DNA from: Isoetes taiwanensis
Lineage: Eukaryota > Streptophyta > Lycopodiopsida > Isoetales > Isoetaceae
NCBI GenBank assembly: GCA_021234155.1
Contig: JAJEKV010000005.1
Location: forward strand, 11,863,287-11,927,286
Direction of reading: 5' to 3'
Length of the DNA stretch: 64,000 bases
Shown here piece after piece: positions 1 through 64,000 of this stretch (positions are counted from its first letter, which is position 1; each line of letters starts with the position of its first letter). The position numbers and the translations under genes are program-made. The notes below the pieces were generated by a model, which ran no database searches, was not told the DNA's origin, and saw nothing but the letters and a program-made list of their open reading frames with translations.

Positions 1-2100
1 GTATGTAGTAGTAGAAGTAGCTCAACATCAACACATCTATGCGTGCAAATGTGCGGCTTCTAAGTGCATACCAATCCTTCAATCCAAAGAGCATAATCCT
101 CTTTCTTTCCTAACCGGGTCAAGTATTTACATAGAAAAAAAATGCATACATATGCTATAATTTAATAAGATCTACTAAAACAACTTCGTTCCATGCAGCA
201 AATGCAAAAAAGGCCTCAAAAACTTAACACCCCATAAATCTCGTATCTCATTCAGATAATTATTTTGTCTTATCCGTATAGCAACTTATGTAGCGATCAC
301 ATGGCCAAGTTTTCTGCGGGGGCTGAAGCCCTGCTGCCCCGCGCTGAACTCTTGAACCTTGCAGCCGTTCGCATGCTGCTGAGTCTTTTTGTGTGCAAAA
401 TTTTCTTGTATCGTCTGCTGAAGTCACCCGGCTGGTTAAGCACTTCTCAGCCAGACAGAAAATTTACACTCAGCTCGCGCGCCGTGAGCGGCGCGATGCT
501 GAATGGAATTTTTTAAGCTGCTGATGAATGGCCCAGCGCTATTTCAGTGCGGAAAAAAAACTCCTTCATGTGAACGGCCCATAACTGCATTATGATGCTA
601 AGCCATATTGTTGTTGTACCAGATCTAAGCTTACGATATGTAGACTGTGGCAAATAAAACAAATGCCACAAGGAAATTTTCTTTTGTTTGGGTTTAATTA
701 TCTGTTATTTGGTTTCTGCCAAAGCCGCTGCTACTGTGTTCCAATATTAAGCCTAAATAAATAGGTCGGATTTTATTTAAGGTATGCCAAAGTCGGAGTG
801 TCGTAGTTGTTTGGCCGAAGCCATAAGCGGCATTCAACAGCTGGCTTTTGTTTTTGGTAAGATACCGGCATTCAACAGTGGGTCCCTTTTTGCTAAGGTT
901 TGATTGTATTCTGGCGCCATAGCCAAGCTTGTGCAATCTGATTTGTCAGCGGATTCTGCGAAAATATTTTGGTGGGCTAATTGAGCTCTATGGGAGAAAA
1001 ATTTTTTGTGTTGGAATTTTTCATGCCAGACATCGCCATTTGGATAAGCGTTTCATTTCTTCTAAGTGTTTCACTTTTGTTTCAGATTTATTAAATGCTC
1101 ACAGGGATTTTGGTTTTACAGAAATGCAACAACATGGGAAAGAACAACATATATGCTGGTTCTTCCAGTGCCATAGCAGAACTGCTCTCTGCAAGGCATG
1201 TGATAGCCTGCAACTCTTTTCCAGTCTTTTGTGATTTGAAAAGCATAGAGAGAGTTATGATTCTTTGAGGTTTCTAACGTTTTGGTCTTTCAAGGATATG
1301 TATCTGTGGCTTCTTCTGGAAATAAGCCCCTATTTTGCTTCTGGGCCCAATGAACCTGTTATAGCCCTATCAATGTGAAACTGAGGTCCGAAATGGGTAA
1401 TGATTCACTACTCACGTGCATGTTTATATTCATACCTTTTGCTAGTTGCTAACTATTTTTTCCCTGTGCTTAACCTCTTCCAGCTCCGGCATTTTTTATA
1501 GAGGATAAATAAGATTGCGGGCAAGGCAGTCTCAATCAGTGGCTTGAATCTTTTGTTATTTCCACATAAGAGATGTTGCGTATATCATCAACGGATTCCA
1601 AGATCTTCGAGGTAAGATGTTTTGAAATACCCTGAATAGCCTCGTCTTTTGGTTTTTAAGGCGCCAAATTTTCTTCTGGCAGTTCATTTGAGTCTTACGA
1701 ACATATTGCATAGCTCTGGGTATTGCAAAACAAATTGGGGTCGGTTAAGAACAGATGGCCGCAACCCAAAACTTGTCCCACTGTTTGCAGAGAGATAAAA
1801 CTAGAAAGCAGCGGATTTGAAGCAGGCAAGGCGGCCGTCCTTGGACATGCTTGGAGCGTCTGGCTATGCCGGAATAGGGATGCCGCAAGTGCCGAAGTAT
1901 GAAAGCCAGGTTTGCTTGCAGAAAGAAACAGAGCAGGATCAGCCAGGCAGGGAAGAGCAGAGCAAGAAATCATAGACCCAGGGATTGCTTGCAGAGCAAG
2001 AAAGGGGAATCATGACGTCACATGCTAACATCAGTTTTTTTCCAGGTGTCAAGCGTAGGTTTTTTTTGCATCAAAGAAAATAAAAAAAAAGGGAAAAGGA
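1..2100. other. Intergenic stretch, nothing recognised
   Basis: No reading frame here reaches about 110 codons, and none shows a domain I recognise. Composition is AT-rich with short homopolymers and no obvious tandem array. I see no tRNA or rRNA. It is best read as decayed intergenic DNA upstream of the AP2/ERF gene. Confidence 0.6.
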
Positions 2101-2275
2101 ACATGCTTTATATATGTCATGATATATTTGAACTGCTACATGAAAAAATGTTGTTAACTTGGACATGAGAGTGGGACTTTATTTAGAGATGTATATTTGA
2201 AATGCTATATGAAAAGAAGTTCGAAAAGAATTAAGTTAACACTACTTGTTGGTAGAAGAGAAGATCTTCTTATAT
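2101..2275 (+). repeat. Direct repeat, upstream copy (flanks AP2/ERF gene)
   Basis: This block recurs at about 3597-3755 in the same orientation. Shared text includes an 'aacttggacatg' run, 'gggactttatttagagatg' and 'ttgttggtagaaga', with scattered substitutions and small indels. The two copies bracket the AP2/ERF gene about 1.5 kb apart. They could be ends of an old insertion or a local duplication. Neither has TG...CA ends or a primer-binding site, so I do not call them LTRs. Confidence 0.6.
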
Positions 2276-2706
2276 ACATTTGAGACGAACGAGGCAAGTT
2301 GCATAGTTACAAAGTATGATTGTTGTAAGTCTCCCACAAGGATGCTCAAATTGCCCACAAGGATGCCCACAAGTAGCTAAGTTACAAATTATGCTTGACA
2401 TATGCACATGTGTTGTATTAAGTCTGCACGGCAAAGGCCCACAATGATGCTCAAATCAATAAAGTGTGGAAGTAGAAGGAGATGAGAGTCTACCTTGGCA
2501 TTAGGTGGGGCCAAGACAGACTCATTTTAATTTAGTCAAGGTTATGGGATATTGACGAAGCAACGAGAGCTCCATCATAAAACAGAAAGCAACAAAAGCA
2601 AAGAGCTAGAATGTCAATGAGGCAAAGAGCCGGCCAGATTGAAAATGTCAACAGAGAGGGCTGCATAAATGGGACTAGTGTTACTTAGATCCCAAAAGTG
2701 GGAGCT

Positions 2707-3186
2707 ATGGTGCAGAAACGAAGCAGAGAGGCAGTCCAAAATATTGAAGAAAGGGATTGTGTTCGTAAGAAGAGATACAAAGGAGTTAGAATGAGGTCGT
2801 GGGGTAGATGGGTCTCTGAAATCCGGGATCCACGCACTGGCTCTCGGATATGGTTGGGCAGCTTTGCCACACAGGAGCTTGCTGCACGAGCGTATGATGC
2901 TGCCCATTTTCGCATCCATGGCCCTGATGCTACCCTCAATTTTTCACTAGAGCCTTCTTCTGGCAATTTTACTGCAAAATCTGAGCTTTCAATTAGCCTT
3001 GATCTTCTTTCTCATCCTCGTAGCCCTGCTGAGGATTTTTTGGACCAAACCCAAGCCCAAATTGGTCTCTTATTTGATATGGCCCTTGCCATGCTTCTGC
3101 CTTTTGATCTTACAGTTTGCATCTGTAATCGAATTAGTGCCCAGCATGATACATTCTGGGAGCCTACTCTCTGGTCATATTCTTAA
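2707..3186 (+). CDS. AP2/ERF-domain transcription factor, DREB-type
   Basis: This is a nuclear transcription factor of the AP2/ERF superfamily, single exon. The frame is open from a GTG at 2698, but the first ATG is at 2707, giving about 159 residues. The AP2 domain covers roughly residues 20-80. It carries the [19 protein letters not shown] core, then the RIWLGSF strand and the [20 protein letters not shown] helix. The 'WVSEIR' block, with valine at the usual DREB position, points to the DREB rather than the ERF subfamily. DREB proteins typically bind DRE/CRT elements in stress-responsive promoters. The C terminus ends in [10 protein letters not shown], like the short aromatic tail of many small DREB proteins, so the gene looks complete. 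The 65 or so residues between domain and tail are hydrophobic and unrecognised. It is flanked by direct repeats. The domain call is very secure; expression is unknown. Confidence 0.88.
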
Positions 3187-3596
3187 CTCTCTGCAGCCTC
3201 AAATCCTATCTATCAATTTACTATTTAGTATATCAGTTGCAAGAAAGTAAGCAGTTGTTTGAACAGTGAACATGGCAATAAATGCTTTTCAACCTAATGT
3301 CATGACAATTGATATTATTTTATGGGAATGTCCCCTTGCTTTGCATGCCATTTCAAAGAAACAAAGAATAAACTAGAAGTAGGGCAGCCTTGGGGCAAAG
3401 GGTCGGGCATGTTTCATATAGGAGATCCATAATCATTTTAACACTCTATCTTTTGTCTATACGGAGAAAATAAAAAACAAGGTGAAGAATTATTGATTGT
3501 CTATTAATTTAAACACTCTTTTGCAAATCTCTCCTAATGCCCAATATTTTAGGATATGGGTAAAAATTGGATGAGAGGTGGTGTGGGAATGGAACT

Positions 3597-3786
3597 TTGT
3601 TTTGAAATATATATTTGAACTATTGTGAAAAGAAGTTGCTAACTTGGACATGGGAATGGGACTTTATTTAGAGATGTATATTTGAAATCTATATGAAAAC
3701 AAGCTTGAAAAGAATTAAATTAACACTATTTGTTGGTAGAAGAAGAGATTTTCCCATGGCAATAAATGCTTTTCAACCTAATGCTA
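3597..3786 (+). repeat. Direct repeat, downstream copy plus adjoining short repeat
   Basis: Positions 3597-3755 match 2101-2275. Directly after, 'catggcaataaatgctttt' and following bases (from about 3754) repeat a block at about 3271-3300 just downstream of the AP2/ERF stop codon. So sequence from both sides of the gene is found fused here, which suggests a deletion derivative or partial duplication of the same locus. Confidence 0.55.
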
Positions 3787-4480
3787 TGGTTCTCTTCTTA
3801 TATAGAAGAGAACCATCATTATGGGGAAAGGGACGCTTGTTTTGGCGTCATGCCATTTTGGACATCAAATCTATCTATAGCCTGAGCCTTCTACGGCGCA
3901 AGCTTTCTTTGGCTCTGTCTGCTATATATCCATGTTGCTTGCTAGCATTCCTCATTGGCGTTTCCTCTGTGCTGAATTCTGTTTGTTCCAGAGTTCCTAC
4001 TGCTACTCAGGTCCTGTGTTCCCTAATTTTTACTCAGACGGATTGGGTCTCATGACATACCTGGTTCTTAAGGACCGTGATGCTCCTGATGATCTGATCC
4101 CAAAAACAAGTGTAGATCTTGCTTTTGTGGTTTCTATGCATCCTTGTTGCCCATGGCCTCTCTGTTCCTGTTCTTTGCAATTTCATTTGTCTATTTGATC
4201 AGTTCTCAGTGTTCTTGAGCAGTACTCTCGGGCATGACCCTGCTACATTGGCTACTTTTCGGTGGACCTGCTGCTGCTCACGATCTGCCTCAGCTCCTAA
4301 CCTCGCCCTGCTTCTAAAATCAGGCGGGTTTTGGCCACTTGGGGCGGTCCGACTACAGGTCGGCCGCTGGATTCTATCACAAGCGATCCCTACGTTCCAA
4401 AAAGCCTCCAGGGTTACCAGGTGCGGGTTTCCCCGCCACTTATGTTTTGTGGTTTGGGGTTTCGCGGGCCCGGTATCCCC
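3787..4480. other. Intergenic, nothing recognised
   Basis: Several overlapping open frames of 90-136 codons lie on the plus strand, but none shows a recognisable domain and they overlap in different frames. A GC-rich patch at about 4325-4470 precedes the tandem repeat. I see no gene. Confidence 0.5.
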
Positions 4481-4860
4481 TCCTTTATTATTTCTATTAA
4501 AAAGGTTTTTTGTTTGGCATAATTGTTAGGCCTACATGGGTTGTTGGCTTCTTTATTTTATTTTATTTTAATTTCTTTTTAGGTTGTTAGGGATTGTTTT
4601 GAATGCAGTAGAATTTGTATAGATCGTCCTTTATTATTTCTTTTAAAAGATTTTGCTTGGCATAGTTGTTAGGCCTAGATGAGTTGTTGGTTTTGTTTTT
4701 TAGATAGGGTGTTAGGGGTTGTTTGAATACAGTAGAGTTTGTATAGATCGTCCTTTATTATTTCTTTTAAAAGTTTGGTTTGGCATAGTTGTTAGGCCTA
4801 GATTGGTTGTTCGCCTTTTGTTTTTAGATAGGGTGCCAGGGGTTGTTTGTATTGTTATAT
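4481..4860 (+). repeat. Tandem repeat, about 2.7 copies of a 124-146 bp unit
   Basis: The phrase 'tcctttattatttct' starts at 4481, 4627 and 4751. Each occurrence is followed by an A/T run, 'ttggcata.ttgttaggcct', 'gttgtt', and then a 'gttaggg.ttgtttgaat.cagtag.' stretch leading to the next unit. Spacing is 146 then 124 bp, with indels in T-rich segments. Confidence 0.75.
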
Positions 4861-7800
4861 TCTAGGAGTTGGTTTTATGCCTTTCTAGGTTTGTCGAACA
4901 AAAAATCTTTTTGATGGATTTACGTCGTTTTCAGAGGTTTATAAGAATTGGTCTGCCTTTGTCGTGCAAGAATGTTTATCCAACTATAGATCATATTTAC
5001 CCATGCTTGCACAACTTTAGTTCCCACTTTATATGTTGTGAGTATTTCTGCACCTCAACTTTTCTATGATCTTTGTGGTGAGTTAAAGTATATGAGTGAT
5101 GATATTGTTGTCGTCCTTAGCTTGGAGGTAATTCAAGAAAGTTATTTCAGAGGATAGTATCTTGCTTCCATGTACCACATGGAAGAGTTCCTATCCATGA
5201 TGTATAGTTGGTAATTATACATGTTTTTACAACTAACATTTGATTTGGATTGTATAAATTTAGATGGCCATCATAGCGAGATGCTTCTTGTAGATGTTTT
5301 GTCTTTTGGATGCTTGCTTGGATCGTTCTTTAAGTTGATAAGCTTGGGTGGTTTGTGGTTTGGGTTTTTCGGTTAGGCATCTATTGTAATTTTTTGCTCT
5401 CTGCGTAGAGTGTGTTAGGTACTATTATTCCTTCCCGACCGCCATTTTATTTGTGATCAAAATTCTTGGCTGGTAGAGGTGTTGTCCATGGTTGCTTCGC
5501 TAGGTTGGTCTTTTTTGTTGCCTTTATAGATTCTTGATCCATTTTGATTTGTTAGGTTGATTCTTGTTTCTTGTATGATTGTATTCCTTTTTTCTTGGTT
5601 CTTCATGTTCTTGTATGTTGATATTCCATTTGGTAGTCCTTATGTTTGCACCATCTCCAGTTACAACATGACTCATTCTGTTGGTTACCTCATGTATGTC
5701 AACTATTGCATTGTTTCCTGTTTCTCCATGGTTTTTTCTTTTTTATAGTGGTGCCTTGACCACTTTACTCTAGAAACTCATTGAAACTTACAGGCTTATG
5801 TTCCAGGGACTAGTCGAGTCAACATGGATAGGGATTGGGATTAGTTCCAACTTGGCAACTACACAGTTCAATGACGGACTGACTTCTTTTTGTGGTGGTT
5901 TCCTAGGGCAGATCATGTGGCTTCATGGATTCAAACGACGTGTTTTTTTTAATCCATCACATCACTTCGGTATTTCTACCATGGTTAGTCATGTTATTAT
6001 AGATGCACTCTTCTTTGTTTTAATCATGATGCACCCTTCATATGTTTAGCATCAATTGTCTTAGTCTTGGTTCCTTAGGGTGTATAACTTAGTAGGTTTG
6101 ATTTCTGTCAGTTTTCCATGTGGTTTGTGTTCTGGATCGACCTTTGCATATAAACTTTGTCCACCATCTCCATAAGATTCTACATTTTCTCTCCTCTTGA
6201 GCTTTGCCTTAGCTACATTTCGTTATAGTAGGTGATTCGTGTCAGTTTGCCATGTGGCTTTTTATCTAAGCTTTTGAATCCCGTATCTTTATTGTTTCAC
6301 CCGTCATGGTTGTGGGCCTTTACATCTCTGTTTCCTACCACAATTAATCCTTTTCAAAAAGCTTTGCTTGCATAGTTAGGTAGACTTTTTTGCCTAGGAT
6401 CTTAGGTTTCTCCATCGTTGGTCTATTGGTACCATTTGTGGTGGTCGCTAATATTTGGTCATTTTACAGAGGTTTTACATTGGTGGCATTTTGTAAAATC
6501 ATTTGCCCATGTTTACATGGCTTTTACCAGAGCCATATCTCAGTTTGCATTCGCATTTATTATGGCTTGACCTGTTGGAGTTCTTGCTCAATTGATGTTT
6601 GTGAGTTTCAGTTGCATATTTTATGTTGTATTCTCTTATGTGGCTTGTTCCTTGTCATTGTTACGCCCACCCAGCCATGTGCGCCTTCAATTTTTTGACT
6701 CATTGATTTCTTTCCATTGCCATTATTCGTTCCCTTTACTACATCATTCATTATTCTCGTTTGTCCATTTTAGTTCCATTGGTCTTATTAAGCTCTAATG
6801 GCATTCCCTTTCTCGTTCCTTGTTAGTACTCACTCTTGCAGTTCGGGTTGTGTACGGGTTCCTTCACACTTCTTGTTACTCTGCTCTGCTCTGCTTGTCT
6901 CAATAGCTCCGAGTTGCTCCATCTGTTTTGCTTTTAGTGTTCTTGTCTCATGATTTTCTTAGTTGTAGTTTCTTCATTGCCCAATGCCTGATCGGTTCCT
7001 CTAGCCCTTGCCTTTCTCGTGGCATTCTCAGTCATAGTTTGTTCGGTTGCCCGATTTGTTCATCTTGCCCTTTAATTCCCAGAGAGGTTTCTATTGCCTT
7101 GAGTCTTATTCACCACCTCACTCTGCCTTGGTCGACATTTGATGGGTTTCTTTAGTTTTATGCAAGTTTCCTTCTTGTCGCTTCGTCTATACTAGTTTAG
7201 GCACCTGGAGACCTTGTCCTTTGCATAAGTTCCTTGGATCAATTTATGAACATTAGCACCTTCTTGAGAATGTTGTTTATTGTCTTAGCTTTACTGTTTG
7301 ACCATCCACTATCTGATCTCCACATTTTTTACCAAGCATCCCGTACATTATTCACTTCTCGGATATTTTCTTTCACGTCTAGTTGGTTCTTGCAGCCATT
7401 GGAATTTTGGCATGGCTTGTATCCTCGATATTGGCTAGGTTGTGCCTGTTTTGTAGATGTGTTCAACTTAGACTTGGCTTTCCTTGGTGTCCTTTGGCTA
7501 ATTTAACATTGTTGTGCCCATTGTGTCATTTGGTGTTATTGTTCTAGTTTATCACTTAGTTGGTGGTGTTCATTATGTTGTTCTCTCCATTATACATGTG
7601 TGATTTACATTGGAATTTAGTCTTTGATTTTTAGTGTTTTGTCATTATGGTTTTCGCTCTAGTTTGTTGGTACATTGATTCTTATGTTTTGTTATTCATG
7701 TGCTCTTTCTCGTGGTCGTAGTTCGTTGTGTGTTCGGTGCTCATGTCTGTTTATCTTCTACGCATTCCATTTTGCTCCCTAGTCTCGACTTTCTTATTTG

Positions 7801-7927
7801 TTAAAATATGGTTGGTTCGCATCGTCTTTAATCTGGTATCATCTTGTGATACGGTTTCAAGAGTGTTATTAACTCTATTTCCAAGTATTATGGGTTTTTT
7901 ATCCAACGTTGATTGGGAGCCATTGAT
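4861..7927. other. Strand-asymmetric T/C-rich tract without a recognisable gene
   Basis: About 3 kb of plus strand is conspicuously poor in A and rich in T and C, so many plus frames stay open for 60-100 codons without domains. Their translations are hydrophobic F/L/S/C-rich strings, which is what pyrimidine-rich DNA gives in any frame. The complementary strand would be purine-rich, as in the gag-pol sense strand of many retroelements. The tract may be a heavily mutated minus-strand retroelement, but I could not read a conserved motif in it. Confidence 0.4.
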
Positions 7928-8284
7928 TGGCGGCATATTCTTAGTATTGTGCCAGATCCATGGCTATTAATAATTTCCCAAAAATTCACCATGCCATTCC
8001 CTATATGGTCTCGATTGAAAATAGCATTTGCAGATTAAACCATAGCATTAAGAATTTCTACAAAACCATGGTCTCTCTGCTAAACCAGACTGCCTGTGCT
8101 AAGCCAAACCGCCCCAATCGACCCTGCACTGCTCCCCCAATCAATCCTGCAGTCAATCCAAAATTTCGAAATGCTTGAATCAATCCTGCTGCCAAAATCA
8201 ATCTTGCACAATCTCGGAATCAACCTCGGAATCAATCATCTTCATAGCAACTGAAAGCACCTGTACAACGTACAGACATGGCTG

Positions 8285-8325
8285 TTTACACCAGGGCTGG
8301 AGGATTCGAACCTCCGGGCCATGCC
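8285..8325 (-). other. tRNA-like T-arm / pol III B-box
   Basis: Read on the minus strand, this contains GGAGG-TTCGAAT-CCTCC, a perfect five-pair T-stem with a canonical seven-base TΨC loop. It includes the B-box GGTTCGAATCC. I could not fit a matching acceptor stem, D-arm or anticodon arm upstream, so it is not a complete tRNA gene. A tRNA-derived SINE remnant is possible; chance is also possible. Confidence 0.3.
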
Positions 8326-8423
8326 GGCCTCACCAGAACCCTTCTACTCTACTGCCATCTTACCTATCCTGCATAAAATGCTACAAGCAAGCAGCGGCAA
8401 ATCAAGTCAAACAGCAAACAAAG

Positions 8424-8512
8424 CCAGACATGCAAACAACAAACAGCAGCAAAGCTACAAGCAAACAACAGCAAAGCTACAAAGCTACAAGCAAACAACA
8501 GCAAAGCCTAGC
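8424..8512 (+). repeat. Short tandem repeat (CAAACAACAGCAAAGCTA)
   Basis: Units of about 20-27 bp built from 'agcaaacaacagcaaagct' are repeated three to four times. Both frames across it are low-complexity Q/K/T-rich strings, so its open frames are not evidence of a gene. Confidence 0.7.
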
Positions 8513-8539
8513 GCCGCCATAGCCGATGGCTTCAACCGC

Positions 8540-8668
8540 CAAAGCATCTGTGGGCTTCATCACCATACATCTGTGGGCTTCATCGCCACATCTGTGGGCT
8601 TCATCTTTTATGCAGTATACCAAATATCATTGGCCTTCATCGCCATACATCTGTGGGCTTCATCTATG
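8540..8668 (+). repeat. Minisatellite (CATCTGTGGGCTTCATC)
   Basis: The 17-bp core 'catctgtgggcttcatc' occurs at least four times with variable spacers 'gcca(ta)' or longer. Plus-strand frames stay open through it only because of the repeat. Confidence 0.75.
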
Positions 8669-8950
8669 GGCTCTCTGCTCTCTACCTGTGCTCCGCTACC
8701 CCAGCCAAAAAAAGAAGGGAGCATCCGTTTCTATCCACGCCCCAGAAAAACGGCCTCCAAAAAAAATTTATTCCTCCTACCATTTCGAAATAAAAGTCAT
8801 ATAAAAACCCAAAAAAGCAACATCACCTCTAAATGACATTAAGCACCTTAAACATAGCAAGATATCGATTTTTTATACAATATGCCACAGAAATCTTAGC
8901 CCAACCATGCGATCACAAATACCAAACTCAAACGTTGGAAGTTTATCACA

Positions 8951-10125
8951 AAGTGAACTCAAACAACAATTAACCTTCAAAGTCCAGCCTTTACGACTAA
9001 GCTCTCCACCCAACCGGGCTGTTCCAGAGCAAATGAGTTCCAGAGAAAGACTGGATTTATAGGTAAAAACAGATTAAGTTAACACTAAAGAATCCTCTTT
9101 AGCAAATTCTCAAATTTGTGGATAGGCCATGGATTTTGGGTTTTCCCAGATCACCGAGATCTGCCAGGAATTTCACAATTCAAGCTTGGTTTACCCTGCA
9201 AATAGAACCGAAGGGCGAAACCTTAGATAATAACTAATATAAATGCATGGGGATACCGACCCCGCCACGACCCAACAGATCACGACCCTGCTTTTTCAGA
9301 TCCGGAGCTGTGCTGGGTTCCAGTGCTAAATTCTACCTCAGAGAAATCATAAGTTCATGGCGGCTGGGGCTTCAGGGGATTAAAAATTGGGCTTGGCCTG
9401 TACAATAAAAGACAAGGATGAACACAGAAAGCCAAATACTATAACCACTGATTCCTCCAAGACATAAACACAAGCAATCCCCAAGCACGCATCAAATCCC
9501 CACCTTAGTTTTTCAGAATGCTTCTGCTTAAAATCGATTTGATCATCATCTTCTTGATTCAAGCTTCCTTCTCAGCCTTTCGCTTCAAACCCCTTCCGGT
9601 CTCTGCCTTATTTGCCGAATCTACCTTTTCTTCCTCTCATACTATCTAATCCTATTTGCTATAATTTTGCCTAATGCAGAAACCCCAACTGTCGATTTAT
9701 CCTGCTGCCAGCATTCCGCCAGATGCCGATTTCGCACGCTCAGGCCCTATTTGGTATGGCTTTTCTTACAGGCAGATTATGCTGCCTGATATCACAGCAT
9801 GGCCCACGATTTTGAAGCACCCAAAATAAGGATGCTCGCCAATTTACTTTAAAGTTTTATTAAGACTATTAACAATCTCAAAACGTTAGGCAATATCAAA
9901 ACGTCCTGTTACAGAACTTCATTGAGCTTCAACTTGCAAAATAGTACAAGATCTGGAGCAGAAGGTAAATCGTTTTCCTCTCATAATTAATATTTTACAT
10001 ATTTGTGCATTTGTTGTGCTTAAATGTTCATGGTGCATCAGGTATGTGCATTCATTTGCTCAAACTTTTGAGGGAATATAAATAGCTGGATTTAATACAT
10101 GTTGAGAGTTTTTACCATAACAAAG
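8951..10125. other. Intergenic, nothing recognised
   Basis: No frame above 60 codons has a recognisable motif. I see no tandem repeat and no RNA gene. Confidence 0.5.
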
Positions 10126-10202
10126 TCTGGTTTGGATTAAGACAAAGTCAAATGCTCTAGATAAATCTGGTTTGGATTAAGACAAAGTCAAATGCTCTAG
10201 AT
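10126..10202 (+). repeat. Perfect 40-bp-period tandem duplication
   Basis: A 37-bp segment beginning 'tctggtttggattaagac' and ending 'aatgctctagat' occurs at 10126-10162 and again at 10166-10202, separated by 'aaa'. The copies are identical, so the duplication is recent. Confidence 0.9.
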
Positions 10203-11554
10203 GCGTGGGGACTAGAAGTTAATTGGCGAAAGTGGCAGAGGTTGGGCAGTTAAAGCAGGGCATTAATTTTCTTTCTTTGTGTTTGTTGTAAGACAATTGA
10301 AAGCTCTAGATGTTAACTTCCCTTTGCTTCTGTACATCAGTTTTATTTGATGTTTTACAAACATTATGTTGGTTCCACTTTTCTGGTTCTAGATTTCATT
10401 TAGATATTCTTGCAAATATTCCAGGTTTCATGACTTTATAAGTGTTGAAAGTTAAACACATTTTCTAAGCATCTTAGCTCATTCTCGAACCAAGTGTTGT
10501 AGGTTTCTTCTTTTATCATATGCCATTTGATTAAACGTAAATTTAATAGTTGCACCAAAGAACATGCCCCCAAAAGGAAAGTTGGATTTATGCCCTCAAA
10601 AGGGAAGAGTATAAAGAAATTGTTAGCTGGCAATATGTTGGATTATTGAGTAAAGTGAAACTATTCTAAGAACTTCTACAACCACAGATTACTTTGAATG
10701 TTCCAAATTTATAGTAAGATTCTTTTAAGTGCATGGAGCAATTCAATATGGTCTAATAAGATGTAAGCATTTAATGTGTTTTTCTCATTGTTGCTTTTTG
10801 TATCAATGAGAAAATATTGAAATAGCATTCCACTCCTGCAATATACAAAAAAAATATATATGTCAATGTTATCCAAATGACATATCATCCTAACTTATGC
10901 TCGATAATGTAGTAAAAATGTAGTAAACATTAGTGGAATATTAGTGGAATGTGGTGAGCATTAATTAAGTAGCCTTTAATTAATGACATTAGCAAGGAGT
11001 TGAGGGTTTGTGGCCGAAAGGTAATCACAATCTGTTATTGGTTGGAATTGATATTAGCCAATGTTATATTATTTCATTGCTCATATTGGCAATTACTACA
11101 TGTAATGCATGTCATTTTGTATATTCATGTTAGATACCATGTTGCATTCCCTTTGTTTATAAACACAAAGCTAATACATTGATAATACTGTCATTAGACA
11201 ATTTCAATTACAAAAATAATTACAAAAGTATAATAATCTCCATTCTTGCCAGTATCGACATGCGATATTGTCGAAGTTGCACACAAGGACATTAAAGGCC
11301 GAAAAAAGCAGATGCGAGGACATTAGCCCGACAACGCCGGGCACACGTTTACTAGTCTTAATTCAAATTATATTTTGCTAACACAACATCCCGAAGGTCA
11401 CTAGGTTCGTTACACGACATGTAATATTCAGTCTCTGTTAACAATGGCATTTTAGCTCTCAAACTGGAACATTCATCTTTCAATATAAATGTTGTTCCAC
11501 TGCAGATTGGCTAACAAATGGCATTCTGAAGCTGCATATATTTTGTATGTATTC
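10203..11554. other. AT-rich intergenic DNA
   Basis: No coding or RNA feature is recognised. Local simple patches occur (a short A run then 'atatata' at about 10850; 'tagtaaa.at.tagt' repeats at about 10910-10950). Confidence 0.5.
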
Positions 11555-12594
11555 ATGGCTAGAAGAAAGCTACAAAGCACTTTGTAGCTTTCTTTATATT
11601 TGTTTGTTTATTTGCTATCTTTATGGCGTCACGTTCAAGTTTTATTTCTAACCATTGATCTGGCGGATATTCTCAGTATTGTGCCAGATCAATGGCCCTT
11701 AGAATTTTGAGAGAAAAAATGCATGCCAATGTCAATGGTGTAAACCGAACACATGGTTGAAGCAAGAATAAAAGAGAAGCAAAATAGAAAACAACCAATG
11801 GTGCCATAGCATAGCCTTCTGCCATAGCGCCTGCCTGTTCAAAGCCGCCATAGCTTGAACACACTATCCCACCGAATCCCTGCATTGGCTCACGACACAA
11901 TGGCCTCACCACAAGCCGCAGGACCATCAAGAAATCTGTTGGTCTTCCGGATCTGTGAAAAGAATGAAGAGCTACAGGGGAATTTCAACCACAAATGCCC
12001 AGAACTTTCATGCCCAGTCGGAATTTCATGGCTCACCCAGGGGCTGAAACAGACCCACGAATTACATCTTCTGTACAACCAGCAGCAGCAGCCCCTTTGG
12101 CAACAATAAGCCGATTGAGGCAGAGCCCATTAGAATCCAAAATCTCTGCTGAAACCTGCATAGCTCTGCCTCTTTCCACGCCTGGTGCGGTACTGCTCCG
12201 AAATAGAGTGCTTAACGTCTTTCATTTCTTTGCCATGCTCAAATTTGAGAGCTCCATCCCGCAATCGATATAATAGAGACGCAAGTCCGCTTCCAACCTG
12301 CAAATCCGGCATGTTCACAGCCACCTTGTACGCTCCTATCCGCTGCCCAGCGCCCTTCACATGCTTCCTAAATTGGAACCTATGACATAGAGGACTAATT
12401 CCTAGAAAAAGGGGAGTTGCAAAGCACCCAAAATAGCAATAACCATTCAAGCTCCTCCCACATGGCAAATTATACCATTTTCTATACAATACGACACTGA
12501 AATCATAGTCCTAACCACTGCCAGAATACCCTTTCCCAACCCAAAACGAATTGGGCAAAGTATATGGCTAGAAGAAAGCTACAAAGCACTTTGT
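11555..12594. repeat. About 1-kb segment bounded by 31-bp direct repeats; dispersed repeat copy 2
   Basis: An identical 31-bp sequence beginning 'atggctagaagaaagctac' lies at 11555-11585 and 12564-12594. The first copy continues into a perfect hairpin (AAGAAAGCTACAAAG, loop cac, CTTTGTAGCTTTCTT without its first base). Between them, from about 11659, lies the second copy of the family at 7928-8950. Small open frames on both strands carry no recognisable domain. This is probably a nested non-autonomous element. Confidence 0.5.
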
Positions 12595-15500
12595 TTTACT
12601 TTAGCCAAACGTTACATAATTTCTTAACGGATATTCCCTTGTCTACATGTAACTTCCTGTATTTTGCTATCTGGTCAATGGCTTTAACATTATAGTGTAT
12701 ATTTTGTTTCTCTTCAAGCTAGAGAATTTGAGGTTTCTTGGATGATAAGTTTTATATCTGAATTTGCAATTTTAGGGTTCGAGTCTCTGTTCAAATTGAT
12801 AGCTTTTGTTTTTTTTTCAAATTGGATGCTTTGCCATTTATGTATGCTAATGTTAGTTTATAGCATTGGATGAGTACATAATGGATCGTAAAAGATCAAA
12901 AGCTATTGCACAAGAATTAGAGAGGCATTTCTAGCTAAGTTGTGCTCTGCAAAGCATCATCACAGGACGATTAGAGCAATGCAGGATGAACTGGTGCAGG
13001 ATGTCCATAACGAGGTGCAAGGAAATGATGATGAAGAGCAGGTAACAGAGATGGCTAGCGATAATGTATTAGCTTTTTCCATCAATCATATGTTAACTTT
13101 TCATGTTCTTACTCAAATACAAGTTGCAATATGAACATTGTCCAAGTTATTAGCTTGATCGTTAATAGAAAAGAGTTCCGAGCCAAAATGGAAGGAGTTG
13201 CGAGCCAACATGGGAAGAATTGAGAGTCAAAAGAAAGCATTCAATTCTTGTTCTAAATCAGACTATCTCCTATGGTGCCAAATTTTAATTCTAATAGTGG
13301 TTCATGTTCATTATAATTTGGCCTGCCACAATTCTCTATTTGGATCAAGATACATTTCTCACATGGTCCACAAATGGAGTACAAGTTTACATGTGCATTT
13401 GAGGAGTACAAGTTTACCTCAAAATTTGACACTTGCAGTTCATCCAATTTCTATCCAAAAAAGTTTCCAATATAGCTTAACATATAATTTTTATAGTCCC
13501 ATATTTGGTTTTGTGACAAAAATGTAGCATCTCTAATTTTTTTTATGGAATGTTAACTTGATCCACTATTGGTAGCTCCCTCCCTACCGCATTTCATTCT
13601 TCTCTGTGGAAGATAAAAATCCATTTAGCTCAATTCTCCTCCTTTCTATTCGTCAACGACCTGGTCAATTATTGTTTGTTGTTCCTTCTTAACTCAAAAA
13701 TGGTAGTTCTAGATGCAATGCAAGATAGAAGCATTGTAATCGTGATAATTATCCCTCAAGCACTGTTCATGCCTCCCTCGATTATTTCCTTGCATTTTAT
13801 TCCCTGCCCGTATACTTCTTCTTTAATCCATAAGTTCATATATTATACAAGCATTTCATTTCTTTAATTCCATTAGCGACCTAGAGGGTCACAATGCCCA
13901 TACATGACTTGAACCCTACTGAGGCAATGCATCACCTAGGAGGTGTCGAGCCCATACCTTGCCCACATGCAGTCGCAAGGTATTAGGCCTAGCTCACAAC
14001 ATTCCCCCAGTAGGCTCTACACCCAAGGGATCAACTGCAGTTGGACAAATCTTCCTTGTCAGCCATCTCGTCCTGCCATCCATAGCCATGGGGCTCCTAT
14101 GCACTAGCCGCATTTAATTGAAAATTAATGAGTCTAATCTAGAAACATTTTCTAAGAAGGTCTAGGTCTCTACCCCCCTTCCCAATCCACAAGAGGTGCA
14201 CACAGAGCAATACATCATCATCCAATGGACTGAAATAACAGAGTAATGATCTAAGCTATCTACTCTAACATATATGGTTGGGTTCTTTCGTCAATGGCCT
14301 AGGATCTCGGGATCTAAAGGTCATCTATGGCTATGGATAGATGCAAATCTGGCCTAAAGCCTGTTGGAAAGTATATATTGCCTATCAAACAATCCATTCA
14401 CTAGATTCTTGGCTCACTCCGAGCCCTCTGAAGGCATCCATGTTGCCAGAGTCTGTTGAGATGTTCAACGAGGAGCTACTTCGAAATGCGAGCTTCATTG
14501 CTGCTGGGAGACTGGAATGAGCCGGGCACTTGGGCAATGCATGCTCTACAGACTGGAATCCGAAAAGGACACTTTTAAGGTTCCTACCTCTTTTAGCTCC
14601 ACATGTTTAGGGTTGGAATCTAAAAGGTTGCCAGAGAACCTAGGATATTGCCATGTGGCAATATAGGGTTATATGCACATGTTCAGAGGTAGGTATGTAA
14701 TGTAACAAGTTCCAATGGTTGTGCTTCATAGTACAACCCCTTGCCGAGGTTGGGTTCATGTCACCGTACTTGACATGTACTAGTGATGTGACATTATAAT
14801 ATATGTATTTATATCATATATTATCCTAGAACGTCACAAGATACATTTCCAAGTATGAAAATTTCAGACAGAACGAGTTGATTGCCACAAGAAGGGGGTA
14901 GTTGTGACCATCAAAGGTTATTTGATGCCTACAAATTTTTGTGAGAACATTCAAAAGTGAGAGATTTATGACGTATGGAAGACAACTCTTTCATGACATT
15001 GTCAATTGGGTAATTCACATTGTCTTAGCTCTATCTTTAATCTGGGCCTTTAAAACATAACTCGCCATATGTTTCCACCATTGGATAAGGATATTTGAGG
15101 CATATCCAGAGAGAAACCCTTACTGCGTACCTGTTCAAATCAAGAATTTCCAATATAGAAATAAATTTTCAAGAAGTTTTTCGGTCAAAATCCATGGTAT
15201 TCTTCACATTTTCCTGCAGAATCCTAGGTTTTTACTTCATGCTTCTTGCTAGCTTAAATTATGTAAGAAATTTGTCTATTTATGTACAGAGTTTGTCTTC
15301 ACTGACACATATCCTATAGCCACATCCTCTAGCCTAGAGTTTGCCCTTCGGGAAACTTAAAAAGGCATACTTACCATTGAAGTAGGAATGTGGCAAACGA
15401 ATAATGCGCGATATGCAAATAGAAGAGGCATTAAATACCATTGTCCTAAAGAAATTTAATGTGGCGACCAAGGCCCCCATGAACATTTCTCTTTGTTGAC

Positions 15501-15611
15501 TCGCCTTGGAGTTGACTCATGTGTTCTTATGTTCCAACCTTAATTTAAATATTTCACAATAGAATGCCAATTGATAATAGCGATCTAGTGGTTACTATTG
15601 CTATTAGAATA

Positions 15612-15614
<3 letters not shown>
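12595..15614. other. Intergenic; one broken peptide-like fragment
   Basis: At about 12882-13050 a plus-strand stretch reads as a basic helix-like peptide (MDRKRSKAIAQELERHF, stop). After a frame change it continues into an acidic DEEQ-rich segment ending at a GT. It may be an eroded exon, but I cannot name it. The rest shows no gene, RNA or array. Confidence 0.35.

Positions 15615-15644
<30 letters not shown>
15615..15644 (+). repeat. Poly(T) tract, 30 bases
   Basis: This is an uninterrupted run of T. On the minus strand it is a poly(A), which could be the tail of a LINE/SINE-like insertion transcribed leftward. I see no matching element body or target-site duplication. It is also a place where assembly errors are likely. 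Confidence 0.9.
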
Positions 15645-15646
<2 letters not shown>

Positions 15647-16452
15647 GGTGAACATGTTTCTAAAGTTTACTAAGTCCAATAAATTTCATAAGTTTCTACT
15701 CTTTGTTATTCAATTTATAGATGATTCTTAACATATTAATATCAATTAGAGTTATCAACTGCAGATTTAGCACCAATTGATAACCAAAGATGCTTCATCA
15801 TCATCAAAATGATATTTTTGTGAATGATATAAGTTTCAAAATAAATTTAAGATGTGTTTCAACAATCTCACTTGATATAAAGGTCGGTGAGTTGCCAAAG
15901 GTGCCAAAGTTGAAGTTTAGCTAAATAATGTACTCTTCTTTTATGTATGCCATCTCTGTAGTAGCAAATACATATAGACATCGTGAAGGTTAGAGCAAAG
16001 CATGATAAAGATCAAAACCTCTCTATTCTATTCTTGCAAACAATTTGATCAGTCTTTAAATGTGACCTCGGAACGACTCGATTAGCCAACTTTGGAGACC
16101 AAGAATGCAAATAAGCTGTCATGTACTAACAAAAGCAACAAAAGCATGTTAGCAAATCATGATGATATTATTTAGATAAGTTTGTATTATTTTGTGAAAT
16201 GGTTTTTATTGCAAAAAAAAAAAGCATAACAGTATGAATTGTACCAATAGATGTCTATTTAATGAATGATTTTTATGAGGTAATAAAAGGACAAATATTC
16301 TTAATGCAATATTTTTTATGAGGTGATTCCGCCGAACAGGGATAGGTTTAATACTGCATACGTTTTATACTCAATATATATTATTCGAATGATGCGTTAT
16401 GAAGTATAATACGTCAAAAATATGGCCAAAATAAAATAATTTAGAGTCGAAA

Positions 16453-16790
16453 AAATTTCGCGTAAGCGAAAGAATGGTTTCGCTTACGCGAAGACAAAAT
16501 TTTTTTGCGTAAGGTGAAAGAACAAGTTTGCATAAGTGAAAATGGTTTCGCGAAAGCAAAAACATTCTCTGGCTTAAGCAAAAAAAAAAAAAAAACTTCC
16601 CGTAATCGAATTGAAGGTTTCACTTACGTGAAATGTTTTTTACTTATGGGCATCGTTTCACTTATGCGAAACTGCTTTTGCATAAGTGAAATGCCCATTT
16701 CGCGTAGGCGAAAGAACATTTAAATATTCGCTTACGCGAAATAGAGGTTTCGCTTATGCAAAGTTTTTTCCGCATAAGGAAAATTGAAAT
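16453..16790. repeat. Cluster of near-palindromes (TTTCGC-xTA-GCGAAA)
   Basis: A dozen or more copies of a 14-16 bp near-palindrome, consensus TTTCGCnTAnGCGAAA, lie in 340 bp in both orientations. They alternate between intact forms (cgcgtaagcg, cgcttacgcg) and decayed ones (cataagtgaaa, acttacgtgaaa). Decay is mostly CG to TG or CA, as expected from methylation-driven deamination. Open frames here are by-products of the repeat. Confidence 0.8.
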
Positions 16791-16929
16791 TCCGTGTCCG
16801 AGAAAATTTATTTTTCTAGCCGACGAGGAAAAAATAAGAGAAATACATTTTTTACCCCAAAATACGTATTTTTTTACTTTACGCATTCAAAATTTTTGAT
16901 TTGTACGTACAAAACCTATCTATACTACC

Positions 16930-16976
16930 AGAACGGATACCCTGGGAAGATGTCAGCAAAAACCAGGGTATCTCTA
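16930..16976. repeat. Small hairpin (GATACCCTGG ... CCAGGGTATC)
   Basis: A perfect 10-bp inverted repeat surrounds a loop of about 17 bases (gaagatgtcagcaaaaa). It sits just right of the palindrome cluster and could be part of the same non-autonomous element. Confidence 0.6.
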
Positions 16977-17692
16977 TTCTTACCCTAACTAAGTGTATGA
17001 TAAAAAACAAAAAAACGAAATGTTTCTAGAGTTTAGAAAATATGTAGGCATGATTATCAGCTACGATATCTAGAAAGAGAACGAAGGACTAAATGGCATT
17101 GGGATATAGACACAGATTTATAGAAGTCTAAAGATAAATAAGAAAATTCTCCACTTTTATAGAAAAGTTTTGGATATGGCAACCTTTGGGGGCCGATTTT
17201 CCATTCACGACTTACCTTACAGAAAACTGACCATTTAGTACTCTGCTCACAGTGGTTTGCTGCCTAAACAACCGCCCACATATTGAGAGCATAGCTCAAC
17301 AACAAGCAACAGAATCGTGGCCACCGTCTGAGCATGGTTGAAGTGCATTCGAGTTGAAATAGGGTTTTGTCTGCATCGGGTAGTTTTGGCAATCTATTCG
17401 GAGATTCTGCCTGTGTTCTCCAATCCATGTTTTCGAATTTTGCAATTGCATTATAAATCATTCGAAGAAAAGGGTTTTTAAATTCTAGTATTACCACTAT
17501 TGTTGAAGGTGTTCCTGGCAAAACATTCAACCTCAGTGGTTTAGAACCTCCAGGTTGCTCAAGGCAGAATGCTCAAACAATGAAAATCCCCAAGCAGAAT
17601 GCTCAAACAATGATTATGAACCACTTTCCCTAAAGGGAAAAAAGTCTGCCTAGCAAGAATAGATGCCAAATGCTGACCAGAGTAGGTTTAAT

Positions 17693-18777
17693 CGCATCGA
17701 TCTGAGACATCGGATCGACATTCTAGGATGGGGCGAGCATGCATGTCTTGCATGCATGCATGCGGCGCATGCCCTCTCTGGTTAGGGTTTCGCTATTTTA
17801 GGCGCGGTTCTGCATCAACGTCTCATCGGCGCTTCCTCTTCTCTCAGCAGTACCTTATTTCTCTTTGATTTGGTTCCGAGGGGGGGAGGGCTTCTTCACC
17901 TTGGTTTGGCCCATTTAGCGTTTACGTCATCTTTGTGGCATGCCCTTTCTCGACCTCGACCCTTCTTTAGCCTTCCGATCCTGTGACCTTAGGTCCTCGA
18001 TTCTAGTTTGATAAGGAAGTTCTCTCGGTATTCGGGCGGTTTGTTGGTTTCATCACGAGCCCCATTCTAGAATCGCATCGATCCGGAGACATCGGATCGA
18101 CATTCTAGGATATAGGCGAGCATGCATGTCTTGCATGCATGCATGCGGCGCATGCCCTCTCACAGTTAGGGTTTAGCTATTTTAGGCGTGGTTACGCATC
18201 AACGTCTCATCGGCGCTTCCTCTTCTCTCGTGATTACCTTATTTCTCTTTGAACCCACCCTCCCCCTTCTTTGTTTATTGTATTGTGCACAAGTTTACGT
18301 TTATCATGTTTTTCTTCCACCCATTTGGGTGATGCTTTTTCCACCCACAGGTGATGCTTCTCTGGTATGTTTGGGTTGTCTCGTTTGTTGTGTTGGTGAT
18401 GTGCAGGTACAGGTTGGCGAGCGGCATCTGCTTTGACTTCTTCATGCGGGGGTTTTTGGGAGCAATTTCTATGCCTTACGTTTGTCCAAGCCCCTTGCCG
18501 AAGGCTTATCACTAGGGTTTTTCCTCGAAAACCCGAAAGGGCGGGGTTTTTTAATCCCGGTGATAAGCTTTCGGCAGGTACATCAGCCACTCATCTTTTA
18601 GCATTGTATTTTTTTGGGGTCCAAATGTTATAATTGGATTTTCCCTTTATTTCGTGGGTAGTTCGCATGTGTGCGGCTACCCACTGTCCACCATTGTAGA
18701 AAATCTGCTGAGATGAATGAGAAGCCTATCTATCGCGGGCGGTTTGTTGGTTTCATGCGAGCCCCATTCTAGAATCA
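17693..18777. mobile_element. Nested insertion made of two related units
   Basis: The insertion splits a block that is continuous in the sister LTR (about 27040 on the plus strand). Two units share the same start (gcatcgatc, 'gacatcggatcgacattct', 'gcatgcatgtcttgcatgca') at about 17697 and 18075. They also share the same end (gggcggtttgttggtttcat, gccccattctag) at about 18070 and 18775. 'AATC' lies at both outer edges and between units, as a 4-bp target duplication or shared junction would. The middles differ. It carries RY-like gcatgcatg repeats. The class is unknown. Confidence 0.6.
18496..18576. repeat. Hairpin inside the nested insertion
   Basis: TGCCGAAGGCTTATCAC (18496-18512) pairs with GTGATAAGCTTTCGGCA (18560-18576) with one mismatch. 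An inner partial stem of CGGG/CCCG and GGTTTTT-like runs follows. Confidence 0.7.
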
Positions 18778-19630
18778 AATTTTTTGATGCTAAGGCTACT
18801 TAAGACCTTGACGGATATTGGAAACAAAGTCAGATAGATCTTGATTAGAGTAAGCCTTTTGGCAATATCCCTGGCAGCGAGTCAAATTTTCTAACTCGAT
18901 AAAGGTAACTTCTTTTTGGGACTCGATGCTTGAATCCCTCTCTAGTATGTCTGCACACAATGTTCAACAAGAATGCTTTTTTGCAGAAAGATGTGCAACT
19001 TTTTTGGAATTTTGATTTTTGGTTCGAGTGCCTGTCACAGACTAAGAACAGCAGGCAAGTCTTGGATTTGCTATATGCTTGGATGCACTTTTTTGCTTTT
19101 CTGGGTCATATCAATGCTTCTGTAAATGAGAAGATGCAAATTACTCGAGCAAGATACAAATGCAAACTTATTAAGGGCAAAATAACGATCTGGTTATGCA
19201 AGCTCAAATTTCTATCAATGGATTATACAGGCACTATAACTATCATGAACCTACGCCATATATGCTTTATGCAACAATTATGCTATCGCCTTTTTTGTGC
19301 TAGAATGCAAGAATTGAGTGTTGTACTATGATATCAAACACAAAGTCAACGAAAAAGTCTCACAGATTTGTCAACAAGGATCAGATTTTCATTTGATTCA
19401 GAGTCACACAACAAGCAAATAAAGATCGCAAGCTCTAAGTCTTGGGCACAGGATCAAACAAGGTATACAGTCAGGTAATTCTTCAAAAATCGTCAGTAAT
19501 TCATGAAAAATTTGGCATATGGAAGGCTGATCCAAGCTTGTACTCTCATAACCGATCTTTTCTCAAAGATCTTGATGCGTTGGGGTGACACGTGTATGAT
19601 GTGACATGGCAAGGAAGATGACATGTTTGA

Positions 19631-21026
19631 TGACTTGGCCATCTTTGGATGATGTCATAGGTCAATTTCAATACCATTGCCTATAATTTGCATTCTCTAG
19701 GCAAACTTTGACTTTTAATTGCTTCCTTTTTGCACTTTCTCTCACTATTTGATTTTTAGAGAGAGAAATTTGACCATGAGTATGACCAAATCAAGTGAAA
19801 ATTTGTGCTTTAATGAGATGGTGATGGTATGGTAAGTGTGTGTGATGTGAATGACATGTGAAAGAGAAGTTTTGACTAGAAAAAATCTTCTGGGCCAATT
19901 TGCCTTAGGAAATGAAAGGTAGGCATGGAGCTTGGGGTCTCATGGGCATGTTTTCATGGCAAAGGATATGGAAGGCTTGAGATGGAGATCATGGGATGTA
20001 GTTATGCCAAGAACTCAAATAGAAGCATCACATACCAAGAACACTTCAAGGGGTCTTCACATCTTCAAAATTGTGTTGCTTGAATCACCTTTCTTAGCAT
20101 GCTTGTATGATCTTTGTCAAATGTCCTCACCTTGGTCTTCAAGTCTTCTCTTCACTATGTGAAAAGATGCATTCTCCTTCAATGAATTGTGCTTGTATAT
20201 CTGTGTTCAAATCAAAGTGTGAGCATGAGAATATCAGAATGTGTCTTGCTCTTTGTTGCCATAGCATGGCAACATTATGCCAAACTAAAAGAACAGGCTG
20301 GTCCCCCAGCCTCTTATTTTTTGCTTGATGATCTCCAGCTAATTGCCAATGTGGAGGTATGTTTGGCAGTTCAATGGACCTGCAATGGATTGAAAACAGA
20401 AGCTGATGGTAGATTTAAGTATGATATGAATATGACCATGGAAATAATCAGCAAATGAACCTGCATGGCAGGTGTGATCATTAGTAAAGAATATGAGCTG
20501 CTGGATGGAAATGTGACAGCAGTCTAATGGATTTGGTGGAAAAGAATGATGATTTGAGGTGTTTAATGTGAATCAAGGGCAACTCTTGTGCAGATGAGTA
20601 TGGAATGAATGTCTCAAGGTGCACCTGCATGTGACAACATATTTATTAACATATTGAGCTGCGGTTGTGGTAGGAATGGCAGCAGCTATAGAGATGAAAG
20701 TGAATGAAGAGAGGTGTATGAATGTGAGGTAAATGACTGCAAATCCAGATGCTCCTGCATGGAATTTAGAACTTGAGCAATAAAAATATTTGATTTGAAC
20801 CTTGAATAAGTTAACATCTGCACAAATCTCCTGTTCTTACATCAGTAATGGAAACCTCGAATACAAAAACTTAATGTATGCAAATACTGGAATTTGAAAA
20901 TAAATACTACTTAGCAAATACTCCTGCATTGTTTTTTGTCTTTTCGTTTCTTCTTTTTAGCCTTTTTGCAATCTTAGTCAATCAAAAGCAACTAAACTAG
21001 CCTACCTACAAATTCTAAATAAACTT
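19631..21026. other. Probable non-coding interior of the minus-strand gypsy element
   Basis: The stretch lies between the LTR start and the pol remnant, both on the minus strand, so it would be the region after pol. No frame above about 90 codons is recognisable. I found no clear polypurine tract next to the LTR edge, which weakens the exact boundary. Confidence 0.4.
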
Positions 21027-21239
21027 TTAACTAAACAAACTCAGGGCAACATGTTGTTGCCAATACCTCTTCAAGTGTAGGATATTGATAGGATTCAACA
21101 ATTCTCTGCCATCAAGTACATCTCTCAGCCAATAAGAATCTTTCCCTGCCTTACCAATAACTTCAAAAGGCCCTTCCCAAGTGTTAGAATTTTGAAGGTT
21201 CAGCACATAATTATAGGGCATGAAAGCTTGATCCTGCAA
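21027..21239 (-). pseudogene. Ty3/gypsy pol C-terminal fragment (after integrase)
   Basis: The 70-residue frame reads NTWEGPFEVIGKAGKDSYWL, then a loop, then a short tail with ILHLKRYW. This is the small beta-barrel at the end of gypsy integrases (WEGPF.V....G...Y.L...G.....N..HLK.Y). It is only the last part of pol; the catalytic integrase core and RT are absent upstream, where the copia LTR begins. It is therefore truncated. Orientation agrees with the minus-strand LTR at 17501-19630. Confidence 0.75.
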
Positions 21240-21263
21240 TGCAGAGATTGGTAGAATTCAAGC

Positions 21264-21578
21264 TGTACATTAGAGTACATAGATGTACATTAGATACATT
21301 GATGTACATTAGAGTACATTTTAGATACATTGATGTACATTAGATACATTGATGTACATTAGAGTACATTAGACACATTGAAGTACACCATGTACATCTC
21401 TGGCCTTTGGCCTTCTGTTTTCGGCTGTTGGCCTTTCAGTGCCATTTACTTCATGTATTTACAGATTACACGGAATACACAGAGTGAGAAGATTGCTCCT
21501 ATTCTATGATTGTTTTTTGTTTGGCTCACTTGATGTTGCAGGTTTGCATCAGTTCATAGCTGATACATTTTTCCAACA
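21264..21578 (+). mobile_element. 5' LTR of Ty1/copia element
   Basis: The right edge is defined by CCAACA at 21573-21578 followed by a primer-binding site. The left edge is tentative, at the first TGTACATTAG (21264) just after the gypsy fragment ends. The first 125 bp are tandem variants of 'gatgtacattagatacatt'. No matching 3' LTR is seen: the element is cut off near 24810. Confidence 0.65.
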
Positions 21579-21580
21579 AT

Positions 21581-21592
21581 TGGTATCAGAGC
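21581..21592 (+). promoter_or_regulatory. Primer-binding site (initiator tRNA-Met)
   Basis: TGGTATCAGAGC is the standard plant copia primer-binding site, complementary to the 3' end of initiator tRNA-Met. It primes minus-strand cDNA synthesis. It sits two bases after the LTR end, as expected. Confidence 0.9.
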
Positions 21593-21616
21593 AGGAAGAT
21601 CATCCTGTCTTGTACA

Positions 21617-23173
21617 ATGACTAGCAGATTTGGAGCTACTCTTTTGAGCACTGTAGAAGGCTACAATGGTGGACCAGGATTTCAAGTGTGGAAAGATGCT
21701 ATAAAGCACATCTTGGAAGTAGAGGACCTCTGGGATCTAGTTGATCCAGATGGTGGTACAAATGTGAACATAGACACATTTACAAGGTCAGTATCTGAAG
21801 GATCTGTTAACATGAGAATTAATGATGGTACAGGTCAGGCAAAAGCTGAAGGCAGCAATCTGGGAGGAGGAAGATCCTTGTACTCAAAGGTCAAAGAAAC
21901 CCAGGGGATAATCTCTTGTAAGGTCAGTCCCACTATCAGGCTTAAACTAAGAAATTTAAGTCCAAGACAAATGTGGTCTTTTTTGCTGAAACACTTTGAA
22001 GAAAAGACATCATCACAAATTGATTTGCTCAAAAATGAATTGAGGGGACTAAAATTAAGAGAGGGTGGAGATGTAGCAGAATTTTTTAACAAATTTGATA
22101 ACATTATTGCTGACCTATCTGGGGCTGGTGTGAATGTGTCAGAACGAAGTCAAGTGTTACAGATCTCTAGGGCTATTAGTGAAAACGAAAATCTTGCTCT
22201 AAATATTAGAAATATGAGTAAGACAAGGGAGGAAGCTGAAAACATTCTTAGAACAGAATTTGAACAAAAGAAAATAATGAGAGAAGGAGATGAGCCCACT
22301 GAAATTTTGTTTGCTGGAAAAAGAGACAAAATCACATGCTATAACTGTCATCAGATTGGACACTTTAAAAATGAGTGCCCTAAGCTTCAAAAGGAGTTTA
22401 ACTGCTACACTTGTGGAGGAAAAGGGCATGTGGCAGCAAAATGCCCCACTCCAAAAGATTATGGACGTGGCAAAAATCAAGGGTCTGCAATCAGAGGGGG
22501 AAGAGTAAACTCAAGCAGGGGACGAGGTAGAAAACCAGTTGAAGCTTATGTTGCTAAGGAAAAGGAGGAGAAAGATACATCTGGGAATCAAGATGATGAT
22601 GAGGTAATGCATGCTTTTGCTGTTATTGACAAAAATACAAATGCTAACAAATCTGATCCTCTAGTAGTTGATAGTGGAGCTGAGAGATCAGTAGTCCAAT
22701 CTACTGGTCTGCTCAAGAACTTAGCAACCACAAGTTCTAGAAGAATTCAAGTGGGAAATGGAAATCTTCAAGAAATCGAAGGGAAGGGGTTGCTGCAATT
22801 AGTAGATCTTGATGGAAATATTGTTGGCATTGAGAATGTTCTATATGTTGCTACAATCATAAAAAATCTGATTTCAGTTAGCCAGTTGGTAGATTTGGGT
22901 TATAGAGTTACCTTTTACTCAAAAGCTTGTTATATTTATCTTGGAAATGAATTGAAGTTCCTTGCAAAATGTTGTGGAAATTTGTTTCAAATGAATGACT
23001 CAATTTGCAATAGCTTGAATCTTTTAAATTCAGCTGAATTTGAGCTCTGGCATAACAGGTTGGCACATACACACTGTAACAATGTAAAATACCTTGCAAT
23101 GAAGGGATGGATCAAGTGCAATGATGTAAAGGCTGATAAATTCATGTGTGAAGGATGCATTCTAGGAAAATAA
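21617..23173 (+). CDS. Copia gag-protease-pre-integrase polyprotein segment
   Basis: A 518-codon open frame carries the N-terminal part of a Ty1/copia polyprotein. Residues about 20-215 resemble the UBN2/gag capsid region. Two CCHC zinc knuckles follow (CYNCHQIGHFKNEC and CYTCGGKGHVAAKC), then a basic RG-rich linker. The aspartic protease motif VVDSGAE is near residue 351. The GAG-pre-integrase zinc domain has LWHNRLAHTH and later CEGCILGK at the end. These parts would package RNA, mature the polyprotein and start the integrase. A single stop codon ends the frame, and the integrase continues in another frame at 23155, so the polyprotein is broken there. It begins 25 bases after the primer-binding site, consistent with a true gag start. 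Confidence 0.9.
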   Translation: MTSRFGATLLSTVEGYNGGPGFQVWKDAIKHILEVEDLWDLVDPDGGTNVNIDTFTRSVSEGSVNMRINDGTGQAKAEGSNLGGGRSLYSKVKETQGIISCKVSPTIRLKLRNLSPRQMWSFLLKHFEEKTSSQIDLLKNELRGLKLREGGDVAEFFNKFDNIIADLSGAGVNVSERSQVLQISRAISENENLALNIRNMSKTREEAENILRTEFEQKKIMREGDEPTEILFAGKRDKITCYNCHQIGHFKNECPKLQKEFNCYTCGGKGHVAAKCPTPKDYGRGKNQGSAIRGGRVNSSRGRGRKPVEAYVAKEKEEKDTSGNQDDDEVMHAFAVIDKNTNANKSDPLVVDSGAERSVVQSTGLLKNLATTSSRRIQVGNGNLQEIEGKGLLQLVDLDGNIVGIENVLYVATIIKNLISVSQLVDLGYRVTFYSKACYIYLGNELKFLAKCCGNLFQMNDSICNSLNLLNSAEFELWHNRLAHTHCNNVKYLAMKGWIKCNDVKADKFMCEGCILGK

Positions 23174-23946
23174 ATAGATTACCATTCAAGCAGTCAAAAA
23201 CCAGATCTAAAGAAATCATGGAACTAGTGCACACCGATTTGTGTGGTCATTTGAATGTAAAGGGGAGAACAAATAAAAGGTATTTTATCTCCTTCATTGA
23301 TTATCATAGCAGAAAAACCAAATGTTACTGTCTGGAAAGAAAATCCCAAGCATTGGCAGCATTCAAACAATATGTTACAGAAATGGAAAGAGAAACTGGG
23401 AAAAAGCTAAGGTGTATCCGATCTGATCGAGGAGGAGAATACAAATTTAAGCTTTTTTGTATTACTAATGGCATCAAAAGGCAATTAACTTGCAGGTACA
23501 GCCCTCAACAAAACGGAGTAGCAAAAAGAAAGAACAGGACCATTATGGATGCAGTAAGATCAATGATCAAACACAGTGGGCTGCCAAACTACTTATGGGA
23601 GGAGGCCTTGAAAACTACAATTCTTGTACAAAACAAACTTCCATCATCAAGCTTAAGAGGTAATGTACCAGATCTGATATGGTCAATGGGAAATGAACAG
23701 ATAAATTATAACATGTTCAAAACATATGGATGTCTGGTATATGCTCATATTCCAAATGAATTGAGAAAGAAACTTGACAATAAAGCTGAGATAGGTTTTC
23801 TTGTTGGATATGATGAGGAAACAAAGGGGTATAGAATCTATATCCCAGAAAGCAAGAAAGTAATAATTAGTAGAGATGTTTTATTTGATGAAGACACTCT
23901 GTACAAGGACAGATTTGGAAAAAGCAAAAAGGAAATATGGATGTAA
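23155..23946 (+). pseudogene. Copia integrase segment, catalytic Glu replaced
   Basis: A 263-codon frame overlaps the preceding one by 19 bases. It holds the DDE integrase core: first Asp in LVHTDLCG, second Asp in IRSDRGGEY, and the block where the third catalytic acid should be. In copia integrases this last block reads NGVAERKN; here it is NGVAKRKN, so the glutamate is a lysine (one G-to-A change in the codon). A C-terminal segment with KKVIISRDVLFDE follows, as usual. The frame then joins directly to late reverse transcriptase, with the RT fingers missing. The integrase is very probably inactive. Confidence 0.88.
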
Positions 23947-24809
23947 AAACAACATTTCTCAATGCAAAACTAGAAGAAAAGATTTTTATGAATCAGGCCC
24001 CAGGCTTTGAACAAGCAAAAGACATGGTATGGAAACTTAATAGGGCAGTATATGGGTTGAAACAATCTCCTCGTGAATGGTATCTTTGTATGGACAAATT
24101 CCTCAAGGATCAAGGTCTTGAGAAGCTCAAATGATTGCATTATAGCAGCAAACACTCTTCATGTGTTGAATAAATGCAAAGAACTTCTGAAATCTAGATT
24201 CCAAATGTCGGATCTCGGAGAGTTAAAACGGTTTTTAGGAATAGAAGTGATCAGAAATAGGGAAAGAAGAATCCTGCAACTGAAACACAGTATACATATT
24301 GAGAACATGCTCAAAAGGTTTAACTTGACTGAGGCATATCCTGCTAAAACTCCAATAGTACCAGGGCACAGATTAACAGCAGAAACACCTATTTCAGAAA
24401 AGGATATTAGAGAGATGGAGAATATCCCTTATCGAGCTTTAATTGGGTGTCTACTATTTTTAGCTAGTAATACAAGGCCAGACATCTCATATGTGGTTAA
24501 TATTTTAAGCAAAAGGTGTCACAATCCAACAAAAGAACATTGGATGGCAGGGAAGGACTCAAAAGATCTGACATTATATGCTTACAGTGATGTTGATTGG
24601 GGAGGAGACTTGTCTTGCAGAAAATCCACATTATGCAATATTCCTAGGTGGTGGTGTAATTGCTTGGAGAAGCAAGAAACAAAGTGCAATAGCTATGAGC
24701 TCAGCAGAAGCTGAATATGCAGCTTCATCCTTAGTGGCAAAAGAAATATCACGGTTGAGAAGACTACTTGATGAACTAAACTGCCAGCAAACAGGGCCAA
24801 CTCAAATAT
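23937..24809 (+). pseudogene. Copia reverse transcriptase / RNase H remnant
   Basis: Three overlapping frames hold pieces of RT and RNase H. The first has the RT block with MDVKTTFLNAKLEEKIF, then VYGLKQSPREWY. The segment that should carry the YVDD active site is deleted, and text resumes at CIIAANTLHVLNKCKELL. The thumb and connection follow (FLGIEVIRN, YRALIGCLLFLA, NTRPDISY), then RNase H (AYSDVDWGGD, and after a frameshift MSSAEAEYAA). The sequence stops abruptly at about 24809 within RNase H, where the gypsy LTR begins. Missing RT fingers and YVDD plus two frameshifts make it non-functional. Confidence 0.9.
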
Positions 24810-24810
24810 A

Positions 24811-27236
24811 TCAAACATGTCATCTTCATTGCCATGTCACATCATACACGTGTCACCCCATTGAAATTCCATCCTTTGCAAAAATTCTTCAACTTAAGTG
24901 TTTAAGTTCATAAGGGTGACATATCATCTTGCCACATCATCACCAACATCTCCGCATCATCATTCACATGTCATACACATCATATCCACCTCATCTCATG
25001 TTTTGACTGAAAAAATATTCTTAGCCAAGTTGTTTGACACCTCATGACCCTTACTTGCCATGTCATCCTCATATTGCCAACCCATCTTGCCTACTTGCCA
25101 CCTCACCATTTTCATATACCTTTTTAAAGCCAAAAATAAAAAAGCTAGTTTTGCAAAAAAGATTCCACCATCATGGGGAGCATCAAAAAAGATTCCGTTT
25201 GCAAAAAAAGAAATTCCAAAAATTCGTTCATTTAGGCCTTTATATGTGATTTCTTGGGAAGTGTGCCTAGCCATATTTTGCAAAAAAAAAAATTCCTATC
25301 TACCTCCTAGCCTAGATTCCCCGACCAACCCCAACACACGTGGTATACCCGAGCGTGTGGGGTGGTGGAGGTACCGAGGCCCACGTGGATATAGCACGTA
25401 AATTATTAATAACATTGAATTTGTTATTCCTTTTATACCTTGGGCTTCCCTTTCGAATCTTGCCTGTGGGATATCTAGAGCTTTCTTGCCAAGAACCCTA
25501 ATCTGTAGAACTGCTAAGATCCGGCAAATTTACCTGAATCAACTACAAAATCATGGCTCAGAGCTATCGGATCGGCCCATAACATACCAAGAACCCATGA
25601 AATAAACAGAAAACCCATAACGGATTTGCCAAGAATTGCACCAAACAGAGGTTTAGAAAAGGGGAAAATGTCTCAGAGATGATTTCAAGGGCTTCGAGGC
25701 GAAGAACGCATCAAGATCTTTGAGGAAAGACCGGTTATGAGAGTTCAAGCTTGGATCAACCTTCCATATGCCAGATTTTTCGTGAATTACTGATGAATTT
25801 TGAAGAATTACCTGACTGTATACCTTATTTGATTCTGCCCAAGACTTAGAGCTTGGGATCTTTATTTGCTTGCTGTGTGACTCTGGAACAAACGAAAATC
25901 TGATCCTCGTTGACAAATCTGTGAGAGTTTTCTGCAGGGAATAAATTACTAATTGCCAGAATGACTTTAGCTAAACTTGCTCGATATTAATCCCAAAACT
26001 TTCTGTGGTTTAGCTAAACCCTACACATTTTTCCTCTCATACTTTCTAGCATTTAGCTAAACTAACCCAAACATCAACCCAAAAATTTCTATGGTGTGGC
26101 CAATAGAAAATATTAAGCCAAATTATTATACTTTTTTTCAATATATTCCATTTATTTTGGTCATTTTCTTTGTGAAAACATTCTAAAATAATGCTAGCTA
26201 GCAAAGTCTAGGACTCAAATTAATTCATAGTGCTAGAAAGTAAACTACTAATCATCTAGAATGATGTTAGCTAAAATGGCCCGAAATTCATTCTAAAAGT
26301 TTCTATGGTTTAGCTAAACAATACAAAATTTCACTCTCTTAATTTCTAGCGTTTGGCTAAAGAGCTCCAAGGTTGGTGCAGTCCCGAAAAAAGTTAAGCT
26401 AAAGTTATTATTTTTTCCCAATTTTTTCCATTTACTTTAGCCAAAGTTTTTTGAAAATGTGCTAAAACACTCAATTCTTGCATTCTAGCACAAAAAAGGC
26501 GATAGCATAATTGTTGCATAAAGCATATGTAGCGTAGGTTCATGATAGTTATAGTGCCTGTATAATCCATTGATAGAAATTTGAGCTTGCACAACCAGAT
26601 CATTATTTTGCCCTTAATATGTTTGCATTTATATCTTGCTCGAGTAATTTTCATCTTCTCATTTGTAGAAGCATTGATAGCATTGATATGACCCAGAAAA
26701 GCAAAAAAGTGCATCCAAGCATCTAGCAAATCCAAGACTTGCCTGCTGTTCTTAGTCTGTGACAGGCAGTCGAATCAAAAATCAAAAATCCAAAAAAGTT
26801 GCACTTCTTTCTGCAAAAACCATTCTTGAACATTGTGTGCAGACATACTAGAGAGGGATTCAAGCATCAAGCCCCAAAAAGAAGTTACCTTTATCGAGTT
26901 AGAAAATTTGACTCTCTGCCAGGGATATTGACCAAACATTGACCTGGTTAGGGATGCATTTTTGAGTGGCTTGCTCTAATCAAAATCTATATGACTTTGT
27001 TCCCAATATCCTTCAAGGTCTTGAGTAGCCTTAGCATCAAATTTTTTTATTAAACCTACTCTGGTCAGCATTTGGCATCTATTCTTGCTAGGCAGACTTT
27101 TTTCCCTTTAGGGAAAGTGGTCCATAATCATTGTTTGAGCATTCTGCTTGGGGATTTTCACTCAGAGTGTTGCCTTAAGCAACCTGGAGGTTCTAAACCA
27201 CTGAGGTTGAAGGTTTTGCCAGGAACACCTTCAACA
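24811..27236 (+). mobile_element. Ty3/gypsy LTR, plus orientation
   Basis: This is the sister of the minus-strand LTR at 17501-19630, so the two form a large interrupted inverted repeat. It ends at ...CTTCAACA (27236), directly followed by an internal region with a gag frame, as a 5' LTR would be. It contains a peptide-like block on the minus strand (26394-26735) that is nearly identical to the one at 18930-19331. Shared identity there reflects DNA identity, not a gene. Size is about 2.4 kb. The left edge is set by where homology to the sister LTR starts and copia stops. Confidence 0.65.
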
Positions 27237-27278
27237 TTTTGGAGGTTCTACCGAGATTATTTTCTGGAATTTGAACTC

Positions 27279-27748
27279 ATGGCTCCCAGGAGAGCTAATG
27301 AAGCATCTGAGCATGCTGAAACACAGGAGAATCATGAAGCCTCTGCTGCAGCCCCAGGAGTAAGTATATAAGCAAATACAGGTATGCCCTGCCATTACTT
27401 TGTGTTGAATATACCAATTCCTGTTCCTATTTTTGATCCAAGCATGAATGCTAATAATTTTCTGAAAACTTTTGAGGAGTACTATCAGGAGTATGGACAC
27501 AAAAAAGGTTGTAAGTTCTCTGAGTTTAAAAAGTGTTTGAAAAATGATGAGGTCAGACTTGGCTTGAATATGTTATGAGCTTAAGAGCTAACTCATGGGA
27601 TGAATTGATCAGGAAATTCTTGGCAAGATTTGGTAAGCTGTTAGATCTTCAGGATTTGATTTTTGAACTGCAAACCTTTCATATAAAGCATGGTGAGAGT
27701 GTGCACCAATATGTGGAGAGATTTAGTCTTTATCTTATGTCAGATTAA
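27279..27748 (+). pseudogene. Ty3/gypsy gag fragment
   Basis: An ATG at 27279 opens MAPRRANEASEHAETQENHE, a typical short charged gag start, and stops at 27371. After frame changes the text matches the gypsy capsid pattern: FDPSMNANNFLKTFEEYYQE, then NSWDELIRKFLARFGKL and FHIKHGESVHQYVERFSLYL. This is the retrotransposon gag domain. Stops and frame shifts break it, and no zinc knuckle, protease or RT follows. It lies 40 bases downstream of the LTR end, confirming that LTR as a 5' LTR. Confidence 0.75.
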
Positions 27749-27759
27749 CCAAGTTCTAA

Positions 27760-29688
27760 ACCATACTTTACATCTTAACCATCATCCAATTAAATTGGGA
27801 TTATGTCAACTCCAAAATCACGCCAACCTGCTATTGTCTTCTAGGGGGTTTTTGTTTTTTTTAATCTTTTTTTTTGGACTTCAAAAATAACATAAGGTTG
27901 CGATTCACGTGTGACGTTTCATATGCGAATTGAAATATGCAAAAATGAAGAGCAAGTTGCTAACATAGATGAGACCAAAATTGAAGAGCATTTAGATGAT
28001 AATATTAGGTTTGATAATAACAGATTGCATTATTTGCGAGGCAATTCCAGACTCGAAATTATCGATACATGGCACAAATATCATACAAAAATGTCATATA
28101 TTCCAATAAAACATTAAGGGATTAATCCATGTTTTTCCACGTGTTTAACAAGGTGTGGTTCCATGTCACCGTTCTATCCAGTTAAAGTGCAATCTAACAC
28201 TTCACCCACCGTCATCCCCATAGCCAAATTATGCATAATAGACACAAACTTCACCAGAAAATCATCATGCGCCGCAAAGTTTTTGGATCGTAAGATGGTG
28301 GATTCGTGGCCTATGTTTGATTGTAGAAGCATTTGAGAGCATCATCATCCACTATGATTATATCATCCTTATTCTCGATACCAAGTTAGTCCCATCATGT
28401 TACTCAAGTGTTTGATGAAGATAGGCTTGCTGTTGGATCCTTGGGATTAGTGAACTTCACACATTTGTTCTCGATCCCAAAAGGTCAACCAATGTCTCAC
28501 GCATTTCCCCGGTGCCTCCAAAGTATCCTTGATGTTCCTTAGTTCTATGGATGACCAAATACCAACTCGAAAATAACACAGAATGCCTCGCCTAGCATCT
28601 CCTTCAAGTGCGGTAGTAGATAGATCCACTTGGTGTTTGATTCTCTACCGTGTCCGATGAAACCCGATCTCTAGCCACTTTATTTTTGGAAAGGTCTTGC
28701 AAAGGACTCGTTTAGGTCGAACACCACAACCTTCTTAGAAACGCAATGGAAGCTGAAACATCAAACATGTATCCTACCAGCAAGATATCGATAACACAAA
28801 CAATACAAACGCTACCAAACGTGATTTGAAATAGTCATAACCAAATCGCGCGGCTCGGCGTGATTTAGTTTGACAACGAAAAATAATCAAAGCACGCTTT
28901 GCGCGATTTAATTCAAAGGTAATACAAATTAAATCACGCGGCGTGGCGATTTAAATCGGCAAGGCCATACCTATCATCTTCGGTTTATTTTGCCGTCGTT
29001 TCGTCATTCTCCCCCTTCACCACCCTTAATCTTCGTCTTCTTACATTTGTTAGAATTGTTATTTTCTATTAGTTCCACTGCGTCCTTCACAAACCGACAT
29101 TATTTTACTATTGATTTGGCAAACCACAGGAATCACTAGAGCCGCCTTGGTTGCCTTCATTTTTCGGTTTCCACATCAATTATTTCATTGTTAACCCGTG
29201 AATCTACTCTATTGTTGCTTGCATCACCCGCAATGTGGGCAAGGATATTCCCTAAGTTCGCCCATCCACGGTTACTTTGAGCAGCCCCGTTTAGCGACTA
29301 TTTGTTCATTATTGCTTTCCTTATCGGTCAGCAGATTACTAGTTCCCTCACCGGAAACAACGTCCACTTTTCGAATTGGACAAGTCTACGAGACTTTTGA
29401 TTCTGATGATTTCAGGGTTGCCATAAGGGCCTTTAGAAGATTTGGCAAGCACATGCATGAGGAATGGTTCAAGAAAGTCTTTGGCCTGCCCCCATCACTC
29501 ACAAAGTAGTGACATCTTCTTGCACCCATAAGAGCCTCTCGGGCAATATAACCTCAACATGAAGCTCCAAGCGGGTTGTATCAATTGGAGCAAATGCCTC
29601 GACGAGGTAAGCAGCCATAGGCGGGGAAATCCATTTTTATTTAAGGGGTCCTTCTCCTTAGTTTGTAGCTCGTGCTTGATTTCCCCAC
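27760..29688. other. Intergenic with scattered palindrome-like motifs
   Basis: No domain is recognised in the small frames on either strand. At about 28848-28950 there are degenerate relatives of the CACGCC/GGCGTG palindrome seen at 31065-31345 (for example 'ggctcggcgtgattt' and 'aaatcacgcggcgtggcg'), next to runs of 'aaatc/gattt'. This may be the decayed tail of the minus-strand element to the right. Confidence 0.4.
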
Positions 29689-32600
29689 TTAGGAGGGGTC
29701 CCGATCCTCATCCTCTTCCGACTCATCCTGCTTACGACTGATCCCCGATCCGTATGAAAAGAATATAGTTCTTAAGTCCGGATCATCTAGAAAAAAACAT
29801 TCCCATGCACTGCTATTGTCACCCTTGGCCTTAGCAATATCATATTCCTCGTCTGACAGCATGGATATCATAATAAAGATCACATGTGCCATCTTATTCT
29901 TCGCAGCTCATTATCCTTAACATCATATATTAGGCATCCCTCCCTAATAACTTTGAGGCACTCCAGGATCATGAGCAAATGATAGTGCATGCAGATGTGA
30001 CTCACCTGAAGGACAAACGATGACAATAGTGAAGGACCTCTCAGTTGTCAATCCTATACAGCTGGTAAAGAAGCTGCTGTAGTCCTTCTGGTTCATGCCC
30101 ATATCTCCTCTCCCACCCCCCGCCCAACAACAAAAGAGTATATTTTTTAAGGCCGGAAGTTGATTCTCGCAAGAGACCTTTGTACCCAATGGAGACCAAT
30201 CTTTGGACAGCGTCGTCTTCTCCATAATCTTCTTCACAAGGGCCACTTTTCTTCTCAACTTCGGCCCGATTACCTTAGGGGTAGAGTCTCCTTATGTTTT
30301 GTATTTTTAGCCTTCCAATTCTTTAGGAAGTCCTTTGACCGTAATACAAACTTCTTGATGTCATCATTCTTGACCTTGTATTTGTCCAAGAATCCAATTT
30401 GGATAATGCCACATCCCCGATAGCCTTTGTAACTCAGCTCCTCCTACAGGTGACTTCATTATACGTACATCCTTTACATGGTTGCAGGCACTCAACGAAG
30501 GACATCCTATCCTTGGTGAAAGCACCCTTCTTGTATAAGACTTCCTTCTTTAAGCACTGGTCTAAAACCCAAATGGTCTCAGCGTCGTCTAGCCCCTGAG
30601 TCTTTCTCATCTCTGTCACATTCAAGTCAAAGATGCTTACATCAACAGGAGGCACCCTACCCATAGTATCTGGCAGCTTCCTTTGTGCATAAGCGTCCCA
30701 GAATTCATTCCACTTTTGCCATCTTTGCATACAAAACACAATCTTATCACGAAGTCTGTTGGGCCTGACACGCTAGATGAGCTTTCGGAAAGGATCTGCA
30801 ATGTCATCACCAACTTTTTTCTTTGATTTTCTTGCAGTTTTATTCTTCTCCTGTATAATTGTCTGCGACAGAGTCCGCTCCAGCAGCTTGAAAGCCTCAG
30901 ACTTTGACCCGCCCTGTCTGGTGGGTAATGGGCAGCCATATTCCACCCATGTTGACGGGCGTGGCGCAGTTGCTCCACGTATGGACTGCCAAAAGTACAG
31001 GCATTGAATCGATGCTCGAGAGACAAGAAACACGTCGGTAGCGATTTCAATAGAAAAGATCAACCTCAAAGCACGCCTGGCGTGAAATGAATTAAATACC
31101 AATGCAATTCACGCCAGGCGTGCTTTCGAATCGGTTGAATTCACGCCAGGCGTGATTTCAAATGAAACCAAATCACGCCAGGCGTGCTTTCAAATCAAAT
31201 CAATTCACGCCAGGCGTGCTTTAACATTCACGTCCGGCGTGGTTGGTTTGATTTGAAAGCACGCCTGGCGTGATTTGGTTTCATTACAGGAAATCACGCC
31301 TGGCGTGAATTGGTTTCATTTGAATGAACGCCTGACGTGAATATGAAAGTGCTAACATCCTAATACAGTTAGTTACCTTTTGTATAGAAATGTCTTCCCC
31401 ATTTCATTCAAAGTTGCACTAATCTCAAAATCTGCGGTGAAGTATTGGCATCCAAGATCGACATCTCCTATAATGCATAGTGATTGTAGAACGCGTTTTG
31501 GCCTGTTTTTCTCACGCCGGCACCGATGAGGGCCTTACATGCCTCAACAGAATCTTTGCCGTCGATGACGGCAATTTAATGTTCTCCTTTAACATTACAT
31601 CCTCGAAGTTCGTCCACTCAGCGGGCTTGTTCGAGATCATATCCCAAGGTAACACATCCGCTGGCATAGGCATTTGACCTGGATTACTAATCATGCTCTG
31701 AACAATCTCCATAGCATGTGCTGGATCATATCTTCTGCTAACATAAATGGAGCTTGGTGAACGGATGAGGGACTTCACATGGATCGCAAAAGTTTCCTTA
31801 AAACCCAATGGATAATGATCAGCATACTTATTCAGCTTGTTCATGGCCTCTAGCTGCGCCACCCTGTCCTGTTCATTCTCAAAAACAGAAGCCTCCATGC
31901 CTTCGACAACTGCAGGTTGAACATCCTTCCCTAGATCTAGGACCCTCTTAGAAGCTTTCAAGTCAGCTAATTCCCTAGCTTGCTGCAAATAGTGACTTGG
32001 TGTCGGTTTAGTGAACATGCCTCTACGCACAGCTGTAACCCCTTGGCAAATAGATATTGGCGTAACTGCTACATTGGTTGGCCAACCATACTTAAAACAT
32101 GTCTCACCGTTCACATCTGTCTTCATGAACGTATCCTTGTATCACGATAGCTCTAGAGTGAGTAAGTCCGGCAGATCTTTCTTACCGCTACGTGTAATCT
32201 CCAAGAGCAATTTGCAGTTGGTGTCATCTTCTTCCTCACAAGAGATTAGGATCCCTTGTTTGGCCATCTTGTCTGCTTCCTTTTTCCTCGAGAAGAGAGT
32301 TAAGTCGAGCTTGCCATTTGTCTTGGCAAGGTCAACGTACCACTCGGCACCCTCGTCCATTTCCTCTTCAGGGCAGGCAGGGTCAGTGGTTGCTATAAGA
32401 ATCGGCCCTTCATCATCTAAGGTGAGATCATATGGTACTGCATCTGGGTCGTCTACCCTTGACTTCTTGGCAGGATTAGAACCCGAATTATTAGGGGTTT
32501 TCTTCCTCTTGGGCACTGCAAAAGAAGATGAACATTTTTTATAGTACTTTTCGTATCAGAGATCACGCCATGCATTTAAACCTAAATTAGTACAATTCAC

Positions 32601-33102
32601 GCCATGTGTTGGTAGCTCCTATTCTTGACCATGCTATGCGTGATTTTGAAACTAAATTAGTTTGCATCCACATTTTAAGCTACATACCCTTTATGAATCC
32701 ATATTTCACACTATTTAACCGCATTGAACATTGCTATCTCCAACTGACTAACACCGCTATATTCTATATATAAAACAGAGCAAAATTATGTTCTACAAAA
32801 CGGACAATCAGAGCATTAACTGATGGTAATACTTAAAATTCATGCAAAGCATAATAACTCAAACTCATGCAAAGCATATTAATCAAGGCAAGGAAATATC
32901 TCAAATTCATGCAAGCATAATACTCTCCACACGATGTATTGTGTACGGCAAATTAAATACCTTGACTAGGGTTACGTAATGGTATTACGTGGTATTCTCG
33001 ATCAACGTCCTCTGAAACTTGAGAAGAGCCGGGTTTTGAGATTCCTCTTCCACCGCTTCCTCTACCCCGTCCGCCTCGACCACCTCTGGTTTTAGAAGAC
33101 AT
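29689..33102 (-). pseudogene. ParB/sulfiredoxin-like multi-exon gene, broken
   Basis: Read leftward. Exon 1 (33102-32961) starts with ATG and encodes an RGG-rich peptide (MSSKTRGGRGGRGRGSGGRG...). It ends at CAAG|GTATTT. Exon 2 (32515-31377) follows TTTTGCAG and joins in phase. It has a basic patch (PKRKKT), an acidic stretch, then a region like ParB/Srx-fold domains: SRRYDPAHAMEIVQSMI, PADVLPWD, and, after a one-frame slip near 31585, IAVIDGKDSVEACKALIGAG. Breaks include an in-frame TGA near 32139, at least two frameshifts, and a TAG near 30775. Exon 3 resumes at 31064 in the right phase and runs to about 30434 (FWQSIRGAT, FWDAYAQRKLPDT). Later segments (LSYKGYRGCGIIQIGFLDKY; FCCWAGGGRGDMG; FTIVIVCPSGESHLHAL) continue to about 29690 with further breaks. 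ParB-fold domains bind DNA or nucleotides, and eukaryotic forms occur in mobile or acquired genes. The exon structure is well supported; the fold is a motif-level call. Confidence 0.5.
31065..31345. repeat. Palindrome array CACGCC-A/T-GGCGTG in intron 2
   Basis: About nine copies of the 13-bp palindrome CACGCC(A/T)GGCGTG, some with one change, lie 25-40 bp apart. Each is wrapped in AT-rich arms such as 'tttcaaatcaaatc' and 'gatttgaaagc' that often extend the symmetry (AAATCACGCC...GGCGTGATTT). The array falls inside the inferred second intron of the ParB-like gene, and one copy lies right at the 3' splice site. Relatives occur near 28.9, 32.6, 34.6, 35.6 and 45.8 kb. Confidence 0.9.
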
Positions 33103-34720
33103 CTCCGGAGTCGCCTAGTAACAGAGTCGGAAGGTCGCTTTCGGATCTGGCCTTTCGAAATCCTCAGAAATAGCTTTTTCTACCTATCGAAAAAATAGCG
33201 TTTTCTACACCAGAGAAATTTGAATTTCAAGAAAACACAAAATGCGCGGTTTGAAATATTCTTGACACATACAAATAATAATGACGAAGACCAGGTCCAT
33301 GACTTCTTTCATTAAGTTTTTAAAAACCAATCTACCCAAAAAGTATCCCGCCAAATTTATCCCGCCTAAAAGTAGTTAACCTAATCTTTCTTCTAATTCG
33401 AATTTTTCCCGATCACGAGTTTCCATAGCGCTTTGTGATTTCGAGAACTCAAATCGACTTCTCAAGAATGGCTCTGAGTTACGGTACTCATCTCATTCCT
33501 ATAGCTTGACATTAATTTCCAATAGTAGGTGTCGAATAGCAATTTTCTGCGATTAATCGAAGATGAATGTTTCATGTTAACTACAAATCGAGAAAAGGAA
33601 AGTAGGATTATGCAAGATCGACTCCATCGATCGGATGTAAACTGTCATGGAATTCCGCCGGGGGATAAGTATGTCCGGGAGTTGATGATTAACTATCTTG
33701 CGCTATGGATGAAGCTTTACCTCATGACACCGGTGGGGATAAGGTTGGAGAAAGTGTTGGAACATTTGTTGCATGGCCAAGAAACCGCTTAAAAAAGGTA
33801 TGTAACATGTATTACATTGTAGAAATATAGAAGTAGACAAAATTTGTTGTATTCATTGGAAAAAGTTTACAATTGTATATAATCACGGATAAACCGGATA
33901 AACCGGACAAAATCCTGTGACTACTATTTCAAGCCCGGTCTCTTTGAGTAGGCTTTATCGATACTCCCATTTCCATAGCCGGGCATAGTGAACCGACATT
34001 AAAACCCGGTAGAAAACACCGGGCTCTAGCTCCACCTCCCCGCTGCTCCACCTCCACCTCCCTCCCATTGGTTGAACCTCCAATGCATCGTATAAGCGCT
34101 GCGGTGAGTGGTTCCATTGGTTGAGCCATCTCCATTGCATCATTATACCGCCTTTGTGGTAGTGGTTCGTGTTGGGGCATCCGGGCATAGAGGCTAACCA
34201 CTAAGAAACGCGACTCCTCATTTTGAATCTCGGTGACGGATCACGAGATTCACTCTCGATCAATGCATGTCTTTGCATTCGAAGTGATTAGATAAGAGGG
34301 CCAGCCTCCATGCGATTGCAAGGGCCCCGAGCCCGGATCTATCATTGCCATGCGCTCTGCGCCATCATCATTACTTGATCCAAGTACTCCGGGGGTTGCA
34401 AGGCCGTGCTCCAGCCGGATGGTGCTGTTTGCGGTTCAACCGGACCGGAGATTGGAGCAGCTGGACCGAGCTGGGCTGTGTGATTGCTGGCCCAAATGTA
34501 ATTCCAATGCATCTTCGTCACCAACCGGGTGATTAATGTAACTTGGCATCTATCAATAGGAAGTGGCCCGAATGTCGGTATTCCGCCGGGCGTGTTATAT
34601 TTATTTATTTATAAACTTAGAAACTAAGAGACACCTTGCGTGTTTAGCGTAAAAAGTTGAAAGTAGGGATAAAATTGTTTGCACGCCGGTGTAAACCTGC
34701 TATATAGGAAAAACTATACG
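33103..34720. other. Region upstream of the ParB-like gene, no clear gene
   Basis: A plus-strand frame at 33529-33792 (87 codons) has no recognisable domain. Minus and plus frames at 33929-34540 are mutually overlapping and unrecognised. A variant palindrome ('gccgggcgtgttat') lies at about 34585. A leader of 0.2-2.4 kb for the minus-strand gene would run through here. Confidence 0.4.
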
Positions 34721-34886
34721 CTTTCGTGCATTCAGTGAGGGGAAAAAAAAAACACATGCAGATAGATAAGAAAATAGATAAAAGGCCGGGCAATTATTTA
34801 CACGCTTAAAATAATTGCCCGGCCTTTATCTATTTTCTTATCTATCTATGTGTTTTTTTTTTCTCCCTCTCACGAGTGCACGAAAT
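34721..34886. repeat. Foldback element, about 80-bp arms
   Basis: The left arm (ctttcgtgcattcagtgagg, A-run, 'acacatgcagatagataag', 'aaaatagataaaaggccggg') is matched in reverse by the right arm. The loop is only a few bases ('acacgctt'). The inner 60 bp are almost perfect and the outer 20 bp imperfect. A transcript would fold into a long hairpin, as from a foldback MITE. Confidence 0.85.
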
Positions 34887-35457
34887 CTATTCATGTTGAA
34901 GGCTAAGGTTAGCATAAAAGCGTGTTTTCGGATATTATCTTTTCGCGTGTTTCAAATATTATCTTTCAGATTTTTCTAATGCTTTCTACTACACTTATTC
35001 ATAATAGAAACTTGCATGCAATAGCATGATTAATTCGGGAAGAGAAACTCAAGAATTTACTGAAACAAAAGAAGCGGATGGAGTTTATAAAAACTATTAC
35101 GGTTTTCATAAACATCATCTGCTTCCTCTACCTCGAAACAAATGCAAAAGCTTGTCTTCTTGGATTAAACCTGCCATTGAGATGAAACTTAAAACTAAAT
35201 GAAAACTAACCTTGAGTTAAATTTGGGCTGGAAGGATTCAAGAACGAGGACTATGCTTGTGGTTTTAATTCCGAGGCTTTTTCGATTCGCAGACCTTAGT
35301 CCTCACTTTCACGGATGCTCTGAGAACTAAAAGGCGGAGTCTTTTAGTAAGTTAGGAATTGCCGAAACCAAACATCTAACATTGCTGAATATAAATCTGC
35401 TCACCAAGATTTCGGAGGGCGGATCCAAACACACGAGAGGCCAAACCAAATCGTATG

Positions 35458-35590
35458 AAAAAAGGAAGAAAATGTAGGAACTTTGAGAGCGTGAAATGGA
35501 TTTATATAGGCATAATTAGAAATAAGTTAGCGTGAATAATGGATTGCTTGAATTAACATGCCTAGCGTACGGTCTTCCCGCCAGACATGA
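35458..35590 (-). promoter_or_regulatory. TATA promoter block, minus strand (copy 1)
   Basis: On the minus strand this reads CCTATATAAATCC with the TATA box at 35508-35501. Before it lie 'attcacgctaact', 'tttctaatta', and, further upstream, a decayed palindrome ('acgctaggcatgtta'). The same order occurs at 45672-45800 with about 100 bp of clear similarity, including 'ttcacgctctcaa' just downstream of the TATA box. Such conservation between two otherwise different places suggests a shared 5' regulatory region. Confidence 0.55.
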
Positions 35591-36109
35591 CACACAAGGC
35601 ACCCAAAAAATTAACTACTATAATTTACCACTAAAAAACCACTATTGGTGTGGTTTTCTACGCAGATTTTTTTATCCTTAATAAAAACCACATATTATTG
35701 TGGTTTTTATAATGAGTACATAGTTAATTATATTGGTTTTTTGTTGAAGCATAGTTTATTTGAGTTGATAATGGTTTTTGATATGGTTTTTAATGCAATA
35801 GTGGTAATTCATTATGGTTTTTTAATATACCATGGTTTATCAAATTGGTAGTGGCTTGTCGTAAGAGGTTTTCAATATTGTTTTCAATGTGATGATGGTT
35901 ATTCACATTGGTTTCAATTGTGGGGAGTTTTTAATACTATTTTAAATTTCATAGTGATTATTCATGTTGGTTTTTCTATTACAACATTGATTTATTAAAA
36001 ATTGGATTATGGTCAATTTAGTGGTTACTCATAAGTTTGGAAATAGCTATTATAACAAATCGTTACCAGACCACTATAGGTATAATTATTTTTGGGTTGC
36101 TTGAAAGGG

Positions 36110-38200
36110 CAAACCCTTGTTTGATGGTGTCGTGTGGGGGAGCTAAGAACATTCTCTTGATTCCCAATTCATGTTGAGTTATTAATGGGGATCACCCAAA
36201 TGTTGTGGAGCTCCAGCGCTGGCTAGAATCCCCGCTTTTATGACCATAGAACCTTTTTTTTTTGCAAAATGTAATTAAAGCTCAAAAGACACCATATATC
36301 CGATTTAAATGTAGAAGACGTAGAAGTTACCTTGATCTTCAAAGCTTTCAGCTTAGACTGATCATCCATGAGCAGGCGATTGCTTATGATTTTTTAATTT
36401 GGATCATCAGTTCTAACAAACATTGTAACCCAAGAGAATTGTATCCAGTCTAGACATCATAGCAACATTTCATATACACAAGAATGAGCTTGGATAAAAT
36501 AGTAATTATGGCAGAGGGACTAGAATTTACTGAAGATTTCTATTAATTTGGCACTTGAAGCATTTAGGATGTACTGCCTTAAAGAAGAGGAATATGATCG
36601 AAGTAATGAATTCCTTTTTCGAGCATCTGTTTGAAGGTAGGTTTCATGATTATATTGAAGGATGAATGTCCCACTTTGAGTGTGGAAATATTTTGTTCAA
36701 GACACTTGAGTCAATTTCTTTTTTTTTTAGAAGAATGATAAACTTATTAGAAACTCCAAGCCAAAAGCCAGATACAGAGGCGGGACACTTGAGTCAAATG
36801 TGTCCTTCCATGGCATTAACACTGAACATGCAAGACAGTCTATTTTAGGGAATGAAAGAGGCAAAGCCAGGGACTTGGCATACCTGATGAACAATATATT
36901 TGGCAGGGATACACACACATATGAAGTATTTACATCTGATCTTGATGATGCTCATGCTTAGAACAAGATTTAACGCATTTGTTCTCTTGTTGGGTCCCAT
37001 ACTGCATTCCTTATCTTCTCTATGTTTGAGGATTGCAAGTTGACTAGTATTTTCTACATGCATCTGCCCCCCTCCCCCCCAACCCTTTATATTACAACAT
37101 TTTCTAGCTGCATGACTCCTAGTGCATCGAAAAGGCATGGCATTATCTTTGGCAGCTTGCTTGAAGAAGTTTAGAGATAGAAATTTTTTAAAAGATATGT
37201 TTAATACTTTTATTTCTCACTAGAAAGGAAAGCTAAAATTCTATCATATAAAGAAGATTATTATTGTTCATAGCAAGATGAGCTCATTAGAGCCAGATTT
37301 GACTGAATTAGATGAGAGTGAACCATTTTTATAGTGTCACGTCGTAACTACCACTTGCCGTCTAATTCCATGCAACAGTTAGCAATTACCAAGATACTCC
37401 TCCTAAAACAAAAAACGCTACCACTTTAACTCCCAAACATTCGATTAATTAGCAGGGTTGATCCTTGATTTTTAAAAATTGAATGAAGTGCCAGACAAAT
37501 TTTGCCGTAGATTTGCGCAATAATACGATCTTAAACTATTTTGAATTGGCTTCATAATGTAACTGCCGCAATGGAATCACAGAGTTGTAGCTCTAAAAAA
37601 AGGGACCCAGAAGTTGAGTTAAGAGAGAGGTACCATTGCCGCATGTGGAATTTGGCCAACTCAACTTTTATGTGTTGCTGATGTATTTTCTGTTTGATGA
37701 ACGGCCATTTGAATTTTGCAAGAATTATCACACGACGACATTTTGCAGTGTAATGATCGTGAAGATGAAAAATATCTCATCCCATATTCTCCATCTTTAA
37801 GGTTGTTTCAACATTGTGAAATGCGTGTGAAACTCCTTCTCTTGGACAAGTGATCTATTGTTGGATTTAGCATTTGCAGAAATAGATACAAACATGGTGC
37901 ACAAGCACTTCATGATGCTGATTATGACCGTATTATAGTTATTGGAAAAGAAAAAAAGCAACCATCTGCTAGGGATTTGTACGTCTCTCTCGTCTTTCCA
38001 TCGAAATTACCTTACACACCGCCCTTCAAGTTTATAGTGATCCAACGGTTGAGATCAATCTTAGCCGGTGGTTTACTAGAGCCATAGCTGAAATTTTATT
38101 TAAGGAATATGTTAACATTTTATTGAAAATTTTATTTTCCAGGGGATTTAAGCACTTTTTTCGTTGTGCGATGCTTTTTGGCGCTCAAAGTAGCCGCCTA
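36110..38200. other. Interior of the candidate TIR element, nothing recognised
   Basis: Small frames only, none with a domain. An imperfect inverted relative of the TIR (gggttgcttg) at about 36094 may mark a nested, shorter element spanning 35593-36105. Confidence 0.4.
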
Positions 38201-39953
38201 AGGGCGAAATCACACTAGGGCTAAACTTTAATTAAAAATTCACAAACGCCAACGAAATATTACCACGTGGATTATTTAGGCACTCACCGTATCACATTAG
38301 GGGTGTCAAAATCTGAGTCAGCGTTTCGGCACCCTTCGAAATTTCGACGGGCAACACCAGCTGACCAAAGTTTTGGCAGGCAACCACGTCGGATGAATTT
38401 TCCACTTCATCTCGTTTCTTCCAAACTTTCGCGCCAGAGAGCTCAACGCAATTGCATTCAACAAAATCATTTCGCCAGCTTCTACAAGGATCTATTTCAT
38501 CTTTATTTCATCTTTTCTGAGAGGTAAGGTTCTATATTGCAAGGCCATTCGATTCTCTTTCACGAGCTCTTTCCATTGTGGTATTTTAATTCATTTTTTG
38601 TTCATGCAATGGTAAAATTTCACATGCTTTTATCCTTAATTTGTTTATATGAGTGCGAGCCATTATTCCTTGATGCAAAAACGCATAAATGCACGGGCCA
38701 CAATGGATTGTAGAAAATCTGGGTATTGTGATTGGAACTTCAAATTCTTCTCTATCGTTATTTAACTTGGACCTCTTTGCATTCATAATTGCATCAATGT
38801 CCAGGTTGTGATGAGCATTCAAAGTAGCTAAGTGATCACTTTTGGTGGTTAAACAGTTGCCATTCATCAATCCTCCCGTAACTCCTTCTAGACCAAATTC
38901 TTCAAGTGCTAGTTTTATGCATGTAATGAGAGAAGGTGCTAATTAAGGCGGAAGAGCGAATTCAAGCGGTGAACAAATATGCTTGAGATATGGTGGATAA
39001 TGCTTCACAATTATTAGAAATACATTCGCAGAGAGCCACCTATAATTCAAAAGGACAAAGAAAAAATAGTCAATAGCCTATATTTTTTTGTTGACATAAC
39101 CGCCCTAAATTTCACGAGATTGATGTCACCTTCAATGCCGGGCTAGATGTGTTCCTTATTGCACTAGGCGTAACCTCAAAAATGCATGTCTTTGTGGACT
39201 CAATTACTCCGGGCTTGCCTAGAAAAAATAATGAAAGAAGGCAAGCACCAAGGATGGAATCATAAGCGGCCATCCTGTTTAGAGACGTAACATTATGTTT
39301 GTGCGGATATTTAGGAAACCTGGAGTGAGTGACATGAAGAAATTTGGACTTGTAATATTAAGGAATGAACAAAGTTGCTTACTTCATGAAGTATACCGGA
39401 GTTTACTTGATAACTTGCGGGCAATATTAGCTTTCTAATCCTACACTCAAGCATTGCAACAAAATTGCCAACCACCTTAACTAATATAAGCGGCATACAT
39501 AAGGAAATGATAAAGAAGGGTACTTATTATTGAGTGCATAATGAACAGTTCAAATATAGCCATGAGCCGCTTTACCTGTTCTCACTACCCGAAAGAATTT
39601 CCAGTTCTAACATGATAATGTTTTCACTAGGAACTGCATCTCTATCTGCTGTTGCTGCCATTATCTGCAGCAGGTCAAATATTGACTGGAAAACATAACA
39701 GAAGACTTCAGGCAAACAGCATAAAACTATTGTAACAATACATACCCATTATCTGGATCTAGAGATGTCAATCCATGAAAATGCCTTCGATGTGGAAAAA
39801 CTGGAGAGTAGCCAGTTTGCGTGGCAACCGACGTGTCCATTTCGGACATCGGTAAATGTGATACCCTTGAGCGACCAAGTTTTTTTTTTAGTTTACCGGG
39901 TGACTATCCTTGCCACGTAATTTTTCGGTTCAAGCTATAGTGTGATTTCGGCC
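38201..39953. mobile_element. Possible nested TIR element, 1.75 kb
   Basis: AGGGCGAAATCACACTA (38201-38217) is matched by TAGTGTGATTTCGGCC (39938-39953). Weaker inverted similarity continues inward, with CCACGT and AAATTT-type blocks at about 38265 and 39912. No transposase or target duplication is evident, and the interior has no recognised gene. It is possibly a MULE-like non-autonomous element. Confidence 0.35.
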
Positions 39954-40919
39954 TAACATTCCCATATGAATAGCTCAACAAGATGCCTTAAATGGCGGCA
40001 TCTACACAGCCGATGTTGGCTCTGAGGTAAGAAAGAAGCATTTTACATTAAAATTTCTTGTGGAGCGGTTGATTATGGAAAATATTAAGTTTCGGTACTT
40101 TTTCCAGAAACGTCCTGGCGCCAAAATTGCCGCCTAGGCTAAACCCTAGACCATTTCTATCAGAATCGTCTGGCAAATGCCCTGCAGTGGCCGCTTATTG
40201 GTATGTCGTCTCCTTATGAGCACAAAAATGTTATGACAGAGCAGTTCAGTCGCATGAATCCGGATTTAGGTGTCTTAAATTGATTGAATTCGATTTTAGG
40301 GATCTCAGGCTTGTTGCTGCTTGAAATCTGATGCTAATCGATGCCTGTGGCTAGTTGATACTAGCTATCATGGAATTTATTCACAGATTAGGGCCCTGTT
40401 TGATACGATGGCAGTGCCAAATGCAGGATATTTACAGATCATGCCTTTGCATTCTAAGAAATTCAACGACCTGGGTACTTTTCGATATGGCTTGATCCCT
40501 GGATGAATACATGGAAATGGTTTTGAATCTTCAAAGGACAACCTGTCGGGCTTCAGTTTGATTGTGCCAGATCATGACACGAAATGTAGAAGCTTGAAGC
40601 AAATTTACCAGGTTGATTCTTATAACTGTTACGATTTTACATTTGAAAATTAATGTACGATCTAGAATAGAAACCTTTGTAAGATTATGTGCTATATTGG
40701 CAAAAGGATAAAGTTTTGAAGACAGTATCCTGAAAATAGTCTTAAATGCTCATAAATGGATTGAATATAGATGTTTTATGTTATTGCATTGCTCCTGTTG
40801 ATTTGCAGTGCTCATTCATATGCTAATAGCTATTAGGGGCGGCTGTTGGTGATATATGTATAAGGATAAGATATGCTTTCTGCATTTGCATAATAGTGGC
40901 ATTGTAAGAAATTTGAATA
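39954..40919. other. Possible 5' part of a captured gene, unassigned
   Basis: A frame at 40321-40506 (61 codons) has no clear domain. GC-richer text around 40105-40200 with 'gccgcctaggctaaacccta' resembles a leader or exon fragment. No firm call. Confidence 0.3.
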
Positions 40920-41102
40920 TTGGCTAATACAACTGCCACAGTGCTTGGACTTTGCTGCAGCTCAGTTCTTAATGCAATACTTCGTGAGCTCAAGAAGTTT
41001 GGTTGTGGCAAAACAACTTCGGAAGGAAAAGTGATTGTCAATGGCAAGCTGATAAAATTTGGAGATACAACATTCAGGTTAGAAATTTATGATTGGGCAT
41101 GA
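40920..41102 (+). pseudogene. Unidentified captured exon fragment
   Basis: The 60-codon frame contains AILRELKKFGCGKTTSEGKV followed by a short IVNGKLIKFGDTTF stretch. This looks like genuine protein sequence (charged helix, then beta strands) rather than chance, but I cannot name the family. It lies upstream of the UBTD-like fragment on the same strand, inside the same candidate element. Confidence 0.35.
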
Positions 41103-41730
41103 TCATAACATAGAAATAAGGCAGATTTTTGAAAGAATTATCTAATTTTGATACTCGGTAAGTGCTCAAAGTAATTATGCTTAGCTAATCTAAGGCTGAT
41201 ATGCTATGGCCGACATGCTGGTGTACATGTGACTTCGCAACAATTTGCCATTTTTCTTTGAATGTTGTTGCACTGGAGCGTGTCTTTTGGCATTGAAGAA
41301 TGAATGCAGGCTGACAGTAATCGGTTAAGAATCAACTCCTACATTTAAGATCCGTCTAATTTGCAGTTCCGTCTCCAGGCCCTGAAACAAAATTGCTACT
41401 AACATCACTGGTCGGTTGAGTGACGAGTTGCGGATAAAAGTGTTCTCTTGAGCTGTTAAAACTGTTAAAAGAATGTGGAAATTATTATTCTAATCAGTTG
41501 CTTGTGCACTAAGATATCAGCAAGAACCCGTAACTGGGTCATTCTCTGTAAAGTCTGAAAAAAGGGGATAAAGGCACTGTCTATCTGTACTCCAATGTCA
41601 ATATTATAATCTCATTCCTAGGTTTTGTTTTGTACTCCAGTGTCTGTATGATAATCTGACCTTTCTTTGTAGGTTATTGTTATGGCAAATTTGTTAATGC
41701 TGTTGATGGACCTTAAATTACTTTTTTCAG

Positions 41731-42123
41731 GGCATAAAACAAAAAGGTTGAAAAAACCACAGCCTTGGAAGCACTCACAACCTCGACAGCAGCAGAACTG
41801 AAGAAAATGAGAGGAATTTTGGGATACTGCACCACATTTTCTGGTTGTAGAAATTTGGGATGTACTTAGAGCTGCAGCAGAAACAGAGCTTAATTTAGCA
41901 CATGCCATTATAGAAGGTGCAGGAATCATTATCAAATCAGATGACATGTCTCTTTGAAATGATGAAAGAGGTATTGAAATTTTTTTGCAGATTGAATACT
42001 TTTAGTCTGAATACTTTTAGTCTGTGCTTCTTCTAACTGCTAGGTTTCTTATTTTACAGGAGAGAAGCATGACCTCCCCATGTATGTATTGAGTGAACCT
42101 GTAAACATGACAGAAGATTCTTA
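41731..42123 (+). pseudogene. UBTD-like (ubiquitin-domain protein N-terminal) fragment
   Basis: Exon 1 (41731-41970) follows ttttttcag and ends GAAAGAG|GTATTG. It contains KKPQPWKHSQP, then EEFWDTAPHF, then EIWDVLRAAAETELNLAHAI and GAGIIIKSDD. Exon 2 (42060-42123) follows ttttacag and reads EKHDLPMYVLSEPVNMTEDS. This is the N-terminal UBTD/DC-UbP domain signature (KPWKH, REEFWDTAP, IWDALRAAA, ELP.Y.LSEP.N). Frames slip within exon 1 (after AELKKMR and before EEFW), and a stop lies near the exon end. The C-terminal ubiquitin-like domain is absent. UBTD proteins act as adaptors around E2 enzymes and E3 ligases. Here it is a non-functional captured fragment that keeps one intron. Confidence 0.75.
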
Positions 42124-42340
42124 GCCCATCGTGTCAATGCTATTATAATTTATTGCCATTTTTGTCTCTTGTGCCACTGATTTGCATAAAATTTACCCCA
42201 TTCATCAGAAGAGACACCAGATGGGAAAGAATTCACTCATGAGGATCCGGCGCCCAGGCTTAACAACCCACTCAAATGCTGGTTCCGGCATTGCATGATG
42301 CCAATTTGGAGCAGAATCTAGTGTCTACAGTCAGTAACTT

Positions 42341-42553
42341 GTGATTTGGCACATGGGTTGGACCCTACTAGAGGGTTTCAAACAGTGGTACTTTGGATTT
42401 TTTGGTCACGACTCTGCTTCTGGCAATCCTAGTAGTGAGGCTGGCAAACAAGAAGGATCAGCTGTTCGTACCACCCAGAGTCCTGTTCAGCCACTATATC
42501 TTTCGGGAAAGAAAACCATCCCCATTATGGATACTGGAGATCAGCGTCGCAAG
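42341..42553 (+). pseudogene. Unidentified exon-like fragment before MAPK exons
   Basis: A frame containing PLYLSGKKTIPIMDTGDQRR ends at CAAG|GTATGC, a good splice donor, 76 bp before the first MAP kinase exon. It does not match the MAPK N-lobe, so it is either from a third gene or an eroded leader. I do not recognise it. Confidence 0.35.
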
Positions 42554-42628
42554 GTATGCCATTTTTCTTTTACTTTCTAGCTGCATGCAGATTCAGAGTT
42601 GAAATCTTTTGATTTTTGGTCTATTCAG

Positions 42629-43694
<1,066 letters not shown>

Positions 43695-43869
43695 GTAATC
43701 CTATGGCACCAACATATAAGTAGGAGTTATGTTTGAAATTACTTATCATATATTTGTCCTCAGATGATGTGGTCCATAGGCAATTTTCTTGTATACATAG
43801 TTTTTTTGAATAAAATGTGCGGAGAATAAGTCAGATATGAAGAAAGTGATTTAGTGCATGAGTAAAGTA

Positions 43870-44640
43870 TCCACTTTGGGTATAATGCACAATATATGGT
43901 TAAAATGGGGTTCAAATCCTCATAGTTTTGATTTATTTGTTTTTATTTCTTGCAAGCTTATGGAATTTGGGACTATCTTTTAGAAACCACTAGTGATATA
44001 CACCTAGGCTTTGGAAAACAAGACGGTAGTGATATATGCTTCAGATAACACACCAATTATGAAGGGTTTGAACAAAGAAACCACTACAAGTTAAGAAAAT
44101 AAAATTATATGGTGTTATAAAGTATCTTAATCTGCTTTCGAAAACAAAACACTAGTGATTTATGACCTTTAACCACTCCATAAAAAACTTGCTAAACCAT
44201 CGTCCCATACTAAAAGCATTAGGGGTTTGATGCATAGATATGCAAGGCTTTAGGCCATTAAATAATCATGATCTATAGATATGCAAGGCTTTAGGCCATT
44301 AAATAATCATGATCTATGACATGTAAACACAAGGAGAATCATATAAATTTACCATATCAATAAGTCATGCTATTTTAGCATTCTAAAAACCACGTATATA
44401 TAACAATATATTAAACCACGTCTTATTACCACCGTACCACACCACATTCACAAACCATGCATATAAAGCATTATATTTAATTATTGCTTTTAAACATGTT
44501 AGAAAACCACCTTGGTGAACACCATATAAAATTCATATAAGGTTTTTAATGATATCAACCCACAAAGATGTATTGGTTTTATTAAGCGGTTTTATATATA
44601 TAACTAGGGTAAAAACCCATATTGGTTTTAATTTTGGGTG
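43870..44640. repeat. Sub-terminal repeat-rich DNA with a tandem duplication
   Basis: The text has many 'aaaccac', 'ccactagtgat' and 'gtggt' motifs. A 45-bp unit beginning 'atagatatgcaaggctttag' and ending 'aataatcatgatct' is repeated at about 44235 and 44276 with no differences that I can see. No gene. Confidence 0.6.
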
Positions 44641-44647
44641 CCTTGTG

Positions 44648-45145
44648 ACATATATATGGTATATATGGAGAATATTGCATTTCATGCAATAAATTCTCAC
44701 GGCATTTTATTCCATTTATTGCATTCGAAAAAATAGAATTTAGAAATTTTATATAGGCTAAATTAAAAATGATTTTAAAGGCAAAATTATCAAGGCTAAA
44801 AATGACTTGTAAGGTTGGGGAATTGTTTTAGGTCGATAGGAAAATTTCCTATGGTTCTTGTGATGAATCGTAGATTTCTCATGTGGTTGATTTATAGTGT
44901 TCGAGACTTTGTTGAGACAAAATTTGCGATACAAAATTTTAGAGAAAACAAGCATGACGAAATCGGAGACAAAATAATTGGAAAAACAGTTTGGATTTAA
45001 TTCAAATAATTTTATGTACGTAAAAACTGCTTGAAGAACACTTGTTTGAAAAAATTTTATGAAAACTGTTTGATTTCATTCATAAAAGTTATATGTCTGA
45101 CGGTAAGCCCGAAGGCTTATGCGGGTGCGAAGGCTTTTCACAAAA
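44648..45145. other. AT-rich spacer, nothing recognised
   Basis: Short overlapping frames on both strands (61-65 codons) have no domain. This is the 3' side of the acidic minus-strand gene. Confidence 0.5.
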
Positions 45146-45667
45146 TTACATGAAAAATATGCCCTGAGGCGTGTCCAAAGCTTCTCGTAGCAAACCAAAA
45201 ACAAAAGGGGCGTAGGGATCTGCATCATTGATCTTCCACGTCTGCAACAAAGAAGAAAGAAAGGTGTTAGAAAAGAAAGAAAGGTGAAAAAAAAAAAAAA
45301 ACAGACATGCAAACCTGGCTCATCTCTCAACCATTCTAAAAACTGGTCGAATTGTCGACCTTCCTCCTCATCTTCTTCCTCCGCCTCCTCCTCCTCTTCC
45401 TTCTCCTCCTCTTCTGAGATTTCATTCTCTATTTCAGGGTCAAGCCAACCCCGGCGAAGGCGGTCATGTGCTCTTGAGAGGACATCTCCTCCTCTTCCTC
45501 CAACTCCTCCTCTTCCTCCTCTTCATCCGAGGAGGAATCGGAATCGAGAGAATTGGGCAAGAAAATCTATGGGGGGGGGGGGGGGAAATAGGGGTTCTTC
45601 AACCCGACGTCTCTTTGACGAGACCTCGGGTTCTTTATGAAGTTCGAAAGGAGGGTGAACGCTTCAT
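45146..45667 (-). pseudogene. Acidic-repeat protein gene, two exons, frame-damaged
   Basis: Read leftward. An ATG at 45667 lies in a strong context (GCCCGCCATGAAG) about 55 bases below a TATA box. The frame soon breaks. Two alternative frames then give EVSSKRRRVEEP, a proline run from a C/G homopolymer, SLDSDSSSDEEEEEEELEEE, and RLRRGWLDPEIENEISEEE followed by a long E-rich stretch and FDQFLEWLRDEP. A 73-base intron (45314-45242, GTTTGC...TTTGTTGCAG) follows. The last exon reads WKINDADPYAPFVFGLLREA then LDTPQGIFFM, stop at 45146. The plus strand shows only S/P-rich shadows. The homopolymers (16 G at about 45571) make sequencing error a possible cause of the breaks. Function unknown. The KKSRVDDP/KRRRVEEP resemblance to exon 2 of the ParB-like gene hints at a shared family. 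Confidence 0.45.
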
Positions 45668-45671
45668 GGCG

Positions 45672-45800
45672 GGCGCGAAAAAAAAATTTGGACGAATGGA
45701 GGTCTTGAGAGCGTGAACCGGATTTATATAGGGTTAATTAGAAATTAAGCGTGAATAATTTATTGCCTCAAATAACACGCCCGGCGTCTGAAATTCCATG
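45672..45800 (-). promoter_or_regulatory. TATA promoter block, minus strand (copy 2)
   Basis: On the minus strand this reads CCCTATATAAATCC with the TATA box at 45730-45722. 'ttcacgctctcaa' lies downstream and 'attcacgctta', 'ttctaattaa' upstream. The palindrome half-sites ACGCC-GGGCGTGTTAT lie at about 45773-45790. It matches copy 1 at 35458-35590 in order and spacing. It sits immediately upstream of the acidic gene's ATG, which supports its being a real core promoter. Confidence 0.6.
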
Positions 45801-46137
45801 ACTATATCATCTAGGGTATATTATTATGGATAATAAATTCTCACGTCCATCGACTATATGTCTTTTTCAGAATCATATATCCAAATTTTCGATAATTAAA
45901 ATTAGGATATATTTATATAAATGTCATTTCCTTGTTGTTGCCCGCGAAAATTCTTGTTTTAAATGATTTCGTTTTATTCCATTGTTATTATTATATTAAA
46001 CCTATTTCCAAGGAATTTCTTGCTTTTAAAAAAAAATTATTTACCTCTACATATTCCATAAATGTACGTACTTTTTTTATCTTATGGTGTAATAATTTTT
46101 TCCTACTCATTGACTAAAAAGGGTGCAATTTGCCTAG
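45801..46137. other. AT-rich spacer, possible 5' intron of the next gene
   Basis: No frame of note. The sequence ends in TTTGCCTAG at 46129-46137, a good splice acceptor just before the next coding stretch, so at least part is probably intron. Confidence 0.4.
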
Positions 46138-49012
46138 GTCAATGGTGCCTCTCCAACTCAAGATGGTGTGCAACATATTGAAAAGAGCAATATCAATGAA
46201 AAACCAACTCCTAGCAAGAATGTTGAAGAAAAACAATTAGTCCTCTATAGTAGGGTGCAATGGAGGAACAAGAAGGTGACAATCATGCACAAGTGCAATA
46301 AGGAAATAGTAGGCCAAGGAGTCATTGTGCTAGCAGATCCTGGTCAAGCTGTTAATGATGAAAGGCTAGGGGAAGACAATATTGGTATTGCAATTTCGAT
46401 GTTGGAAGACAACTGGAAAGGTAAAGGTTTGGGTGACAAGGAATGTTTTGGTTGTGTCAAGCAATTGGAGGTTCCTTGCATCATGGCATGGCCTATAAGT
46501 AGTGTTCAATTTGTGGAGGATTATATTTTTCCAGAGCCTGAGGTTGTTGGGGACAATGATTGTCTTGATATTGATCCATTGACAGTTGGAACTCTAAACC
46601 TAGGCAAAAGGGAAGAAGTATCAGTTGCCAGACATTATCCTAGCAAAAGAGCCAAGTTGAATAGTGACACCAAACGTGAGACAATGGTGAAGGTTAGGGG
46701 CTCAGATTGTTGTTGGAGTGCTTGTATGCAATTATTTACAATAGAACAATTGGTGGAAGCAAGAGCCACTTTTCAAGAGTACACTGTTGATGAGAGGAGG
46801 ACCTACATGTACACAATCTTCGAGCATGCACTTCAAGATGAAAGAAACCCAAACAGAAAAAGATACCCTTTGCTAGGCAAATGGATATGTGCAAAAGCAT
46901 GGCAGAGTATCCATGCAATTCCAACTTCTTCATGGCATAATTGGCAAAAAAATCAAAAGTGAGGGGAACAGGATTGCTTTACATGGAAATAATGGTTTGT
47001 TGAGACCAACAGCTAGGACCTTGGCTGCCAGGGAGATATTTGAAAAATATATTGATTTCAATGCAGAGTCTATGCCACACAAAAGTAGAAGGGATGAAAA
47101 GGGAAGAGCAGTTGTTGAGAAAAGGTTGCCATCACATTGTACTCAAAAGAGTATTTTGGAAGAAGTGAATTCCCTACTTCGAGAATTGGGAATTCTTCCA
47201 ATATCCCAACCTAGCTTTAGTAGGTTATGGAAGAAGCATTTCAATCATGTCACCATAGCAACTTCAAACAACTTTGCAAAGTGCAATTTATGTGCTAAGT
47301 TGAAGGAGACTCTTGATAAGATTGTGCAACCTAGTCAAAGGGCTAGGATAAGGGAGCATATGAAGGACCATATGACTGACCAACTATCATGTAGATCATG
47401 TTATTGGATGTGGAGGACTTTATCTGCATTGGAACCCAATAAGATGGACCAGCAAAAGACTTGTCTTCCACAATTCAAGTACATACCAAAGTCATGTGGA
47501 AGATCATACCCTTTACAGATCTCAATGACTGGGGCAATCTTGCATGGGCAGAATCAAACCTACTATGGCCATTTTAGTTTGGAGTTGTGGAGTGATGGTC
47601 CAGATTTTCATATTGGGAGTATCATGAGGTGTTTGAGAAACTATGAAAATGGATACAATGGTCACCTCCAGGACCTTACAGCTAGCCAGGCACTACATAA
47701 AGCATTGTTAGATGGAAACCCTAACAATATTGAAAAGTTCAGCAAGGCAAGGTTTAGGAAGCATGGGTCTAATGAACATGTTGGAGCTTCAACTTCACTT
47801 GCTAAACCTCAAGATCTACCCAAAAGGTTTCTCTTGCAACTTGATAATTGTGCTGGCCAAAATAAGAACAGGTGGATGTTTTCTTTCCTATCCTACTTAA
47901 CAGCTGTGGGGATATTTGAAAGAGTTAATTTAGGGTTTCTTATGCCCGGGCATACCCATGAGGATGTGGATGCATTATTTGGCAAATATAGTTGTATCTT
48001 GAAGCGACAACAAGTGACCAACTTTCCTAGGCTAATGGAAATCTTGCATGAATGCACTACTCCAAACCCTATAGCTTCTCTCATAGAAGAAGTGCCCGAT
48101 TGGAAGAGCTTTGTGGATGGTTATACATTGGATCTTGAAGGTCATTCCAGGCCTCTGCAGTTCACTTTTTTTGGTGAGAGATGGGATTCCAATCTTCCAA
48201 TGGAAGATGAGACCTTCAGAGGATGAGTGGAGAGGAGGGAGGAAATATGGCGTAGAGATGAGAATGGCAAGCCTATGATACCTCTAGGTCAACCAAAAGC
48301 TTTAAAACCCACTGAAGAAGTGAAGCAATTGGGATTGACTAAGGAAGGAATCCTAGACTATATAAAGCATTGGCAAACCAATCCGGATGACACCAACCGT
48401 GCCTTGGTGGCTTCTTGGAAGAAGGTGATTAACCCGTTGGGGAGATAGACACATCCTCGATGAATTGAAAGAAGGGTGGTTGCCTAAAACTAGGTGGAAG
48501 ACCTTAGCAGTCTTGAGGATTTTGATGACACCGTAAGTAGCATTCGCAAACAATATGCTCCTCCTCCTTCCTCGACAAACACTATGTTGGTCCTAAGAAC
48601 AATAGGCCAAAGTTTCTAGGCATGGATGCTTATGAACCTTCCACCGACTTGGAATGCCACCAATTTGTGGTAGTAAAGCCAGCAGATTTAGATACATATC
48701 CAAAGTGGTTGGGGTTCACTATCTCCGATATTTGCAAAGAAGAAGGTAATATTAACTTCAACCATGTGGGGGTGGAATGGTGGTGTCCAAAGGCATCAGT
48801 TGACCAACGTATCGGATAAAGAAAGGTACTCAGATTGTTGGACAAAGAGATGGAGGAGAAATCCGAGTGATCCTGATCTTTGGCTAGACTATGAAAGTGT
48901 TTTGTACTCATGGACTCCAAACACTATTCCAGCTAGAAATGCGAGAATTACAATGCCTCAGGATATCAGGAAGAAGGCTATGATATCATTGGGGGTGCTT
49001 GAAGAAAGTTGA
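46138..49012 (+). pseudogene. DUF7869-like element protein (putative transposase), frame-damaged
   Basis: Coding text opens at 46138 after a splice acceptor. Part 1 (to 46962): a region around EIVGQGVIVLADPGQAVND, then a segment with NRKRYPLLGKWICAKAWQSI. A frame slip in an A-run near 46950 leads to part 2 (to 48226): IALHGNNGLLRPTARTLAAR, NFAKCNLCAKLKETLD, SMTGAILHGQNQTYYGHF, RFLLQLDNCAGQNKNRWMF, then LGFLMPGHTHEDVDALFGKY, and EEVPDWKSFVDGY. Parts 3-4 (48227-48448; about 48619-49012), in shifted frames, hold ECHQFVVVKPADLDTYPKWL and DCWTKRWRRNPSDPDLWLDY. The QLDN...QNKN and GHTHEDVD blocks are what I remember of DUF7869 proteins, found in large numbers in ferns, other plants and invertebrates and thought to be element-encoded. 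An RNase-H/DDE-like role is inference. At least three breaks make it inactive as read. Confidence 0.6.
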
Positions 49013-49189
49013 ATAACTATGTAAATTTTTGTTATCACGTTTTTATGATATGGTGCTATATTGTGAAATATTGATTATTTTATAAATAACATGATATTAC
49101 GTTTTCATAATTTTGAGGTGAAATGTGTGAATTTGAATATGCTACTAAAAACATGCAATATGAAATTTGTCCCAAAATTAAGACATAAA

Positions 49190-50055
49190 CCCAATTTAAT
49201 TGAATGATGGTTTCTTGTAATCAGAGGTCTGAGTAGTAGACCAAGAGTACACAGGAAGATGCTCAAGATCCAAAAACAAGAAGGGTTTGACACAATACAT
49301 AAGGCTTTTACTAAGGCCACTGAAATTACAGATATGATTTCTTAGCTACTTGATGATATCACTCACCCCATGATTCTTTCTTTCCAGATTATGAGCAGGA
49401 ATACATGGGACCAAGACCTATACCATTTTATGATGCTTAGAAAGAAAAGAAGAAATAAAAAATAGAGGATGCTGAGGGTCCTGTAGCAGATGTAAGAGCT
49501 GAAATAACCAAAGTTTCAGAGGCTCTAGTCGAGGTGCCCAAACAACTTCAAGAGATGAAGAACTCTAGACCTGAGAAGAGAATTTATCCACCTTGTACTC
49601 ACTGTGGATAGGTGTAGTGTAAAAGAATATTTTGCTAGGCAAGAAAAATCTAAATCCAATGAGCAAAATGCTTCTATTAGATTTGTGCAGGAAATTGAAG
49701 GACAGGAGGAAATTATGGCTGTGCATACAAAAGGGATGAACAATGCAAAGGAGAAAGAGCCAGCACAAAGAGGATGTTAATGCTGTGAGACACAAAGAAA
49801 TCGAGCAAAATATGGGTGTATCTCCTCCTCCTGTTCAGAAATAATCATATTGAGGAGCACATGCTCACTCAAGAAGATTATGACCCAGGGGCTTTCACTT
49901 ATATTGCCAGAATGGGCAAGAAAATCTTGACCAAGGTCCTATTAGTTGGAGGATCACCTCTGAATGTGATGCCTCACCACATTATGAGAATGTGTGGCCT
50001 TGAGATAGACAAGAAAGATCCAATGGTTTTAAAATCCTTCTGTAGAAATAGTTAG
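49190..50055 (+). pseudogene. Ty3/gypsy gag-protease remnant
   Basis: A zinc-knuckle trace (PPCTHCG, stop) occurs near 49590. A final open stretch (49816-50055) reads LLVGGSPLNVMPHHIMRMCG. This matches the gypsy protease block LVDGGSALN.M, but the catalytic aspartate is lost (LV-GG). Upstream frames are full of stops. No RT or integrase follows, because the next segment is a minus-strand DIRS-type element. Confidence 0.7.
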
Positions 50056-50056
50056 C

Positions 50057-50112
50057 TTATCTTCTTATCGTTATACGAAGATAAATTCAATTGTCAAAAC
50101 CAGCAAGCTAAC
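50057..50112. other. Nested inverted repeats at the 3' edge of the DIRS-type element
   Basis: TTATCTTC (50057-50064) pairs with GAAGATAA (50077-50084) around a 12-base spacer. GTTAGCTT (50051-50058) also pairs with AAGCTAAC at about 50105-50112. The spot lies between the gypsy remnant and the recombinase gene. It could be an element end or recombination site; chance is possible. Confidence 0.35.
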
Positions 50113-50227
50113 TAGAAGAGGTAAAGGGTAGAAGAAAGCACAAGAGAAAGAAAGCCACATCTGGGCATCTCCACTAACAACAACAAGAGACACAAATGCT
50201 GAAAAATAGAGGCAGCCGAGTCACGGG

Positions 50228-51262
50228 TCATTTATGGGGAGGGGGAGGGTAAGAGGAGTCCAACAAAAGGGCTAAAGCACTGGGTTCCATAGGACCTAAA
50301 CCTAAAGAACGGGAAACAAGCAACTGCTGCTGCAAGGAAGGGCAAATATAACCATCTTTAGCAGACTCAGAACGCCAGCGACCATGAGCCTTGAAGATTC
50401 TATCTGGAACATTCAAAGCGGCTGCCGAAGTGGCTCCCCCCCCTTCTTGCAGAATGGGTACCAAAGACACTAGCATCTTCACCAATGGCATAAAGACAAT
50501 GCTTGTACCAAGTCCTCAGAGTAGAATAAGAAACAGACTTTCTCCTCAAAAAACAACCATGACGCGTCACACGGACACCTCTGATCAAATGGCCACCAGC
50601 CGCACCATCTACTTCAGCAAAATTTCCCAAATTCAACAATCTTTCCAGAAGGCTAACAGGGCAAAAAGGACCAGAGAGACGTGCAATAGAGATCCAAGCA
50701 CCAACTCCCAACTGGTCTGTCTTTGAGGAATGAATAAAAATCGCGTGGGTATCCAAAATCAATATCTCATTCCAAAGCAAAGAAAGCAACTCCTTACTAC
50801 GCAGGAAGGCGACAAAGGTAAGAACAATAGCTGTACATCTCATAATGTCCAAAAGAGAAGCTGCAGGATGAGCAAATTGCTCGAAAAGCTTGCGGATCAT
50901 ATGAGGAAGAATGGGTTGCTTCTTCTTAAGCGACGGCTCTTAGCCAAATCTCTGGCAAGGGTAACTAGAGGATGATCTGTAGGCTTCGGGTAACCAGCAA
51001 GAATGTGATAAAAAGCAACAGCAGCAATGGTAGAGCTGACACGCGCCAATGGATTAGAAAAGGAAGACATGAGGAAAGTGAGGAAAAGGCAAATAGTAGA
51101 AGAAACAGCAGGTAGGTAAGCTAGGTTCTTGGATTTGCACCAATTCTTGAAAAGATTCCAAGCATGTTGATAACCTCTCAAAGTACTTCCAGATCTAGAA
51201 GACACCAACAACTGCTGAAAACAATTCTTCAACTCAAGCAACTCATTGTCACCATCCAACAT
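50228..51262 (-). pseudogene. Tyrosine recombinase of DIRS/Ngaro-type retroelement
   Basis: Read leftward in three frames. The N-terminal SAM-like core-binding domain (51262-50897) has STLRGYQHAWNLFKNWCKSK then FLTFLMSSFSNPLARVSSTI. The catalytic domain (50900-50400) has LPHMIRKLFEQF, box I arginine in VAFLRSKELLSL, and box II GTHSARRGG. The C-terminal part (50491-50228) has NVPDRIFKAHGRWRSESAKD followed by GYI with the nucleophilic tyrosine. So R, H-x-x-R, H/W and Y are all readable. Two frame changes split it, one near 50910 and one in a run of G at about 50439-50446. Such enzymes integrate circular cDNA by site-specific recombination without leaving target duplications. The gene lies directly downstream of RT-RNase H, the classic DIRS order. 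Homopolymer sequencing error could account for one break. Confidence 0.88.
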
Positions 51263-51309
51263 TAGCCAAAACTCTGAACAAAAAACATCTGCAAGAACAA
51301 CAAACTCAC

Positions 51310-52536
51310 CTAATTAGTATTAACAACTCGCAGCGCAATAATAGGACTTGTTGGCTTCTGAAGCGGCAACTTAGATGATGCGCTAGGTACAAGACCTTTT
51401 CCACCAACAGGAAAGTACAAATGATCTACAATCTTCGAATCCCATTCTCCAGTATCATCGTGAAGGGCTGGCCACCATGGAGCTGACTCCCAATGAAAAA
51501 CCACCAGAGTGCAGTTGGCTTTGCAGGCTCTAGCAAACGTAAACGCTTTAAAAGTCAAGGCCGGTGGGGGAAAGCAATAGTTATTTGCACCATACCAAGA
51601 CTGAGAAAAAGCATCCGAAGGGCAAGGATCTCCCGGGATAGGGTGCCAACAATTGAAATTAGGTAGGAGATGGTTGTCTAAGTTGGCAAAACGATCCCAA
51701 TCATGGGGTCCCCATGCTAGGTCAATGATGCGAAAAACCTCAGGCGTCAAACTATAGTCATCAAAATCCCTCAGCTTAGACAAGTAATCGGCCCACTGAT
51801 TGAGACACGTGGAATCCAAGCGGGTTTCAGGATGATGTTATGACGAAGACATAAAGTAAAGATCCGAAGACACAGACAATGGAGGGTCGGGATCTGAGAG
51901 CCCCCTTTGTTCAAAATATAGAAGCAATTTAAGGAGTCTCCATATGCAAGCAGACATCTTCCAGCAAGGTTCACAGCATGGAGCTCAAGGAAATGGGCTA
52001 GGGCGGAAAGTTCCCTGGCTGTAGATGATAAAGTTTGCTCGGTTTCATCAAAAGTCCCACTAAACTCGTTACACATAGCAGTATCATGAACCCACACACC
52101 CCACCCAGAGCCACTGGCATCATAGGATAAAGAAATGACAAGAGAAACTGGTTCCCAAATGAGAGCATAGTTCAACAAATCGAACCACTGCGACCAAGCA
52201 TCGATCTCAACGACAGCAAGTGGGCTCAAGTGAACAATCTGGGACCATGAGGCAATGGATGCATAAAGATTCAAAAGGTTAAAACTAAGGAGTTTACAAA
52301 AAGGGCCAAACACTGCTTTGAATTAAGCAATCATACCCAGGAAGGAAGCAAATTTGCGAGCAGGCACCCTAGTCTCCTTAGAAAGCGACCCGGCCAAATC
52401 CAAAAACTTTTGTCGGCGTTGTGGTGCAATGGATAAGAGTCCTGACTTAGAATTGACCATATACCCTAGGAACTTCACCTCAAATGAGAGCTCAAGTTGA
52501 CACTTGTGTGGAGCAATAACAAACCCAGTTACAAAA
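51310..52536 (-). pseudogene. DIRS/Ngaro-type RT thumb, RNase H and linker
   Basis: Read leftward. The segment 52536-52316 gives the RT end: GFVIAPHKCQLELSFEVKFL, then GYMVNSKSGLLSIAPQRRQK, then KFASFLGMIA, stop. Next (52313-51771) comes RNase H: first acid in SLSYDASGSGWGVWV, then ELSALAHFLELHAVN, AYGDSLNCFYILNKGGSQIP, and NIILKPAWIPR. The linker region (51819-51310) has HDWDRFANLDNHLLPNFN then the CFPPPAL and VVFHWESAPWWPALHD blocks that precede recombinase in DIRS elements. The RT palm and fingers are missing: the element is cut at about 52537 by the 2.73-kb tandem array. One stop and one frame overlap occur. Function would be cDNA synthesis and RNA removal. Confidence 0.85.
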
Positions 52537-53045
52537 GGACTTTCAGTAATGACTCTATTGTTTCTACCAGTTAAAGTGTGGTTTTATGAAGCCATAAGAG
52601 CTTGCAGAGACTTTTTGTCTTTATGCAAGACGCATCATTTCTGCTTCCAACAATAAGAACTAGCATATGATGAGAATCCATGAGCACCTACGCAAGCATC
52701 ACCGTTATTTTTGAACTAACCCCTTCTTTTTTACAGTTAATCAAATGGTGCAATGCGAAAATAAACAACACCTTAGTTATGGCGTTGCCATTCTTTCTGA
52801 TACACATCTCCTATCTGTAGGAATCCTTCCTGCCTAGTTCCTCCTTATAGGCTTCCAAACGAGCTCCCACCTCCGGAGGCGACAATGCATGCGATCTGGG
52901 CAGTGCATGCAAAGTCCCAGTTTGCAACAAAACCCATGCTGGCACCGGTTAGCCGGTTTTGAAATGGATTGCCAAGAACAGCCGTGACCGCCAATTTACA
53001 CCCTATAACAAGTTTTTAGCAGTCATTGACATATTCTGGCATATA

Positions 53046-53550
53046 CTAGTATATACTTGAAATATGCCATAAACCCACATAAACAAGGTCCAATATTCGT
53101 ACCATAGACACCAAAGTAACACATCCATGACATGAATTAGGTTCAATAGGCATATTGTTCATCATTGTATTTGCCAATTCTACATTACCTGCATGCCCCA
53201 GGAGTACCATCACGGAGTTATAATGTTCTGTTATTGGTGTGATTCCAGTGATCTCGAATATGGAGACAAAACAGTGACAACCTTCACCTTCCATACCAGC
53301 CGTGGAAAATGCACAAAGAAGGTTGACAAGAGCAACTTTATCTAGTCTCATGCCTTGCAACTGCATTCTGTGAGATAAACTAAGGGCTTCCTTGCCATGA
53401 CCATATTGAGCATAAGCTGCAATCATAGCAGTCCACAAAATTGCATCTCTTCTTGGACTAGCATTAAACACACTGATTGCATCTTGCAGGCATCCACAAT
53501 CTCCATAATTTTAGAGTAGAGGTCAGAAAAGCAGTCAACAAATTAGAACC
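53046..53550 (-). pseudogene. PLS-type PPR protein fragment (repeat copy 1)
   Basis: The 141-codon frame 53471-53046 encodes PPR motifs: RRDAILWTAMIAAYAQYGHG with KEALSLSHRMQLQGM, then DKVALVNLLCAFSTAGMEG, then EHYNSVMVLLGHAGNVELAN and NNMPIEPNS. Upstream, the text YGDCGCLQDAISVFNASP is in frame back to a stop, and LLTAF / DLYSK pieces lie in other frames. So the gene is cut by frameshifts and lacks its N-terminal repeats. The downstream E/DYW tail is missing. Intact PLS-class PPR proteins enter organelles and bind RNA for C-to-U editing. This is a dead fragment amplified with the tandem unit. Confidence 0.85.
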
Positions 53551-55777
53551 ATATGTTGCATATGCAATTTGGATAACTGCAGAGTCTGCCTAAGAGACCT
53601 TACATTTCCTCAGCATTCCACTAGCAGTCTCTCTTTAAGTATATATCAGATTATTTGCCATTATCATGTGGGTCCGTTGCACGTATTAGAATGGAACCTC
53701 TCAAAAAGGGATTTATACACTAACTTTCCTCATAAACATGTTCGATGTTATGGGAAAGTAGTTTATAAGAGATTCCAATGTGGATCAAAAGCAACAGCAT
53801 CTCCAATATGCTATCAATGAAACTTTGAAGCCTTATATGGAACTACAACCTCAAGAAATGAGCAAGTCAGGTAGGAACAAGTTGTATGTGAATCAGACAA
53901 ACATAACGACAGGCAGTTCAAAGTTTTCAAGACAAAATACTATGTTATTATTCATCTTTAAATTCCCAAAATGGATGCTCACTTGAAAGACTAAACAAGG
54001 GTCAAGTCTTGTCATCTGGTACCTACCACAGTAACTCCCATGAAAGCTAAACATGGAAATCCTCTTAATATTCAGTATCATTCCATTCTTTAATTAGGAA
54101 TATGTTGGGTCCAAATACTGACTGGCAAAGCATCACGCTTAAATTTAAATATTGTTCAGAGAAATGCCGGTAACTTCTTTTAATCTATGCAACTGTTAGT
54201 TATACTGTTCTATAAAGATCAAGGGTTCTAACAATTACTATGACTGCCCGAGATCGTGACTGCAAAAGATCTTGAAGAAACTTCCACCTAGGATCAAGTC
54301 CTACCCACCTCCAGTGAATTTGGCCAATCTTTCAGATCGGTCTTCTCTCCACTATATACAAAAGAAAACACAGTTGATAAGATCTCGCTGTAGAATAAGG
54401 AGATTCACAATTATTCCCTATCATTATAACTTGAATACCATTTACTGAGAACAACCGTTGGGCTTTGACAACACTTTATATATTAAACACTGTAAGATTG
54501 GCCTAAATAATTTCGCAACTGGCTTATGAACATTAAAGACTTAAGATTTCATAAATACCTTAAATGCTTTAAATGTATTATAAGCATAAAATTCCACACT
54601 ATATGACTTTACCATTTTTGACCTCTGTTTGGAGAGCTAGAACCCAATGCGACCTACAAGAATGCCTTTGACAGTTAAAATCCAGGAGATACAGAGCAAT
54701 ATTACTAGGAATGAATTAACAAATTGTAAAAACTTTTTGAATGCCATTATTCAGTACCATATCCAGGTGCATACTTAGCTTATAGAAAGCAAACACCACA
54801 AGAATTCTTAAGAATCACCTCAAGATATCATGCCAAAGAAACACGGTATCAGTACAATCCGGAACCCACATCAAGAAATACATAATGATTTGTAACTCAT
54901 TGGCCTTTATTTAGCTGTAGAACTAATCCTATTGAAGACTGATTGTCTACTCATCAATACCATGAAAGAACTACCGAAACATTCCCACCATTTTGGCATC
55001 ATTTAAATGCTTATCCACTCACCTAACAAGACATGTATGACTAACACAGCTAGAATTGCCTCCTGCAAACTGGCATAGCTTCCATAGCCAAAAGAAAGGG
55101 AAAACTCGATACATATTTTAAATGCCTAACATATGACCTAGGCTTCCATGTCCTTGGGATCCATATCCCAATTACAAACAAGGAACATAGATTATAACTG
55201 ATTAAACCTCTTTAACATAACTCCTTCAAAGACAAATGCTGAATGATCAGAATTCAGAGCTTACAATGGGACTTTCAGTAATGACTCTATTGTTTCTACC
55301 AGTTAAAGTGTGGTTTTATGAAGCCATAAGAGCTTGCAGAGACTTTTTGTCTTTATGCAAGACGCATCATTTCTGCTTCCAACAATAAGAACTAGCATAT
55401 GATGAGAATCCATGAGCACCTACGCAAGCATCACCGTTATTCCTGAACTAACCCCTTCTTTTTTACAGTTAATCAAATGGTGCAATGCAAAAATAAACAA
55501 CACCTTAGTTATGGCGTTGCCATTCTTTCTGATACACATCTCCTATCTGTAGGAATCCTTCCTGCCTAGTTCCTCCTTATAGGCTTCCAAACGAGCTCCC
55601 ACCTCCGGAGGCGACAATGCATGCGATCTGGGCAGTGCATGCAAAGTCCCAGTTTGCAACAAAACCCATGCTGGCACCGGTTAGCCGGTTTTGAAATGGA
55701 TTGCCAAGAACAGCCGTGACCGCCAATTTACACCTTATAACAAGTTTTTAGCAGTCATTGGCATATTCTGGCATATA

Positions 55778-56282
55778 CTAGTATATACTTGAAATATGCC
55801 ATAAACCCACATAAACAAGGTCCAATATTCGTACCATAGACACCAAAGTAACACATCCATGACATGAATTAGGTTCAATAGGCATATTGTTCATCATTGT
55901 ATTTGCCAATTCTACATTACCTGCATGCCCCAGGAGTACCATCACGGAGTTATAATGTTCTGTTATTGGTGTGATTCCAGTGATCTCGAATATGGAGACA
56001 AAACAGTGACAACCTTCACCTTCCATACCAGCCGTGGAAAATGCACAAAGAAGGTTGACAAGAGCAACTTTATCTAGTCTCATGCCTTGCAACTGCATTC
56101 TGTGAGATAAACTAAGGGCTTCCTTGCCATGACCATATTGAGCATAAGCTGCAATCATAGCAGTCCACAAAATTGCATCTCTTCTTGGACTAGCATTAAA
56201 CACACTGATTGCATCTTGCAGGCATCCACAATCTCCATAATTTTAGAGTAGAGGTCAGAAAAGCAGTCAACAAATTAGAACC
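55778..56282 (-). pseudogene. PLS-type PPR protein fragment (repeat copy 2)
   Basis: The 141-residue translation is identical to the copy at 53046-53471, offset by 2732 bp, with the same upstream frame break. The identity shows that the duplication is recent rather than that the fragment is under selection, because the neighbouring non-coding DNA is about as similar. Confidence 0.85.
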
Positions 56283-58558
56283 ATATGTTGCATATGCAAT
56301 TTGGATAACTGCAGAGTCTGCCTAAGAGACCTTACATTTCCTCAGCATTCCACTAGCAGTCTCTCTTTAAGTATATATCAGATTATTTGCCATTATCATG
56401 TGGGTCCGTTGCACGTATTAGAATGGAACCTCTCAAAAAGGGATTGATACACTAACTTTCCTCATAAACATGTTCGATGTTATGGGAAAGCAGTTTATAA
56501 GAGATTCCAATGTGGATCAAAAGCAACAGCATCTCCAATATGCTACCAATGAAACTTTGAAGCCTTATTTGGAACTACAACCTCAAGAAATGAGCAAGCC
56601 AGGTAGGAACAAGTTGTATGTGAATCAGAAAACATGACGACAGGCAGTTCAAAGTTTTCAAGACAAAATACTATGTTATTATTCATCTTTAAATTCCCAA
56701 AATGAACGCTCACTTGAAAGACTAAACAAGGATCAAGTCTCGTCATCTGGTACCTACCGCAGTAACTCCCATGAAAGCTAAACAGAGAAATCCTCTTAAT
56801 ATTCAGTATCACTCCATTCTTTTATTAGGAATATGTTGGGTCCAAATACCGACTGGCAAAGCATCACGCTTAAATTTAAATACGGTTCAGAGAAATGCTG
56901 GTAACTTCTTTTAATCTATGCAACTGTTAGTTATACTGTTCTATAAAGATCAAGGGTTCTAACAATCACCATGACTGCCCGAGATCGTGACTGCAAAAGA
57001 TCTTGAAGAAACTTCCACCTAGGATCAAGTCCTACCCGTACCTTCACCTCCAGTGAATTTGGCCAATCTTTCAGATCGGTCTTCTCTTCACTATATACAA
57101 GAGAAAACACAGTTGATAAGATCTCGCTGTAGAATAAGGAGATTCACAATTATCCCCTATCATTATAACTTGAATACCATTTACTGAGAACAACCGTTGG
57201 GCTTTGACAACACTTTATATATTAAACACTGTAAGATTGGCCTAAATAATTTTGGAACTGCCTTATGAGCATTCAAGACTTAAGATTTCATAAATACCTT
57301 AAATGCTTTAAATGTATTATAAGCATAAAATTCCACACTATATGACTTTACCATTTTTGACCTCTGTTTGGAGAGCTAGAACCCAATGCGACCTACAAGA
57401 ATGCCTTTGACAGTTAAAATCCAGGAGATATAGAGCAATATTACTAGGGATGAATTAACAAATTGTAAAAACTTTTTGAATGCCATTATTGAGTACCATA
57501 TCCAGGTGCGTACTTGGCTTATAGAAAGCAAACACCACAAGAATTCTTAAGAATCACCTCAAGATATCATGCCAAAGAAACACGGTATCAGTACAATCCG
57601 GAACCCACATCAAGAAATACATAATGATTTGTAACTCATTGGCCTTTATTTAGCTGTAGAACTAATCCTATTGAAGACTGATTGTCTACTCATCAATACC
57701 ATGAAAGAACTACCGAAACATTCCCACCATTTTGGCATCATTTAAATGCTTATCCACTCACCTAACAAGACATGTATGACTAACACAGCTAGAATTGCCT
57801 CCTGCAAACTGGCATAGCTTCCATAGCCAAAAGAAAGGGAAAACTCGATACATATTTTAAATGCCTAACATATGACCTAGGCTTCCATGTCCTTGGGATC
57901 CATATCCCAATTACAAACAAGGAACATAGATTATAACTGATTAAACCTCTTTAACATAACTCCTTCAAAGACAAATGCTGAATGATCAGAATTCAGAGCT
58001 TACAATGGGACTTTCAGTAATGACTCTATTGTTTCTACCAGTTAAAGTGTGGTTTTATGAAGCCATAAGAGCTTGCAGAGACTTTTTGTCTTTATGCAAG
58101 ACGCATCATTTCTGCTTCCAACAATAAGAACTAGCATATGATGAGAATCCATGAGCACCTACGCAAGCATCACCGTTATTCCTGAACTAACCCCTTCTTT
58201 TTTACAGTTAATCAAATGGTGCAATGCAAAAATAAACAACACCTTAGTTATGGCGTTGCCATTCTTTCTGATACACAGCTCCTATCTGTAGGAATCCTTC
58301 CTGCCCAGTTCCTCCTTATAGGCTTCCAAACGAGCTCCCACCTCCGGAGGCGACAACGCATGCGATCTGGGCAGTGCATGCAAAGTCCCAGTTTGCAACA
58401 AAACCCATGCTGGCACCGGTTAGCCGGTTTTGAAATGGATTGCCAAGAACAGCCGTGACCGCCAATTTACACCTTATAACAAGTTTTTAGCAGTCATTGG
58501 CATATTCTGGCATATACTAGTATATACTTGAAATATGCCATAAACCCACATAAACAAG

Positions 58559-59004
58559 GGCTTGCCCCCCTAGGGGCAACCCAAAAAAGTGCACTTTGGA
58601 AAAAAAAACCCTGAACCTTCTCCAACACAAATCCACGCCAGTTTCCAAACAAAACCCAGGTGCCACCATCATGAAAATACGTATTTCAATACGAATACCA
58701 TTTTAACCTTCCACAATCTTATGTTAGAAAAAAACTGTTTTTGATTGCGCACACATTTTGTGGAGCGTCGGACAAACAAAGGAAATACACTCGTCGAATG
58801 AAGGTTTAGTGGTAGGCCAAAATGAGGAAAAGAATTGGCAGATAACGGGTGCTAAAAACACCAATAATGGTCTTTTTTCTTTTGACGGTGGAAGGTCACC
58901 CTCCTCTAAATCAAATAAATTTGCTCCCGAAGGGCCGGCCACCCTTTCAATCTCATTTCCAAGCTCAGCCATGGCGACCCATTTGAGGGGCCGGACGGAG
59001 GGCG
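58559..59004 (+). promoter_or_regulatory. GC-richer upstream region of the two-exon gene
   Basis: This region follows the tandem array. It contains a palindrome TTGCCCCCCTAGGGGCAA-like at about 58562 and an upstream ATG at 58971 opening a 41-codon frame that overlaps the main start. No clear TATA box is visible. It would be the promoter and leader of the next gene. Confidence 0.35.
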
Positions 59005-60091
59005 ATGGCAGAGGGGAGGAAATCCTTGACACCAAAAAGAAGGCCACCCATTCGGATAGCCAGAAGCCACCACAGGCCGGAAAAGGGCGGCTTTAATCGA
59101 AGATACGACCAAGGGTTCTATGGAATTCAAAACACAAACATAACCAGATTTTTGCAAGAAAAACCGCCCAAGCATTCGTACCACCCTGAATTGCTGAACA
59201 AACCGGAGCCCAGTTACTACAAAAACTCCTGCTGGATGACACAGGTTTTTTTTGGAGGCCGGATAAAGCGTGTCGATTTGAATCAGCTCTGTTATGGGTA
59301 TCACAGATTGCGTACAGATGTCACTGAATCGCTGAGAAGCCCTGTTCCTCCTCATTCTTTGCCTTCTTCTCCTGTGCCTTGGCATGGCAGACACCGGACT
59401 TATGTTACTCAACCTGATTTCGATGATTACTCAGGTACTTCGTCCATTTCTATTTTCGTTTGTTTTTAAGTTTTCCTGGAAATGCACATAAAGTTTTTAG
59501 GGGTCCATATGTCCTTTTTTAAAGGGTATGCTTGCTTGAATTTTCATTTCAAGAGCTTAAGTTTTGTTCTCCAAACTACTTTTCTAGTAAACATGTGCCC
59601 AACGTTGCCGCCTCTGACCATGAGCATGACACCTTATCTTTATATAGTCTTTGATGTAGGATTCTATCTTTATATAAGTTTTGATGTTCTCACTTAGCCT
59701 TTTGATCTCTGATTTTGTTATGTATTGTGTTAGGTATGGCTTTACTTTTTTAGTGCTTCATGTTGCCTAGGGACTTTGCTTATAATTCTTTTCTATTCTT
59801 ACAATCTCTTTGTTTTTATTGAATGTAGTCACGAGCAGTCCAACCATTGAATCTTCTAAAGTAACTCAAAATCTCCTACTGTCTACGACTCCTATAAGCG
59901 AGCCAGTTGAACCCAAGTTCATTACCCCTTGCCCTCTGACTCCAGTGAGGGAGCCTATTAAGTCCCAACAAATCCTTCCTCGATCAGTGACTATAAGGAC
60001 GCCTATTGAATCCAAGTTGATTCCTCCTCACGCTAGAACTCCAATAAGGGAGCCGACTGAATCCAATTTAATTCCTCGCTTTTTTACTTAA
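59005..60091 (+). CDS. Two-exon gene of unknown function with proline-rich repeats
   Basis: Exon 1 is 59005-59434 (ends TACTCAG|GTACTT) and exon 2 is 59829-60091 (after TTGAATGTAG). They join in phase (S-V-T-S-S-P) with no stop, giving about 230 residues. Exon 1 is basic and aromatic (RSHHRPEKGGFNRRYDQGFY; SCWMTQVFFGGRIKRVDL) and ends in an acidic FDDYS. Exon 2 is four degenerate 17-residue repeats of the form TPIxEPxESKxIPPxxx, for example TPVREPIKSQQILPR and TPIREPTESNLIPR. I do not recognise the family. No signal peptide or membrane segment is evident. The start could instead be an upstream ATG in another frame, but only this one continues through the splice. The clean splice phase and lack of breaks make it one of two apparently intact genes here. 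Confidence 0.5.
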
Positions 60092-61650
60092 CTTCATTTT
60101 ATTCTTTCCCTACATTTTGATAATGAGATTGTATTAGTCACATGAATTTAATTGAATAATTTTGATAAGAAGAGAAGTTTCATATGTAAAAGATGTTTTT
60201 GGCCTTTCTTTTGCATAGACAATGTATGCAACAATAACACATAAAATAATATAGTGCCATATTCAAGTTTGATCTTTAACTTCAATCATGAATTTGTACA
60301 AAAAATGGCCTTCCATGATGGATCATTATGAGAACGGTCTTTTGAAATTGGTGAAGCCATTTCGTCCGGGAGCCTTTGAAGGAATTAGATCTTCTATAGT
60401 GATGAAGAGGAAAGCAACTTCATATCTATTGGACTTTCTTCATTATTTGTTACCAAATAATTTAGCATTTGTTAGACAATGTCACTCAAATTTGTGATAT
60501 GCAATATATCAATGTTATTGTCTTAGAAAAAAGAACATCATATGTTGAGAGCTTGATAAAGCAGGAACTTGTATCTTGTTCTATTGTTATATTGAATAAA
60601 ATTATTGGAAACTTATTTCGTGTTTAATGAGGATTTTGAGAGGGTGCTCCAACTTGCATTTTGGGTAGTACTATACAACCTTGCCACCATGGGCTATGTT
60701 CTACTCTTGAAGACCCCTCTACATGCATCTCTTTTCTTGAAAACCTTTCGAGGCAGGGGTTTTTTAATCCTAGTAGTAATGATTGTACTAGCCCATTGTA
60801 TGGGTCCCATGACCTATTGGTCTCCGTGGACGTTAAAAAAACTATTCTATTCTATTCTATTCTTTATTAAAGGCCTTACTCATGAAGCTCCCTCTTGCCT
60901 AAAAAACAAACGACACAATCACAAAAAGTCGACTAGTGATATCTATTTTGGCCTCTGTGTGTACATATTAATTTTTCTTAAAGGGATTTGGGTTTTTCTA
61001 TTGTGCTTCCTGGCAATGGCGATCGGGAATACATAAGTCCTAGATTGAATTTCAATCACTGGCAGGGATTAACACTAACAATGTTAAAGACTAACCTATA
61101 TACAAGCAAAACTTTCTCTAGCCTATCTAGATTGAGTAATTTTTATTTTTCGAATAGAGAATGATAAGAGAAGCCTTATGCTATCAATTATTCAAAATCT
61201 GAATTACCTTCTTCATCCCACCTATTACCTGCTGTCGAACCTACCTGAGCACATAGCTCAATAGATGCGCACCAATAAAATAAGATGCACATTGTTCTGC
61301 ATCTAATGCATCTAAAGTTCGATGTGTGGGGTAAAAAAAGTTTTAATTAGGTTGTCTCCCTTTCCCGTTAGGCTTTCCTATATTTCCGACATGCAAACCC
61401 TGATGATGCATCTTTTAGAAGGGTCTTATCTATGATCTAGCAAATCATTTATCCCCTTATGCAACTTGCAAAAGGTTTGCTCAATAATGATTCTATTGTT
61501 CCAGACATATTGAATCATTATGGTGGACTATGTAGATGCTTGCTTAATGAACCTTTTACAAGTGTTCAGTGAATTAAAAACATATCCAGTTAATGAAAAA
61601 GATTACATTACACACAAGGGTTACTAGATATTGGAGTATTCAATGTTCTT
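60092..61650. other. Intergenic, nothing recognised
   Basis: Small plus-strand frames at 60288-60497 and 60605-61036 carry no known domain. The segment 60740-60830 (including 'gtttttta.tcc') resembles short pieces at 5940 and 18545, so it is probably repeat-derived. A (ttcta) microsatellite of about five units lies at 60842-60866. Confidence 0.45.
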
Positions 61651-62498
61651 GTAACAGATGCTTGGAAACAGATGCTTCTTGTTTGCTCTCAAATCTTTTG
61701 ATAACATAAACCATTAATTCCCAACAACTATAATTAAATTCCCCCTCAACAATAAAACTCATGTTTCTAAGTCTATTACGTTTATGAATTTCTAGCATAA
61801 ATTGCTTTATATTCACAACATCTTTCTAAAGACACCTATAGAGATGTACAGAACATCTCCAATTCCCAAGGCCCCGAAGGGGCCAAAAAACTTTTAAATT
61901 AACACAAACCATTAAACACCTTTAAATTAAAATCCCCTTGAAACCCCTTTTGGTTTGGGTGCATATTCACAGGGGTGACTCCGGGCATCGAGAGCTGTTG
62001 GATGGGTATATTTGCAAGTTATTCCTCGATCTATACCATAGATAGCGATCCTCGCTTGTGGGGTATGCTTATACAAATTTTGGTATATTGTATAACGAGG
62101 TTTACAAAATACTATAAGGTTTGTAGTAATATAATTAATGGTGTAGATTTTATGTGTGTTATACGGTTTTAAAGAATACGAGAGGGGCTTTCACTGCCCT
62201 ACATCACCCCCCCATATGAATATGAGGTGTTTAAAGGTTTGTGTTAATTTAAAAAAAAAAATTGGTCCCTTTGGAGCCTTGGGAAGTGGAGATGTTCTGT
62301 ACATCTCTATAGGTGTCTTCAGAAAGGTGATGTGAATATAAAGCAATTTATGCTAGAAATTCATAACATAAATAGACTTTAGAAACATGAGTTCTATTAT
62401 TGAGGGGGGATTTAATTAAAGTTGTTGGGAACTAATGGTTTATGTTATCAAAAGATTTGAGAGCAAACAAGAAGCATCTGTTTCCAAGCATCTGTTAC
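61651..62498. mobile_element. Foldback element with about 270-bp inverted arms
   Basis: The left arm (61651-61918) begins GTAACAGATGCTTGGAAACA, and the right arm (62231-62498) ends with its reverse complement. Similarity runs through 'tctcaaatcttttgataaca', 'tttctagcataaattgcttt', and 'agagatgtacagaacatctc', with small indels. The central 310 bp is unique and has a 65-codon frame without a domain. No transposase is present, so it is a non-autonomous foldback/MITE-type element. I found no obvious target-site duplication. The arm ends also contain an internal repeat (cagatgctt twice). Confidence 0.88.
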
Positions 62499-63327
62499 AT
62501 AATAGGTTTTCTAAAAAGTAGTACAGTTGGTATTCTGGAATAAAAATTTTGGGCTTACGTAGTGTAACGAACACGAAAGAAGGATTATTCTATTTTTAGG
62601 GCGAGAAGCTTCTGTCAGATAGCGATGGCGCAGATAAGAGGTACTGGGGAGATAGAGATGTTGACTGAGGTTTTGTGACGCAGAGAGGCCATTAACGATG
62701 TTGACCTCCGTTTTGCAAGTCTTGGACATTTGCTTTCTTCTTCTTCTTTTGTTGCAATTTATCCATAGATGTGTTCACGTGTTCTGCGTTTGATCGAATT
62801 TGTTTATGTTCCTTATTGTTTGCAAATTTATCCATAGGATGTCCATAAGTTTTTTTATTCTTTGTTTGCTGCAATTTATCGACAGGAGTTCTATATAATA
62901 CGACATAGATTGTACAATTTGTAGAATCATTGTAAGGCTTTTTCTTCATAGTGGATCAGTTTTTGTTTTTATGTTTTGTTTTGTAATGTGTTTTATACTT
63001 GTGATGGCAAAGTGAATACGCCGTCAAAATTGTCTTTAGTGTTATAATCTGTAAAAGCTCTAATGGCAAGGTGTGTTCTGTTGGATGATGATTTGGAAAA
63101 CTTATGGTATTTAAAGATATGACATATTGGACATTGTTGGACGTTAGATATTGGACTTATTAAAATTATATGATTAGGAACATTGTGTTTTTTGTATACC
63201 TGACAGGTCGATAGATTACATGGTGCTTTGGCAGCTTGAGGAAGCGTATGGAGCAAGATGCAATTCTTGTAGGCAACCAGCTCCTTAGGTATGATGTCAA
63301 TTTTCTAGCTCATTGGATGTATATAGA
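62499..63327. other. Intergenic, nothing recognised
   Basis: Minus-strand frames (62511-62949, 62993-63256) overlap and lack domains. No RNA gene is seen. Confidence 0.5.
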
Positions 63328-63423
63328 AATGCTTGTTTTGCTGAGATTTCAGGAATGGAAAATGTCGATGCGTGGTAGCGCGGAGGCATTTGACATGCTC
63401 GGAATCTCAGCAAAACAAGCATT
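63328..63423. ncRNA. Candidate small-RNA hairpin, perfect 21-bp stem
   Basis: Bases 63328-63348 (AATGCTTGTTTTGCTGAGAT and one T) pair perfectly with 63403-63423. The 54-base loop can extend the stem imperfectly (ATGTC.ATGC with GGCATTTGACAT). Arm length and loop are in the range of plant miRNA precursors. A young MITE hairpin is an equally good reading. No known miRNA sequence is recognised. Confidence 0.35.
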
Positions 63424-63465
63424 CCTAAAACGTGAAAATAACTTGAAATGCATTCTGCAGGTCAG

Positions 63466-63562
63466 AATGTAAGGTAAATGAAGCTGAATGTGAGGTAAAT
63501 GAAGCTGAATGTGAGGTAAACGAAGCTGAAAAATATAGAATGCAAGGTAAATAGAAAGAACG
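63466..63562 (+). repeat. Tandem repeat, 22-bp unit (gaatgtgaggtaaatgaagct)
   Basis: Three to four units of about 22 bp occur in direct order, decaying rightward into 'gaatgcaaggtaaatag' and 'gaacgcgaagtaaatatg'. A related motif returns at 63876-63945 on the other side of the GC-rich hairpin. Confidence 0.8.
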
Positions 63563-63697
63563 CGAAGTAAATATGAAGAATGCGCCGTAACTGAACAAAA
63601 GAGAAAACTGACCTTATGTTGCTGGAAATGAAAGTATGCCACATGGCAAGGCGCCATTGGTGGAGAGGGCGGAATGCTTCTCAAGTTGTTTTTACAT

Positions 63698-63809
63698 ATA
63701 TAAGAATGGCAGTTTACTGCCGATTCCCAGGGAGGAATCCCTGCCGACGCGCGGAGCGCGGAGGCAGGGATGACTCCCTGGGAATCGGCAGTAAACTGCC
63801 ATTCTTATA
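63698..63809. repeat. Perfect GC-rich hairpin, about 40-bp arms
   Basis: TATAAGAATGGCAGTTTACT and the following GCCGATTCCCAGGGA pair exactly with their reverse complement ending at 63809. The loop side contains GGAATCCCTGCC / GGCAGGGATGACTCC and a CGCGCGGAGCGCGG core. It sits between two blocks of the 'aggtaaat' tandem motif. Confidence 0.9.
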
Positions 63810-63839
63810 ACGTGGATGCAATTTAGGTTGCATTCTGCT

Positions 63840-63950
63840 CTGAATCGGGGGTAAAAACTTCAGAATCGAGGGTAGAAAGCATCGGAATGAGAGGTAGATG
63901 GCCGGAATGAGAGGTAAATCGCCAGAATCTGAGGTAAATCCAAGTAATTT
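63840..63950 (+). repeat. Tandem 'cgGAATGAGAGGTAAATggc' motif
   Basis: Four or five copies of a roughly 17-20 bp motif (agaatcgagggtagaaag, cggaatgagaggtagatgg, cggaatgagaggtaaatcg, cagaatctgaggtaaatcc) share 'gaat...aggtaaat' with the array at 63466-63562. The arrays and the hairpin between them may form one element. Confidence 0.7.
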
Positions 63951-64000
63951 CAAGAACTGCCGCTGCTCTTCAGCTTCAAAGAAGTTCCGGAAGAGAACCA

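What the first reader, a model, noticed from the sequence alone, without database searches (positions are those of the whole stretch)
50056..52536. DIRS/Ngaro-type tyrosine-recombinase retrotransposon in a land-plant genome
The minus strand carries RT thumb, RNase H, linker and a tyrosine recombinase in the order that defines DIRS-group elements. All core recombinase residues (R, H-x-x-R, H/W, Y) are readable. From established knowledge these elements are well documented in animals, fungi, slime moulds and green algae but scarcely in land plants, and I recall none that are common in flowering plants. Only two frame changes and one stop separate it from an open frame, so related copies may be recently active.
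Basis: partly seen in the sequence, partly recalled or inferred. Interest (0 to 1): 0.85.

Follow-up and report, generated by a model that had tools for sequence, protein, structure and literature searches.

The report
Rare retrotransposon thrives in a quillwort
The sequence is a broken copy of a kind of jumping gene that copies itself through RNA but inserts with a Cre-like recombinase; a 2022 review held this kind to be absent from land plants, yet this genome, most likely that of a quillwort, holds many well-preserved and recently inserted copies.

Summary
Window 52528-50057 (minus strand) is a 5'-truncated, frame-broken copy of a tyrosine-recombinase (YR) retrotransposon. The host assembly matches Isoetes taiwanensis in size and piece count.

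Ten complete copies, of 22 loci that I picked and fetched, have all four repeats (14 differences in 2,351 repeat positions) and no target-site duplication. Sixteen within-family pairs with dS under 1 have dN/dS 0.07-0.13. This is the published layout of 'echinoderm-form' Pat1-like elements of the DIRS group, not Ngaro.

Two things go beyond the finding. (1) Four of six families carry a near-invariant hairpin with a U-rich internal loop and a covarying outer stem, 101-210 nt before the 3' end. It resembles an ENE, an RNA element that shields poly(A) tails. An exact 35-mer from it occurs 1,935 times in the genome. (2) Short non-autonomous elements carry the same repeats and hairpin; one lies in this window (17690-18776).

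A 2022 review excludes DIRS from land plants, although automated 'DIRS' labels exist. Fine placement among PAT, DIRS1 and Ngaro could not be tested.

The parts
50057..52528 (-). whole preserved part of the index copy: 5'-truncated inside RT, ends exactly at a B terminus
   Evidence: blastn to L001-L006 stops at 52528 or 52526 and at 50057 or 50056
51807..52526 (-). end of reverse transcriptase and RNase H; one stop inside
   Evidence: tblastn with the L003 frame, residues 211-450, 95.8% identity; Pfam RT_RNaseH E 0.0044
51313..51804 (-). methyltransferase-like (Dam/KsgA-type fold) domain, the 'linker' of the finding
   Evidence: tblastn 97.6% to L003; model of window 51313-51801; VIA Z 8.9 KsgA, 7.5 E. 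coli Dam; hhalign to the DIRS1-like L034, prob 98.5%
50243..51307 (-). tyrosine recombinase, broken by two frame changes; catalytic residues readable
   Evidence: tblastn with L006 and L001 YR frames in three pieces
50057..50204 (-). terminal repeat B; A2 and B2 are missing in this copy
   Evidence: 84% to B2 of L002; terminus followed directly by unrelated DNA
17690..18776 (+). second, non-autonomous element of the same superfamily, with A1-B1-A2-hairpin-B2
   Evidence: split direct repeats A1 17690-17868 / A2 18071-18252 and B1 18033-18074 / B2 18736-18776; similar elements match family F at the B1/A2 junction
18506..18568 (+). ENE-like hairpin: U-rich internal loop between G-C stems
   Evidence: covariance model R1, 88.1 bits, E 4e-21, but this row is in the model; fold z -6.0

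Best explanation
The feature is a dead copy of a PAT-like, DIRS-group tyrosine-recombinase retrotransposon that belongs to a large and recently active set of families in this (most likely Isoetes taiwanensis) genome. Working model: an RNA is made from A1 through B2; Gag (zinc knuckle) and RT-RNase H make cDNA; the internal B1-A2 junction supplies the terminal sequences that the RNA ends lack, so that a double-stranded circle with a B-A junction forms; the Cre-like YR then recombines the circle into a target through a short core, which leaves no target-site duplication. Short non-autonomous elements with the same repeats borrow the proteins. In four of six families a hairpin near the RNA 3' end probably holds the poly(A) tail in a triple helix (ENE) and slows decay. 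Shown here: domains, order, repeats, absence of duplication, recent divergence of repeats, purifying selection, hairpin with covariation. Inferred: the circle, the order of replication steps, use of proteins in trans, and the triple helix.
For: RVT_1 in 6 of 6 frames; YR model closest to Cre, Foldseek E 1.1e-10, YR profile to Cre E 6e-10; methyltransferase-like domain; CCHC Gag over the cut-off in 4 family C copies, L007, L008, L016, L018. A1-ORFs-B1-A2-B2 in 10 copies from families A to F among 22 element loci that I chose, repeats 14 of 2,351 positions different. Anchored flank repeats average 1.8 nt against 1.83 nt for mismatched flanks. RT of 19 copies plus the DIRS1-like L034 split from Ty3 and five Gypsy RTs, 100/100. 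dN/dS 0.07-0.13 in the 16 within-family pairs with dS under 1. Hairpin: 98.4% of cells paired, 4 pairs with changes on both sides (4 of 500 shuffles reach that), slid controls 38-54% paired.
Against: The YR of L034 does not match the Isoetes YR profile (hhalign prob 2.3%), so common origin of the two YRs is not shown. Pfam finds no family in the YR of L006 (E up to 0.5) or of L018 (E up to 0.1). Dam is under the Pfam cut-off and matches 2 of 6 members; Foldseek gives the methyltransferase-like model no hit at E 0.001 or better. Only one DIRS reference is in the tree, on a long branch that treekit warns about. L009 has a 12-nt repeat at both sides and no B2. No expression or activity was tested.
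Confidence: 0.9

Rival explanations
1. A Ngaro-type element: same split repeats, but the segment after RNase H is a spacer, not a methyltransferase.
For: Ngaro has split direct repeats with internal repeats downstream of YR, as here (PMC4157794, passages). Dam is sub-threshold in Pfam.
Against: The segment has a methyltransferase fold (Z 8.9 KsgA, 8.6 CAPAM, 7.5 Dam) and matches the same region of a DIRS1-like element (hhalign prob 98.5%, E 2e-15), where Dam scores E 1.1e-5.
Confidence: 0.08
2. Contaminant or a very recent single transfer from an alga or a microbe.
For: DIRS/PAT elements are documented in chlorophytes (PMC3266345, passages), and the plants were grown under water, non-axenically (PMC8566536, passages).
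Against: Copies lie on many contigs, up to 53 Mb long; six families with within-family dS up to about 1 under purifying selection; one copy interrupts what reads as a LINE frame (LINE assignment by eye). An old transfer is not excluded.
Confidence: 0.02
3. The conserved hairpin is not an ENE but another cis element, for example for packaging, priming, 3'-end formation or circle formation.
For: Near-invariance of the core beyond the U tracts; MFE pairs two of the five 5' Us with AA; L012 alone folds differently; no Rfam hit; absent by model from families D and E.
Against: U5/U6 internal loop between GGG:CCC and CCUCG:CGAGG stems, outer stem covaries, position 101-210 nt from the 3' terminus; ENE is known in a plant Copia 3' UTR (PMC12501189, passages).
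Confidence: 0.35
4. A Crypton or a domesticated recombinase next to an unrelated RT fragment.
For: The genome also holds YR-like frames of about 410-420 aa whose locus L013 shows no large RT frame.
Against: RT-RNase H and YR are adjacent in relatives of families A to F, inside the same terminal repeats.
Confidence: 0.01

Closest known systems
Pat1-like elements, echinoderm form (SpPat1; DIRS group)
   Different: Host (lycophyte), sequence; ENE-like hairpin in four of six families; swarm of non-autonomous copies. No SpPat1 sequence was on hand to compare
Kangaroo and Toc3 (green-algal PAT elements)
   Same: PAT elements of the green lineage
   Different: Kangaroo has an inverted YR and no Gag zinc finger; Toc3 lacks the zinc finger. 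Here YR is not inverted and a CCHC knuckle is present in the best-scored copies
DIRS1-like element L034 (contig in a Phycisphaerales MAG, JAJDDB010000011.1)
   Same: Gag, RT-RNase H-methyltransferase with the WGPHxxDRFASxxN motif, YR; RT 38% identical
   Different: Inverted terminal repeats plus an internal complementary region instead of split direct repeats; YR not alignable
Ngaro
   Same: Split direct repeats downstream of YR
   Different: Ngaro lacks the methyltransferase domain
ENE of the Arabidopsis Copia element Evade
   Same: U-rich internal loop between G-C stems in the 3' region of a retrotransposon RNA (PMC12501189, passages)
   Different: Evade has four U-rich tracts and is an LTR element; here one pair of tracts, in a YR retroelement; triple helix untested

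Membership tests
DIRS order / YR retrotransposons | reverse transcriptase | tested here: met
   RVT_1 6 of 6 frames, best E 6.5e-18; index copy keeps only the RT end
DIRS order / YR retrotransposons | RNase H | tested here: met
   RVT_3, RT_RNaseH_2 and RT_RNaseH in 4 of 6 members each, E about 0.002-0.005, under the curated cut-offs where shown
DIRS order / YR retrotransposons | tyrosine recombinase with R, K, HxxR, H/W, Y | tested here: met
   alignment of 7: K, HxxR, H and Y invariant; first R is H in L011; Cre best by fold and profile
DIRS order / YR retrotransposons | no DDE integrase and no aspartic protease | tested here: met
   none in the Gag, RT and YR frames run in Pfam; not every frame of every copy was run
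DIRS order / YR retrotransposons | no target-site duplication | tested here: met
   10 complete copies, anchored repeat 1-3 nt, mean 1.8, mismatched flanks 1.83; L009, incomplete, is an exception
DIRS order / YR retrotransposons | RT groups with DIRS elements | tested here: inconclusive
   groups with the one DIRS1-like reference found, against Ty3 and five Gypsy RTs, 100/100, but on a long branch
PAT elements | split direct repeats A1, B1-A2, B2 | tested here: met
   10 copies, six families; not present in the index copy itself
PAT elements | methyltransferase domain | tested here: met
   hhalign to L034, VIA Z 8.9, Pfam Dam 2 of 6 at E 0.0055 or weaker; activity not tested, likely inactive by motif (recalled)
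Pat1-like | zinc finger in Gag | tested here: met
   zf-CCHC over the cut-off in L007, L008, L016, L018; sub-threshold in L010, L011, L019, L020; no hit in the 207-aa frame of L021
Ngaro | no methyltransferase domain | tested here: not met
DIRS1-like proper | inverted terminal repeats with internal complementary region | tested here: not met
   direct repeats in all 10 complete copies
ENE RNA elements | U-rich internal loop flanked by G-C stems near the RNA 3' end | tested here: met
   (prediction; L012 alone folds otherwise)
ENE RNA elements | triple helix with poly(A), protection from decay | not testable with these tools
   needs RNA experiments; the poly(A) site is unknown

The most novel reading that the evidence does not exclude
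A lycophyte genome hosts a thriving PAT-like DIRS superfamily: six families, at least about 1,900 hairpin-bearing autonomous and non-autonomous copies, and insertions less than about a million years old. Its genomic RNAs share a single, nearly frozen poly(A)-clamping ENE, which would make it the first YR retroelement shown to use one and the first well-documented DIRS-group lineage living in a land plant.
Probability: 0.55. Interest if true: 0.85.

Novelty: new member of a known kind. Interest (0 to 1): 0.72.

Why it matters
[quoted passage not shown] A lycophyte with several young, constrained families makes it possible to ask when YR retroelements were lost or gained in land plants, and offers a plant in which their circle-and-recombinase integration could be studied. 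The automated 'DIRS' labels of seed-plant genomes can be judged against a copy set with real YRs and split repeats. A shared ENE-like hairpin would link RNA-tail protection to a class of element in which none of the papers I saw mentions it.

Tried and rejected
Viral contigs were scanned three times with RT and YR alignments; none of the pattern matches (77, 34 and 125 stretches) encoded a relative. The one genome-contig scan gave one relative, L034, of 40 pattern matches.

Idea that L005 is a circularly permuted insertion (A2-spacer-B before Gag, B1 at the end): the B-A junction is not clean, so it is dropped and left unexplained.

Rfam on five loci gave only sub-threshold microRNA matches. 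My own scan for ENE-like shapes found nothing convincing in families D and E; it also missed L021, which model R1 finds, and it hit 2 to 6 of 50 simple shuffles, so this absence is weak. The hairpin alignment was made from copies found by similarity to one another, so invariance of the core is partly selection; the control is the covariation in the outer stem.

ALOG-type YR origin (PMC3537659, part 1 of 5 of the text and passages): the YR N-terminus here shows no zinc ribbon by eye; not tested further.

Count of RT cores: my notes said 20 of 22; the call shows 19 of 22 loci open, and 19 is used here.

dN/dS: rows were only those with open frames (13 RT-RNase H, 11 YR). Of 24 listed pairs, 6 had saturated dS and gave no ratio, and 2 more had dS over 2 (ratios 0.05 and 0.08) and are left out of the quoted range.

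Full report
1. What is there. On the minus strand of window 52528-50057 lies a copy that is homologous, without a larger gap, to a family of elements found elsewhere in the same genome. It starts inside the reverse transcriptase and ends exactly at a repeat terminus, B, followed by unrelated DNA. Its RT-RNase H frame carries one stop and one frame change and its recombinase two frame changes. The nearest fetched copy, L003, is 95.1% identical over 2,488 columns.

2. The host. G000 has 1,658,258,908 bases in 1,110 contigs. The Isoetes taiwanensis assembly is given as 1,658.30 Mb in 204 scaffolds plus 909 contigs (PMC8566536, passages). I infer that this is the host; no gene-level check was made. 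The word DIRS does not occur in the main text of that paper or of the I. sinensis paper (PMC10541799); their supplements were not seen.

3. The family. PF00589 gives 58 matches in the genome, most of them without stops inside (148 of 246 candidates scored). The window's RNase H piece gives at least 151 places (150 of 722 scored), its YR piece at least 153 (150 of 1,052 scored), and the RT core of a distant family, F, at least 151 (150 of 9,087 scored). All are lower bounds and overlap. By identity I sorted the fetched copies into families A to F (the window copy is A). I fetched 22 element loci, chosen for good scores and long open frames, so they are not a random sample. A 170-171-aa RT core is open in 19 of the 22.

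4. Anatomy. In ten copies (L002, L006, L007, L008, L010, L016, L018, L019, L020, L021) all four repeats are present: A1 at the left end, B1 directly followed by A2 downstream of YR, and B2 at the right end; element lengths are 4,879-6,945 bp. A-pair and B-pair together differ at 14 of 2,351 positions; per copy K is 0-0.016, or 0-1.2 million years at 6.5e-9 per site per year, a rate used in the C-fern paper (PMC6890710, passage). This dating assumes that both copies of each repeat are renewed at each transposition (recalled). B and A overlap by a few bases at the junction, AA in families A to D. Flanks carry no duplication: anchored repeats of 1-3 nt, mean 1.8, against 1.83 (maximum 6) for mismatched flanks.

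5. Proteins. RVT_1 is found in 6 of 6 aligned frames, RNase H models in 4 of 6 below their cut-offs, Dam in 2 of 6 below its cut-off. In the PDB the RT is nearest Ty3 RT (E 1e-13), the YR profile nearest Cre (E 6e-10), and the predicted YR (pLDDT 69.5, pTM 0.53) nearest Cre (Foldseek E 1.1e-10). The segment after RNase H was predicted from the window's own 163 residues with eight relatives (pLDDT 71.9, pTM 0.73). Foldseek's best is the cap adenosine N6-methyltransferase 6irx at E 0.009, with no hit at 0.001; VIA-align gives KsgA Z 8.9, CAPAM 8.6 and E. coli Dam 7.5 (the tool warns that unrelated models often reach 7-8). Gag frames with a CCHC knuckle lie upstream. No DDE integrase or aspartic protease appeared in the frames tested.

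6. An independent DIRS reference. A scan of bacterial and archaeal genomes with the RT core brought one relative, L034, a 5,841-bp contig in a Phycisphaerales MAG, which I take to be a eukaryotic stray. It has inverted terminal repeats (317-406 with 5442-5531), an internal copy of one end (5239-5276), Gag, RT-RNase H-Dam (Dam E 1.1e-5) and a YR (E 7.7e-6): by structure, a DIRS1-like element. Its methyltransferase region matches that of the Isoetes elements (33% over 114 columns, hhalign prob 98.5%). In a tree of 26 RTs, 19 Isoetes copies and L034 are split from Ty3 and five Isoetes Gypsy RTs at 100/100; the L034 branch is long and treekit warns of it. Against this, the YR of L034 does not match the Isoetes YR profile (prob 2.3%).

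7. Selection. Among 16 within-family pairs with dS under 1, dN/dS is 0.07-0.13 in RT-RNase H and YR. The lineages were therefore kept coding over long divergence, while the youngest insertions are recent.

8. A conserved hairpin. Just before B2, copies of families A, B, C and F share a block of about 46 nt that is almost invariant, although the proteins are down to about 40% identical. By covariance model it is present in 12 of the 22 element loci (L001-L003, L005-L008, L012, L016, L018, L021, L023) and at window 18506-18568; it was not found in L004, L009-L011, L014, L015, L017, L019, L020 and L022 (some of these lack a full 3' end), nor in L013, L034 and the five Gypsy loci, which are 3-kb pieces around RT and may not reach a 3' end (10 of the 12 loci and the window row had been put into the model). 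The predicted fold has a U5/U6 internal loop between GGG:CCC and CCUCG:CGAGG, and an outer stem that changes on both sides (4 pairs; 98.4% of cells paired, slid controls 38-54%). Four of five sequences folded alone show it; L012 folds otherwise. It lies 101-210 nt before the element's end in nine copies. This is the shape of an ENE. In Arabidopsis an ENE in the Copia element Evade forms a triple helix with poly(A) and raises RNA stability and transposition (PMC12501189, passages). Function here is inferred.

9. How common. The exact 35-mer occurs 958 + 977 times in the genome, and the reversed control 0 + 0 times. Ten of these places, taken by me from the printed list (the first places on low-numbered contigs), all match YR-element loci over at least 100 bp at E 1e-10 or better. 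Six of the ten and the window copy at 18.5 kb form a short family; among them L026, L030, L028 and the window element have complete A1-B1-A2-hairpin-B2 sets of about 0.8-1.1 kb with little coding room. The window thus holds a second, non-autonomous relative at 17690-18776.

10. Classification. By the published key (PMC4157794, passages), a methyltransferase domain plus split direct repeats makes a PAT element, and internal repeats downstream of YR with a Gag zinc finger make the echinoderm form of Pat1-like. Ngaro is excluded by the methyltransferase domain, DIRS1 proper by the direct repeats. The same paper warns that these characters are homoplasious, so a tree with full reference sets is still needed.

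11. What is in print. A 2022 review leaves DIRS out of land plants (PMC9033089, passage); a 2011 survey of 274 genomes calls green plants devoid of DIRS1-like elements and finds PAT-like families in Chlamydomonas and Volvox (PMC3266345, passages). Against this, automated annotations carry DIRS lines in plants: Ceratopteris 361 elements, 45 kb (PMC6890710), Dracaena 2.42% of the genome (PMC6294377), Cunninghamia 8.26% (PMC13415678), and a few entries in a plant TE atlas (PMC8729191); the passages I saw show no YR or repeat structure. My ten library searches showed no description of YR retroelements with intact structure in a lycophyte. The library is open-access only, and paper supplements could not be opened.

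12. Verdict.

Noticed in passing
window 52529-58559: A tandem array with a unit of about 2.73 kb, about 2.2 copies at 98.4% identity, begins exactly where the truncated element ends; it holds a PPR gene piece (53046-53510).
   Followed up: partly
L013 (G000:C1041:9434000-9443999), and about 15 of the 58 rows: YR-like frames of roughly 410-420 aa that match only the C-terminal half of PF00589; in L013 no large RT frame lies near: perhaps Cryptons or a domesticated recombinase family.
   Followed up: partly
L034 (JAJDDB010000011.1): A complete-looking DIRS1-like element on a contig binned into a Phycisphaerales (bacterial) MAG, probably a eukaryotic stray.
   Followed up: yes
L009 oriented 1476-8220: A family D copy interrupts what reads as a LINE frame, with the same 12 nt (GGTTTGAGTAAG) on both sides and no B2, unlike the complete copies.
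   Followed up: partly
L005 and the index copy: Both end at the B terminus with no A2 after it; L005 carries A2-spacer-hairpin-like sequence upstream of Gag instead.
   Followed up: partly
L001 oriented 3385-3553: A second B-A junction lies at the left end, as if the element had inserted at or been joined to the end of another.
   Followed up: no
L018 oriented 136-560 and 7559-7985: A 427-bp direct repeat (96.7%) flanks the element about 80-120 bp outside its ends.
   Followed up: no
window 60719-60778: Weak match to the hairpin model (21.6 bits, E 0.017).
   Followed up: no
window 21560-23946: Copia-type gag and integrase frames.
   Followed up: no
window 46877-48226: 449-aa frame with DUF7869 (E 1.1e-40), function unknown.
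   Followed up: no
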